Source: Echinarachnius parma
Lineage: Eukaryota > Echinodermata > Echinoidea > Clypeasteroida > Echinarachniidae
Assembly (NCBI GenBank): GCA_037951105.1
Contig: JBAMJV010003327.1
Span: forward strand, 62,001 to 126,000
Direction: 5' to 3'
Length of the DNA: 64,000 nt
How positions within the stretch are numbered: position 1 is the stretch's first letter; every line of letters begins with the position of its first letter. This document shows positions 1-64,000 of this stretch, in pieces. The notes below the pieces were generated by a model. The model made no database searches and was not told where the DNA came from. It saw nothing but the letters and a program-made list of their open reading frames with translations. A program made the position numbers and the translations under genes.

Positions 1-398
1 GTGAGAGATTGAGAGAGATGGGGAACATAAACAGGGGGAAGCAGTGAGGGGGAAAGAGAGAAAATGGAATGGAAAACGTGACATCAATACAATTGGGGGG
101 AAAAGATTGAATAATTGCTGTCAAAGGAATCTATGAAGTATGAACGTAGCCTGTCAGATGTGGTGCGGCAACTATTGTCCCCGGGTTTTTGTCGCTCCAG
201 AGACTTTAGCCTTGCCCGGGTTAATAACATAATAATAATAATTATTATTATTATATTGTGTCGTTTTGTCGCACTGTTTTCGTATGGTGACCGAGGCGGT
301 GTAATAGACCAGTAATTACTATACCGCTTTGTTGAAAGAAACAAAATAGAAAGGTGAATGGCGATCATTGTGATATCAACCCCTTCCTAACTCAAGTA
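1..398. other. Unassigned sequence with an (AAT)/(ATT) palindromic microsatellite
   Basis: No gene is recognised. Positions 229-256 are an AAT run that turns into its complement ATT, so it can fold on itself. Two CCCGGG sites (near 180 and 215) bracket a short GC-richer stretch just upstream, which could be the remains of a SINE ending in a TTA-type tail. That assignment is weak. Confidence 0.4.
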
Positions 399-745
399 CA
401 GTGGCGTAGTGTGGTCGAGCTGATTGGAGGAGGGGGGACACACATTATTGGGGGTACACCTTGGCCCTGTTGCAAAAAGAGTTGCAATCGATTGTACAGT
501 TGCAATTAATTGCACGTCAGATCATGTGACTAAATGCGCAAATCTGATTGGTCGAAATGTGCATGTTTCTGACTTGCAGTTAATTGCAACTTACAATCGA
601 TTGCAACTCTTTCTGCAACGGGGCCATCTTTGTGTATTTCTTAATTTGTCTAGGACGTCCCCTTATTTGATTGTTTTTTTTTGCCGTCTTATTGGGGGCA
701 GCGCCCCCCCCCCCCCCCGCGCCCCCGTGCCCCCATAGCTACGTG
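399..745. mobile_element. Degenerate hAT-like element with poly-C tract and nested foldback
   Basis: It begins CAGTGGCGTAG followed by a G-rich run and ends after a long C run with a CTACGTGAC sequence. This resembles the clean hAT-like elements at 6182-6476 and 51043-52211. No matching 8-bp target duplication was found, so the boundaries are approximate. A foldback element lies inside at 463-625. Confidence 0.4.
463..625. mobile_element. Foldback MITE with GGCCC(T/C)GTTGCA termini
   Basis: The two ends, GGCCCTGTTGCA and its near complement at 611-625, begin inverted repeats of about 55 bp containing GAGTTGCAATCGATTGTA and a TTGCAATTAA block. The middle holds CATGTGACTAAATGCGCAAATCTGATT. The same middle and right end recur at 62880-63025, so this is an interspersed family. 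No coding capacity. Confidence 0.6.
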
Positions 746-1296
746 ACCAACTCTGTTCATATGTACCTCTACTACACCCATTCTATATCTTCTCTCTCCT
801 CCCTTCTCCATGTTCTCACCCTCTCTCCTCCCTTCATTCCTTGTCTTCTCCCCTCCATCTGTACATTCCCTCCCTCCCTCCATGCCTTCACATTCTATCA
901 TACTACAGTTTACAGTGCATACATTATAACAACATCAAGTTTCAATCCAACGATAACAAATGTATCACGAGTAGTAAGACTGCAGTTGGAAAGCGGAACC
1001 ATTATTAGGATAAAGTATAATGTTTCTGCCTTCCATGCTATGTTATTTTATTCACAGTTCTTCTAATTTGAGGCAAATCGCGCTCATTTGAACTTACATT
1101 TGAATGAGTACCATTATATACAATTAGTTATACTAACGACATTTAGAACACTTGCGTCAATTTTGTTCACAATGTAAAATATACAGGCAATTAATTACAT
1201 ACAAAATTAACATAATCCAAAAATGGAAATCAGAGTCTGAGCCTGAGGTCTGCCTGTAGCCTACCAATCAAATATAGTAAAGGCTTTTACTGATCC
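746..1296. other. Pyrimidine-rich low complexity, then AT-rich unassigned sequence
   Basis: Positions 775-890 are TC-rich low-complexity sequence, which alone explains the open frames here. From 900 to 1296 nothing recognisable is seen. Confidence 0.5.
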
Positions 1297-1395
1297 ACAG
1301 CCTAGGACGATGGCCCATTTTTGCGCTAATTGATCGTCTCCGATTAATTAGCGAGTTGAAGGACCTGACAGGTAGCTAATGGGTTAATCCCAAAT
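1297..1395. promoter_or_regulatory. Homeodomain-site-rich block, candidate regulatory DNA
   Basis: Dense homeodomain-type cores (GATTAATTAGCG, CTAATGGG, GGTTAATCCC) occur within 100 bases of unique-looking sequence. TAATCC is the known Otx/Bicoid-class core and TAATTA is the general Antp-class core. The related stretch at 2279-2480 lies on the other side of an inserted element. Function is inferred only from motif density. Confidence 0.3.
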
Positions 1396-1401
1396 CTCAT
1401 G

Positions 1402-2278
1402 CGGTGGCGTAGATTACCGTGAGAGGCAAGGGGGAACATGTTCCCCCTGCATACAAACCTGGGGGGAGGGTGGGGGTGTGTTTCACTAACTAAAATCGAT
1501 TTTATGCCTATAATTGATTTTAATGACTGGAATCGATTCCACCCTAAAAATCAATCGCAGCAAGATGTTTCACGAAATCGATTTTAGGCTGGGAACGATT
1601 TAAAGCATTTGATTAATAATCGATTTATTTTCAATCCCTAGCTGTCCACCCCCTCATCCCTCTCTCACGTTTTGGATGTGGAAGCAATTAATATAACCTG
1701 TCGTTTGTTTGATGGCTATTTTATTCTGTATCTCATTTTACTGCCATTTTAACGTCGCTTGTTAACTAAAATAACAGAAGTCAAAATGTACAGTTCGGGA
1801 TTCGGATTGAATATTAATATTAAAGACAGAGGGTTAGATTAGGCAAAGGGTAAGGTCTAGGACGTGGTGTCAAGTTTAAGGTTTGGGAAACGGACGTGCG
1901 GGCATCACGTCCCAGACAAAATGCGATATCAACCAAACTGGAGTTATGATATGATATAAACCGACACTATACAACTACATAAATACAGTCAAACATGTTT
2001 CAACGGCCACCTGTCTATAGCAGCCAACCTGCCTACAATGGTGATCCAAATGGTCATTCAAAGGTAATCCCTTGCAGAGAAAAACTATGTTGGGGAACTT
2101 GCCTATAGTGGTCACCTGTCTACAGGGAACAGTTTCTCTTGTTTCCCTTTGGTGGTCACTATAGACAGGTTTGACTGTTGTTTGTTGTTATTGTTTTTGT
2201 ACTGATGGCCAGCCATATGAAGGAAACCCCGCCCCAGCCCCTCCTCCCCCATTCTGAGTAACCCTGACTGCGCCACTT
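1402..2278. mobile_element. Composite insertion with GTGGCG termini
   Basis: The left end reads GGTGGCGTAG and the right end CTGCGCCACTT, a degraded inverted pair of the CAGTGGCGTAG hAT-like type. Inside are an ATCGATTTT-rich inverted repeat (about 1487-1640) and a pogo-like MITE (1988-2177). The element sits between two copies of a 25-bp direct repeat (1368 and 2279). Confidence 0.4.
1988..2177. mobile_element. pogo/Tigger-like MITE with CAGTCAAAC termini
   Basis: It begins CAGTCAAACATG and ends ACAGGTTTGACTG, with repeated CACCTGTCTATAG and GGTCACTATAGACAGG blocks in opposite orientations. CAGT termini are typical of pogo/Tigger elements of the Tc1/mariner group. A TA flanks the left side. 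Relatives of the same blocks form the 96-bp array at 49440-50020. Confidence 0.5.
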
Positions 2279-2480
2279 ACAGGTAGTTAATTGGTTAATC
2301 CCAGTCGAGGTTGAATTTGGATTAGCGGAGAGTTATAATTAGTCGGCATCGCTTTGAACGTCGCACAACCCCACCGACGATAAAATTGCACATTCATGAT
2401 TAATGTCTTTCTAAAATTGAATGATCAGACTTAATTGGGAATGTCAGTTGATCACAATGCGAGGAAGTCGTGGTGAGCCA
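2279..2480. promoter_or_regulatory. Second homeodomain-site-rich block
   Basis: Contains TTAATTGGTTAATCCC, TTTGGATTAGCGG, ATAATTAG, GATTAATG and ACTTAATTGGGAATG. It starts with a near-duplicate of 1368-1392. It could be one conserved non-coding element split by the insertion at 1402-2278. Confidence 0.3.
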
Positions 2481-3331
2481 GGGAGGTGGCAGACTTCCCA
2501 TTTCCCTGCATGGGTGAACTATAAGAAATATATTTATATATACAAATGTGTGATGACAGTGTTTTTGATTATGACCAATTAAATAAGTATTTTGTTTTTG
2601 AGGCCGTTACAGAAAATTAACAATTCAGTGTCCTAAACACCATTACTTGAATATGATTAGTTATGATCTACAGCGTAGCATGGTCCGTGTTTTTTCTCTC
2701 CATTTTTGGAAGAGGCCTGGGGTGCAATGGTTTATTTTGGTTTGAGTTAGGTTTAAACTAACGATTAGGATTATGGTTAGGTATAGATTCGGATACCTAT
2801 ACAAGTATACGGTTGGTTTACTTAGTGTATGGATTTGATGTAAGCTTAGGTAGGGTTAGACAATAGACATCTTTCTTGGATTGACGAATATTCACAGCGG
2901 GGCAAATGTCACCGGAGTTCACAGAATTGTCATAATTATAATCATTTGAATGATCACAAGTCCGTTGTCGTACGATGCATCCAGAGGTTCTAAACACACG
3001 AATAGGATGTAGAGAAGTATTTATTAATATAATAAAAACAGGTGAATTAATAAATCAGTTTAATGTGCGTGAATGACGAGGCAACGACCCAGGAACTAGA
3101 AACTTTATAACATTTAAATATGAATACAAATAATATTCATCAACTGCCATGAGTGTTGATCAAATAAAAAGCCCAGACATCCGTATGAAGGTCCTTGCAA
3201 TTCAACTTTAGAATATAATACTTGTTATGAATATTATGATTATAATGATACCCAATTACAATATCGCATTAGGCATGTTAGGCTGGGGTTGAAATGTAGC
3301 AAATAGCTCATCGTAATTGTAGTCAGCTGAT
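2481..3331. other. Unassigned AT-rich sequence
   Basis: No gene, RNA or repeat family recognised. A short stretch near 2750-2870 has repeated GATTAGGATTATGGTTAGG-like words without a clear unit. Confidence 0.4.
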
Positions 3332-3335
3332 TTAA

Positions 3336-3890
3336 AGGGATAGTTGAGTTTTGGTAGAGAGGGCGCTAGACTACTTATTTTTTTGTGAGGTAATGAAAAA
3401 CTGAGTGTAAAATTTGAAAGAGCATAATATTTAAATAAGAAAAATCATCTTTGTTTGATCAAAATCGGTTCAGAGACGGCTGAAATATCCATAAATATAA
3501 CAATTTGTAATAAAGCTGGGGCCCCAGGTTTATTAGAGGATTTTGAACCAGCCGTTAAAAATAATTTAAAAATGCTTCCTCTTTTCAAAAAGTTACAAAA
3601 TAGATATTTAAATAGTTATTGGTTATTTCTCTATCTAATCACTATTTCAACAAAACATCACATGCACAATATTTTATTTAAAATGGTTGAAACCGATGAG
3701 TGTTTAGAGAGCGCCCTCTTACGTTTTAACGGCTCTTTTTGAATGATAACATGATCTTTACTACGTCATTTGTAATTTGTGTTCCTTTTTAGTTATAACT
3801 ATTGGTTTGTAATGTAATGATGCAGGTTTTGGTTACTAAAATTCAGTTTCACCAAAACTGTACTCTCCTTACCAGAACTCAACTATCCCT
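3336..3890 (+). mobile_element. TTAA-2 MITE, complete copy
   Basis: Flanked by TTAA (3332-3335 and 3891-3894). It starts AGGGATAGTTGAGTTTTGG and ends ACCAGAACTCAACTATCCCT, so the termini are inverted repeats. A subterminal AGAGGGCGCT recurs inverted as GAGCGCCCTC. An internal 28-base palindrome at 3508-3535 has one mismatch. TTAA target duplication is known for the piggyBac and Kolobok superfamilies and the sequence does not decide between them. No transposase; the open frame through it is incidental. Confidence 0.85.
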
Positions 3891-3894
3891 TTAA

Positions 3895-4027
3895 TAAACA
3901 TGATAAAGGTTAATTTGTCGACTATGATGACAAATATTATCAGAATAACAAAATATGAATATAATGAGTACTGTTTTACGATAACAATACTGCATTTGGC
4001 AGAAAATGACATTGTCTTGGCAATTAC
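3895..4027. other. Unassigned AT-rich sequence
   Basis: Short AT-rich stretch between a MITE and a SINE fragment; nothing recognised. Confidence 0.4.
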
Positions 4028-4085
4028 GATCATGTGGTTAGTACTCGTGACTTCCGGAGAAGGGGGTCACGGGTTCGATTAACTT
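4028..4085 (+). mobile_element. tRNA-derived SINE head fragment
   Basis: The stretch GTGGTTAGTACTCGTGACTT followed by a GGTCACGGGTTCGATT segment has the spacing of a tRNA anticodon arm and T arm, with a near-consensus B box (GGTTCGATT). The acceptor stem does not close, so it is a SINE fragment rather than a tRNA gene. Confidence 0.55.
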
Positions 4086-4440
4086 GATCATGTTATTCCT
4101 TTATATGAATTTATGCCATCGTTTTGACATTTCTTTTGCTGTCAAAATTGTGTATCGCGAATTATTGTGTATTTCCATGCCATGTACAGATGTATGTGTG
4201 TATTTGTTAATGTATCTTATTTATTAGTATGTACATAATTCATACAATATCCTCAAACATGTCAACATTCACATGCTCTGAAGGTTTAGATGATGTCGAT
4301 GTCGAAATCGCAAACTTCTGTTTCAATGCAAATAGATAGCGCATTCAATATTGTTTTAATTAATTGTATTATAATAAACGTCGAGTACCTTTGGCATAAC
4401 TCAAGATTACTTACGATGAACGTGTACATTCGTAATCTTT
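4086..4440. other. Unassigned AT-rich sequence
   Basis: No gene or repeat recognised; borders the tandem array that starts at 4441. Confidence 0.4.
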
Positions 4441-5530
4441 GGACGCCAGATGAACCCACCTGTGACAATCAGCGACATACTAGTCACAATGATATTCATT
4501 TAGAATTACAAAGTCAGACAGAAGACAAATAAAGAAATGTCACAATGGTGTCATATGAGGTCGACATAGATTACCCATAATGGCGTAGACAGCGGATCAC
4601 GTAAGACGGGGGGCTATAGTAGCGATAGCGGGGGATGGGCGATGAATGCCAATTTGGGACACCATATAAATTAGATTAACCTATCTGAGGAAATTATCAA
4701 TATAATCACGATTATATTATTTTAGAATTGTAATGCAGATCAAATACAAACAAAGAAATGTCATAATTGTGTCACTTGAGTTAGTTGACATATGGCGAAG
4801 CCAGTGGATCGATTAAAAAGGGGGCTTATATGAAGAAAAAAAACAATCCAATCCGAGGATGGGGGGGGGGGGGGGGGGCGGGCAAAGATTACCGCTCTAA
4901 GGACGCCATATGATTCCACCTGTGATAATCAACGACTTAATCACGACGATATTAATTTAGAATTGTCAGACAGAAGACAAATAAAGACATGTCACAATGA
5001 TGTCACATGAGTTTGATATATAGATTACGCATAATGGCGTAGCCACCGGGTCACGTTAAGGGGGGAGGGCTGATATGGGGGCAGCAGGCCGGGGTGGGAC
5101 AAGGATTACGAATAGTTTAACGCCATAATTATTTAAAGTCACCTACAACATGATAATCATATCGATATATTATTTGTAGATTAATTTACAGCTGTCGGAT
5201 AAAACGTCAAACAAAGAAATGTCATAATCGTGTCACATTTGGATGACATACAGTTGACCCATAATTGCGCATCCAGTGGTAAACTCAGCTAAGGGCTAAT
5301 GCAAAGAGCGAATCCTAGGATGGGGGGGGGGGGGGGGGGGGGGGCGGTCTTTTTGAACGCCATATGAACGCACCTGTGACAATGGACGATATAAACACGA
5401 ATATATTAATTTAGATTTGTCAGACAGAATGCAAATAAAGAAATGTCAATCGGAGTGTCACAAGAGTTTGACATGCATGTTTACACATAATGGCGTAGCT
5501 AGCGGTCGACATTAGAGTGGGGGTGATGGC
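4441..5530 (+). repeat. ~220-bp tandem array, five degenerate units
   Basis: Units start near 4441, 4657, 4901, 5119 and 5355 (spacing about 216-244). Each carries, in order, a (GG)ACGCCATATGA-like start, CACCTGTGACAAT, a TTTAGAATT segment, CAGACAGAAGACAAATAAAG, AAATGTCA, then ATAATGGCGTAG and a G-rich tract of variable length. A partial sixth unit is at about 5878-5975. Differences in G-tract length account for the spacing variation. Confidence 0.8.
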
Positions 5531-5569
5531 CAGGGGAGGGCAGGGGGCGGCAGGGGGTGGGACAAAGAT

Positions 5570-5877
5570 TTCAATTTCTATTTCAATTTTATTTCCACTT
5601 GTAAACATAACAAATATACAATACATGATATTGAACATCAAATGCATGATTTGTTACAAGTATACACATATGGATAAACAAAACAAAAGTGGGGGAATCA
5701 TAAAAAAGCACATGTAGGCTTGTAAAAATGATCCCTTGATTGCGTAAAAAAAACAAAAACCTAACCTGTAGCATAATATTCACAATAGAAAACGTAAGAA
5801 AAACAACAACTAAAAAACTAAAAACATAACAAATACAATAATATTAGGAAACATTTTCATAAGATAATATACAAGAT
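5570..5877 (-). repeat. AT-rich LINE-3'-end-like sequence
   Basis: Starts with iterated TTTCAATTTC words followed by TTTATTTCCACTTG, similar to 8453 and 31126. Read on the minus strand this looks like a LINE 3' end with a short repeated tail. It splits the last unit of the tandem array from the others. No coding remnant seen. Confidence 0.35.
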
Positions 5878-6181
5878 ATCCATATGAACCCATTTGCAAC
5901 ATATGGTAGTCATAATTATATTGATTTAGATTCATTTATAATCATCAGACAGAAGACAAAACAAAGTATTTATATTATTTATATTATGAATACTATTTAT
6001 AATCATTGTATATGTTTTAATTATCTATTTAGTGCTATACATGCATTTATAATTATGAGAATATTATTGGTCCACTAAAATTGAAAAATATATTGGACAA
6101 TTTGATTTCATACTTCATCAGGATATCCTTTGTAAGCCGAATAGAAAGTTCAACATTAATCCACGCAACAACACTATGGTT

Positions 6182-6476
6182 CAGTGGCGTACCCAGGATT
6201 TTTTAAAGGGGGGGGGGGGTTTCTTCAGAAAAAATTTCTGTCAGCGGGGGGGGGGGGGGGGGGGGGGGGTAGTCGTAAACATTTTCGAAGCCGAGACCAA
6301 ACATTTTCGACATTTTCGAGGCCGAGACCACGGTTTTTTTTTTTTTTTTTTTTGGGGGGGGGGGGGGGGGGTTCAAACCCCCCAAAACAGTAATTTGTTG
6401 TCAAAGGGGGGGGGGGGGGGGGTTGACCCCCCCCCCCCCCAAATCTCCCCCCCCCCCGCCCCTGGGTACGCCTATG
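6182..6476. mobile_element. hAT-like MITE with perfect 8-bp target duplication
   Basis: Begins CAGTGGCGTACCCAGG and ends CCTGGGTACGCCTATG, giving 14-16-bp terminal inverted repeats. CTATGGTT occurs at 6174-6181 and again at 6477-6484, a perfect 8-bp target duplication, which is the hAT hallmark. The interior is runs of G near the left and C near the right, with a T17-G junction. The proline- and glycine-rich open frames are products of these homopolymers. Confidence 0.85.
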
Positions 6477-6607
6477 CTATGGTTTCACTTTAAGCAGCAA
6501 TTTGTAATATCATACCTGTCCAGTTGGGTAAAATTAATTCGTCAATGGGCTAATTTCCTCGATGGGGGCGCTACTCCACGCAAGCCAGAGCGCTCAGCAC
6601 AATTTAA

Positions 6608-6985
6608 AGGGATCTAGTAACTTTGTTGACATGTGCAAACAGTGATGAATGGTTGATGCAATGTATACTGTTGTTATCTGATATGTCCACAGGCTATTGT
6701 GTGAAAATTTCAAGTCAAATGGACGTTGCATGGCCGAGTAATGAGCAAAAATGCAAAGTGATATTCATTAACTCACTGCACTCACTTTGTACACGGTTTC
6801 GAAAATCCAACGGATAATTTATTATCTGAACACTTCAATCGTACATATCTTTGTAACGAAATGGAAACAAGAAAAACCGAAACCTGTCCCATGATTTTAT
6901 TATTAATACGAATACAACAAGGTATGAGGAAACCGCTAGAATTCAAATTTGATTTTGAGGATTTGGACAATGTTACTTAGTCCCT
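6608..6985 (+). mobile_element. TTAA-1 MITE, complete copy
   Basis: 378 bp between TTAA 6604-6607 and TTAA 6986-6989. It starts AGGGATCTAGTAACTTTGTT and ends ACAATGTTACTTAGTCCCT. The same family occurs nine times in the window. The central hairpin near 6800-6825 is imperfect in this copy. Its right-hand TTAA is shared with the next element. Confidence 0.9.
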
Positions 6986-6989
6986 TTAA

Positions 6990-7351
6990 AGGTGCACCTG
7001 TAAAGTGTCAGATATTGCCCAAAATGACATTTGAGACTTCAATCCTGTACCAAAATCATTGTAAGATATGTCCGAATGATGTATGAAAGTTTCATTGAAA
7101 AAGAACACTGCTTTCCTGGTTAAAAAAAGCGAAAATATGCGTCAGCTTTTACAATGAATTACTGTATGAGGTTTATGACAGTTCATTAACGCTCTTGAGC
7201 TGAATGATAGATATCGTCATACTAAAGGGGCATTTGAAAAAATATAACCCTATTTTATTATTCTCTTACCATAAGCTAAACAACACGGTAGAAGAGAAAC
7301 GAGGAAGCTCCAAGTAATTTTCTTGGAGTTAGACACTTTACAGGCATCCCT
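6990..7351. mobile_element. TTAA-3 MITE
   Basis: Begins AGGTGCACCTGTAAAGTGTC and ends GACACTTTACAGGCATCCCT, inverted repeats of about 20 bp with a CTGTAAAGTGTC core. Flanked by TTAA at 6986-6989 (shared with the TTAA-1 copy) and 7352-7355. Different interior from TTAA-1 and TTAA-2; no coding capacity. Confidence 0.8.
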
Positions 7352-7355
7352 TTAA

Positions 7356-8042
7356 AGTTTTACGAAATTCAAACAAAATAATTATTATAATTATTTGTTT
7401 TATATTGTGAAAAATACATTATTATATAGGTGCATTTATATGTGTTTAATTATGTACTGGGTAATATTGCGTAATAATATGTGTAACATGAATAGATGTT
7501 GCAAGTATACAACTATAGCATAATTATTACGGTACGGTTTGTGATGTATGAAAATAATTACAATCAAGGACTGGTGCATACAAGCGCAACACTGCACTGG
7601 TTAATACGGAATTATCCAATACACTATACCACTAACGTACTCCCTCGAGTGATGTCAGTATGAAAAACTGCTTATTCGGGAAAATAGAGACATCAGAAAA
7701 TCGGCTAGAAGAGAATTATATATACTTGGAGATGGTTCAAGTTCGTTACTGAATAACAGTTGATAAGACAAGCCGACCGAGCGAATGCAAACACCATGTG
7801 ATAAGCCTTTTATATAAAACCATAAACCTGATTTGACATGGACTTGTTTGATTAAGCATCGTTAGATCCTCCAGCAGATTAAAAAGCTGGGACGATTGTG
7901 TCGTGGTTTTGATGGTATAATAAGGCTCGTAATAAAGGCACCTTCAATACAACATCAGCAGTATTACTTTTTATGAGAAAAAGAGGTTTGCATAATTATG
8001 TTAAAATGTATGCTAAAATACATGTAGGTATATTTTCATATT
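7356..8042. other. Unassigned AT-rich sequence
   Basis: No gene or known repeat recognised up to the start of the tRNA-Ser locus. Confidence 0.4.
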
Positions 8043-8197
8043 GCTAATAATCCGATACAAGTTGGCGACTCAACCTAAATTATTTAACCTGTGACATAAT
8101 TATCGATTTTAGTGACGACCGTTCCACTGAATCGATATTATAAACAAAATCGATGCGATCGATTTTTAGTATCGATCTAAACGTGTAACAGGGCTGG

Positions 8198-8219
8198 GGT
8201 TCGAATCCTGCCGAGTACG
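8198..8219 (+). pseudogene. tRNA-Ser 3' stub (T arm plus acceptor 3' strand)
   Basis: The 22 bases from the T arm to the 3' end match the last part of the two intact tRNA-Ser genes downstream; everything 5' of the T arm is missing and replaced by GTGTAACAGGGCTG, which resembles the flank upstream of the intact copies. The deletion therefore joined upstream flank to T arm. Not functional: no A box and no anticodon. Confidence 0.85.
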
Positions 8220-8448
8220 AAAATATATATATTTGTTTTCTTTCAAAACAATTCTGTTTCCTGTTTGTGTCGGTTTAACCTCTACAAGTATTGCATCTTG
8301 ATACAAGTTGGCGGCTCAAACTAGATTATTAAAACCTGTGACATCATTATCGATGTTAGTGACTATCGTTCCACTGAATCGATACTAAAAATCTATGCGA
8401 TCGATTTTTAGTATCGATCTTAGTGTTTAGTAAAACAGCCCATGGACA

Positions 8449-8650
8449 TGTTTCAAGTTTCAAGTTTCAAGTTTATTTCCACAATTTGAATACAAAACAA
8501 TGTAAAATACAAAATACAAATAGTGAAATATGTACAATAAGCAAAAAACATGTATATAGCCAAAGTTATACAAAAAGAAAGAGGAAGCAGGTAACAACTA
8601 TTCAAAATGTGGGCGGAATAATAAACGTATTGTGGCCTGTCAAAGGTTTG
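8449..8650 (-). mobile_element. LINE-3'-end-like insertion in unit B
   Basis: Starts with three TTTCAAG repeats and TTTATTTCCAC, i.e. a repeated TTGAAAC tail on the minus strand. Unit C lacks it: its flanks CATGGACAT and TTTGACGTAGCA are contiguous there, so this is a real insertion of about 200 bp. No coding sequence. Confidence 0.55.
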
Positions 8651-8896
8651 ACATAGAAGCTCTCGGAGATTAAAATGTATAAGTATATTTTCACGAGAAT
8701 TAGACGAGGAATACAATTTACCGACCGAATTGTTCATTATAAATAGCTATAATTGTATTAATCTATTTGAAAATGATCAGATACACTACAATCTGAAACA
8801 AAAATATATCAGGTTTTGAGAAATGTATTTTAAAACTAATGCATGTCAATATTATCACATAAATAAAACTGACTATACAAGCATGTTAGTTATATA

Positions 8897-9466
8897 AACC
8901 GAACACAAAAAGTAACTACCCCCCTAAAAACAGCTCATAATTTTATAAGCAAGAATCGTTTCAAGATCTTGTTTCGCCAAAATATTCCTATGGTAGGTAG
9001 GAAAACAATATGTAAAATAAGAGGTAACCATTAATCCATGGTTGAGTAAGCACACAGTTAAGAGAAAATAGTAATATTTCAAAATTCGCAAAAGTAACAT
9101 TAATATTGCAGTTTATTGAGTATTGAGACATTTCTTATTGCACTGTTTTACAATTGCACTTAATGCATTTAACCACACGTGTCATACAAAAATCAAAATG
9201 GGTGGAATTTCAATCAGCATTGTTACATAAACCATAATTAATGCACAATGTACAGGCATGCGCAAGTTCTTGTGACTTTTGAAAGTGGGTCATTTTGTCT
9301 TTAATATGTGCTCATTCAGCCATGAAGTGATGGATATCTCTGATTTACACACATAATGTTTAGAACAACTGTAGAAATATTGTGGTAAAATTACAGTTTG
9401 AGACAATTATCAGTTATAAAATTGTAGGCATTTGTTTAGGGGGGTAGTTACTTATTATGTTCGGTT
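8897..9466. mobile_element. TA-target MITE inserted in tRNA unit B
   Basis: Starts AACCGAACACAAAAAGTAAC and ends in the near-complement GTTACTTATTATGTTCGGTT, with TACCCCCCTAAA continuing the inverted repeat (about 32 bp in all). Flanked by TA at 8895-8896 and 9467-9468. Unit C, without it, reads straight through from GCATGTTAG to GTTACC. TA duplication points to the Tc1/mariner group. No transposase. Confidence 0.75.
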
Positions 9467-9575
9467 TAGTTACCTGCGATATAATCACGACACAGACATA
9501 GTAACACTTGCCCTATACATGTAACAGGGCTGAGGAGTTAGACTGGTCGCCTAACAACTCCGTTAAAATACATAA

Positions 9576-9657
9576 GTACTCGTGGCCGAGCGGTTAAGGC
9601 GATAGACTAGAAATCTATTGGGGTCTCCCCGCGCAGGTTCGAATCCTGCCGAGTACG
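9576..9657 (+). tRNA. tRNA-Ser (anticodon AGA), copy 1
   Basis: 82-nt type II (long variable arm) tRNA. The acceptor GTACTCG pairs with CGAGTAC and G is the discriminator. The anticodon stem ATAGA/TCTAT closes loop CTAGAAA, so AGA (9609-9611) reads UCU serine codons. The variable arm is GGGG-TCT-CCCC. The A box is TGGCCGAGCGG and the B box GGTTCGAATCC. No CCA is encoded, as expected in animals. A T7 run follows at 9664. All 82 bases match the copy at 10969. Compared with the common animal tRNA-Ser(AGA), the acceptor and anticodon stems each appear to carry paired compensating changes (from memory of the family). Confidence 0.95.
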
Positions 9658-9663
9658 AAAATA

Positions 9664-9670
9664 TTTTTTT
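9664..9670 (+). terminator. Pol III terminator of tRNA copy 1
   Basis: T7 run 7 nt after the tRNA 3' end. The truncated TTAA-1 MITE starts immediately afterwards, so the terminator was spared. Confidence 0.85.
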
Positions 9671-9671
9671 G

Positions 9672-9931
9672 CATGGGACAGGTTTCGTTTTTTCTAATAT
9701 TTGAAGTGTTCAGATGTTAAACTATCTTGATAGTATTGGATATAGTTGTAACCGTGTACCAAGTCAGTGCAATGATTTAGTGAATATCACTTGGCATGTT
9801 TGCTCATTACTCGGCCAATTAACGTCCGTTTAACTTGAAATTTTCCCAGTGGACATATCAGATAACAACAATATACACTGTATCGACCATTCATCACTTT
9901 TTGCACATGTCAACAAAGTTACTAGGTCCCT
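9672..9931 (-). mobile_element. TTAA-1 MITE, truncated
   Basis: Minus-orientation TTAA-1 sequence beginning at CATGGGACAGG inside the element, 15 bases past the tRNA gene, and running to the normal end (TACTAGGTCCCT, then TTAA 9932-9935). About 110 bp of the far end are lost. The central hairpin here is ACTATC-TT-GATAGT (9721-9734). Confidence 0.85.
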
Positions 9932-9935
9932 TTAA

Positions 9936-10461
9936 AGAGATCCATTCACTATACACGATGTGTTCAAAAGGTGATATCTTAGAATTCAATGGTATGCCAA
10001 TTTCATTGTAAGATTCGTCTGGGTGATAATGTGACATATTTCATAGAAACCAAACAATGTTTATCTAACTAGAGAGAATGTATATGTCAGATTATAATTA
10101 TCAACTACTGTCCGTTGATTTTAACTACAATCGAAATGGGTCACGGTACGCTTTTCATTCAATTATAAACAGTTTTACATTTTCTTTCAGGTATCAGACC
10201 TGTCATTTATTGACATACTAAAATCATACTTTCTATAAATAAGGGAGATTTTTGAAGAAAAAAAGCACACTTCAGTATACTATACGTAACCATAATTTAT
10301 AATAAACATGTGAAAGCTCCAAATAACTGTGGTTACATTTTACAAAGTTAATGATCACATAAATTCCTTAATCATGACAGCATCAATCCTACACCAGAGG
10401 TGTTACGTTTTTTTCGTAATATATTAGAATGTATGCCAACATAGAAATGTAAGGCTCAGCT
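9936..10461. other. Possible TTAA-bounded element, otherwise unassigned
   Basis: Bounded by TTAA 9932-9935 and TTAA 10462-10465, but the ends (AGAGATCCATTCAC and GCTCAGCT) show only weak inverted similarity. No gene seen. Confidence 0.25.
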
Positions 10462-10968
10462 TTAAGACTATAAAACTATGATATCGTTACCGATTCTACG
10501 AGTGACGACCGATCCACGGAATCGATACTAACAATCGATGCGATCGATTTTTAGTATCGATCTTAGTGTTTTGTAAAACACCCCATGGACATTTTGACGT
10601 AGCATCGTTCTCTGAGATTAAAATGTATTAGTATGTTTTCATGAGAATTAGACGAGGAAAACAATTTACCGACCGAATTGTTGATATAATAGCTATCATT
10701 GGAAATGATCAGGTACACTACAATCTAACAAAATTTAAATATATCAGCCTAGGTTTTGAGAAATGTATTTTTAAAATTAATGCATGTCAATATTATGACA
10801 TAAATAAAACTGACTATACAAGCATGTTAGATATATATACAGTTACCAGTCCTGCTGCGATATAATCACGACATAGACATACACAGTATGTACATGCCCT
10901 ATGTATAATACATGTAACACGGCGGACGAATTAGACTGGTCGCTTAACAACTACTTTATTTCTCATAA

Positions 10969-11050
10969 GTACTCGTGGCCGAGCGGTTAAGGCGATAGAC
11001 TAGAAATCTATTGGGGTCTCCCCGCGCAGGTTCGAATCCTGCCGAGTACG
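10969..11050 (+). tRNA. tRNA-Ser (anticodon AGA), copy 2
   Basis: Identical over all 82 nt to the copy at 9576, exactly 1393 bp upstream. AGA anticodon at 11002-11004, same internal A and B boxes. Its downstream flank resembles that of the truncated unit A (TTTCTTTCA, CAATTCTGTTTC), so units A and C keep the ancestral 3' flank while unit B lost it to a MITE. Perfect identity of the gene bodies against diverged flanks suggests recent gene conversion or strong constraint. Confidence 0.95.
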
Positions 11051-11056
11051 ATATTA

Positions 11057-11071
11057 TTTTTATTTTTTTTT
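11057..11071 (+). terminator. Pol III terminator of tRNA copy 2
   Basis: T5 then T9 runs 6-20 nt after the tRNA 3' end. Confidence 0.85.
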
Positions 11072-11130
11072 CTTTCATAACAATTCTGTTTCTCTTTTAG
11101 TGTTTGTTTTAATTCAACATGTATTGCATC

Positions 11131-11423
11131 TTGATTTTTAAGTATAGAAACGTTCAATTTCAGGAGCGTTTTTTTATTGTTTTCGTCTAATTACAGTACA
11201 CGGAAATATGATAAAGGATTGTACGCATTAGGGGCACGTGCAGCATATTGTACGCCTACATAATATCGGTGTATCATTCATAGTACTTGGCTGGTGTTGT
11301 TGTTGATTGTTCTCTTGACTGTAAACGGACGTCTTTTATGTCGTTGTTGATAGTGTTTTGTTTTAACCATCTAACGAATTACAGGTCAAGATACTATTAA
11401 ATTTTTTTTTTTTAAGTCGACGC
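11131..11423. other. Unassigned AT-rich sequence
   Basis: Nothing recognised between the tRNA locus and the next MITE. Confidence 0.4.
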
Positions 11424-11427
11424 TTAA

Positions 11428-11806
11428 AGGGATCTAGTAACTTTGTTGACATGTGCAAAAAGTGATGAATGGTTGATGCAATGTATATTGTTGTTATCTC
11501 ATATGTCCACAGGGTATTGTGTGAAAATTTCAAGTCAAATGGACATTGCATGGCCAAGTAATGAGCGAAAATGCAAAGTGATAGTCACTAACTCACTGCA
11601 CTCACTTTGTACACAGTAAGAAAAACTCCACCGGAGTTTTTCTTATCTGAATACTTCGATCGTACATATCTTTGTAACGAAAGGGAAATTTGAAAAACCG
11701 AAACCTGTCCCATGATTTTATTGGTAATACGAATACAACAAGGTATGAGGGAACCGCTAGAATTAAAATTTTATTTTGAGGATTTGGACAATGTTACTAA
11801 GTCCCT
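11428..11806 (+). mobile_element. TTAA-1 MITE, complete copy
   Basis: 379 bp between TTAA 11424-11427 and TTAA 11807-11810. Exactly central is a perfect 13-bp stem (11617-11629 with 11633-11645, loop ACC). The right TTAA is shared with the TTAA-2 copy that follows. Confidence 0.9.
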
Positions 11807-11810
11807 TTAA

Positions 11811-12348
11811 AGGCCTGGGTAGTTCAGTTTTGGTATAGAGGGCGCTGCACGAAATAATTTTTTGTGAGATAATGAAAAACTGAGTGTAAAATGTGAAAGA
11901 GCATACAATTTCAATGGCAGAATAAACTTTATTATTTTGATTAAAATCGGTTCAGAAACGGCTGAAATATCAATAAATATATCCAATCGGAATAAATCTG
12001 GGGTCCAGATGATATTTTTTTTAATGTAAAAAATGCTTACACTTTTTTCCAAAATTTTCAAAAGAGGTTTTGAAATAGTTGTTGATGATTTCTCTATTCA
12101 ATCATTATTTCAACAAAACATCACATGCATAATTTTGTATGAAAAATTGTTGAAACCAATGCTTTTTAAGAGAGCGCCCTCTTGTGTTTTAATGGCTCTT
12201 TTAAACAAAATGATAACTGGCTTTTTACTTAGTCGTTTGTATTTTTCTATACATTTCGAGCATGGTGGAGTTATAACTATTAGTTTGTAATGTTATTGTG
12301 CAGGTTTTGGTTAGTAAAGCTCAGCCTTACCAAAACTGTACTACCCCT
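11811..12348 (+). mobile_element. TTAA-2 MITE, complete copy
   Basis: Starts AGGCCTGGGTAGTTCAGTTT, a diverged left end, and ends CCAAAACTGTACTACCCCT before TTAA 12349-12352. It retains AGAGGGCGCT and the inverted GAGCGCCCTC. Its palindrome is ATCTGG-GGT-CCAGAT (11996-12010). Confidence 0.85.
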
Positions 12349-12352
12349 TTAA

Positions 12353-12591
12353 GAAAATGAAAGGTCAGTTAAAGAACAGCGCTTATTATCATTGAACTTT
12401 ACAAACATGTGGCACATCATTTATCGTTATTCATATTTTCAGAATAAAAAGTAAAGCATACCATGCATCCAGGGATGTCGCATTAAAAAAAAAATCGAAA
12501 ACAAAATAATCGTCCTTATGCTTATACCGGATATGTACGGGGAAAACAATAATTTAATTTTCTTTATTATTGTATATTTGAATCATTTCGT
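12353..12591. other. Unassigned AT-rich sequence
   Basis: Spacer between two TTAA-2 copies; nothing recognised. Confidence 0.4.
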
Positions 12592-12595
12592 TTAA

Positions 12596-13124
12596 AGCGA
12601 TAGTTAAGTTTTGCTTTACAGGGCGCTTCAAAAAATAATTAATTTGTAAGGTAATGAAAAAGCAAGTGTAATATTTGTAAGAGCACGTGATTTTAAAGAT
12701 AAAACAAACTTTATTTGATCATAATCGGTTCAGAAACAACAGAAATAGCAAATGTGGGACCCACATTTATTCGAAAATTTCAGAAATAATTATATTAATA
12801 TAATGACTACAATTTTTCGAAAAAATACCTAATAGGTTGTTTAAATAGTTGCTGATGATCTCTCCATTGAATCAATATTCTAAATATCACGTTCACAATT
12901 TTTCATAAGATATGGTTTAAACCAATATGTTTTAAGAAAGCGCACTCTAGTGATTTAACGGCTGGTTAAAAAAAAAATGATAACCGACTCCTGACTTAGC
13001 CGTTTGGATGTTTTTTTTTCTACACTTCGGGCATTGTTGAGTTATGATTATTAGTTTGTTGTGATAAAGTGCCAATTTTGGTTACTAAAATTCAGTGTGA
13101 ACAGAACTGTACTATATAATCCCT
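12596..13124 (+). mobile_element. TTAA-2 MITE, diverged complete copy
   Basis: Flanked by TTAA 12592-12595 and 13125-13128. Starts AGCGATAGTTAAGTTTTGC and ends ACTATATAATCCCT. Its palindrome is AAATGTGGG-A-CCCACATTT (12750-12768), a different sequence from the other copies but still self-complementary. Confidence 0.8.
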
Positions 13125-13128
13125 TTAA

Positions 13129-14705
13129 ATACATTTGATTGCTTTCGTTTCTTACCGCATTGCTCGACTCTGGTATATTGTATTATGTACATAAGCTATA
13201 TAATCTATCAAATGTACATAAATATATCCATAAAGTTATGTTGTTGCAGACGTGGGCGATCGAAAGGGGTATCAACCACCCCCACGGCCGTGGAAATTAA
13301 TAATTATTTTGATTTGATTTGAATTGATAGATTAAACACATCTTAAACACAACAGAGAAAATAACTACTATAGTAACCAACAACCCTGGCTACGCAATTT
13401 ATATTGATAAACTTAATTTGAATTACATGTACTTGCAGCATGACTTAGGGTTATGTTTATTGACTCAAACTTTATAAATTGGAAACAAAGTTTGTCGAAC
13501 CGCGGTTCTAGACATTATTAGACTGTGATTATAGACGGACCTGGGGAATACGAACTGTTGTGTGATGTTTGTTTAAACGACAGTCATGTGTGTTATCTAT
13601 GTTTTATCCTGTCATTCAAAAGAGTAATGATAATACATGAGAGCTTGACATGAATTGTTTTAAGAAGACATTTGATTATCGTTCATATAATCATGTTCTT
13701 ATATTTTGGGCCATTTTTGGGGGGAGAATGTTAGAAGAAAGCTACACTAAAATATAAAAAATTTCCGGATTAACCGCAGATGGCGCTATTACCTTTTAAA
13801 CAGGGCGCGTTGATAGAAGTTTTTTTGTCGTGGTGCATTATCATGTTTAATATGCAATGCCCGTAAAAAGAAAACTCAAGCCGTCCCTGTGATGAACTAA
13901 CATTTTCATAAGGAAATATCTGACCGTGGATGGGTCGGTCATTCGGTCATCGAGGGTGGCTCAGTGGTATGTAGTGCACACTAGCTAGTCTAGTCTAGTT
14001 ACGAATGGTGAACCGCGAAAGAATTGTATTTCTGTGTGCAGCATTTCAAAGAGTGCCCTCTAGCATCTCCACGTATGACAATCTTTAAACAAAATTCGTA
14101 ATAATATAATATAGGTTTGAGTGGATCCTTAGACTGTTTTGTTGTTGTTTTGTTTTGCATTATCGATCTTCTATTCGTTTTTAAATAAGTAAATTATAAA
14201 TCAAATTGTTTTATTTTTTACTTTAAGAAACAAAAATTACACATGTATCTCTCTCTTTAATTCTATCAGCGCTATAATAAGAAATCAAAACAAGTATTCA
14301 TCTTATCTAAGAAGGAACTAAACTATTTGAGGTAAAAAACAATTGCTAAAACCGCATTGCGTGTCTTCAGGAGAAAAACAAATGTAATGACTTCTGCAGA
14401 TTTGTTTTATTTAATATATACCTGACAACACCTTGTAAATAAAAGACAAACAATTCGTTTCACTTTCAGATATTATGTGACATTTGTCAGCTATTGACAC
14501 AGATCTAGATACTCTTTTATAGATGAAATCTGTACTATTGTGCAATTCGCTTCCTTGTTGTTCTAAATGTACAATTCATCTATTCAAAATGAAACCATTT
14601 GCATAATTCTCCTACCATTCTCCCAGTATTTTAAATCGTTTACCCGGTATGTCATTTCTCTTTTTTACGAGAATAGCTGCAACATTTTCTGAAAATAAAA
14701 ATCAT
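13129..14705. other. Unassigned AT-rich sequence
   Basis: About 1.6 kb with no recognised gene, RNA or repeat family. Isolated words such as GATGGCGCTATT (13788) resemble parts of dispersed repeats but do not define an element. Confidence 0.4.
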
Positions 14706-14708
14706 TTT

Positions 14709-15472
14709 TGGGATCTATAGTAACATTTTCAAAATCCACAAAACTTCATTAACAATTTAGTGGTTCTCCCATCCCTTGTTGTATTTTGTATTACTAATAT
14801 TTATAGAAGCATGCAACAGGTTTTGTTTTCGAATTTCTCTTTCGTTAGACAGATATTTACGATTGAAGTGTTCAATGTGTTAACTATCCACTGGATAGTC
14901 ATAACTGTGTACAAGGTCAGTGCAATGAGTTAGCAAAATTATCACTTTGCATTTTCGCTCATTACTCGGCCATACCACATCCATTTAAAGGGATCTAGTA
15001 ACTTTGTTGAGATGTGCAAAAACTGATGAATGGTTGATGCAATGTATACTGTTGTTATCTCATATGTCCTCAGGGTATTGTGTGAAAATTTCAGGTCAAA
15101 TGGACAATGTATGGCCAAGTAATGAGCGAAAATGCAAAGTGATATTGGGTGATATTCACCAACTCACTGCATTCACTTTGTACAGGGATGAAAATCTCGC
15201 CCGGAGATTTTCTTATCTAAATACTTCAATCATACATATCTTTGTAATGAAAGGGAAATTTGAAAAACCGAAAGCTGTCCCATGATTTTATTGTTAATAC
15301 GAATACAACAAGGTATAAAGGAACCGCTAGAATTACAATTTTATTTTGAGGATTTGGACAATGTTACTAAGTCCCTTTAACGTGAATTTTGTCACATATC
15401 AGATCAAAAGATTACACATGATACCAACAATTCAACACTTTCTGCACATGCCAACAAAGTTACTAGATCCCT
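14709..15472 (-). mobile_element. TTAA-1 MITE split by another TTAA-1 copy
   Basis: Minus-orientation copy in two parts, about 14709-14994 and 15381-15472, ending before TTAA 15473-15476. The left terminus is eroded. Its hairpin ACTATCC-ACT-GGATAGT (14883-14899) is intact. The break falls at the internal TTAA that other copies keep as CATTTAACTTGAA. Confidence 0.85.
14999..15376 (+). mobile_element. TTAA-1 MITE nested in a TTAA-1 copy
   Basis: 378 bp plus-orientation copy flanked by TTAA 14995-14998 and 15377-15380, lying inside the opposite-orientation copy above. Central stem GAAAATCTC/GAGATTTTC (15190-15212). Confidence 0.9.
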
Positions 15473-15476
15473 TTAA

Positions 15477-15996
15477 TGTTATGTGTAGCAGTGAATAATG
15501 CTTTTATTGTTTGAAAATTGATTTATCTCATTGAACCTTGAAATATCCCAAACAAAATGTGGCAAACAAAAAATCATAATTGTTGTTCTCAAACTATTTC
15601 CGTGTAAAAAAACAAACACAAGTTTTAGCTCTTGGAAAAGTACATTCTTATGCATTTTCATTATCATAATTATTTATTTTTAAATAACCATGAGTACCGT
15701 ATTCTGTTATGCTTGTCAGGTAAGTGCGTCTGAAATGCGTATGGACTACGCAACAGCAAAATGGCTTACATGTAATAATGTTCACCACAGAAGCAGGCCT
15801 GTTTAATTCCAAAGTCTACACGAATCTGTACGATCGCTCGTACAATTACGAACCAAAACAAATAATGGTAAACAGTCTTGAAAGGTATACAACCAGTGTA
15901 AAATTAACATCATTTGCTCTAGATTCTTATCAGTCAATGATATACCAGTTCCCATGTAAGGCTCACGAACTTCTGATTTAAAGACAGAATAACGGT
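15477..15996. other. Unassigned AT-rich sequence
   Basis: No gene or repeat recognised. Confidence 0.4.
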
Positions 15997-16130
15997 TTTG
16001 TTGGTATTGTTGTTGTTGTTGGTGGTAGTGGTGTTGTTGTTGTTATTATTGTTGTTGTTGGTGGTGGTGTAATGTTGAGGCCATTGCTGTTGCTGCTGCT
16101 GGCAGCGGATGGCGTTGTTGTTCTTCTTCT
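15997..16130 (+). repeat. GTT/GGT-rich simple sequence
   Basis: Imperfect GTT, GGT and CTG trinucleotide runs ending with TTCTTCTTC near 16128. Confidence 0.85.
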
Positions 16131-16371
16131 TCTAGTATCATGCAACTTCGTTCTCACCTTTGTTAGATTTGACAGATTATTACGTGAATTCTATAGTTCA
16201 TAATAGAAATCATCATATTCTCTAATTCATTCATACTATATATTATTAACCACAATTACAGCACAATAATTGCAATTTCTACTCACTTCGGAGCATTCTA
16301 TTCTGGTATGCATCTATAGGCGTACAATAAAGGTAGCACATGTCTAGCTCAAAGGAAATAAGTGATACAGG
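16131..16371. other. Unassigned AT-rich sequence
   Basis: Nothing recognised. Confidence 0.4.
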
Positions 16372-16420
16372 CATCGAACCCACAGTCTCCGCATTAAGAG
16401 GCGAATACCATAAACACTAC
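16372..16420 (-). mobile_element. tRNA-derived SINE head, minus strand
   Basis: Read on the minus strand this gives a tRNA-like head with TTCGCCTCTTAATGCGGAGA as an anticodon-arm-like segment and a perfect B box GGTTCGATGCC. It lies head to head with the plus-strand SINE that starts at about 16420. Confidence 0.5.
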
Positions 16421-17420
16421 CGAGCATGGTGGCTTATGCTAGGTTTACACCATGTCCCCGGCGGCCACGGCAGCCCCGTTTGCCCAAAACGTAGTGGGCC
16501 GTGAGATTTTGACAAATTTTTCCTCTGTATTCAAGTTTTGTTAGGTCTTGCCAAGTTTTCTCACGGTATATCACGGTCTACCACGGTATCCGTGACGGGC
16601 CGTGGGGGGAAGAGCCCCTTCCCCCCCACTGATGGTGCGTTTACACCATGTTCCTGGCGGCCACAGCAGCCCCGTTTCAGGCCACCGTGGACAAAACGGG
16701 ATGGACGTGAGACAACACGGGGGGACGGAATGGGCAAACGTGACAGGCCGCGATTGCCGTGGATGCCGGGCCAGATTTTTAAACTGTCAACAAATTTGCC
16801 ACGGCAGTCACGGTGCGGATGAGAAGCCTATCAGGCCAAAGTAAAACGGGGTGAACGCAACAAAACGTGACAGTACGTAATAGGCCGTAACAAAACTTGG
16901 AGGCTGTCCGTAGTAGGACGGGATAGGACCGTGAGATGTCGGGGAATGTCTTCCCGTCCTACTACGGACAGCCTCCAAGTTTTGTTACGGCCTGTCACGT
17001 TTTGTTGCGTTCACCCCGTTTTACTACAGCCTGCTAGGTTGCCGTGGCAAATTTGTTGACAGTTTAAAAATCTGACCCGGCATACACGGCAGTCATGTTT
17101 ACCCATTCCGTCCCCCTGCGTTGTCTCACGTCCATCCCGTTTTGTCCACGGTGGGCCTGAAACGGGGCTGCCGTGACCGCCGGGGACATGGTGTAAACCT
17201 AGCATTAGCGGTTACGAGTGTCCGCCTCATGCACGGGAGGTCCCGGGTTCGAACCCTGACCGGGTCATACCAACGACTTTTAAAATGGTACCTTGTGCCT
17301 TCTAGCCAGGCGCTCGGCGTTTATAGAATGGAGACGGGGCTAAGCACGCGGAGTTACCAGACGGCTGAATTTCACATTTACACATTGTTACGATTTGTCT
17401 ATTACAAGGACTGCACGTCC
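16421..17420 (+). mobile_element. tRNA-derived SINE interrupted by a foldback MITE
   Basis: The head is in two pieces: CGAGCATGGTGGC before the MITE and GCGGTTACGAGTGTCCGCCT after it. The B box is GGTTCGAACCC at about 17247-17257. Removing the MITE and one TTA copy leaves TGGCTTAGCGG, which fits the Pol III A-box consensus TRGYNNANNGG exactly. The body continues with GCCAGGCGCTCGGCGTTTA to about 17420. As it stands the split A box should be non-functional. Confidence 0.75.
16437..17204. mobile_element. PIF/Harbinger-like foldback MITE
   Basis: 768 bp, termini TGCTAGGTTTACACC and GGTGTAAACCTAGCA, flanked by TTA at 16434-16436 and 17205-17207; a TTA duplication is characteristic of PIF/Harbinger. 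The arms from about 16640 to 16975 and back to 17204 are nearly complementary. The left side also holds an extra partial copy of the terminus (TGGTGCGTTTACACC, 16633), so the left arm looks duplicated. GC-rich compared with surroundings. No transposase. Confidence 0.8.
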
Positions 17421-17700
17421 TGATTACGAACACAGATATGCAAGCATTCGTTAAACATAAACATAGGTTCATCGAACACTAAATCCGAAGTCTGAATTAA
17501 AGACAAATATTGGACGAATTCCAAAAGTAATTTGCATAGTCAATATCATTAATGGACCATGGTAGTCACCTTCGTATATAACAATATTGACAACGCAACG
17601 GATACTATTGTTTTGACGTCCAGATTATTCTGTTTACGTCTTCTTCTACTTCTTCTTTTGGTATGGTACTATATAGGCATAGTGTACGGGCGCATTTGTA
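17421..17700. other. Unassigned sequence
   Basis: No gene or repeat recognised. Confidence 0.35.
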
Positions 17701-18067
17701 TTCATTTTTTTTTTTTTTTTGGGGGGGGGGGGGGCCTGAATATGCCATGATTTTGCCCGAATTATATGACATGGTTTCATTTGCCTCAATTTGAGGTGCT
17801 ATTTGCTTGAATATCACCCTTTAAAAACTCCTGGAGGATTTTGCCGCCTAGCCCCCCCCCCCCCCCCCCAACACCACCTATGGAAGTAGGAAAGGGGGGG
17901 GGGGGGCACTTGAGATGAGTGAAGGAAGGGGGAGTAGGGAAGAGAGGAGGGATGGGGGGGGGGTATAAATTCAAGGGAAGGATGATGCAGAGGCGTATAG
18001 CGTGGACTGATTGGGGGCACACCAGTCCTTATGTATGTGTGTATGCCACCCCCCCCCCCCCCCCCCA

Positions 18068-18123
<56 letters not shown>

Positions 18124-18180
18124 ACACATGCCCCTTGTAGTTGCCACTGGGGAGAGAGGGGGGAGTGTTGGCGTGACATG
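17701..18180. mobile_element. Cluster of poly-G/poly-C hAT-like elements
   Basis: Contains T- then G-runs (17704-17734), C-runs, and a GAATATGCCATGATTTTGCC word also seen in the 21-bp array at 43008. A probable element with ends CAGAGGCGTATAGCG (17998) and TTGTAGTTGCCACTG (18149) holds a (CA) microsatellite at 18067-18120. Its 8-bp flanks do not match, so no target duplication is claimed. Confidence 0.45.
18067..18120 (+). repeat. (CA)n microsatellite
   Basis: About 27 CA units directly after a C run. Confidence 0.95.
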
Positions 18181-18893
18181 GGAGGGGAAGGTGGGAAGTA
18201 GACAAATATATAACGGTGTAATTATTTTGTAAGATCTGCTAACATATCATAATAATTCCCATCGTTGTGTTCAGTATACCTGTATAGCGGAGAGGTCAGT
18301 CATCACAATGACAGAAGTATTGACAGAAGCTTTCTAAATATTTGTTGAATTGTCTTCTCAAAATAGACCATCGGTTTTTATAGAGCATCCTCGTGATTGA
18401 AAGAGTGTACACGATACCATTATTCAACCCATCAGCTAGACGTAATTTTTAAAGGGACATTTTATTTGAATTTGAAGTATTGTTTTGTAAGTAATATTTC
18501 CTTCAAAATAACCGCTAAAAATAGGAGGTTACCTCATTATATTTTTCTTAAAGAAACACGTTGATGACGGTGCCTACACCATAATCATTTTAAGATTGAG
18601 TCATTCAGCGCAATTAAAATTGATCTTCTTTTTAAAATGATTTACGAATATTTCGTTGTTTCAAATAATAATGTTGAATGTCAATTTATATGGAAAATTA
18701 TATCATGATTTCAGAGTAGAATAATCGAAATAAATGTAACGACTGAGTATTCATTTACATGTACACGCATGTGTATGATAGCGGTATGACCATTACAATT
18801 AATATCGTCTGACATTTTAGTCGTGTCATCACCAAAGGAACATTTATACAGCGTAAAATTCTACTTTTTTGAATCCTTTAACTTTAAAAAGGA
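18181..18893. other. Unassigned AT-rich sequence
   Basis: No gene or repeat recognised. Confidence 0.4.
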
Positions 18894-18897
18894 CTTA

Positions 18898-19265
18898 GTA
18901 ACATTGTCCAAATCCTCAAAATCCAATTGGAATTCTAGCGGTTCTTTCATACCTTGTTGTGTTTGTATTAACAATAAAAGCATGGGACCGGTTTCGGTTT
19001 TTCGAATTTCCCTTCCGTTAAAATGATATTTACGATTGAAGTACTCAGATGTTAAACTATCCACTGGTTCGTCGAAACCGTGTACAAAGTCAGTGCAATG
19101 GTTAGTGAACATCACTTTGCATTTTTGCTCATTACTCGACCATATAACGTCCATTTAACTTGAATTTTTCACACAATACCCAGTGGACATATCAGATAAC
19201 AACAATATACATTGAATCAGCCATTCATCACTTTTTGCACATGTCAACAAAGTTACTAGATCCCT
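18898..19265 (-). mobile_element. TTAA-1 MITE, complete copy with unoccupied internal TTAA
   Basis: Flanked by TTAA 18894-18897 and 19266-19269. The internal CCATTTAACTTGAA (TTAA 19155-19158) is intact here; in two other copies that site holds another MITE. The central hairpin is weak in this copy. Confidence 0.85.
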
Positions 19266-19269
19266 TTAA

Positions 19270-19939
19270 GTGTTTCCGTCGCTTCTAACGGATTGCACTG
19301 GTTCAACAAAAAGCACAATAGAGATTTTAACGAATTATATTCCCAATTATTGTCAAAAGTCCATTTCAAGAAAAAAGGGGAAATAACGAACTTATTGATT
19401 CTTTAAATTAAACCATCACATATTTAAACCAACTTCATGTTTGCATAAAACTGACCTCTAAAGGAGGTCGCGTCATGAAACTGTTTTGTTACACTGTTTA
19501 CTTTTATTATGGGCAAACAATTATTATTTTATACTTTGTATGTCTAAGTTGGAGTAACTATCAACTCTTTACCGTGACCTATTTATTACCAGGATTGGTG
19601 TAAATAATGACAAAGTTATATAATATTGTACTCCAAATAAATAATGTCTTGAATGAACACGAAACTGTTATCATGGTAAAATACTGCTCTACAAAATTTG
19701 CCATTGTCTGAATGGGATGGAAAGACACAGTTAATGCTCCAAAGTAGTAACATGCTAATACATTTGTTATTTTGAAGTCATATTTTAATCTGCAAATTTG
19801 TATGATAAGAATGGTAGGCAGTGCCAATTATTAGTGATAATAAATTTGCATGTTGTTCTTGGCAGAATCTTTATCACAATGCGGTTGAGTCTCAAGTTAT
19901 CACATCGCAATCAAACGATGTGACAATCATTAACATTAC
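19270..19939. other. Unassigned AT-rich sequence
   Basis: No gene or repeat recognised. Confidence 0.4.
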
Positions 19940-20560
19940 AATTATCAACATGGCGCACTAACCAACCATCTTATTTCTCTAATAATTAGTTAGAATTAGG
20001 ATCGCGGTTAACAAACAAACACATGACAACTGTAATCGGTCCGTGAAAACACATTAATCACGAATTTCGCTCCTTTGCCTTTGGCGTTCAAGTTTGAAGA
20101 ACAGACATTTGATGAATTAAATTAATGGATCATCGGGTGATTTAAAGATGCCCCATTTTGGGAGATTGCTTGGCTCCCATCAAAGATAATCGGGTTAAAT
20201 TGGGGGGGTAGATTTATCGACAATAGACGAATTAGGACACACACGTATTATACTAACTATTAACGTCAAACGTTATCTAATTCAAAGGAAAACAAACATT
20301 TTAGCGTCGATTAATGTCAGAGCGGTGGGTGATTAATAACTGTCATCTGACCACATGAGGTGCTCTTAGCTAGATTTCGGTCAGAAAAGAGAGCCCAGAT
20401 GATCTTCATCTAATCTTGGTATGACATAATTATTGTCAATATGATGGTATTTATTTATCAGTCACGTGGCCTCGGTGCCCGTTCCACTTTAAATTAGCGA
20501 TTTCTGGCCGACATTAGACTTGATCTTGGCTCGCCTTCAAACATTTTCTGAAGGTGAACG
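19940..20560. promoter_or_regulatory. Candidate conserved non-coding regulatory block
   Basis: About 600 bp free of the window's repeat families and dense in factor-type motifs: homeodomain cores (TAATTAG, ATTAATGG, GATTAATG, AAATTAGCG), Fox-type AACAAACAAACAC, TCF-type CATCAAAG next to GATAATCGG, a TGACCACAT Runx-like site, and the E-box CACGTGG. Known motif classes; their function here is inference, as conservation cannot be tested from one sequence. Confidence 0.3.
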
Positions 20561-21529
20561 ACAATGATGTAACAAACACAAAAATAATATTACTCAATCA
20601 TAAATGTGTAATTAACTGAGTGTATATTCAAGTGTTTACATGTTACAAAGTTATGTCTATCATACGATTTAGACTGCATTTACACATTGCTGTAATTATC
20701 AATTTAACAATGACAGTGATTGAATGTAACATTGGAGTGTAATAAATCCACTAATATAATCATTTCTGGTACATTGTTATGAATAACATGTGTTAATTTG
20801 CAGTACTGTGATGCCGTTTGGATACTGGTGACCATATGTTGTTGTTGGGGTTTGGGGTCACATTGTAGCGCCGTTACATCTAATGTTACGTCGATTTGAA
20901 ACAAATAATGCAATTAATTGGAGTCGAGAGTTGTCTGTCAATGAATATAATTATTATACATTATGTAATATGCCTGTGTTACTTTTCAACGACATGACAC
21001 GATTGAATCATCCGAAATATCATTCTGTTTAAGACAATATAGTTTAGGAATTGTTTTAATGCCCTTTAATTGTGATTATTAATTGTTTAGATAACCATTT
21101 TCATATTTTGTCCTATATCCAGAAAACATCCTACAGACACATCTGTGTTGTCATTTTGTATATTGTATATATGTTATTATGAATAAAGAGTGATCAATAC
21201 AACAATCAATATTTAAACTGTTTATATGTCCTTCCGTTTTTATCTGATACGTATCTGCCCCTTCGACTTGAAAGGCGTTGAGAAAAATAGAATCTGTGTC
21301 AAGAACTGTTTAATTTGATAAATTAACTTCCAGTCAGTTATTTTGTTTGGGGGGTCCACAAAACTAATATTGGCTAGATATCGATATCTTAACTCAAACC
21401 GCCCTCAAACCACAGATCCAACCTCAAATGATACCCCGTGTCTTAATACTGGACCGTTATCTTTTAATTAAGATTTTTTTTTTTTTTCGCCTCTTATTTT
21501 TTGTTTGGTTTTGTCAGATCGGTTTTAGA
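20561..21529. other. Unassigned AT-rich sequence
   Basis: No gene or repeat recognised. Confidence 0.4.
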
Positions 21530-21790
21530 TTGTCACATAATATAGCATAGTTTAGCCCAGAGTGCGTGGGGAAGGGGGAGGGGGGGGGGGGGAGGGGGGG
21601 GGGGGGCATATTCAGGGGACAAGTGTTGATGCGCGCGGACCTCCCTCCCTGTCTCAAAAACATGTCTCTTAAATCTCGTTTGAAGTTTCGAGTCGTCAGT
21701 TCCTGTATTGCACGCTTGTAATGGGCTTTCCTCTACCAGCCTAGCTAGGCCCTGGGGTAAGGGCCACACCCCCTGCCCCACTTTGTAGTA
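21530..21790. mobile_element. Poly-G-containing repeat remnant
   Basis: G runs at 21579-21606 followed by GCATATTCAGGGG and, near 21750, CTAGGCCCTGGGGTAAGGG. Resembles the G-rich hAT-like elements but has no clear termini. Confidence 0.35.
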
Positions 21791-22652
21791 CCCCCTTTAA
21801 GTTTAACTCCGAAATTACGACAATCGTGGACTATAGGAAGGTTTTGTTTACATGTGGCTTCTTGTTACGGTCGGATTAAAAGTTCCCCGCCTTTGATTGG
21901 GTTTTTTTTTTTTCGAGTAACAAAGTTTGTGGACAGGTTTTGTCAACACATGCGCTAAACTCGCTTGTGCAAGAGATAACTGATAGGCGGTTTTTATATC
22001 GGCCACTATGTGAACTTGAACAGACCAATCCTTAATCTGATTAGTGAAGAAACATGAGAAGAAGGAGTGGTATAGAAGGGAGAGACAACATAAGTTATTG
22101 AGATAGCAAAGAGGATAAATTGGAAACAGAAGGGCAATATTGAAGAGGAAGGTTATACAGACGAGCACACACATATAAACAGAAGAACGCAATAGAGAGA
22201 AGATGAAGAAAAAGAGCAAGAATAAAAAGAAGGAATAGTACAAGACAAGAGAGGAAAATGAAGAAGAAACTAATGTATCATAATATAACTGAAATACATT
22301 CACATCAAATGAAAAGACAATATTTACATTTAAATAACTAGTAGCGAAGTCTGCAATAATTTACTCGCGATTAGAATATTGAATTTAGCATGATGGTAAA
22401 CATTATTTCAAGACTACCAAGCGATGGCGCTGTTCAACTTACTGCTCTGTATTTTGTTGATATAACCACAGAATGACCAGTATAACAAAAAACGGAGTTG
22501 GCTGTTATAGACAAAAGGCCACTGAGATAGGTTTGACTGTTTTATCTCCACTGTTTGCTGTTTGGCAAAACATGTAATTAACACATTGAAAGAACCACCG
22601 AAGAACGTCGAATTCAGCACGGAATTGTGAATGTTTATAGGTAAACATCAGC
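21791..22652. other. Unassigned sequence, partly purine-rich
   Basis: 22045-22270 is rich in A and G (GAAGAAGG, GAGAGAAG), which produces a long hydrophobic low-complexity frame on the minus strand. I do not support it as a gene. Confidence 0.4.
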
Positions 22653-22656
22653 TTAA

Positions 22657-23579
22657 AGGGACTTTATAGTAACATTGTCCAAATCTTCAAAACTTACTTG
22701 GAACTCTAGTGGTTCTCTGACTCATACCTTATCATATTCATATTAACAACAAAAGCACTGGACAGTTTTCGGTTTTTCAAATTTCCATTTCGTTCAAAAG
22801 ATATTTACGATTGACGAGTTCAGGTGTACAAAGTAAGTACAATGATTAAGTACAATTGAATATCACTTTGCCTTTTTGCTCATATCTCAGCCCAAAATCA
22901 TCCAATTAAAGGGATAGTTGAGTTCTGGTAAGGAGAGTACAGTTTTGGTGAAACTGAATTTTAGTAACCAAAACCTGCATCATTACGTTACAAACTAATA
23001 GTTATAACTAGAAAGGAACACAAAATTACAAATGACGTAGTAAAGATCATGTTATCATTCAAAAAGAGCCGTTAAAACGTAAGAGGGCGCTCTCTAAACA
23101 CTCATCGGTTTCAACCATTTTGAATAAATTAGTGTGCATGTGATGCTTTGTTGAAATAGTGATTAGATAGAGAAATAATCAACAACTATTTAAATACCTA
23201 TTTTGTAACTTTTTGAAAAGAGGAAGCATTTTTTAAAAAATTTTTAACGGCTGGTTCAAAATTCTCTAATAAACCTGGGGCCCCAGGTTTATTACAAATT
23301 GTTATATTTATGGATATTTCAGCCGTCTCTGAACCGATTTTGATCAAACAAAGATGATTTTATTATTTAAATATTATGCTCTTTCAAATTTTACACTCAG
23401 TTTTTCATTACCTCACAAAAAAAAAAAGTAGTCTAGCGCCCTCTCTACCAAAACTCAACTATCCCTTTAAGGTGAAATTTTCACACATTACTTAGTGGAC
23501 ATATCAGATCACTCCAATGCACATTTTATTAATCACTCATCACTTTTTTTACACTTGCCAACAATGTTACTTGATCACT
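22657..23579 (-). mobile_element. TTAA-1 MITE split by a TTAA-2 MITE
   Basis: The minus-orientation TTAA-1 copy lies between TTAA 22653-22656 and 23580-23583, in two parts (22657-22905 and 23471-23579). The break is at the same internal TTAA that is occupied in the 14709-15472 copy and empty at 19155. Its 3' part resumes GGTGAAATTTTCACACATTA as expected for the family. Confidence 0.9.
22910..23466 (-). mobile_element. TTAA-2 MITE nested in TTAA-1
   Basis: 557 bp in minus orientation between TTAA 22906-22909 and 23467-23470. A perfect 28-base palindrome centred on GGGGCCCC lies at 23267-23294. Confidence 0.9.
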
Positions 23580-23583
23580 TTAA

Positions 23584-24861
23584 AGTATGAGAATATTCGT
23601 TTATCTTGTGTGAATACGTAGCTACCGGAAAAGGGGGCTCATTCAGGCCTGTATACCGTTTGAGAAGATGTGAGACAAAGTAGGATCCAAATTTACTTAT
23701 ATTAGAAGGAAAGATACATTATAAACTATTATTTGGAAAATCATAGTTCCATTATTAGTTTTCAAACCATTAATATGGTTGTAATACATGTAACATAACC
23801 GATAACGAACCTTGACCACAGACCTAAACATTAATAGACATGACAGTAATAAATATAAGGTCAATGCACGGCGATTAGCATTCATGAAGTACCCCCTCTA
23901 CGACATGATTCATTCTTAAAAGTTCGGCAAACTGGAATTGTTTGTTCGGTGATTGGTACGAATTAGAGTTCGGCAAACTTATGTCAATCCCATCTCGTAG
24001 TTTTTTACAGGGAGTGGAATTACTGGACATACTATAAAACAAGTTCAATATGAAAATTTCAGTTCCGCTTGCATCTTATTGTTTTAAATGTAAATCAATA
24101 GAATAAACACAGTCGAATGTTTCAAATAATGCACTTTTTACTAGAGTGTTTTGTTTGTGTTTACACCTGTTTACCTGTTTACAGTAGAGGGTGTGCATTT
24201 TGTATGATTTAACTATAAATGAGGTATATTGTCTTGCTACTAATTTTGTGCACCTTGTTAGGCATTTATGGGGGAAATAACAAAATATACATTAAAAGTG
24301 CCTTTACAATTCAATTCGAATAAAAAGCATCGCACCTCAGATTACCTAACATAAAAATAACTATCAAAACAAACAAATGTTTGAATTAGTTATGACGACT
24401 TTATTGAGAGTTACAGTATCGACTTCTAATCAAAATGGACGTTATTTCAAAATTCCAAAAATGCTACTTACATAATTATACATATGTACCTCATGTATGT
24501 GACGCACTTATGTTGTACGATGTTGGCCAATAAAATAGGATATCCGTAACATGACCATAATATACAATAACACAAATAGATGTGTGTGATTCAATGTACT
24601 GTAGGGATCAAGTCGTTTACTTAGCGCGTGCTAACACCGTTTGAAGATGAACGTAACATTAATGTAAACTCAATGTACTATAGGGATTAATGCAGTTTAC
24701 ACAACACGTACTTCAAACCGTTAAGAAGAACATAACATGTGTGTATAATGTGACTCAATGTTTTACTAAGGGATCAATTATTATGTACATGCAAAACAGT
24801 CGTCAAGACAGTGTTGATGCTACTCGTGCATGATACAATGTTTATAGCAAACTTTAACATC
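23584..24861. other. Unassigned AT-rich sequence
   Basis: No gene or repeat family recognised. GTTCGGCAAACT occurs twice (23921, 23972) as a short local duplication. Confidence 0.4.
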
Positions 24862-24865
24862 TTAA

Positions 24866-25250
24866 AGCGGTATTCTGGTGCATTGTTTATTCAATAAAAT
24901 GGTAATAAAATTCCACTGTTAAATTAATTTCACAAACAACAAAAAGCAATAAACAGCTAAACTTCATTAGTCACCAAAGTTGCTAAAGTGCAAAGGTAAT
25001 GTTAACATGATTACAATCAAATGATTTAATTGACTTTATCTTTGCACTCTTCACTACATACGGTTAAACAACATGCACATTACAAGCGAAATTAAGCTGG
25101 AGTGAATAGATATTATATCTACATACTTAAAATCATTGGTATTTTGTATGTTTTGTCATTATCATCAATTCTAAATATATTTCGATGCGTTTTGTATGTT
25201 TGTAATGTTAAACTAATAACATGAATGATGCCAAAAACCGAAGTAAGCCT
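24866..25250. mobile_element. Probable TTAA-bounded MITE, single copy here
   Basis: Bounded by TTAA 24862-24865 and 25251-25254. The ends AGCGGTATTCTGGTGCAT and ATGCCAAAAACCGAAG are loosely inverted. Only one copy is visible, so the call rests on the boundary pattern. Confidence 0.4.
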
Positions 25251-25254
25251 TTAA

Positions 25255-27799
25255 GTACGGATGACGGTCATAATTATTTATATGTCATATCTATATCTTG
25301 CACCTTGTGACACCAACGGTAGCTCTATTTACCAGATATCACTTGGATCTGGTTACTGATGGGCCAGTGGAGTAGCTAAAGGGGGCATTTCTCTCCCCTC
25401 CCCCTCCCACACCCACACGTGCACGCACCGTCTTCTCCTCGTATTGGGATAAGTCTTCATCCCCCTTTCCCCATCATTCCCAATCCGGAAGAAAAATAGA
25501 AACAGAAAACTATAACATTTTAAAAACAATCAACGATCTTAATTGGCAAAATGTAATTCGGAACACTCCGAGACCAGGGGAGTATTTTCACTATTTGGTT
25601 TTGTTTATTGCAATTAACTCCGATGATAATTGTACTTTTCTTTATACCATATTTATGTTTGTCTCTTGCTCTCACTAAAAAAATCAAGCAAACGAACAAA
25701 CAGACAAACCTACAAACTAGCTACAAACTTAAAACAAAAGTAGGGCTATCTTTAAATCATATTTGTGTGTTTTTAAAAATATAATTGTATCAAATAAAGC
25801 CCAATTATAATTTGTATTTTCTACTTAGCATTCTGGGTATACAGCTGTCACCTTACCACCCCTCATGTCCCCCTCTTTGGCAATCTTGCACCCCTCTTCC
25901 TACCCCCCCCCCCCCTTCGGGTTGGTTTCCCCCCTGGTTACACCCCTCCAAAGGACCCTATAAGAACCCAAGAAGTGCAAGTGAACTTTCTAACGCCTGC
26001 CATCGGTTATTATCCGCGTCATTTGTCCTGGCGTAAATAAACGAGGGCGGCCTTACAAGTCCAAGACTTAAAGGGATTGTCCGCGGATTGAATCTTCGAT
26101 TTTAAATCATGAACTTTCACAAGTTGTATTTAGCAATTTGACGAATTAATTTCCCCCCTCGAAAGTGGGAAGGAATAAATACATTGAATGAAGTAAAAGA
26201 TCATCGCCGTATTTTGCCTGAGGACAGTCTTAGTACAACATGTTGACAATGGGATTATGTATTTGATAAAGAATTACATAATACAACATACCATACATAC
26301 TGCAGCTACAGAGCATATCTGATAGGTTACTCGATGCATTACACAAAACAACATACAGTACACGAAATAATGTAAAAAGTGAAAAAGGCACCAAAACGCA
26401 CACACACCCTCGATGTGTAATAAGAATTTAATGAGAAAGCAATACCATGATATTTACTTTAAATACTAAGTACTTGCACGTCATAGTTCAGTTGCATCTT
26501 CATTCGTCCCTCACGTTGCTAAACGATTACACATGCCATATTCAATCGTATCGATCGTAAACGATTACGCATGCTGTATAGTTAAAGGTATCGTTTTGTT
26601 GTGATATTAGCCTAAAATAAAAGGGGCATTAACATCAACATTGGCGGCTTAATTTCATAAAAAGGATTACGTATATGTTACATAATGTTATTGGTAGTAA
26701 GTATGGGTTATGTAATTTGTATCGCCAGGTATCGCAAATGCTTTGTAGTGAAATAATTAATGAGTTATTAAAGGTAACATAATTATAAGACAATACAAAG
26801 TACGTGACATATTTTACTTAGACTTTCTAACCAGCCATTTCCCAATGCTTCACTTTATGATTTCTATTCAGTAATTCGATGTTTAAAGAAGTATTTCTAA
26901 TCGTTGTATAGCTCACTCTATAAAAATGCATCAGCGACATCCACACATACCCTTTAATGTAATCGATTGTAGTTAACCCCATGACTGACAAATTACCTAA
27001 TAGAGGAAATCGCATCGCAGACTTGAACTACCTCACTTCTTTTTACCATGATCTTTCTGCCGAACTGAACTTATAACTGGTTATTCACATGTGTCAAGGA
27101 TCGATAAGTTGAAGCAAAACGGGAGGACGTTATTTTCTATTTCAGCGAATCGTGATTTGTTCCAATTTGTTTTCTCGTATTATCATGATTGTTTGTTTGA
27201 CGTAAGTTATTTTGAGGAAGGGTTGTTGCACTATTTTTCTGAGACGTTTGCTTTTACTGATAATGTTAAAAAGTGCATCTTCCACTTTGTTAACTTATCT
27301 GACGACCAAAGCAAACATGAATGGTTTTCCTCAAGTACATAATGACACAGGTTAAGTGTCAAGGGTGTGTAATTTGTTAGATCATGCAATTCTCTCGGTT
27401 TTTTTTTCTTATTCCGTTTCCTTATCTTTGTTTTAAAGTGCACCCTACTACCCCCTTGCATCTTAACATTAATCAATACATAATATATAAAACAGATGGA
27501 TATTATTTTCTATTTCAGCGAATCTTGAATTTCTGAAAGCTAAATTTATCCTGGCATTGTTATCGCCTAATTAATTTTGCATGAATATTCGTAAAAGGTT
27601 ACTATAAATTTCCCTAAGAAAAACATTAAGAAAGATGTTCAATAATGTAGTTTCAACTTTTTTGTCTTGTGCGATAAATAATGTTTACATGAATTTTTTC
27701 TCAAGTACAAAGTGATGAAGGTTAAATTAAATAGATTGTGATTATTATAAAAGTAACTTTACAAATGTATTATCTCTCAATCCCTTTTGTAAAGTTTAC
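25255..27799. other. Unassigned sequence with a degraded hAT-like end and C-rich runs
   Basis: CAGTGGAGTAGCTAAAGGGG (25375) resembles a hAT-like left end, and 25850-25930 is C-rich like the right sides of such elements; no target duplication was found. From 26040 to 27799 no gene is recognised; short open frames there have no recognisable domain. Confidence 0.35.
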
Positions 27800-27930
27800 A
27801 GTACACACTAAGAAAAAAGATCACTTTTGCACATTTTTGGACACACTGGCAGCACCTTTATAGGTGCACATTTGCACCTTTATATCAATAGAAAAGTTGC
27901 ACCTTCAGGTTAAAGGTGTATCGTTGTACA
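27800..27930. repeat. GGTGCA/TGCACC inverted-word cluster
   Basis: Repeated TTTGCAC, CACCTTTATAGGTGCA and AAAGGTG words in both orientations form overlapping small hairpins. Possibly a degraded foldback element. Confidence 0.4.
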
Positions 27931-29000
27931 TCGTTTGGGTGCACCAACTTCACTCCCACTTCATTTACTCATCATGTCATGTTTTATCCTCCTCGGTATA
28001 CCGTCTTCCACCCTCGTTCCAATGTCATTGTTTGCATTCATATCTCTGTACTCTATTGAGCATGTTTATCAACGTCACTATCTCAAATTCTTAGTTCTAG
28101 CAACTGGTCATCGCCAACTAGCAACTGGTCATCGCCAAAGCCCAAATGTATCCCTATCATATGCAACATGTTTGTCTACGTCATGGTATCATATATGCCA
28201 TCACACCCACTCATGTGGTGTACGTTTCCCTCCCCCTTCTCCTTCCCCTCCTACCCTCATAATGTTCTTCTTCATCCTCATCTTCCTTATACCCCTATTC
28301 TTCTCCTCTTCATTAATCCTCGCCTCCCCTTCTCCCATCCCCAACATCCACCATCACCACCACCACTAGCTCCACCACCCCCACCACCTCTACCACCACC
28401 ACCTCCACCTCCACCACTACCACTAACACCACTACCACCTCCACCTAAACACCACCACCACCTAACCATCACCACCACCTAACCACCACCAACACCACCA
28501 ACACCACTACCACCAACACCACCAACACCACTACCACCAACACCACCAACACCACCAACACCTCCACCCAACCACCACCATTCCCTCCACTATCACCACC
28601 ACCACCACCTCCACCACCACTACCACCACCAACACCACCACCACCAATTCCACCCCCACCACCACCAACACCACCAACACCAACACCCCTACCACCAACA
28701 CCACAACCATCTCCACCACAACCAAAACCACCACTTGATTTTCCTCCTTCACCATGTTTACTACCATAACCTCCTAACCATCTTCCTCCTACTCATATTA
28801 CTACTCCTCCTCCTCCCTTTGCTCTTCCACCTCCTCCCTCTCCCCCTCCTCTCCTCCTCCTCCCTTTCCCCTTCCTCCTCCTCCCTCCCCCTCCTTTCCT
28901 CCTCCTCCCTTTCATCTTCCTCCTCCTCCCTCTCCCCCTCCTCTCCTCCTCCTCAATTTCCTCCTTCTCTTCCTCCTCCTCACCATCATAATTCTTATCG

Positions 29001-29075
<75 letters not shown>

Positions 29076-29320
29076 CCACCCTCATCCAACAAGTACACAT
29101 CATCCGTCTACTCCTTCCCATAGATACCACTTCTCACCGACCATCTTCTTGTTTTTGTGTTGTCTTTCTCATGACGCCCCCGCTCCCATCGCTACCTTCC
29201 CCTTCATCGCAACTTCTCCATGATCTTCCACCCATATTCTATTTACCATGTTTATCTACGTCACAGTATCAGTTCTGCCATCACACCCACTCGTGCTGTG
29301 TAAGGTTCCCCCATTCCTGG
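27931..29320 (+). repeat. Large simple-sequence block (CCA, CCT, CAT)
   Basis: 28340-28730 is an imperfect CCA/CCAACA minisatellite, 28790-28980 is CTC/CCT-rich, and 29002-29074 is an almost pure CAT run of about 24 units. The block is bracketed by two related segments (about 28168-28235 and 29248-29312) sharing CTACGTCA, GCCATCACACCCACTC and GTTCCC. The His-, Pro-, Asp- and Met-repeat frames across it are simple-sequence products. Confidence 0.85.
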
Positions 29321-29436
29321 GATCGGTTTACTCGGTCAAAAGTTTGCCTGCACTTCTGCCACCGCCACCGGGTCATTATCACCATCATCACCGCAAAACA
29401 TATTGAGTGTTGATCATCGCTATTAAACAAGATTAA

Positions 29437-29650
29437 AGGGGCTGCATCGTCGCGTCAGTGTGTGAACATATTACAGAGAGGCGCCATTTTGTTTAAGCTT
29501 GCCGCGCGTTCTGTATGATGGCGCTATTCTTCGAAAAGTTTTCGGAGAGGCGCCATTTTATAAGTACTACAGTCTCTCAATATGGTCTCTATAACTACGC
29601 AAACTTCTGTTATGTGATTTTGGAGACCTGGCGCTGCCCCTGTGTGTATA
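29437..29650 (+). mobile_element. TTAA-5 element, left end
   Basis: TTAA 29433-29436 then AGGGGCTGCATCG and GAGGCGCCATTTTG, shared with 34435 (AGGGACTGCATCG, GTGGCGCCATGTTT). The right end is not identified. Confidence 0.4.
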
Positions 29651-29755
29651 TCCTACTTTGACGACGGAGTATACATTTAAAGGCACAATGATGTTGTACA
29701 TGGTACTGGACTCACCACAGCAGAAGCTCTACTATCCATCGTATAGTGGATGTTG

Positions 29756-29961
29756 CAGGCCCGTAGCCAGGGGTGCGTTGGGCATGCACCCCACCAAATT
29801 CAGAAAAGGTCCACCTTTGACATGTTTGAACATATTGATCAGTCCATTTGTATCGGTCTCGGCCATCTACACCAGTGGTCTCGGACAACGATTGGTCTTA
29901 TTGACGACCCCGCCCCCCCCCCCCCCCCCCCCCCCCACGAGAAAGCATGGCTATGTGCTTG
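29756..29961. mobile_element. hAT-like element with C-run
   Basis: Left end CAGGCCCGTAGCCAGGGG, right end CATGGCTATGTGCTTG, weakly inverted. C run at 29911-29937. The 8-bp flanks do not match, so it is either degraded or mis-bounded. Confidence 0.4.
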
Positions 29962-31123
29962 GTTTTGTAATCCTAACGAAGACACAATAATATTGGTAGT
30001 AATCACCACTCAATTGTGTTTACTTCAAATTCCTGTCTATTTCACAAGCAAAATATGAGTTTTCTAAAGCGCCATTCTAGCCTTAAAGTGGTCCATTGAC
30101 ATGAAGCGTTCATATTTGCCGTGTACCTTGTTGTTTGGCTTATGGAAGCAGAAGAATGAAATTGGTTTCGACTTTTCATATGTCTCCCTAATTAATTATC
30201 ATGGAGATGTTTAATGTTTAATGGAAAAGCATTTCGGAACGCTTTTCAATTGTATTCAAAGTCAATGGATAACTTAAAGGAAAAAGACATGCATGTAAGG
30301 ATATACATATATATATACCACAATACATATAGCTATTTACTGTGAACTGACAGGTACACGAAGACAAGAGGTACCTCCGAAAGATTGATGGTAAAAGATT
30401 GAATCAAACTTAATTAATATACAGTACAGTGAACGCTACATAAGCACGGCAGTATGATATCGAAGGGGCCAGCACGAAAGTACGGTCGAGGAGCCAACGT
30501 GATTATAATTATTGTTATATCGTAGTTGTCTGTGTTTCAGGGGGTATATGATACATATCAGAAAGGTATTGACATGCTGCTATGAAACTATTGATACAGA
30601 TGATAATCAAATTAAGCAGCGATTCGGAAAGAGACATAATTATGGAGTGGAAGTGGTGATTAATATATAAATAATCTGTAAAATTTGAAATTAATTCACC
30701 CTCTGACATTGGCAGGGTGTGTATAATTATACACAAATAACGGGCATGGTATACAAAGACATTCAACAGAGAAATGATAACACATTTTGTATCAAGAAAC
30801 TATGCACATAAAACTATCAAACATTAATGGATATCAAGGGCAACAAAGTGAGTATTCTATCTTTTTATTAAAAGCAAGAACACGTGACAGATATTTGCTA
30901 TTGAAGCATAATGCCAATTTTCCGATTCCTCCACCATCACTATAGAAGAAACAAATTCATGCTTTCACTTTTCAATATATCAAACTTGTTTAGCATGATC
31001 TAATTACCTAGGATTAAACAAGCGAATGAGCGAGCGAGGAACATGCTCTGTCTTTAAACGTGTAATGTCGGTCATGGTTATGCTTGTTCACGTTTCACTG
31101 TTTGTAATTTTATCTTTCTCATT
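29962..31123. other. Unassigned AT-rich sequence
   Basis: No gene or repeat family recognised; a short TA-rich run is at 30300-30320. Confidence 0.4.
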
Positions 31124-31270
31124 AAACTTCAAGTTCAATTTCATGTTTATTGTGTCTATTTTCATAAAATACATTTACAGTACATAATAATGTAACATAC
31201 TGTAGTATAATCAGTACACAAGAAATATAAACTATTTACAAAATATAATAATTGTAGTGAAAATTCGCTC
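31124..31270 (-). repeat. LINE-3'-end-like sequence
   Basis: Begins with CTTCAAGTTCAATTTCATGT followed by TTTATTGTGTC, i.e. a TTGAACTTGAAG tail on the minus strand, as at 8453. AT-rich and non-coding. Confidence 0.4.
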
Positions 31271-31589
31271 CCTAATTGTTTTCCATATATTATTTTGAAT
31301 TCTCGATACGAGTTTGAATTTTAATTCATGTATGTATATGTTTTACCTTTAATCTTCACCGAACCATCAACGCACTAACTTTATTCATACCGTCGTCTAC
31401 ACGCCTAATATCGCATAGTTAGGCACTTTTGTAAACCCACATTTCGCCGATTGAAGTTTAATTCATCATAGGACTATGTTACAGTAATCAGAGCGTGCAT
31501 GTTAAGTGTACTCCATAGTGTTACGATGATAACCATGTAGTATATATAAGTAACTCTTAAAAATAAGTTAATACTTCATAAATTTAAAT
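31271..31589. other. Unassigned AT-rich sequence
   Basis: Nothing recognised. Confidence 0.4.
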
Positions 31590-31776
31590 AATAAAACAAA
31601 CGTCTATAAAACCAACCATTATAAACACGAAGGCATGAACACATCGTTAATAAAACAAACGTCTATAAAACCAACCATTATAAACACGAAGGCATGAACA
31701 CATCGTTAATAAAACAAACGTCTATAAAACCAACCAATACAAACACGAAGGCATGAACACATCGTTAATAAAACAA
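31590..31776 (+). repeat. 59-bp tandem repeat, three units
   Basis: The word CGTCTATAAAACCAACCA starts at 31601, 31660 and 31719, exactly 59 bp apart. The units contain CACGAAGGCATGAACACATC and are nearly identical, so the expansion is recent. Confidence 0.95.
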
Positions 31777-31779
31777 AAA

Positions 31780-33083
31780 TGGGGAATTTTACTTGGTGAT
31801 TTTGTCCTCTATATTTGTCGTTTAACATTTAAAGATCGGTGAAACAACCATTGAAATAATTGTTTTGACGAAATTGGAACGCATACACAATGAATGCACA
31901 TAAACATGCACACAACGCACACAAACAAACAAACACACACACACAAACACGGACGCACGTATACACACTCATCTATCATGTCTTCAGTAACTGTAGATTG
32001 TTTTGGTGAAAGTTCCACTGACGTGCACCCCAAATAGGTGTAAACATGTTAAATAAAGTTGCGCCCCTTTTTCGTAATAAATATTTCACACTCTATTTGA
32101 CCCTAAGGTGTAAATAAACTCGAGGAGAACTGAAATGAAGACAATATTGCGGGCAAGAATTACGGGAATAGAAAGAAAACGAAGAAGGAGATGGAGAATA
32201 AATTGTTCATCTTGTTGAAAGTGATGACAGCTCGAAGTCCTCTCGTCAAAAAGAGAATCTAGCTAACACTGGTATAAAGCCAAGATCATCGTATGAAATG
32301 TGTCCAGCGTATTGTACCCCACTGATGTTGATACCTGGATAAAGTAGACCTATAACAAATCCACGGCTACGATGAAGCCATCGTCCTTTCCATCATTAAG
32401 GCGCGGGATATATTGTTCCCACCATGTAATTTTCTATAAGTACTCCGGTTTTAGGCCCAGTACTTCGTGCTTCCCAACGATTTTAAGCTGAAATAAAATT
32501 CTAAGTTATGGTGGGCCATATGATACCTTGAAATTAGTTGTTATCATTCAAAGGCAAACAAGTAAATATTTTATATTTGAGAAATTGTACAGATTGTTCA
32601 CAAGGTCATGAAATCTCGTTAATACGAATCAAAATTATGCAGATATTATTTTGTATCAACATTTCATGTTCTTTTTAAAAAACCTTCTGGGGTAATTTTT
32701 ACAAAGAAGTGAAATCGCCTTCCATAATTTAAGTCAAACTTGACATTTAAGTCCAACATTGTGAAACACCGCCGGGCAACAATTATCAATATTTTTATGT
32801 TTACACTAGCAGAGTTTACATGGCACTCTTTCCATGGTTATTCAGGATGCAAGGATGGTAACAGTTGCCTCAACACAACGGTAGTTATAACTGTATCCAT
32901 TGATTCAATTCGATGAAACGAACGCAACCAACGGATTATCGCGAAGCTAGCTGCGCGCACCAATATTATCCCATGATCCTGAACGGGGGTTACCGAAAGT
33001 ACAGCCAGCTAAAACAAATCTTGAACTTGGACTCGACACGGATGTCTTAAAGGTCGCAATATAGCAGTGTCGATTGCATGATC
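31780..33083. other. Unassigned sequence with a CA-rich stretch
   Basis: 31890-31960 is rich in ACAC and CAAACAAAC. The remainder has no recognised gene or family. Confidence 0.4.
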
Positions 33084-33320
33084 ACTAGTGGATGGGTACG
33101 TGATCACGTGACGATTAAGCCGCGCCCCCAGGTTCATCGATTGCCGTGGCCACTAGTGGACTGTTACGTGGTCACGTCACACACCCACACCCACTGTTCC
33201 GTCAACTGTGTCCATCAAGTACAAACGTGGATTTGACTCGACTGAGACGGTTGACCGAACAATGGGTGAACGTGGGGCGGGGCCTTAATCACGTCGTCAT
33301 GGACGTATTAGCCCACTAGT
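33084..33320. mobile_element. ACTAGTGG foldback element
   Basis: Starts ACTAGTGGATGGGTACGTGA and ends ATTAGCCCACTAGT. The inverted arms also share GTGATTAAG and a GCCCCGCCCC-type block. A third internal copy (CCACTAGTGGACTGTTACGT at 33150) and a relative at 46810-46836 show it is a family. Rich in CACGTG-like words. No coding capacity. Confidence 0.6.
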
Positions 33321-33394
33321 AAACGTGCAAATCGAACATTCTCTAATGTCATAAATCAATTGCCACATATTTCTCGTAGTGGCTCTTTCAAACA

Positions 33395-33715
33395 CGCTCG
33401 AAGGAATCCATACCGACGAATCCGGGAGTCCGAACCCAAACCGCATCGACAGCACCTCGGTAACAACAGACCGAACTTAAACCGACAGCAACATATGGAC
33501 ACCACCCCAAACATGCCAATTTGTTGATTTGGGTTCGATCAGGTGTCGGTGTGGGTTTGGTCTGGTTACACTGAATTTGGACGCGGAATACAGCCCGACA
33601 CGAGACCAAATACTTACATTCGGCCGACTACATATCGGCATCACCTATTATATCGACCCCGAATGTGTCGGTCTGGTGTCGGTTTGGGTTCGATCTTGCT
33701 GCTGTGACTAGCATA
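33395..33715. mobile_element. Foldback element with CCGAACCCAAACC arms
   Basis: GTCCGAACCCAAACCGCATC near the left is answered by GTCGGTTTGGGTTCGAT near the right, with a second inner copy at 33530. GC-richer than its surroundings. Termini not resolved. Confidence 0.5.
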
Positions 33716-33779
33716 TGGTATAACGAACTGGGTCAAGGGGATTCTTCAAATTCGAGTTCTCAATCAGAGAGTTGAAAGC

Positions 33780-34120
33780 TTCCTATTCTGATGATAATGA
33801 TGATAATCCACAGCACTTGTATTGCGCCATTTAACTCCAGTTTCAAACATACAAAGGCGTGGTCCGCTCCTCCAATACATAACTCATGGACTGCACATAA
33901 TGTTATGCTTACAGAGGTTTCGATGCCTGCTTTGAAGCCTTCAAGTTTGTCAATGTTGCGAAGAACAGGATGGAAGGAGTTCTGGACAGAGGCGTCGAAC
34001 AACCGAAGAGAAGGCACGATCACCACACCTCTAAGTCGTGTACGTTGGACCCGGGGAAGAAATCCTGACGAGCGTGAGTGGACCTGGACGAAATTCCCCA
34101 AGGATTGGGGTTTCCTTTAA
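33780..34120 (-). mobile_element. LINE/SINE-like 3' element
   Basis: Read on the minus strand it ends with AATGGCGCAATACAAGTGCT followed by GGATTATCATCATTATCATC, the style of a LINE-derived tail with a trinucleotide repeat. A 113-codon frame crosses it (33760-34101, minus) but matches no domain I recognise. Confidence 0.45.
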
Positions 34121-34430
34121 GGACGGCTCTTTAGACGTATTCATCTTGGCACCAGAGGGACAGTAGGTATTTAGAAAGGATTTGTGGCGCTGATCTCAGT
34201 TTTACCAGCAGAATGACACTTTGATGTGACGAAAGATGTGACAAGGACGATGAACCAAGCAATGCTGCTTTTAAAGACCTTCATGCGTGGGGATGCTACA
34301 CCGCGGGTCGCCATTTTGAAATAGGTTAGTTTGCTCGCACTGCATAACACACTGAGCCAGTGTTTACTTAGCACCATGCGTAAGGCGTTCGCAAGATGGC
34401 ACCGTGCGTCAGATTTACGAATCCGGACCT
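34121..34430. other. Unassigned sequence
   Basis: Nothing recognised. Confidence 0.35.
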
Positions 34431-34434
34431 TTAA

Positions 34435-34720
34435 AGGGACTGCATCGCCATGTCTGATGGTGCATAAACAAAACTAAAAGGGTGGCGCCATGTTTAACGC
34501 ACACCGCGCATTTTCTCGCTTTACATACGCTGGAGAGTTGCCTGAACTATGCGCGTGTGCTACGCTTACGCGCGATTCTGCCTGGTTATTGCTACAGTCA
34601 CAAATGGTCCGGGCGCCGTACGATTTTTCGTGCGATGCTCTGTGCGCATTGTTTGAATTTGACAACGTATGAACTTTAATTTTTGAGAGCCGTTTTTTTT
34701 TCTTCAGCACACACATTGCC
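34435..34720 (+). mobile_element. TTAA-5 element, left end (second copy)
   Basis: TTAA 34431-34434, AGGGACTGCATCGCC and GTGGCGCCATGTTT as at 29437. Followed by a CpG-rich stretch (about 34500-34660) unlike its AT-rich surroundings. Confidence 0.4.
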
Positions 34721-35207
34721 TCATTTCAAATGTTTAATGATAGTTCATTATCGTGGTAATTTCGAAAGTGAAGAGGCTGAAACGCTTTTGAAAACGCTGA
34801 TTTTGAGCTATACATGTATAAGTGTCTTTCAGACTCAAAGTGGCAAAAAATAGCCTAAAACACTTACGTGCAGTTAGCCCAATCGAGTAAATGTGACTTT
34901 TCATGATAATTGACAAGTTCATGAACCCAGCCTATTATTCAATTTAATAGGTTATTTTTGGCTGGTATGCGGTTTACTGGGAGCAAAATTTAGATTATTG
35001 ACATCTAAGTAGACATCTTATAAAGTCATTGTTAATACACCGATAAAGTCGTACAATAGTTCAATCGCCTCGAATTGTTTTAAATAATTGGTATGCGTGC
35101 GTTATTTCATTTTTTTTTTCGGAAAGCAGAAACTTCGCATGGGTCTGTGCAAGAAAGTGGAAACCCCCATGGGAATATAATTCGAACCAAAACCTGGTTA
35201 TAGGCTA
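34721..35207. other. Unassigned AT-rich sequence
   Basis: Nothing recognised. Confidence 0.4.
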
Positions 35208-35577
35208 ATAATAATAATATACTCGATTTATATAGCGCCTAATATGATTGATACTCATCTCTAAGCGCTTTACAATGATAATATTACCCCCGGTCATAGG
35301 ATACAATGCAAACCTGCACACATTGTGTGCACCATCTCCACTCCCTGGGGAGCATTCCTTCCAAGCGGCTCATGGGCATTGAGAAGATCCTCTACATATT
35401 GGCTTTCACCTCCTACCGGGTCCCCATTTATACACCTGGGTAGAGAGCAGCAATTGTGGATAATTTGTCTTGCTGAAGGACAAACGCGGTAGGCAGGGTT
35501 CGAACTCGGGATCTCATGATCGGAAAGAGCGCGCTCTACCAATCTTGCCACACCACATCCACTAGACAAATCTATTT
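35208..35577 (-). mobile_element. tRNA-derived SINE, near full length
   Basis: On the minus strand the head starts TGGCAAGATTGGTAGAGCGC (A-box-like) and has a B box AGTTCGAACCC; the body follows, and the 3' end reads AAGCGCTTAGAGATGAG, then AGGCGCTATATAAATCGAG and a TTATTATTATTA tail. That tail resembles known LINE-partner tails of animal SINEs. About 370 bp. Transcription would be by Pol III from the internal boxes. Confidence 0.8.
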
Positions 35578-35632
35578 AAACATGTATCTCAGAAAGATGA
35601 TGTCTTTCTCGCCCTATACATTCAGTGACGTA

Positions 35633-35773
35633 GCGTAGTCAGACTGATTGGGGACACACCTATATTCATTTCCTTATTTTTTTAAAGATTTTACTTTTAT
35701 GTTTTGTATTAATTTGTCTAAGTATTGTCAGATTGTGTGGCGTATCTCCAGTGCTTCCTGCGCTACGCCGCTG
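35633..35773. mobile_element. Short hAT-like element
   Basis: Begins CAGTGACGTAGCGTAGTC and ends CCTGCGCTACGCCGCTG, good terminal inverted repeats of the CAGTGGCGTAG type. The 8-bp flanks (TATACATT, CCCTAAAT) do not match. Confidence 0.55.
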
Positions 35774-36097
35774 CCCTAAATTATCACTTTGATACAGTTT
35801 GTATACATGTGACATGTTTATTTTCCTTATATTATAAGATGCTATAATTTTCGTCAGGTAGCATTTTACCTTTACAAAAGTTCAAGTTCAACGTCATAAT
35901 TATTTTCATGACTCTAACAGAGGAGGAGACACCATGCACCCATACCAGTGACCTATGACGTCATCATTATGGGGTTAATTACGATTTAACTGTGGCAGGG
36001 GTGAAACAAAAACCGGGGGGGGGGGGGGGGGGTGAAAGTATAAGTTACTATCATCTTTGATTCCCCCCCCCCCCCCAACAAAAAAACAACAACAACT

Positions 36098-36128
<31 letters not shown>

Positions 36129-36611
36129 CGAAATAAAATGGTATAATGTCATCTGAAAGCATATACAATTTCCCCAAATATAAACCAACAATGAGAATAA
36201 TTTTCCATCGTTTTGCCCAAATCAGAGCTGGCTTTTGCCTGAATATTGCCCTACTATTCAAAACTCCAGGGGGGGGGGGGGGCGGGCCCAGGCCCCCAGG
36301 CTCCCAGGCCCCCACCCCCGCCCCGGGTCCCTAGATCCCATCTCGCACGCCAATGATATAATGAAATTGAGATACCTCCATGGATGTTTTATGGAATCAT
36401 TTAACCAAAACATAAAAATAGTTATTCAGTAATGAAACAAACATACGTATGTGAACTTTGTGAAACAAAACAAATGTATTTTGTATCATGTTCATTGTCT
36501 CGCTCGTGTATACCTGTTACACGCAACATTACAATGTATGTGACAGAGTGTGTTGAGAGATTTACATTCCTTTCTATCTGTTTAGCTATTTTGAATTGTC
36601 TTGGTCAAAAT
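35774..36611. other. Unassigned sequence with G/C runs and a CAA microsatellite
   Basis: G run 36018-36032, C run 36063-36076, (CAA)n at about 36078-36128, and a second G run at 36270-36282 preceded by TGCCTGAATATTGCCC, a word related to the 21-bp array at 43008. Probably remnants of G-rich elements; ends not resolved. Confidence 0.4.
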
Positions 36612-37016
36612 ATAGGTTTTCCCGCTCAATTTTGCACTTTTTTCAATCGAATTCATTTCGGGTCATTCGAATTCGCGCGTTGCCGCGTAATCGTTGGTAT
36701 CGGTCTTCCAAATTCCGAATAAGTGCATGCGAATTCATGCATACGCACACGCTTTCGTGAATAAACACAGAAGTTCATTTATGGGCATTCGAATTCGCGA
36801 ATGTGCAGCCAACTGTCAACGGCCTTTCGCGAATTCGAATGACCATTGATAAAAAGGTATGCACTTTGTGCAAATTCACTTGCTCCTACGTGATTTTGAA
36901 CGACTATTTACGAATTCGAATGCTGCTTTGGTACGGCGATCGCAAATCGCGCGAATTCGTTTGCTCCTATTATCAATTCGATTGACACAATCGCGAAATT
37001 GAGCGGGAAAACCTAT
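36612..37016. mobile_element. Compact foldback element with ~21-bp CGAATTCG subrepeats
   Basis: 405 bp. Starts ATAGGTTTTCCCGCTCAATT and ends in its complement, a perfect 21-bp terminal inverted repeat. The arms are made of degenerate units of about 20-21 bp such as TCATTCGAATTCGCGCGTTG and CATGCGAATTCATGCATACG, inverted in the right half. Shares its terminal sequence style with the large composite at 54-62 kb. No coding capacity. Confidence 0.75.
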
Positions 37017-37599
37017 GATAGAATGACACAGAACCCCAGTCAGTCAGTATGCAATGCAGCGATGAATGTTATAAAAAGCATAATGAGTAAAGGGGGGTAA
37101 AAACCAAAGGGGAAAGAGATTCTTGAGACAGGGATGAGAGATGGATGGGGGAGAGGCGGGGGGGGGGGGGGGGGGGGCTCCATCACTTTACGCTTTACCA
37201 ATAATCAAACGGCTCCCCAGATGAATTAAGTCATGTTACAAATATGTGACTGTCTTATGTTGTATACGTGTTCGCGGCAAACGTGCTAAAAATAATGTCG
37301 ACCACCGTAACAACACTTCGCGCTAAATATTTTATGTTACATTTTTATTTTATGACTGTCTTTGATGTCAACTGTCAGTTTTACGCACCCGTGACTGAAC
37401 CACGAACTTTAGACGACGCACGATCGCACGTACGCCACGCCGCATTGTTCGTATACAGTATGCATGGTAGGCATGATCATAGAACGGTTACCATTAGGGG
37501 CGAAGCTACTGGGGGCTAGGGACATACCCCCACAGACAAGTTATGTTTACGGTAAAAAAACAAACAATGTGAACAATGTAAATTTGCAAAATCATGTCA
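37017..37599. other. Unassigned sequence with a G run
   Basis: G run at 37159-37178. 37375-37530 contains GGGGCGAAGCTACTGGGGGC, a possible remnant of a G-rich element. No gene recognised. Confidence 0.35.
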
Positions 37600-37603
37600 T
37601 TAA

Positions 37604-38238
37604 AGGGGCCCTGCAACCCAAATGCATGTTGACCTCTGTTCATCTGTATTAGTGTACACATTCAATATTTGTAAACGGTTTGACCCAAATATGTTTTGTA
37701 TATTTTTAAACATTTTATCATTTATTTGTCTTCATGTTGCTAAGCCCCACCTCCTAAAAAACCCTCCAGAGCAAATACTATTGTTGACCTGCAGTGACAT
37801 CATTTGTCAATCACTGGTCAGCTACCATAAGATTAACAAAAGATGAAAGTACAAAAAGAACATCCACATAAAAGCATGCCCTGCATACCTCCATGCAATA
37901 GCTTAGACAGTGCTTTTCTTCTGACATAGCAACAGCTATTGTAATTGAAGTTGTGTGAGTTGGTATTCTATTCAACCATGTGATGCTATTGTGATTAGGC
38001 TAATCACAATAGCATGGTAGCTGACCAGTGATTGACAAATGATGTCACTGCAGGTCAACAATAGAATTTGCTCTGGAGGGATTTTTAGGAGGTGGGGCTT
38101 AGCAACATGAAGACAAATAAATGATAAAATGTTTAAAAATATACAAAACATATTTGGGTCAAACCGTTTACAAATATTGAATGTGTACACTAATACAGAT
38201 GAACAGAGGTCAACATGCATTTGGGCTGCAGGGCCCCT
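37604..38238. mobile_element. TTAA-4 element with ~220-bp inverted repeats
   Basis: 635 bp between TTAA 37600-37603 and 38239-38242. Left arm (about 37604-37826) and right arm (about 38016-38238) are almost perfectly complementary. Both begin AGGGGCCCTGCA outward-in. The arms encode the same open frame on opposite strands simply because they are mirror copies. A perfect 16-bp hairpin with a 1-nt loop (37983-38015) adjoins the right arm. Confidence 0.85.
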
Positions 38239-38242
38239 TTAA

Positions 38243-38465
38243 GTTAAAAACATTATTGGATGGAGCCTTACTGGTGAAAATATTCTTTGTGTAAAGTTAA
38301 AAAAGAAAGAACACTGTAAAAGTTCCCTTCCATGTGCCCCTGATGATAATCCAAGACCCCTATCGTGACCCCTGGTGACCCCCCCCCCCCCCCCTCTTTT
38401 AACTGGAAATAAATCCTAGCCATGCCACTGGACCGATTACAAACGATACGGCCATACACAACTCA
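38243..38465. mobile_element. hAT-like remnant with C run
   Basis: C run at 38380-38394, then AATCCTAGCCATGCCACTG, a right-end-like sequence of the CAGTGGCGTAG type. Left end not identified. Confidence 0.35.
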
Positions 38466-38469
38466 GACT

Positions 38470-38800
38470 TTTAATTTAAACATGTAAAGTTTGAGACAAT
38501 TTGTAGATAGAGAGTTTGAGACAGGGAGGATTTGAGCTATAGAAATTGCAAAATAATGTTACTTTCTTATTGTAAAACACATGTAAATCATATCATATTT
38601 TATTTTTGCCCAAGCAGTGACTGCTACAAGATGTGTGTGGCATACATGATACTGGAACTTTTAGTTTAAAATATCAGACAATCTTTAGACAAAGAGTTTG
38701 AGACAGGGAGGATTTGAGCTATAGAAATTGCCAAATAATGTTACTTTCTTATTGTAAAGCAAATGTAAATCATATCATATTTTCAGTGGCTGCTACACGA
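38470..38800 (+). repeat. 182-bp tandem duplication
   Basis: GAGTTTGAGACAGGGAGG recurs at 38512 and 38694 with long shared flanks (GATTTGAGCTATAGAAATTG, ATGTAAATCATATCATATTT). Two units. Confidence 0.9.
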
Positions 38801-39460
38801 TGTACAGTCGGCTTGAGGTTGCGCCATGTAAGAAGGAAGGACTGGAGAGTCCTGAGAAGGACTGTTGGTATTTTTTCTTGAGCTTGTAGAACTACAGCGA
38901 CGGTATTGTGAGGAGAGGAAGGATGGTAGGAGGGGCTTCAAGGTGTGTGTATAGCATGATAAGGAAAGGAATACTGATCCACAGGCTTGATGATCGGTCA
39001 TCATTAACCCTCCGAGTGCCGAATTCAATTCTCAGAAATGCTCTTGACCCAGTGTTGCAGACAAGGTCACGGGAATGGCTTGATCACCCATTCAACTATT
39101 ATATAATGAATTTAAAATGAAGTTCAGCTTGCTTGCTTATAAGTATGATACAATTATTCCATTAATAACCTATATATCTAGTGCATTTATGAAGAAATCT
39201 ACATATCTTTTTCTTTTGTGACTCGAGTCGAACGCGCCACTCACAGGGTTAAAGCATACATTCGGCTTACGACGTGTTTCCTATCTATAAACGTCATGTT
39301 TTCATTGATAAAAGTAAATATTGATAGTGTGATTCGTTTCAGTTATGAGGGGAAATTATTCGATTTCGCCCGAACTGATGGGTTAGGGTTACGCGTGATT
39401 TAACTATTGTAATGTATTATGTCTATTTGGCGGGAACAGTATAAACAATATATAAAACAC
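38801..39460. other. Unassigned sequence
   Basis: 38801-39120 is less AT-rich and has short open frames on both strands without a recognisable domain. Nothing else seen. Confidence 0.35.
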
Positions 39461-39520
39461 AATCACAAGCGGACTCCGCTGTGGATTGAACCTACGACCG
39501 CTAGATCATTAGACAGGATT
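39461..39520 (-). other. tRNA-like sequence, probable SINE remnant
   Basis: On the minus strand: CTAATGATCTAG as an anticodon-arm-like stretch, B box GGTTCAATCC and AGCGGAGTCCGC. No closed acceptor stem or clear A box. Confidence 0.3.
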
Positions 39521-39689
39521 CATAATTTCACTTCAGGATAAGAAAAACGCTTCGCCCTTTCGGTTCTTCAGCCCTATGATAATATTTTCGAAATTCGATA
39601 CAACGGGGCTGAGCGTAAAGTTCCACGAGAAATACCCTTTGTGGATTCTAATTCAGATGGGTTGCTCAAAAACATGGTCTAAAATTCTG

Positions 39690-41230
39690 TAGGCCGTTGT
39701 TTTAATAAAGTGGCCCCTATACACTATACAATTCGAAAGCGAAAAATAGTTTAAGTTCATGTTTCTGCAGTGTAGCATTTTCTTAAAATTATTCCTTTGA
39801 GTGCTACGATGTTGTTTGTATATTTTAAGTTGGCTTTATCTTCCTTGCCATGAGATTGTTTTTATGTTTGAGAAATCTCTTACGGGGAGGCTATACAGCT
39901 ATGTTCTCTTTTTCAGAACGTTGTCTTATTACAATTTAAAAAACGTAACCCATAAAACGTAACCCATGGGCGGAAAGTTTAAAAGTGTGTATGTTTTATT
40001 TCTAGGTTTTATTTATCGCCGTTTAGCATTTTTTTTTTCCCCTTTGTCATAGTGCGTTCGATGTTGTTTCACAAAATCGTTGTCAAGACATCGATTTTTT
40101 TAAAATTTATTATCATACAAATTCCCTTTCGGGGATGCTCAATCAAATGCATTGCGAAAACATGCTCTAAAATTCCATGCTATAAACCACTCCGAAGTAT
40201 AGGCCCTGGGTCGAAAGCGCAAAACACGGGATTTGAGTTCTCTGTTGTATTATTTTGTCGACAGGTTTGTGTTACGGTGTTGTTTGTGTATTTAAGTTCG
40301 CAAATCTTTCCCGTTGAGAAAATATATTTTCTGTTTGTTTTCTGGAGGGTTTAAGAAATATCCTTGCCGATTGGCGACACCGTTAGTCTGTTTATGTATT
40401 AAAACGAGGAATGCAATATATCGACCCTGGTTCTTATTAATGTATAATTCGTTGTTGTTCATGTATTTAAAGGGATCCAACACCCTAACATAATTTTATA
40501 ATTAACATGAAAAATGAAATATAATAGCTTTAGTAGTCCATTCCACCTAAAAGTTCAGGAAAAAAGGATTTCTTGACAGATTGTATAATTTGAAAACTCA
40601 TCATCATACTTAATCTCCTAAGTCTTCTAGCTTACGCGTGTATAGATTCGCACTCGCAAACGTTTGGCGCTTACGGAACATAAGGCCCTGTTTGGTTCCG
40701 TATGTTCGGGTGATTAACCGCATAGTTTGTGAATTGCACAACCCTTTGTTGCACAAAGTGTTGGACATCAATTTGATTTTAAAATTACGAAGTTTAAACA
40801 TTATAAGCCAGTGTTGTCCTTTGCGTGGTAGTCCCCTTTAACAGTTTAAGTTCGCGCATACCTTTCTCGTCAACAATGTCCTTTTTATTATTATTTAAGT
40901 TGGAATGGGCGGGAAATTGTTGCTTTATTTTCGACCGTTTAGCAGTATTTGTTCGTTCTTTATTTTATCTTATTGTCAAGATATGCATTTTTTCTTTGTT
41001 TAGAGAATAAGAATGGGCGTGCAATTTTTGTCCTTTCGCGGGACTTGTCCGATTGTGTAGCGAGAAACGTAATCGCGCAATCCACAGTCACATGGTCTAG
41101 TTCCAGACTTTGGCAGTTTATTATTGTATGCTTTGTGTTCGATGTTGTTTGTGTAACTACGTTGGCATCTATTTCTCATGAACATATCGTTTTTATTTGT
41201 ATTTTGGACGACAAGGTTGGACAAGAAAAT
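39690..41230 (+). repeat. Highly degenerate tandem repeat region
   Basis: A GTTCGATGTTGTTTGTGTA-like word followed by TTAAGTT recurs near 39806, 40056, 40276 and 41126, with other shared words (TCAAGA(C/T)AT, GTTTAGCA, AAGTTCGC). Units of about 220-250 bp, strongly diverged. A TTAA-bounded element interrupts it at 40471-40837. Confidence 0.5.
40471..40837. mobile_element. TTAA-bounded insertion inside the degenerate array
   Basis: Between TTAA 40467-40470 and 40838-40841. Starts AGGGATCCAACACCC and ends GTGGTAGTCCCC. Across it the array sequence resumes (GTATTTAA then CAGTTTAAGTTCGCG), supporting an insertion. Terminal inversion is weak. Confidence 0.55.
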
Positions 41231-43007
41231 CATTACCGTTTCATAGGACTTGTGGTCTTTTTATGTAAATAAAACAAACGGGGAAACTTATCCCGTGCGA
41301 CCCCGTGTCACATGTTATTACAAGGCCCTGGGATCTTGTAACAAAATCTTCATAACCAGCGGCCAATAGAATCGTGTCCGCCGGGGCGTGCCATACCAGG
41401 ACAACTACAGGGTGTGTCAAAAACAGAGAAACAAAACATAGAATGATCATTTATGAAACGGACTATGTTCCCGTTTATCTCCATACGATTGTATTATCAT
41501 TCGAATGTGATCTTAACCCTTGCCTACGGGAACCTGGTCTAAATAAATAAATACATGAGGGCTGCGGCTATTCAAGCGTAGTGCTTGACGTTTATCAATA
41601 TTACATGTTGCCGATTTTAACTTTTCGATCGTTACCAGCTATTAATGTAGTACTAGTATTTTATTCGTTTTACATCAATCAAGTACGATTCCAGATAACA
41701 TTTTTTGGAACACCCTTCACTTTCCACCACTCTCTTTCTAAAGTTTCAACACGGAGTGAAGAGTTTGTAAACTAAAATATCAAGTTCGGGTAAATTTGGA
41801 CCAACAGTTTAGACCAGAGGAAACGTCAGAAGAGTGGGAAGGTGTAAAGTATGTCAAGGCCAGGGCCGGTGAAGAAAAGTTTTAAAGGCCCTCTCGGACT
41901 TTTGAAGTCTGAAAATCGAATTCAATTAAAAACGCTGCCGTGCTTAGAATTCATTTCAACCCAATCGTATAGAATGAAGACGAGGTCTTTGCACATATTA
42001 AACCATGTAGATCAATTTGAATTTAGTTATTTAATGATATGACTAAGAAATGTATTTGTATCGTTGAATGCCCCTTTAAGTTTTTTTGTAGAAAATAAAC
42101 TCAATTTACTTTCTTTAAACTTCAAGTTCAAGGATTCTTAAAGTACGGTATTGATACAAATGGCTGACATTGAAAGTGCGTTCTGTCGCTTTCAATAATA
42201 TTCTGAATATCAGATCAAATAATAGGGCTGAAGAGAACATAATTGACAGCCTGAACAATGCGCGAAGACACCATCAGGATTCAGGACCATGGGCGTATAT
42301 GGGCAAATTTTTGCATGCCAAGGGGCTGAGGTTCTTCTCGTGTCTCACCTAAAAGCCAAATGCTCGTTTGGGGAAAATTATCGAAAATAACTGTATTGGC
42401 CAAACTAATTGATTAGTATTGATAAATAGCATAAAAGGGGCGTGTGTGAAACAATCCGAACCTTAGTATCGTTAAGTGCAGAAATATCAGTTAAAACGTT
42501 TATGAAAACCTCTGACATTGAGCCTAAATTCACCGTCAGTTTGGCCCGTCTACGCTGGCCACATCTATACGCTCGTTTGTGCGATACGCTCGTGCGAAAC
42601 CATGTGCCGCATTTTCCAAAGGATAGCTCGCAGCGCACGAGGGTGCATATCAACATACAACCGTCGGCGATATCGATTTGCAGAAAATCAGTTTCATAAG
42701 TTTCTAAATACATCAACTAGTAGGCGGTTTCCAGGCAAATTTGTATAATCCCCTTTTAGTAAAAAATATATTCTTTCACATGATTGGTAATAAGAGCGTA
42801 CATTTCATTTTGTTTGTGTGTGGGGCGTTTCCCACTACTGGCATTTGCCTTTAAGGGGAAACAAACACAGGAACCGAACAAACAGACGGACGGGAAAAAC
42901 AAAAAGTCCTCGATCACCAGTTACCCGAGAATGATATGAATATATGATTTTTGCTTGACTATGAAATAACGTCATGCCTTTGTCCAAAATAAAAATAAAA
43001 CTATCCC
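41231..43007. other. Unassigned sequence, one small TTAA-bounded candidate
   Basis: A possible 190-bp TTAA-bounded element lies at 41886-42075 (weak termini). 42500-42700 is CpG-richer. No gene recognised. Confidence 0.35.
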
Positions 43008-43185
43008 GAATATTACATGATCTTGCCCGAATATGGTATGAGTTTGTCCAAATATGTCATGATTTTGCCCGAATATGACATGTTTTTGTCCGTATATGAC
43101 ATGATTTTGCCCGAATATGACATAGTTTGTCTGAATATGACATGGTTTTGCCCGAATCTGGTATGCCATTTGTCCAGATATTGCC
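43008..43185 (+). repeat. Regular 21-bp tandem array, about 8.5 units
   Basis: Units of nearly constant 21 bp (one 20-bp unit) begin GAATAT and end TTTTGCCC or TTTGTCC, with ATGACATG in the middle. Because 21 is a multiple of three the minus strand stays open and reads as a seven-residue peptide repeat. Related single words occur at 17737 and 36240. Confidence 0.9.
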
Positions 43186-44146
43186 CTTTTCAAAAGTATT
43201 AACCCCTTGCCTACATGAACCGAGTGGGTTATGCACAAAGTGTATGTGGATTTCAGAATCTTGTAGGGAACGGGTTAAGGGGGTGCAGCCCCCTAACCCC
43301 ACCCTCTCCTCGCGCGATACGCCTAATAATGGATGACACTGCTTTAAACTGCCAATAAATTGATGTCTTCTGGGATTCGCAGTGAAAGTTTTCCCACCAC
43401 TGCGTCGTCTTTAGAAATTTGTTGCAAATTGAATTAAACTTTCGACAATAGGACAAAATTACCAGGTAACCGAGCACGTGTCCATCGGTCCATACAGGGA
43501 ACTATTTTAGGCACGATATCTCATTAGATTAAACATGTTAAACGTCTACCATTTGCAAACAGTTGGCCGTTTTTGGTGACTTTACTAGCGGCGTGTGCGT
43601 ATGTGTGTGTGGGGGGGGGGGCATGGAAACAATGCCCCCCCCCCCCCTTAGCTTGGGCAGTTTGTCAAGTTATGTTCTGTTGGAGTGGTCAGAGCTATTA
43701 TGTACTTTGCACAAATCGATCCTGGTTCGAAACATGGGCTGCGTCTCTCGGTTGGCGACAATAAAGGGCGGTCCGAGAAAAAGGGCGGTCCCATATACAT
43801 ACACAGAGGGAGGTGGCGGGGGGTATCGGAAGGGGGTGCAGCCTCTGAATAAGGACAATATTCGGGCACCGTGTTTCTCAAGAGACTTACATTGGGCTAG
43901 CCTTGTCGACGGGCATGGAGACATCAGCGCCGGGCAAGAGACCAAGGTCCCCACCTCCCAACCAAAGAAACAAAATATATGACTAAAATATAGCCCGGTG
44001 ACATTGACCTTTGACCTCATGAACCATGAACATTGTCTCTTAAACATTGTTAAGATCCGTATTTGAATAACAAAGTATGATGTCCTCTCGTCAGACAATT
44101 GTTGATAATGTTGATAAATTGTAGGAAGGCGAACATGATGGACGGA
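43186..44146. other. Unassigned sequence with G/C runs
   Basis: GGGTTAAGGGGGTGCAGCCC (about 43271) and a second GGGGGTGCAGCC (43833) are shared words, suggesting G-rich element remnants; runs of G at 43611 and C at 43635. No gene recognised. Confidence 0.35.
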
Positions 44147-44188
44147 CGAACGAACGAACGAACGAACGAACGAACGAACGAACGAACG
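44147..44188 (+). repeat. (GAAC)n microsatellite
   Basis: About 10 GAAC units; explains the Ser-Phe-Val-Arg repeat frame on the minus strand. Confidence 0.95.
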
Positions 44189-44536
44189 GAATGACAATAC
44201 GAAAACATGATATAATTAGAAATCAATGCCTCCGGCCATTTTAGGGCTGAGGCAATATAAAGTTATACGTATACCAACTGTTGTTAAGTGGAAATGAAAT
44301 GAAGTAACGTTGAACTTGACTTGAAGATTCCATTCTATATTCCGAAAAGTGTAAGGACCTGTTGAAAAGCTTTTATACAAGCAGATACCAATTTTTGTGG
44401 CAATCATTTAACATGGTTCTGATTTCATAATTTGGGTTGAGAAAAGTACGAGTCACATCCGATCCATTTGAAACAAGAGTCCTGTCAGTGTCAGGGTGTG
44501 TGATGTGCATACTTTACTTATCATCATGATTATTCC
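44189..44536. other. Unassigned AT-rich sequence
   Basis: Nothing recognised apart from a GTTGAACTTGACTTGAAG word (44309) like a LINE tail. Confidence 0.35.
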
Positions 44537-44540
44537 TTAA

Positions 44541-44910
44541 AGGGACCTAGTAGCATTGTCTAAATCCACAAAACGTACTTTAAAACTTTAGTGGTTCTCT
44601 TCGTATTGCGAATAGAAGCATCAAACAGATTTTGTGTTTCTTTTCGAATTTCCCTTACATTAAAAAGATATTTACGATTAAAGTGTTGGGATTTGTATTT
44701 ATCCACTGGAAAGTTATATCTGTGTACAAAGCCAGTGCAATGAGTTAGCGAATATCACTTTCAAGTTAGGCTTATTACTCGGTGTAATAACATCCATTTA
44801 TCGTGCACCTTTCACACATTACTTCGTGGACATATCAGACCACAGGAACACACATTATATCAACAATTTATCACTGTTTGCAAATGTCAACGAAGTCACT
44901 ATAGATCCCT
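44541..44910 (-). mobile_element. TTAA-1 MITE, diverged complete copy
   Basis: Between TTAA 44537-44540 and 44911-44914. The internal TTAA site has mutated to CATTTATCGTGC, so it is no longer a TTAA. Confidence 0.85.
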
Positions 44911-45174
44911 TTAATCACAATGGATGCACGATTTGCGTTATTATAATTCAAAGACAGAACGAGATGTTCGCAATATAATGTAAGATATAAATCATTGACA
45001 CATTACCACCTCATCATCAATTCGAACATGATAGGGACCCAAAGTACATTTTTTGTATTGCTAACAAATCAAGACATCAAGTGCAATTTATTCACGTCTG
45101 TGTGACATATTTCATGCTATCTGTCCTCGATCCTCTGACATGGATTGTCCTTTTGAAAGACAACGTACTCTTGC

Positions 45175-45990
45175 GGTAAAAACTTCGAACCCGCTTGTAC
45201 TATTAATGGGGGCAGTTTACGTAAACAATTCTCGTTATCGGACCCTAAAGAAGGAGTATTCCCCATTTATACATGTATATATTTATAATTCTTTGTTTTG
45301 TTTTACATTGTTTTAGTTAGTTTCCAAACTCAACCAACTTTATTTGTCATATTCTGTTACTAATACTTAGTTTCCAAATTCAACACCCTTTATTTGTCTT
45401 ATTCTTGTGCGGAGCATAATAGCCTACATAAACATTCTTGTGAAAGAATAGTTATTTCCATCGATTCACTAATAAGTCATCCCTGTTTACATGATTACAC
45501 ATAACTTTCATGGAAGCACATACTCTTGAAATATTATTGATGAAGTTCTTGATTTTGTTTTATTGAAATACAAGCTCTTAACTTGGCATGATTGGTGTAC
45601 TGTTGATGTAAATAATCCTAATAATTAAATAAACACGAAAGAGTTTTCCCCAAATATTTCTAAATTTGGGAGTTGTGTTCCTTTTTGTTTTAACATGTCA
45701 TAAGTTTCCGAACTCAACACACTTTATTTTGTCCTTTTCATTCTACCAGAGAGGTGGGGTCCTTCCCACCTCTCTGATGCTACGATGTGTGCTATGGCCA
45801 ACACAAGTAGTCCGATGAAAGAACATTTATTTCGATCGCAGGATAAAACTTAGCTTTCATGGACATGGAAAACAGACATTTGAAATAATAGGTGATGTAG
45901 TTCTTTCGTATTGTGTTATTGTACAAGCGCTGAACCTGGTGTACTATTAATGGGGGCAGTTGGTGTAAATAATCCTTTAATAGTCATTTA
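45175..45990 (+). repeat. Degenerate ~370-bp tandem repeat with an embedded hairpin
   Basis: GTACTATTAATGGGGGCAGT occurs at 45198 and 45942 with an intermediate relative at 45596; TTTCC(A/G)AA(C/A)TCAAC, then ACTTTATTT, recurs at 45321, 45371 and 45707. Positions 45747-45776 form a perfect 12-bp stem (CAGAGAGGTGGG) with loop GTCCTT. Confidence 0.6.
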
Positions 45991-46600
45991 AGACAAACGA
46001 GATGTGGCGTCCCACCGGGCTCCATTTTAGGACCACTATTTGTAAATGATATGTGCAATATTACCGATAAACTTTAATTTATTCCGTTTGCAGATGACAC
46101 CAGAGTGTTTATGTCCCATTCTCAATTTGATGTTTTGCAAAATACATTTATTAATGAAGCTGCTAATTTGATTGAATGGTTGCATGCAAACAAGTTAGTT
46201 TTAAACATTACAAAAACAAACTATATGGTTTTTACAATAAATTTGTAGATAAGGATGATATAACACGTGTATAACAAGTGTTTCTCATGTGAAATTCCTT
46301 GGTGTAATAATTGATGATTGTTTATCATGGAAGGAACATACTGGTGTCATCTGTAATAAAATCTCTACAAATATTGGGATTATGAATCGATTGAAATCAT
46401 ACCCTATAATGCTTTGTTATTATTGTTATACAATACTCTCATAGTCCCATATTTTAATTATTGTATTCTGGCCTGGGAAAACTCTCGTGTTAAAGGGATA
46501 GCCCCTATTTTGCAAGCCAAATTTCAAAAGTTGCGAGGTTATTGTCTTATATGAAATAAAATGTCATTTAATAGCATGCCTGAACAAATTAGGGCTTGAA
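45991..46600 (+). pseudogene. LINE reverse transcriptase fragment (broken)
   Basis: The frame from 46006 reads GVPPGSILGPLF, a shortened segment, then after an in-frame TAA (46075-46077) the catalytic FADD box (46087-46098), and NKLVLNITKT downstream. In a shifted frame HVKFLGVIIDDCLSWKEH follows. These are RT core motifs and the post-RT FLG..ID..LSW motif of Jockey/CR1-type LINEs. Several residues normally between GPL and the ND dipeptide are missing, and further stops and a frame change occur near 46245 and 46440. It lacks endonuclease and C-terminus. Inactive. Confidence 0.8.
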
Positions 46601-46860
46601 ATCTCTTTTTCGTGGAGTTATAGACCTAAAACTAATGAACCATTGTCCAACAGTTAATGTTGCATTATACGTGAATTCACCCAGTGAGGAAATTCGTACA
46701 CGGATTCCACGAAGTACCACAACGCTATGCGTGACCCCTACGTGACCCGCGCTAGCTACGTGACCCGCGCACAAATACGGACTTTTCGATTTGTACGTTG
46801 ACTAGTCATGCTAGTGGACTGGTACGGTGACGTCATTTTTTGAAGCAGTGCGCATGCGCA
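46601..46860. other. GC-richer repeat fragments
   Basis: CTACGTGACCCGCGC-type words recur in tandem (46738-46772). 46806-46836 (ATGCTAGTGGACTGGTACGG) is related to the ACTAGTGG element at 33084-33320. Confidence 0.45.
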
Positions 46861-47997
46861 TCTACGTGCCCGTAGTTCGTACCAGAAATCTAGTACGAGT
46901 AAACCCCAGCCTGTTTTGCCGTCGGTCTAGATCTGTGACGATAAGCACTATTTGGTTACGAAACACAACTTCATATAACTGTATTGTTTCCCTTTTGTGG
47001 TCTCTTTTTATTTATTTATTTTTATTTTATTTATTTATTCCTGCATGTCTCACAATAAACAATTTCGTACATACAGATAAACTGTCATAACATCGAGATA
47101 GAAACACACAGAGGTCGGCAATATAAGCAGGAAGCTTGAAGTGATGCCATACCTGAGATTTTACAAGTTTTACATATTCTTAAAACATAGATAAACATCA
47201 ATTAATACATACAAGAAGAAAAAAAAGTAATAAAAACAACAAATATAAAACATTATTTACAAGTAGAGAGAAAGATGATAGTTAAGTTAAGTCTCTACAG
47301 TATGTTCTAGAGCAGGAAGAAATGTATCAGGCATGATAGAAAGGTACAGTCCATACTGGAAGAGAAATACGGGAAACAGAGAGAGAAAAGAAAAGGTGGG
47401 GGAGAGTTGAGAGAGAGGGAGACAGGTGTGAAGATGCCTTATGTAATTAATTAACAGTGACATGTTATGCCGAGTTACACATACAAATCTCGGATACAAA
47501 TATAGAATACTATCTTTAAACAGGTTCGGAAACTCAACTTTGATCGATTATATCACTTTTGTTGTCAAATTCTATTTTTCTTTTAGTGCCATTGCATTGC
47601 ATGATACATTATTTGTAATTTATTTCAAATCGGGGAATACATAGTGTGTTTTAGAATGGAGGACGGTCAAAAGTCAAATGTCGCAAAATGGGCCGAGAAG
47701 TTGTATGGAAGATTGTACCGTGTTCAAATGATTTAAACCTATCAAATTTGGTATCATTTTAAAGCCAACTTGCCTATCTTTTCAATACAATTATGTCCGT
47801 AACAACTTTATTAGCAGGTTAAGTATGGTGCAGCTGAATATGTGAGAGGGTCGAAAGTGAAATTTTGCCAAATGCATTTCATTTTGTGAAATTGAAGGCG
47901 TTGCATCGAAAATCGACTATTGGAGGGGGTTTACATTGCATAATCATCAGTAAATTTAGCATCATGTGAAAGCATGTTTATTTCCCCTTAAAGGGAT
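46861..47997. other. Unassigned AT-rich sequence
   Basis: TTTATTTATT-rich stretch near 47005-47040; otherwise no gene or family recognised. Confidence 0.4.
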
Positions 47998-48001
47998 CTA
48001 G

Positions 48002-48381
48002 TAACTTTGTTGACATGTGCAAAAAGTGATGAATGGTTGATGCAATGTATATTGTTGTTATCTCATATGTCCACAGGGTATTGTGTGAACATTTCAAGTC
48101 AAATGGACATTGCATGGCCAAGAAATGAGCGAAAATGCAAAGTGATATTCGGGTGATGTTCACTAACTCACTGCACTCACTTTGTACACGATAAGAAAAA
48201 CTCTCCCGGAGTTTTTCTTATCTGAATACTTCGATCGTACATATCTTTGTAACGAAAGGGAAATTTGAAAAACCGAAACCTGTCCCATGATTTTATTGTT
48301 AATACGAATACAACAAGGGATGAGGGAACCGCTAGAATTAAAATTTTATTTTGAGGATTTGGACAATGTTACTAAGTCCCT
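48002..48381 (+). mobile_element. TTAA-1 MITE, complete copy
   Basis: 380 bp between TTAA 47998-48001 and 48382-48385. Its central hairpin is a perfect 14-bp stem with a 5-nt loop (48190-48222). Confidence 0.9.
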
Positions 48382-48385
48382 TTAA

Positions 48386-49439
48386 AATCATGTCTCACCT
48401 GTAATGATTATGCTATCGGGGTGTGTGCAGTAAAGCCGGATATGGGAGTCTATTAATGCTATGAATTTAAGACCGTGGCTTCTTGTTTCAAGATACCGGT
48501 AAGATATTGTTTTATTAATCATAACTCTATCATCATTAAGTTTTGCACTATCAGAAAGCTCGTTAATTTACCTTTAATATGCTGTCTCATTAGCAATGAT
48601 TGTATGATTGCATGTGCGTATGCAGTACAGGAAAACTCTCAAACTTGATGTATTGGAAATGCATCAAATTTCCCTAAACCTAGGGTACGCAAACTGGCCA
48701 GAACTGGCATATTAGCACCCTCTTTGACCGTGTATAGGTATGCCCTGTTTAGCACATATCAAACGACAAAACGTCGACCTTACAACGTGTCGTTTTGAGC
48801 CCCATACATTTAGAGGTACTACACACACCTCAATCACATAACCATTATAAATGGGGCATCATTTCATTGACAAATTAACACGCTTCAACATGATGTTGAA
48901 TTTCATAATCATGATAATGATTATGTTGAGTACAGTACTCAGATATCTCCACAAAAAGTCGTTTTGGGATGCAACGCCTTCAATTTCACACAATCAAATG
49001 CATTTGTTTACATTTCGCTGTCGATCCTCCCCAATATTCTCCTTTATTGTACCTACACGGCTTTCATAATCATTCCAAGTGAGGTGTCTTTGGAAAGATA
49101 ATTAAACAGGCATTTTCTGATACCGTATTCAACAGTATCTCTTCATTGTCAAGATATTAATTGTCGGAAGAATTTGAACTTGAGAATGACCGTGATATGA
49201 GTTTCAGACCTTCCGACTGAAGTTTGTTGGCGCATTTTGTGACATTTCACTTCTGACCTTCCCCCATTCTCAAATACAGTATACTGCGCATACCCCGTAC
49301 TCATGATGCTTACGAATTTGGTAATCATTTTAAAGAGGTATACACACTCTTTAAAGTGATACCAAATATAGCCAACATGATTTCATAATAAAATAGATAT
49401 AATCCATCAAACTTGAGTTTCCGAACTTTTTTTGAGGGG
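48386..49439. other. Unassigned sequence
   Basis: About 1 kb with no gene recognised. Contains inverted words (GGCCAGAACTGGC near 48697, AACGACAAAACGTCG near 48762) that might belong to an undetermined repeat. Confidence 0.35.
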
Positions 49440-50020
49440 TTTATATGATTGTAATGAATTTGTCTATAAAGGTGACCTGCTTATAGCGTCCACACTTCTT
49501 GTCTGCATTGGGTGGTCACTATACACAGGTTTGACTGTGGGATTTTGTATGGCGTCTGTTTATATAACATACCTCAATATAGCGCCCGCTCCCATTGTTT
49601 TCTTTGAGTGGTCACTATACACAGGTTTGGCATTACCCTGTTTTATGGAAATTGACTTTAAAAATCACCTGTTTGTAGCGGCCAATCTTTTAACTTCCAT
49701 TTGGTGGTCATTATACACAGGTTTGACTGTAAAAGATATTTTGGAACCTGTCTGTAATGGAAACCTGTTAAAAGCGGCCAATTGTTTCTATCCCCGTGGT
49801 GGTCATTATACACAGGTTAGACTGAAAACGATATTTTAGCACCTGTCTATAAAGGTCAGTTGCAATTTATCGACAATTGTATTTTTCCATTGAGTGGTCA
49901 CTATTATACAGAAGTTAGACTTTATAAGACTTTACAGAACCTGTCCATTAAGATCACCTGTTTATAGAGGCCACTTATATTGTTTTCATTTGGTGGTCAC
50001 TATACACAGGTTTAACTGCA
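49440..50020 (+). repeat. 96-bp tandem array with paired inverted words
   Basis: TGGTCACTATACACAGGT-like words start at 49513, 49609, 49705, 49800, 49895 and 49994 (spacing 95-99). Each unit also carries the reverse-oriented ACCTGTNTATAG(A/C)GG. The same words build the pogo-like MITE at 1988-2177. The 135-codon frame through 49432-49839 stays open because 96 is a multiple of three. Confidence 0.85.
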
Positions 50021-50568
50021 TTATATCTCAAAACATTTGTTACAAAACTAATCTCTGCAAATTTCGCGCGAGCACTGCATGACGTAACTGTTCAGAGACT
50101 TGAATGCACGTCGTCGTGTGAAATCGAAAAGGTAGAGTCAAAAGGTCTAGTCAACTCATTGTGGTACCTCACTGGGACGACAGGTCAACAGCCCTCGTCT
50201 AAGCGATCGAAAAATGCCAACAATAGCATGACCGCACACTAAACCAAACCTCGCTTAAACTGACTACATGTAATTACATATTCTTCATTTTTAAAATTTG
50301 TTTTCCGTGACATACCTTTACAAATGTCGGCTTCACAATAATAAGTACAATATTGTTGTAATATTATGCTAAATCAGTTCAACTCTTTTATTGACCGATA
50401 TATAGTTTGATGGAGGGACGCATTCGTTTGGATTCTACGAATTTCGTAGAATCCAAATTACAGGGCTGTCCAATCTGATTTTGTTTGTGTGTGTTACATT
50501 CATCCCCATCCGTCAACTGGAAACTGTTCAGACGTTTTGTAAAAGAGGGACTGTCCCTTTAAAATTAC
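50021..50568. other. Unassigned AT-rich sequence
   Basis: Contains GTTTGGATTCTACGAATTTC and its complement (50427-50459), a small palindrome; nothing else recognised. Confidence 0.4.
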
Positions 50569-50960
50569 AAAAGAGAGCGGTAAGAATTGTATCACATTCT
50601 TCTTACAGAGCTCATTCTATGCCAATATTTGTTTAGCCTATCTTTTTAAAACTATTTATGATATTTAGTTGTTACAATGTGCAATACACATGTTTTTATA
50701 TATTAATAACATGCCCCCTGAAACAATATTCAGTTATTATGAGTTAAACAACGCTATTCACAATTATGATACGAGAAAGCCAACACATTTCCATTCACTC
50801 CAGATACGAACATCATCTTATAGAAAATATTTTGTTTGTCCAAGGCCCAATACTTTGGAATAATATTCCTTTATTTGTGAAGACAAAAATAATGTTGAAT
50901 GCTTTTAAACTGTCATACGCAATCTTGAATTTATGTACTTCATTATTTTACATTTAGCTG
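50569..50960 (+). pseudogene. LINE C-terminal fragment (broken)
   Basis: Translations in alternating frames give LQKRAVRIVSHSSYRAHSMP, LAYLFKTIYDI, MPPETIFSYYELNNAIHNYD and, one frame over, QGPILWNNIPLFVK. These are the conserved post-RT end of Jockey/CR1-type LINE ORF2 proteins, where the protein normally stops soon after the WN(S/N)(L/I)P motif. At least one stop and two frameshifts. Possibly the same family as 45991-46600. Confidence 0.75.
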
Positions 50961-51042
50961 TATTACATTTTAGTTTTTATAATCAGCACGTCAGGTTGTG
51001 TTTGTGCGTGTGTGTGTGTCTGTGTGTTTTATGCTTTGAACA
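50961..51042. other. GT-rich spacer
   Basis: Short GTGTGTGT-rich stretch next to a hAT-like element; carries its left target duplication (51035-51042). Confidence 0.6.
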
Positions 51043-52211
51043 CATAGGCGCCGGAAGTGGGGGGGGGGGGGGGGGGGCAGGGGGGCGGCCGCCCCCCCCC
51101 CCCAATCCAAAAAGTGGGGGGGCAAAACGCGTTTTTACCCCCAAAAAAGCCCCCCCCCCCCTCAAAAAAAAAAAAAAAAAAAAAAGAAAGAAAGAAAGAA
51201 AGAAAAAGGAAAATAAAAAATTAAATGTATCAGCCAATACTTGTTAATTCTAACGTTTAAACACTAAGTTTACATCCATTTAACGTTTTCCGCGCGCAAA
51301 CAAATTATCTCAGTTTGTTGTGTAACTTGCGTATGGTACGTCTTGGGTGGATTTTTCTGTACCGGTCCACGTACGTCGTTCCTGTGTAGGCTGTTATTGC
51401 TCTGGCTGTTTGTGTGACGTGCACCAAATTGCACCATTTCAAGTATATGAATGCAAAATCTTCCCCCTCGGAGGGGGATACCCCCTCCCAAACCCTCCCC
51501 CTCTGGCGCTGCCCCAGCCCTCGGTCGCTTCGCTCCCTCGGGACTCATTTTTGGCTGTAAGCTATGTTGTTGGATCATACATAATGTGACATATGGTTTA
51601 TGTTTTTATGCACCAAATTGCACCATTTCAAGTATATAAATGCAAAATCTTCCCCATGGGAGGGGGATATCCCCTCCCAAACCCTCCCCTCTGGCTCTGC
51701 CCCAGCCCTCGGTCGCTTCGCTCCCTCGGGACTCATTTTTGGCTGTAAGCTATGTTGTTGGATCATACATAATGTGGTTTATGGTTTATGTTTTGTATGC
51801 ACCAAATTGCACTATTTCAAGTAGGCTATATACATGCAAACTCTACCCCGTGGGAGGGAGATACCCCCTCCCAAACCCTCCCCCTCTGGCTCTGCCCCAA
51901 CCCATGGTCGCTTCGCTCCCTCGGGACTCATTTTTGGTTGTAAGCTATGTTGTTGGATCATGTTTTTATGCACCAGATTGCACAATTTCAAGTCAAAAAA
52001 TCCAAAAGCTCCCTACCGTGGGAGGGGGGACTCCGCTCAGTCACTTCGCTCCCTCGGGCTTGGTCGCTTTATCCTCGCAATGTCTCACTCTCACCTCTGG
52101 CTCAAAGTTGGCAACTCTGTGAGTGTGGTTGGGCATGAGCCCCTAAACACATAAATCGTGAGCCCCCTTAGGGTTTTGCCCCCCAATCCAAAACTGCTTC
52201 CGGCGCGCCTG
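51043..52211. mobile_element. 1.17-kb hAT-like element with internal tandem repeats
   Basis: Left end CATAGGCGCCGGAAGTGGGG, right end AAACTGCTTCCGGCGCGCCTG-type; TTTGAACA at 51035-51042 repeats exactly at 52212-52219, a perfect 8-bp target duplication. Inside, a unit of about 171-190 bp starting GCACCAAATTGCACCATTTC is repeated four times (51421, 51610, 51799, 51970), each with AATCTTCCCC, CCCTCCCAAACCCTCCCC and CGGTCGCTTCGCTCCCTCGG. G, C and A homopolymers lie near the left end. No transposase. Confidence 0.85.
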
Positions 52212-52279
52212 TTTGAACATATGGATATTTTATAACATACACTAAAACGAACCCCATCAAGACAAGGGGCTTATATTAT

Positions 52280-52721
52280 ATATACAAAAATACAAACGAC
52301 TAAGTAAAAAGCCTGTTATCATTCAAAAAGCGCCATTAAAACACAAGAGGGCGCTCTCTAATAAGGCATTGGTTTCAACCATTTTTCATACAAAATTATG
52401 CATGTGATATTTTGTCGAAATAATGATTAAATAGCGAGATCATCAACAACTATTTAAAAACCGCTTTTGAAAATTTTGGAAAAAGTGTAAGCATTTTTTA
52501 TATTTTTTCAAAAAATCATCACATTTATTTGGGGCCCAAATAAATACGATCGGATATATTTATTGATATTTCAGCCATTTCTAAACCGATTTTGAGCAAA
52601 TAAAGTTTATTCTGCCATCAAAATGGCATGTTCTTTCAAATTCGACACTCAGTTTGTCATTACCTCACGAATAAATTGTGTTGTGCAGCAGCGCCCTCTC
52701 TACCAAAACTGAACTACCCCT
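52280..52721 (-). mobile_element. TTAA-2 MITE, truncated at one end
   Basis: Minus orientation; its true left end (CTACCAAAACTGAACTACCCC) adjoins TTAA 52722-52725, while the other end is lost near 52280. Palindrome ATTTATTTGGG-G-CCCAAATAAAT at 52523-52545. Confidence 0.85.
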
Positions 52722-52725
52722 TTAA

Positions 52726-53543
52726 TGTGAGTACGTTCATATGGTATATTAATTCATTAGTCCTTCCATCTTTAAGATTAGTGTGACCCCCAATAAGGTA
52801 GCTACGGTCAGTCACTGGTCACTTCTCTTTCTTAGAAGGAGGTATGTGAGTGACACACTTTCCAACAGGGTCACAACCTTCATCGACCACTGGTAGTAAA
52901 CAAACTCCATTGCTGGCCTAATAGTAATTATACATTTTAGTTGAGATCATGTACCTGAACCAAATGTAAGTGGCCACAGTTTTCTTATATATTTGATTGT
53001 ACCATTGATTGCCTCACCTACTGATTTTGTAGTTAACTTTAATAAAGTAGTGTGTTCACTAATTCATATGGGTATGTAGGTATACCCGAACTTGTATTAT
53101 GATTTAATAGTTGTATATTTATTCTCCTCGTTGTCCGTTATGCCAGTGATGAATGTGGATGTTGGTTTGTGTGAGAAATTTACCAGTCAACTGAAACAGA
53201 CCAATTGTCTGGACCTTATAGTTCTTCAAGTTTATTCCCCCGCACTGAGTGGAGAATAGTATGGGTTACATATCCATTCGAGCGGAAATGAATAATCTCT
53301 ATACCGCCTGAACTATCAGTTCAAAGGGGGTCAGCGGGCAAAGTAAAACTATGTAAACTATTTTTTATTTATATGTATTTTATATTTTCTTTTCTATTTC
53401 TATATGGACATAAAAATGATAAAATTTTTGAGGTATTCCATTATTCCATTATATAGAAATGGTGATATGGTGCATTCCTTTATTGACTCTATGTTTTGTT
53501 TAAAGATAAGTTGCATCATTGTATTCTTTATGAATCAACTGAA
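52726..53543. other. Unassigned AT-rich sequence
   Basis: No gene or repeat family recognised. Confidence 0.4.
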
Positions 53544-53551
53544 AAGCACAG

Positions 53552-53684
53552 CAGGCTAGGCGCCGATTCGTTCGGAAAACACAATGCATTGGGCATGTTG
53601 GGGGCGATCATTGTTTGTAAACAATGATCTGCCCCCCCCCCCCCCCCCAATGCATTGTGTTTTCGGAACAAATCGGCGCGCCTG
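53552..53684. mobile_element. 133-bp hAT-like foldback with 7/8 target duplication
   Basis: Ends CAGGCTAGGCGCCGATTCG and AATCGGCGCGCCTG; AAGCACAG (53544-53551) and AAGCACAT (53685-53692) match at 7 of 8 positions. Almost the entire element folds back: the arms share GAAAACACAATGCATTGG, and a nested GATCATTGTTT/AAACAATGATC stem sits in the centre. Confidence 0.8.
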
Positions 53685-55052
53685 AAGCACATGTATTAGA
53701 TCGCATTCGTATAATTGTTGTGTCACATTTGAGCAGAAATAAATAACCTAAATAACTATGTTAAATTCCGTTTTTTTAATTTGATATTTTTTAATTTTCT
53801 ATCTGATATGAGAATAATGACATTTTTTTGAGGTAATCTTGAACACCTAAAATTAATTTAGGGCCTACCATTTGGCCGATATGTAGAATATAATTCTGCT
53901 TGATTAATACTTTATAGCAAAATTAAGGTTCTCATGGTTATATATGAGTGTAAGGACGGCATACCCAGACCCCAAAAGTCAAATTGAAAATTTCACGAAC
54001 TGACACACACCAGTCGTATATCAGATTGCGCATGCGCACATGCGTATGCACTATATGCGCGGTACGGCTCGTGAAAGCATCACGAAGAATTTCACGAAGT
54101 GACACAAACCCCTACCATCGTATCTAGTGTCATATATTGTTGTATTCAATCTTAGGATCTTTAATTTAGACGTAGTCAAAAATTCAGCCAATTTGAAGAA
54201 TTGAATTCTGCTCTATCCAACGGCACGAACTTAAAAAGTCCAACTGGGAATTTCACGAAGTGACACATCGCATGCCAGATCGCGCGTTCGATGGTTTCAC
54301 GAAGTGACACACATTTGTGTAGCCTCTCTGTGCTTTCATCTTTTATCTGTCAGATTATTATAGGTTTTCCCGGCCAATTTCATACTTTTCTCACCCAAAT
54401 TCACACAAGGGTCATTCAAATTCACGCATTTCTAGCATCCGAATTCGTTAACTGGCACCCCATTTTAAATTGAGAGCAATCAAAATCACTGTACGTGCAT
54501 GCAATTTCATATCCGGGCACAGATTTTCACGTTCGTGCGTTCAAATTCACACGTTCATGACGTTCAGATGACCGTGTGAATTTCAATGCACGAACGTAAA
54601 ATTCTGTGTCCGAAAATGAAATTGAATGAACGCGTAGTGATTTTTATTGCTTTAAATTGAAAAAGGGTGCAAGTAAACGAAATTGGATGCAAGGATTGTG
54701 AAATTGAATGACCGAATTCGCCTATGAGCAAGAAACGCGTGAATTTGAATGACTCTTGTGTGAAATTGGCCGGAAAAACATATTTCAGACACGCTATTTT
54801 CTCATGCAATTTCATATTAGCAGCATTCAATTTCACCAAATCCGCGTTTGGATCGACACATCGTCATTCAAATTCGTTTTTAGTCATTCATAATATTAAG
54901 TAACGGAGCAACCAATTTAAAACTAGCGTCATTCCATTGTAAGCAATGGGCGCTCATTTTCGTCAATGTTCATTCAAATTCATCTCTAGCAGTCTCCGGT
55001 CTCATTTCGCGCATATGGGCAAACAAGTTCATTATAATTTCATTCAAATTAA

Positions 55053-55605
55053 TGGGATAGTTGAGTTTTGGTAGAGAGGGCGCTAGACTACTTTTTTTTT
55101 TGTGAGGTAATGAAAAACTGAGTGTAAAATTTGAAAGAGCATAATATTTAAATAATAAAATCATCTTTGTTTGATCAAAATCGGTTCAGAGACGGCTGAA
55201 TATCCATAAATATAACAATTTGTAATAAACCTGGGGCCCCAGGTTTATTAGAAAATTTTGAACCAGCCGTTAAAAATTCAAAAAAATGCTTCCTCTTTTC
55301 AAAAAGTTAAAAAATAGGTATTTAAATAGTTGTTGGTTATTTCTCTATCTAATCACTATCTCGAAAAAGCATCACATGCACAATATTTTATTCAAAATGG
55401 TTAAAACCGATGAGTGTTTAGAGAGCGCCCTCTTAAGTTTTAACGGCTCTTTTTTAATGATAACATGATCTTTACTACGTCATTTGTAATTTTGTGTTCC
55501 TTTCTAGTTATAACTATTAGTTTGTAATGTAATGATGCAGGTTTTGGTTACTAAAATTCTGTTTCACCAAAACTGTACTTTCCTTACCAGAACTCAACTA
55601 TCCCT
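55053..55605 (+). mobile_element. TTAA-2 MITE inside composite copy A
   Basis: Between TTAA 55049-55052 and 55606-55609; starts TGGGATAGTTGAGTTTTGG. Perfect 28-base palindrome at 55222-55249, identical to the one at 23267-23294. Confidence 0.9.
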
Positions 55606-55663
55606 TTAAACATGTACAGTGGAAATGTAATGGATATGTAACATCATGGTATATGGTACAGTT

Positions 55664-56516
55664 CAAGGGGGTCGATTTCTTCTCATGGTTGGGGGGGATG
55701 ATCAGGGGGTTTGACCCAATGACGATGCGGAGCATCGTCCACGAGCCGCGAAGCGGCGAGGCGATTTTTTGTGTGGCTATTTTGCTAAGGGGGGGGGGGG
55801 GTTTGACCCAATGACGATGCGGAGCATCGTCCACGAGCCGCGTAGCGGCGAGGCGATTTTTTTTGTGTGTGGCTATTTTGCTAAGGGGGGGGGGGGGGGG
55901 TTGACCCAATGACGATACGGATACAGTGTGGGTCTGGACACAATGATGGCGTTTTTCTATGCACATCACATTTTCACTTGGCAGCCCAAGGGGGGGTGGG
56001 GGGTTTAAACCCATGATGGCGTTTGTCTATGCACATCACATTTTCACTTGGCAGCCCAAGGGGGGTTTAAAACCCCTAACCCCCCCCCCCCCCCCCCCCG
56101 TAGATCCGCGCCTGGGGGGGGGGGGGGGTGGGTGTGGGAGGGGGGTGTCCCCCCTCCCACGGTAGGAGGCTTTTGCATTTTGGGGCTTGAAATTGTGCAA
56201 TCTGGAGCATACCTAAGGCATCAATTTCACGTTTTATAAACTTGTTTCTGAGTTACCGTATTATAGATAAACACAATTAATGAAATCAAGTTTGCAGAAA
56301 ACCAAAGGGCGGATCGCACTTCTTGTTTTGCTTATGGTAGCCTCTTCCACAATTACATGCGCCAGTATACTTTTTTTTTTGTTTTTTTGTTTACCCTCCC
56401 AAATATTGGGGGGGATGATAATACAGGCCATCCCCCCACCTCAAATATTGGGTGGGGGGGGGGGGGGTATATCCCCCCATCCCCCCCCCCCCCCCCCCCC
56501 GTGATCGACGCCCCTG
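55664..56516. mobile_element. 853-bp hAT-like element inside composite copy A
   Basis: Ends CAAGGGGGTCGATTTC and GTGATCGACGCCCCTG, with GTACAGTT at 55656-55663 repeated exactly at 56517-56524. Inside: tandem units with GACCCAATGACGATGCGG (55709, 55804, third partial near 55902), two units containing ATGGCGTTTNTCTATGCACA and CACTTGGCAGCCCAAGG, and long G then C runs. A CCGCGCCTGGGG motif near 56106 may mark an older nested end. No transposase. Confidence 0.85.
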
Positions 56517-57639
56517 GTACAGTTAATTCGTGCATGGGCAATCAATAAACAAAACATGATGGAAATAAAGATACAGATTATGAAGAAAAAAAGATCATGA
56601 TAAAATAAAGATCAGATGATGACAAACAAGAAAATGTTATGAAAATAAAGATCAAAATGATGAACTAAAGATCGCATGATAATAAAGTAAAGACATGATG
56701 AATGAATAGAGGTAAAACAAAAAGAAAGCACCATGTGAAATGAATATGACATTTTTTGAACATTGACAAAAAATATAAACAAAATGTGACTGATGAATAT
56801 CGAAAAGTGAAGATTAAATGTTGACAAGATTATCTGAAAAGGGAAAGATATAACACGATGAAATTGTCGAGACTATGTAAGGAAAAGAACGGTGATGATG
56901 ATATAAAAGAGAAATCAAAGTCACCGTATGTGATGTATGTGTGTGCGTATGTATATGGTTGTATACATGCATGTAAATATGGTTATGTGTGAGTACGTAT
57001 GGAAGTTGTTTGAGTAACTTAAATCGAATGAAAATTTCTGGAAATTTATCACCCATTAACGAAATTTAATGCACAAACGAGCGATTGCCAAGCTTATCGT
57101 ATTAAATTGAATGCCCATTTGTTGAAAATAGCACCCAATGATGAAATCGAATGCCCATTTGCGAATTTGAAGTTCGCGATTTGAAATTTGAGTGCCCATA
57201 TACGAATATGCATGCTTGGAATATGAATTTGAATGACCAAAGCGACTCCTCCACGAAATTGAATGCACATAAACGAATTTGGGCGCGTAATGTTGGAAAT
57301 TGGCCGGGAAAACCGGGGGAAAACCCATAATACAATAAGTTATTCATCCATAATTCGCTGTTTAAAAATTCCGAAATCTTTAATTTCGTTTTATTCAAAA
57401 TGTGGTTTCGTGCTTACGCGAACACATGTCTCACTTCGTGAAATGCGCGAAATGTGTTTTTTTTAAAGGTAATCTTTAACTCCATTGTGAAAAGTGCGAG
57501 CTGCGGTTTTTTTTATTTTACATTATATGGTTCCTTCAGTTGGTTTTCATTTGTGTGAACTGAAACTGAAATGAATAGACTGAAAAGAAAAATTTCTCCA
57601 ATTTGTACAACTATTCAACAACATCCGGATAAATCGTCG

Positions 57640-58075
57640 TGCATTTCACGAAGTGACACATACCCCGAAAATCCTGTACAAATCCGTATTTAAGTTCTAG
57701 TCACATTTAGCATCTATATGGACTACGGTCTACCATTTAGCCAATTTTCAGATTTGAATTCTGCTTAATTACTGAAATAATTAGATTTACCTAGCGGCAC
57801 GAGCTCAAAAAAGTCGAACCGTGAATTTCACGAACCGGCACACGCGTTAGCGCGCATGCGCGAACATCGCGCGTGCCCGTTCGTGAAATTTCGACTCGAG
57901 CGCCGCTGAGTTTCACGAAGTGACACATACCCCCAAAATCGTATCTAATGTCATATATTGAGTTTTATTCATGTTGAACACCTAAAATTAATTTATTGCC
58001 TACCATTTGGCCGATTTGTAGAATTTAATTCTGCTTAATTAATACTTTATAGCAAAATTAAGGTTATAAATTTAG
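57640..58075 (+). repeat. Flank units of the composite element (between copies A and B)
   Basis: Two diverged units carry CACGAAGTGACACATACCCC, a TCTACCATTTAGCCAATTTT or TACCATTTGGCCGATTTG block, AATTCTGCTTAATTA and GGCACGAGCTCAAAAAAGTC. Within them 57850-57900 is an island of alternating CG-rich sequence. Confidence 0.7.
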
Positions 58076-58083
58076 TTAAAAAA

Positions 58084-58741
58084 CCACTTCGAAAGCCAAA
58101 TTGCTTATCATACAAAATATCATGTCTATCAAGGTATTGCATAAGTCTATTATACATAATTTTCTTAAAAGTCTTTGCAAATACTGATAATAATTAAATT
58201 GGTCTATAGTGTGACATTGTAGTTTTACTTCCCTTCTTAAATACTGGTATTACCTTGGAAACTTTGAGTTTATCTGGAAATACTCCACAATCCAATGAAA
58301 AATTAAAAATATTGCACAAAAGTTGTAATATAAAACAAATTAATTTCTTGAATACAGCAACATTAATATCATCAATCATGGGCTCTTGTTTAATTTCAAG
58401 GTATTAACAACTTCTAAAATATCAACAAATGTTATAGGAGAAACAAAAATCGATTTTTTTTTTTTTTTTTTCTTTTTTCATTCATAAAATATTTAAAATC
58501 ATCATTAACAATTGGCTTATTTTCGACCAATTTGGTTCCTATTGCACTTTTATTAAAATCATCAACAATTTCCTGTTCATTTTCAATAACAACATAATTT
58601 TCTATTAATTGTTTACATTGTTCTTTTGCATTATATTTATTAATTACTTCATTTATTACTTTCCGAGTCTTATTCATATCACCATACACATTTGTGAATT
58701 TATTTACATAAAAATCCCTTTTACTATTTTTAACTTGTGAA
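58084..58741 (-). pseudogene. LINE fragment with 8-bp direct repeats (RT N-terminal part)
   Basis: On the minus strand: MNKTRKVINEVINKYNAKEQ in the linker before RT, SKVIPVFKKGS then HYRPI (RT block 1), one TAA, SVFAKTFKKIMYNRL and LYDKQFGFRSG (RT block 2), where it stops. TTAAAAAA flanks both sides (58076-58083, 58742-58749). It lacks endonuclease, the catalytic FADD box and the LINE 3' end. Jockey/CR1-type. Interrupts a flank unit of the composite element (AAAATTAAGGTTATAAATT on the left, GGCACGAACTTAAAAAGTCC on the right). Confidence 0.8.
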
Positions 58742-58749
58742 TTAAAAAA

Positions 58750-59095
58750 GGCACGAACTTAAAAAGTCCAACTGGGAATTTCACGAAGTGACACATCGCA
58801 TGCCAGATCGCGCGTTCGATGATTTCACGAAGTGACACACATTTGTGTAGCCTCTCTGTGCTTTCATCTTTTATCTGTCAGATTATTATAGGTTTTCCCG
58901 GCCAATTTCATACTTTTCTCACCCAAATTCACACAAGGGTCATTCAAATTCACGCAATTCTTGCTCATGGGCGAATTCGGTCATTCAATTTCACAATTCT
59001 AGCATCCGAATTTGTTAACTGGCACCCCATTTTCAATTTAGAGCAATCAAATTCACTATACGTGCATGCAATTTCATTTCAGGGCACATATTTTG
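58750..59095 (+). mobile_element. Left flank and left arm of composite copy B
   Basis: Nearly identical to 54231-54520: GGCACGAACTTAAAAAGTCC, two TTTCACGAAGTGACACA words, TTTTATCTGTCAGATTATTA and the terminus ATAGGTTTTCCCGGCCAATT at 58888. It holds one extra subrepeat stretch (CAATTCTTGCTCATGGGCG) absent at the same place in A. Confidence 0.85.
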
Positions 59096-59516
59096 GTTGA
59101 TATTCACTTGGTCTAATACCACTTGGTCTAATCATCAGTTCGTCTAACTCCACTTCGGCTAAACCCATTTGGTCTAATCATCACTAGGTCTAATGCCCAT
59201 TTAGGCAATTGCCGTTTCGTCTAATCACCAAATGGGCCAATTGTCACTTCGTCTACTTTTTTTTTCTCGTTTCGTCTATTATCACTTCGTCTAATACCAG
59301 TTCGTCTAATTCTCAGTTAGGCTACTCTTCACTTGGTCTATATGCAATTCGTCTAATTACCGTTTGGTTTATAACCATTTGGTCTATTACCATTTCGTAT
59401 AATACCAATAGGTCTATTTTCCACTTGGTCTAAAAGCAGTTTGTCTAATGCCATTTCGTCTAAACACTATTTCGGCTAATGACCATTTAGTCTAATTCTC
59501 ATTTGGTCTAACGATC
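59096..59516 (+). repeat. 15-16-bp degenerate tandem array, about 26 units
   Basis: Units follow CAYTTSGTCTAATNC with lengths of mostly 15 or 16, for example CACTTGGTCTAATAC, CAGTTCGTCTAACTC, CATTTGGTCTATTAC, CATTTCGTATAATAC. One unit is expanded by a T9 run near 59258-59266. It starts directly where the copy B left arm stops matching copy A. Confidence 0.9.
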
Positions 59517-60960
59517 GCGCACACTGACCTCTGTGATGGCCACCGCCTGCATACCGTATGAAAGATTCCATACATGCCATAGGGCTGTAATTATAGCTCT
59601 ATGGATATTTAGCCACAGCGGTTTCACTAGACGGTTTCACTAGGTTTTTATACTTACTTGTTGTAAATTTAACACAAAATTCAGCAATGTCTCTGCAGTA
59701 GATTATACATATATGCTTACCGTGGTGACTGTTTAATTGTTTATTTTTTGATCGGTACCGCATTCCATGCGGTTCCCTGCAGCAAAAGTTTTGTTGTTCA
59801 TGCATGAACACTGATTATTTTGAATCATATATAAATTGTGCCCTATATTTTGTAACTCTTTATAACCGTTTTTTATTCTATTTTTTAATTTTTTTTAAAT
59901 TTAATTACTTGCACATTTGTTGAAAACTTGTCTCAATATACTTAGTAGGTGAACAGCTGTTTTTGTCTATACTGACTTATGCAAATTTTTGATGGGTTTC
60001 TGCTCTTCACGCGTTTCCCTGTATCGTGCATGAACGTTGATTACCCTGCATCACAGAATGAACTGGGTAGTATTGATGTGTTGCCATGAATGTAGTTCGA
60101 TGGCTGTTGTAGGGTTGAATGATCTTGGGACTCTCCATAAAATTAAAATAAAATAATACAATATATATATATTTTTTTTCTTCTCTTTCTTTTTATGGAG
60201 AGTGTTAGGAGTGTTCAATTTTCTAGTGGCCATTGAATTATATTCATGGCATTATATAATTTTGCATGCATCTTTTTATAATTGTTTTTGTTTTTGATAA
60301 TACTCTAAATTATAGATGCTAAGTAATGCTTGATACTGCATTTGAAAATTGTATTGCTTTTGGTTAATCGTATATACTTATTTACTTGTTTATTTATTAC
60401 TGTTGGTTTTTTTCCTCTTTTTCCTTTGATTAGGTCTAAATGTTATTCTTATGTACATTTGAAATTTGATTGACTTTTGAAAGTTTAATCTCCATATCAA
60501 TTATTTGCTTGATATCTCTTAAGCACTAAGTAGTAAGAAAAAAGAAAAGAGGAAAAAACTCTACAAATTATATTCTTCATCCATATTCTTAATCAATATG
60601 TTTGGTTTATTATCGTGTATCCCCAAACCCTTTTCCCCACAGTTATTAAGAACTTTAGAGTGTTTTTATTATTAATAAATCTCCTTATTCAACCTGTTTA
60701 TTGGGAACTCGCAGGTGGCGCAGTCTCTTGAATGTCAAGTGGCTTGTGTTGTTTGACCTGCGGTTGCTCATTGAAGCCTACGAAGATCTTTGTTATGTTA
60801 ATATCGAGTCTGTGTGTGCGCGTCGTTCTATTTCCTTTCACTTCTGTTTCTGCTTATCCAATACTCGTGCTCACCCTTTGCTACTCTTTAGGTATAAATT
60901 CCTATGCCTTTTTTCATGTCATTTTTGCTCTCTCTGTGTGTCTTTTTTAAATATCGCATG
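59517..60960. other. Interior of composite copy B, unassigned
   Basis: About 1.4 kb of AT-rich sequence with no recognised gene; not obviously shared with copy A. Frames at 60701-60961 have no recognisable domain. Confidence 0.4.
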
Positions 60961-62217
60961 ATGATAAAGTAAAATCTAAACAAATGTGACTGATGAATAT
61001 CGAAAAGTGAAGATTAAATGTTGACCAGATATCTGAAAAGGGAAAGATATAACACGATGAAATTGTCGAGACTATGTAAGGAAAAGAACGGTGATGATGA
61101 TATAATTATATATAAGATAAATCAAAGTCATCGTATGCCATGTATTGTGTGTCTGTATACATGTATATTGTATGTATACATGCATGTAAATATGGCTATG
61201 TGTGAGTACGTATGGATGTTGTTTGAGTAACTTAAATCGAATGAACATTTCTGGATATTTGTCACCCATTTAGGAAATTTAATGCACAAACGAGCGATTG
61301 TCAAGCTTATCGTATTAAATTGAATGCCCATTTGTCGAAAATAGCACCCAATGATGAAATCGAATGCCCATTTCCGAATTTGAAGTTCGCTATTTGACAT
61401 TTGAGTGCCCATATACGAATATGCATGCTCGGAATATGAATTTGAATGACCAAAGAGACTCCTCCACGGCAATTGTGCGAAATAAGGGAGTTCGTAGTTA
61501 GCCCATGGAGCAGTATGACGTCATCGGGTTTTCGGAAGATTGTACCAACATTAAGGCTTTACGCGTACGTTTACGGCACAGCCTGTGACGCACGCATTTA
61601 AAGTACAGAGCTCTATGCAGAATTTCCGCGTGCGTGCGTGAATTCTCTTTGTGTTTCGTTACGTTTGAAAGACCTGACCCCAAAAAAACTCACCTTAATC
61701 CTTAAAATATATCAAATTGAATAAAAATAACCATTCATTTTAATTTTCAAACTTGAAGCCGGCTAAATAATTGTTTTAGAATCAAAATCTGACATCTTTG
61801 CCCGTTTTCAACACTAAAATGGAAACAGTATACACAAATCTACGTATGGGGCCTTTTCGATTTTAACAAAAAGCCCCGATACGAACGTTGGCATTTTGGT
61901 TAAAATCCGAAAATAAATAGAAAAAATTAATTTAAAAAAATCAGTCTTATGTATATGAGATGTCCATTATGACTAATTCAGAAAAACATTTATGACTTCG
62001 AGCCAAATTTCCCATGAAAACTCGTTCCAAATGTGACAATAATTGTACGAAGGTCTATGTGACAACGGGCAATATCGATGTTTTTGGTACAGTGAATTTG
62101 GCGCATGCGCAGTTTGTAACTACGAACTCCCTTATTGAATGCACATACACGTATTTGGGCGCGTAATGTTGGAAATTGGCCGGGAAAACCGGGGGAAAAC
62201 CGGGGGAAAACCCCATA
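60961..62217. mobile_element. Right half of composite copy B
   Basis: Matches 56760-57323 of copy A closely (ATGTGACTGATGAATATCGA, AAGGGAAAGATATAACACGA, GTGAGTACGTATGGA, then the inverted ~21-bp subrepeats) apart from a 648-bp insertion at 61485-62132. It ends AAATTGGCCGGGAAAACC followed by two GGGGGAAAACC repeats, one more than in A. Confidence 0.85.
61485..62132. mobile_element. TA-target MITE inserted in composite copy B
   Basis: Perfect 16-bp terminal inverted repeat AGGGAGTTCGTAGTTA, flanked by TA at 61483-61484 and 62133-62134. Copy A is the empty site (CTCCACGAAATTGAATGCAC). AT-rich interior with CpG-rich ends; no transposase. Confidence 0.85.
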
Positions 62218-62745
62218 GTACAATAAGTTATTCATCCCAAATTCGCTGTTTTATTCAAAATGTGGTTTTGTGCTTACGCGGACAAATGTGTCACTTCGTG
62301 ACATGCGCGAAGAAATTTGTCTTTTTTTAAGGTAATCTTTAACTCCATTGAGAAAAGTGCGAGCTGCGGTTTTTTTTATTTTACATTACATGGTTCCTTC
62401 AGTTGGTTTTCATTTGTGTGAAGTTATAAATAAACTGAAATTAATAGACTGAAAAGAAACAAATTCTCCAATGAGCACTACATCCGGAGAAATGTGAGGT
62501 TTTCTTTTGAGTGGAAATATTTAAATATTCAGGAGCTTGTCCAAAATCGGTCAGTCACTGTCAATCCGGCGAAGCAGCAGGACAGGGAGAAAGGAGCCTT
62601 GTGTGTGTAGCAGAGAAACATTGTAAGTACGCAAAGTATGTTTTATTTTATTTTTTACTACATCTAGCATTAAATGAAAAATTAGCGAAGAAAATAGGAT
62701 TTCTTCAGGTTTCGAAACCGAGACCTCCGGATTGCCAGACCGATA
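62218..62745. other. Right outer flank of composite copy B, then unassigned sequence
   Basis: 62218-62470 matches 57324-57600 (AATTCGCTGTT, CACTTCGTGA, GAAAAGTGCGAGCTGCGG, CATGGTTCCTTCAGTTGG). After 62490 nothing is recognised until the next element. Confidence 0.6.
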
Positions 62746-63025
62746 CCTGGGCCCGATTTCACGATAGGCTCTTAGCTATGTTCGTTTTAACACAAGTCAT
62801 GTCTGATCTACGGACATATGATGGCAATTGTCCTGAACCGTTTCACAAAAGGCTCCTAAGTCCGAAAATCTGGAGTATCGATATTATCGGGCAATTCCGG
62901 AGGCGTTATCATAAAGTTGCTATTAATTGTAACTCCGATTCATGTGACTAAATGCGCAAATCTGATTCGTTGAAATGGTAAAATTATCTGACTTACAATT
63001 AATTATAACTTTCTGCAACGGGGCC
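62746..63025. mobile_element. GGGCCC...GGGGCC foldback relative
   Basis: Left end TGGGCCCGATTTCACGA, right end CTTTCTGCAACGGGGCC. The right half (CATGTGACTAAATGCGCAAA, TTACAATTAATTA) matches the foldback at 463-625. A tail of a longer frame (62511-62951) runs into it and is not supported as a gene. Confidence 0.6.
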
Positions 63026-63604
63026 TATGTCAGTTTCCTATATGCCGTTTGAAATAACATCTAGCATTTGTTAGAAAATGTATTTATAACGTATCTAATT
63101 TATTTATATTTATGCATTACTATTTAGTTTATAATTATGATGATATTTAAGTAATTGTTTTGTTGTTGTAGTGTTACTTTAATTATACAGAAATAAACAT
63201 ATTGAATGGAACAATATTTTGTGAATCATTTCTCCCAGAGTGTTTTTTGGAACAAACATAGAAGGGACAATAATTATTACCATATTTTTTTGTTTGCAAC
63301 CCCGTTTTCCCATGACCAGTTTAATCACGATTCCATGACTCTTCCACATTTCTTAGCGCATTTCCTGAGATTGCACTCATGTCTTCTAGTTACTGTTTTT
63401 ACCTTACTCTAAGTTTAATTTTGTTTTTCTGTTAATAATGTGATTTTTGTTTAATTTGTTTTATAGTGATTTTGTGCATTATGGACTTGTCGATAACAGC
63501 TAGACGGCTGATTTGAGTTTTGATTTCATTTTTTTTAATAAAACAAACACACACTTAATATAAATCAATATGTCAATCGACAAGGGTATCATACTTGTCA
63601 TTAT
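63026..63604. other. Unassigned AT-rich sequence
   Basis: No gene or repeat recognised. Confidence 0.4.
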
Positions 63605-63608
63605 TTAA

Positions 63609-64000
63609 AGGGACAGTACAGTTTTGGTTTAGAAGGCGCTTCAAGAAATATATTTGTTGGGAGGTAATGAAAAACTAAGTGTAATGTTTGAAGAAAAACA
63701 AATTTAAAGACAAAATAAACTGTGTTAGATCACAATTGGTTCGGACACACTTGAAATATTCATAAATATATCCGCTGGAATAAATATTGGGGCCCAACAT
63801 TTATTCAATAATAAATTCCTACACATTTTTAAAAATATCCAAAAATAAATGGCTTTGAAATTGTTTTTTATGATCTCTCTTTTGAATAATTATTTAAACC
63901 AAATGTAACATTCACATTTTGTATAACAAAAAATGTTGAACTTTTCAGTTGTCTGAATGGCGCCCTTTTGTGTAAACGATTGTTTTTTAATGAACACAAC
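63609..64000 (+). mobile_element. TTAA-2 MITE, cut by the window end
   Basis: After TTAA 63605-63608: AGGGACAGTACAGTTTTGG, AGAAGGCGCT, and palindrome arms AATAAAT-A-TTGGG and CCCAA-C-ATTTATT at 63779-63805. Continues past the window. Confidence 0.85.

Follow-up and report, generated by a model that had tools for sequence, protein, structure and literature searches.

Mobile elements that fold back on themselves, with inverted arms assembled from short repeats, have been described from several animal lineages. In the sea urchin Strongylocentrotus purpuratus, the TU foldback elements have an outer arm of direct repeats with a short unit (~15 bp), heterogeneous middles of dispersed repeats and an 8-bp target duplication. 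Drosophila FB elements likewise carry inverted arms built of short direct repeats, organised in a 10/20/31-bp unit hierarchy and accompanied by a 9-bp duplication, and autonomous copies of the Mutator/FB type bear a MuDR/NOF-type transposase; P elements produce an 8-bp target duplication. Tm1, a Mutator/Foldback element of root-knot nematodes, combines a short outer motif with composite terminal inverted repeats (TIRs) of 13-15 bp tandem units, its target duplications are mostly of 9 bp, with 45 of the 53 complete copies in the 8-10 bp range, and part of its members have coding capacity for a putative transposase (PMC3169594). Galileo, of the P superfamily, has long TIRs with repeats inside them, copies in which just the two TIRs are left, changes in repeat number, tandem repeats of ~210 bp in one subfamily and a known transposase (PMC3688188, PMC3573991), with 7-bp target duplications (PMC3573991). 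Tetris, from Drosophila virilis, is a non-coding modular foldback with ~220-bp internal repeats arranged in tandem within its TIRs, a variable middle, rearranged forms and 8-10 bp duplications, and for which no autonomous copy was reportedly found (PMC4079207). The papers cited here all concern analogues and are compared by description rather than by sequence.

Here we describe the remains, within a 64,000-nucleotide window of the Echinarachnius parma genome (the whole stretch of DNA analysed, to which all coordinates refer), of what we believe, with a probability of roughly 70%, to be members of a foldback MITE family whose elements are short (~0.4 kb) and apparently non-coding.

Caps, units and arms

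Complete copies begin with a cap, ATAGGTTTTCCCG, continue with ~10 units of 20/21 bp and then repeat this order as a mirror image, with no middle. Two such copies with unrelated flanks, C and A', lie within the 64 kb. Element C (36612-37016; 405 bp) matches its own inverse at 64% over 415 columns, starts with ATAGGTTTTCCCGCTCAATTTT and ends, reversed, with ATAGGTTTTCCCGCTCAATTTC, and a G run is the sole part of its flanks to find a match elsewhere in the window. Element A' (54360-54783; 424 bp) matches its inverse at 71% over 449 columns and is composed of a nine-unit left arm (54360-54565, plus strand) and a ten-unit right arm (54566-54783, minus strand), both parsed with the unit model described below. 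Folding of single-stranded DNA gave a strong hairpin in each case, with z = -10.2 for C (100 shuffles) and z = -14.8 for A'. With their inverted arms of short direct subrepeats, self-inverted matches and fold z-scores, both belong to the foldback structural class, and both are short, apparently non-coding and bounded by terminal inverted repeats whose caps match at the two ends, as expected of MITEs. MITE families also have many dispersed copies flanked by target duplications, and it counts against the present reading that the window offers only these two complete copies in unrelated flanks, and no empty site. The preliminary description of this DNA had reported two copies of a larger element, A and B, between 53.8 and 62.5 kb; C is a third copy that it did not list, and the one further copy with the family termini in the window.

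A 17-bp terminal probe finds seven sites in the window at up to three mismatches, against 0.31 expected: 54365+, 54762-, 57296-, 58893+ and 62172- in A and B, and the remaining two in C. The termini said to be common to A and B are real as probe sites; the exact 20-bp terminus ATAGGTTTTCCCGGCCAATT is present on both left ends, and a clean CCTAT is missing from both right ends. A 20-bp unit model places 78 units across eight arm segments with 937 bits, compared with 175-292 bits in 20 shuffled controls refitted from the same seed (for 8 rounds, against 15 for the real arms), the seed being a consensus taken from the arms themselves and the B arms being near-duplicates of those of A. The degenerate ~20-22-bp units first noticed from the sequence alone are on this measure genuine, as is their orientation, plus in left arms and minus in right arms, which emerges from both the unit model and the chains; AATTC or GAATTTG centres are better given as the consensus GGGCATTCAAATTCATaaat, with a mean spacing of 20.47 bp. 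The autocorrelation peak anticipated at 20-22 bp appears at 20, 21 or 41 bp in six of seven regions, two of which overlap, where it rises above the 95% level for the highest value across lags 1-60; the sole region below that level is 54784-55042. The first three units begin at offsets of 8, 29 and 49-50 from the terminus in every one of the six parsed arms that bear an end, once the right arm of A is moved by +3 into the common register. A model trained on A alone recovers both arms of C, as a 10-unit chain of 81.4 bits on the left (36612-36814, plus) and a 9-unit chain of 77.0 bits on the right (36815-37016, minus); among its best nine chains per strand, the highest outside the family scores 15.3 bits, and chains of 19.3 and 15.5 bits fall inside the arm fragment of A and the right arm of B. 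Taken together, termini and degenerate 20/21-bp arms lie far above chance expectation. A 21-bp array at 43005-43157, a candidate for a fourth copy, was rejected, as it has no visible cap, is not self-inverted and is not listed by the arm model.

Arms differ in part by whole units. Relative to the B left arm and the right arm of A', the left arm shared by A and A' is short of 39 bp; the right arm of A' is itself short of one 21-bp unit that A and B both carry in their left arms. In the three closest arm pairs, three of the four indel runs of at least 5 bp correspond to one or two units (39, 20 and 21 bp; the other is 5 bp), whereas across all 15 pairs only 7 of 17 do so. Words are more similar than spacers in 15 of 15 pairs, a contrast that the alignment of non-matching units itself favours; it reaches p < 0.05 in three of six selected pairs, and in one of six when CpG/TpG/CpA sites are removed. 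Given this mixed outcome, selection on the words is not claimed.

Organisation of the 53.8-62.5 kb locus

A and B share their flanks and most of their right half, as had been described. Identity between A and B is 93-99% in seven of eight segments, and the flanks have diverged about as much as the element parts, which argues for one locus duplicated in tandem rather than two insertions. The left flank of A (54219-54359, plus) recurs at 58747-58887 (139/141 identical), its right flank (57324-57602, plus) at 62217-62472 (229/246 identical, five gap runs), and an outer block of the duplication (53838-53930, plus) at 57973-58065 (87/93 identical); in the eighth segment, the tail of the duplication, 57603-57640 and 62473-62500 match at only 19 of 27 positions. 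The interiors of A (54528-56769) and B (59095-60970) do not match one another and include other repeats. With flanks shared at similar divergence and interiors that do not correspond, the claim of two copies of a multi-kilobase element is not supported: from the flank comparison, B is probably a co-duplicate of A, and both appear to have been broken up by unrelated repeats.

Within A, the segment 54566-54783 is a right arm, inverted and bearing a terminus of its own; 54360-54783 thus constitutes a complete foldback, A', and because this smaller element fills the left end of A, the reading of A (54360-57323) as a single large element was set aside. To its right lie a decayed arm fragment without a terminus (54794-55048, plus; nhmmer E 1.9e-9 and 1.5e-6), whose right boundary is formed by an unrelated MITE with TTAA at both ends (55049-55609, plus; near-identical copies at 3332-3894 and 22906-23476, 95-96% identity), and a long, terminus-bearing right arm of A (57018-57314, minus; 13 units parsed, one 30-bp step), whose mate is uncertain. 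In B, the counterpart of the A left arm is a 10-unit chain without an adjoining mate (58888-59094, plus). The middle of B holds a 15-bp-period array, CACTTGGTCTAATAC (59104-59511, plus), in a single orientation, and nowhere does the window contain an exact match to its inverted words ATTAGACC, TTAGACCAA and TTAGACGAA. The right arm of B is split by an unrelated insertion with inverted ends ATAAGGGAGTTCGTAGTTA (61482-62135), missing from the corresponding place in A, into an inner part (61231-61468, minus; 226/238 identical to its A counterpart) and an outer end with the terminus (62134-62187, minus), the first two bases of which overlap the insertion end. Outside the right terminus there is one extra GGGGGAAAACC 11-mer in A and two in B.

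Such an arrangement might also be expected of a modular foldback of 3-4 kb, similar to TU, in which the outer arms of A and of B belong together around swappable middles of dispersed repeats: each locus has terminus-bearing left and right arms, and the middles are quite different and in part made of dispersed repeats, as in the modular TU elements. Yet the adjacent right arm of A' is a better partner for the left arm of A (158/219 alignment columns identical) than the distant one is (136/222), C has no middle and is complete at 405 bp, the outer frames have no detectable target duplication, and A and B, looking like co-duplicates, count only once. We consider this larger element distinctly unlikely; the preliminary description of a foldback-type element with subrepeated arms fits A' and C, but not A and B as whole elements.

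Target sites, coding content and wider searches

A scan for target duplications of 5-12 bp, allowing one mismatch and ends shifted by -3 to +13, gave no result that stood out from random flank pairs: the best scores for C, A', outer A and outer B were reached by 270, 99, 188 and 82 of 300 random pairs, respectively. In the same four frames the scan shows no 8-10 bp duplication of the kind characteristic of Mutator/FB elements. A consistent duplication, the absence of which had been set beforehand as evidence against an element family, is thus not found here; decay or chimeric copies could hide one. This result would also suit a non-transposon origin, in which a 20-bp minisatellite was made palindromic by inverted duplication and spread only locally, and so would some indels of unit length, the tandem duplication at the A/B locus and the 11-mer that is amplified at the right end of both A and B. 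Such an origin is nevertheless very improbable, as it sits poorly with the same cap, at a fixed distance from the first units, at both ends of two elements ~17 kb apart in unrelated flanks.

Consistent with a short foldback MITE family, no Pfam family reached its cut-off among 26 open frames (25 distinct: 21 taken from the 65 that passed an entropy filter with 85 aa or more, and four shorter), ten of which lie over the arms and flanks, a set exclusive of the shorter frames in C, and no transposase was found in the frames scanned within the window. A PDB sequence comparison of one open frame gave no match, and Rfam at gathering scores returned two tRNAs and nothing else. The terminus and unit-pair pattern had no matches in viral contigs. 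Bacterial and archaeal contigs yielded 41 single terminus matches, 37 of which the arm model detects at E <=10; because these arm matches span at most 60 bases and score at most 14.5 bits, they were taken as chance and not as family members.

More than one superfamily includes foldbacks whose TIRs contain repeats (PMC4079207, PMC3169594, PMC3573991), and the sequences could belong to a family already present in a curated repeat library, whether TU, Mutator/FB, P-like or other, which we regard as rather unlikely though by no means surprising were it so. A library match would make the family known without contradicting its reading as a short foldback MITE; the family may be an uncatalogued example of a type of mobile DNA that has been described before.

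Proposed mobility and relation to known foldbacks

A transposase encoded elsewhere may move the elements in trans, cutting at the caps and binding the repeated words; as these lie nearly two helical turns apart, many weak sites would add up to end recognition, and unequal exchange or slippage between words would alter unit number. The suggestion that all words lie on the same DNA face holds for neighbours only, since a 20.47 bp spacing at 10.5 bp per turn drifts by ~18 degrees per unit. In Galileo, repeated sites in the long TIRs bind the THAP domain of the transposase (PMC3688188). More speculatively, and we think it unlikely as a whole, this would be an undescribed family whose body is two converging ladders of ~10 transposase-binding words at a 20.5-bp pitch, where gain or loss of whole units tunes end strength and transposase binds cooperatively as a helical array, instead of at a single site or a pair of sites in each end. 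Should a genome-wide survey confirm the family, all-arm copies of 0.4 kb would provide a simple natural series for the number of subterminal sites that a transposase needs, a question raised for Galileo, where extra binding sites were found inside long TIRs (PMC3688188). Two cautions follow for the annotation of foldbacks: copies counted within a single region may have been duplicated together, and the apparent arm of a large element can conceal a short one that is complete.

How, then, does this family compare? The evidence does not place it with Mutator/FB, P/Galileo or TU. By their general description, both classical systems are set apart from it: TU by the ~15-bp direct repeats of its outer arm, whereas arm spacing here is 20.47 bp, and FB by its unit hierarchy, whereas these arms have a single 20/21-bp unit, and in neither comparison was a target duplication found here. 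The other systems differ and agree as follows. Tetris is likewise a non-coding, modular foldback with tandem repeats inside its TIRs and with rearranged forms, and no autonomous copy has turned up in either case, but the present units are of 20/21 bp, there is no middle and no duplication was found. Galileo shares repetitive TIRs, two-TIR copies and differences in unit number between arms; its units are far longer, and the 7-8 bp duplication of the P superfamily did not appear in our scan. From Tm1 the family differs in its 20/21-bp unit, in the lack of a detected duplication and in the lack of a transposase in the frames scanned, yet both present a short outer motif followed by many short tandem units within the TIRs, and both have MITE-like members.

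Short foldback elements and their periodic arms

The complete element is short. Two copies lie in the window, both built of two arms without a middle: C, the third element (36612-37016, 405 bp), which reads ATAGGTTTTCCCGCTCAATTT at both ends, and A' (54360-54783, 424 bp), a complete foldback with a terminus at either end, inside A, the first of two multi-kilobase copies initially proposed (A, 54360-57323; B, 58888-62217). Folded as single-stranded DNA, A' and C are far more stable than 100 shuffles each (z-scores of -14.8 and -10.2). The left arm of A agrees with the right arm of A' in 158 of 219 alignment columns, against 136 of 222 for the far-off right arm of A (57018-57314); A' is followed by an arm fragment lacking a terminus (54794-55048). 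The flanks of C match the remaining window only at a G run. On its anatomy, this short foldback family is real.

The termini and periodic arms of the preliminary description hold up: across the 64 kb a 17-bp terminal probe hits seven sites, where shuffles predict 0.31, and in six of seven regions tested (two overlapping each other) autocorrelation at 20, 21 or 41 bp rises above the 95% threshold for the highest value at any lag, with 54784-55042 falling below it. A 20-bp unit model over eight arm segments yielded 78 units with consensus GGGCATTCAAATTCATAAAT and a total of 937 bits. Twenty dinucleotide shuffles reached 175-292 bits when refitted, for 8 rounds against 15 for the real arms; the seed came from the arms themselves, and the segments include B's near-duplicates of A's arms. 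A model from A units only recovered the arms of C as 10- and 9-unit chains (81.4 and 77.0 bits); the best chain outside the family, among the best nine per strand, reached 15.3 bits. Positions are best kept at C4, C8 and TTC12-14, the unit's last four being near background. Successive units lie 20 or 21 bp apart in 63 of 70 cases and 41 bp apart in two, a count biased toward 20/21 because the fit penalised other spacings. Mean spacing is 20.47 bp (20, 21 and halved 41 spacings; left and right arms of A and C, right arm of A'). At 10.5 bp per turn, the proposal that the words, on which the units are centred, share one DNA face therefore survives for neighbours (~18 degrees apart) and fails over nine steps (~165 degrees of drift).

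Foldback-like stretches are abundant in this window, with further long self-inverted examples at 37600-38242 (84%), 16626-17211 (78%), 14697-15390 (65%) and 8888-9475 (64%), and a 120-bp palindrome with GCGCCGATTYGTTC termini enclosing a C run (53560-53679, 79% self-inverted). A 21-bp tandem array at 43005-43157 (CCCGAATATGACATGATTTTG, 7.3 copies) has no visible foldback cap and is not among the window's self-inverted stretches. Two tRNA-Ser (AGA) genes lie ~1.4 kb apart (9576-9657, 10969-11050).

A probable duplicated locus and its inserted repeats

The large double element gives way to another reading. A and B have in common not only arms but left (139/141) and right (229/246) flanks and an outer block (87/93), and their element parts (159/168, 222/235, 226/238, 52/54) have diverged to a similar degree, similarity weakening toward the right-hand edge (19/27 in 57603-57640); the middle of A finds no match in that of B. 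Since shared flanks would be unexpected of two separate insertions, A and B are best read, from these alignments, as a single locus duplicated, and a patchwork.

The middle of A carries G/C-rich tandem repeats and a TTAA-ended MITE (55049-55609, ends TTAAAGGGATAGTTGAGTTYTGGTA), with copies at 3332-3894 and 22906-23476 (95-96% identity) and diverged relatives at 11817-12342, 12592-13113, 52284-52730 and 63580-63805, bringing this family to seven full or partial copies, the other six 67-96% identical to the one in A; the TTAA ends hint at piggyBac- or Kolobok-like mobilisation. The middle of B holds a 15-bp-period array (CACTTGGTCTAATAC, 59104-59511), reminiscent in its period of the 15-bp units of sea urchin TU elements, and B's right arm is split by a MITE-like insertion.

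Surrounding both copies is a local repeat with TTTCACGAAGTGACACA motifs (53838-54311, 57641-58065, 58747-58839), recurring in places at ~270-310 bp; 11 of 12 window sites of the motif lie within 53991-62303, with 0.19 expected for the whole window, and the repeat may have been the substrate of tandem duplication. Between the duplicated blocks, AT-rich 58066-58746 lacks a counterpart in the first copy; its minus strand holds a frame containing VFKKG...YRPI, reminiscent of LINE reverse transcriptase, which gave no reverse transcriptase match in Pfam.

Apparent turnover of units and similarity of words

Arms and ends seem, from their sequences, to change by repeat-unit steps, as indel lengths and terminal copy numbers suggest. 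The left arm of B and the right arm of A' hold 39 bp (~two units) absent from A's left arm, and the right arm of A' in turn lacks one 21-bp unit that the left arm of B has. Indel runs of at least 5 bp equal one or two units in 3 of 4 cases among the three closest arm pairs, and in 7 of 17 across all 15, a set in which alignments of more divergent arms are less reliable. Outside the right terminus, the 11-mer GGGGGAAAACC occurs once in A and twice in B.

In all 15 arm pairs the words are more similar than the spacers, a difference that can arise from pairing of non-matching units. Fisher tests on six selected pairs gave a mixed picture of selection on the words: p was 0.003 for A left-A' right (0.002 without CpG/TpG/CpA sites), where the aligner displaced units relative to one another, 0.001 (0.79) for A left-C left, 0.02 (0.31) for C left-C right, 0.07 (0.58) for A left-B left, 0.10 (0.13) for B left-A' right and 0.74 (1) for A right-B right.

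Proposed mobility and known foldback systems

The best-supported account has a non-autonomous foldback MITE mobilised in trans, its words being putative repeated binding sites for a transposase. No transposase gene appeared among 25 distinct frames of the window searched against Pfam. The consistent target duplication anticipated earlier did not emerge above chance in the four frames tested (C, A', outer A and outer B), and the family is thus assigned to neither Mutator/FB nor P. The absence of a duplication is not decisive, since chimeric Galileo copies have non-matching 7-bp flanks (PMC3573991). In Galileo, footprinting and gel shifts place transposase sites inside the long TIRs, tandem repeats included (PMC3688188); for the words described here, binding is what we infer.
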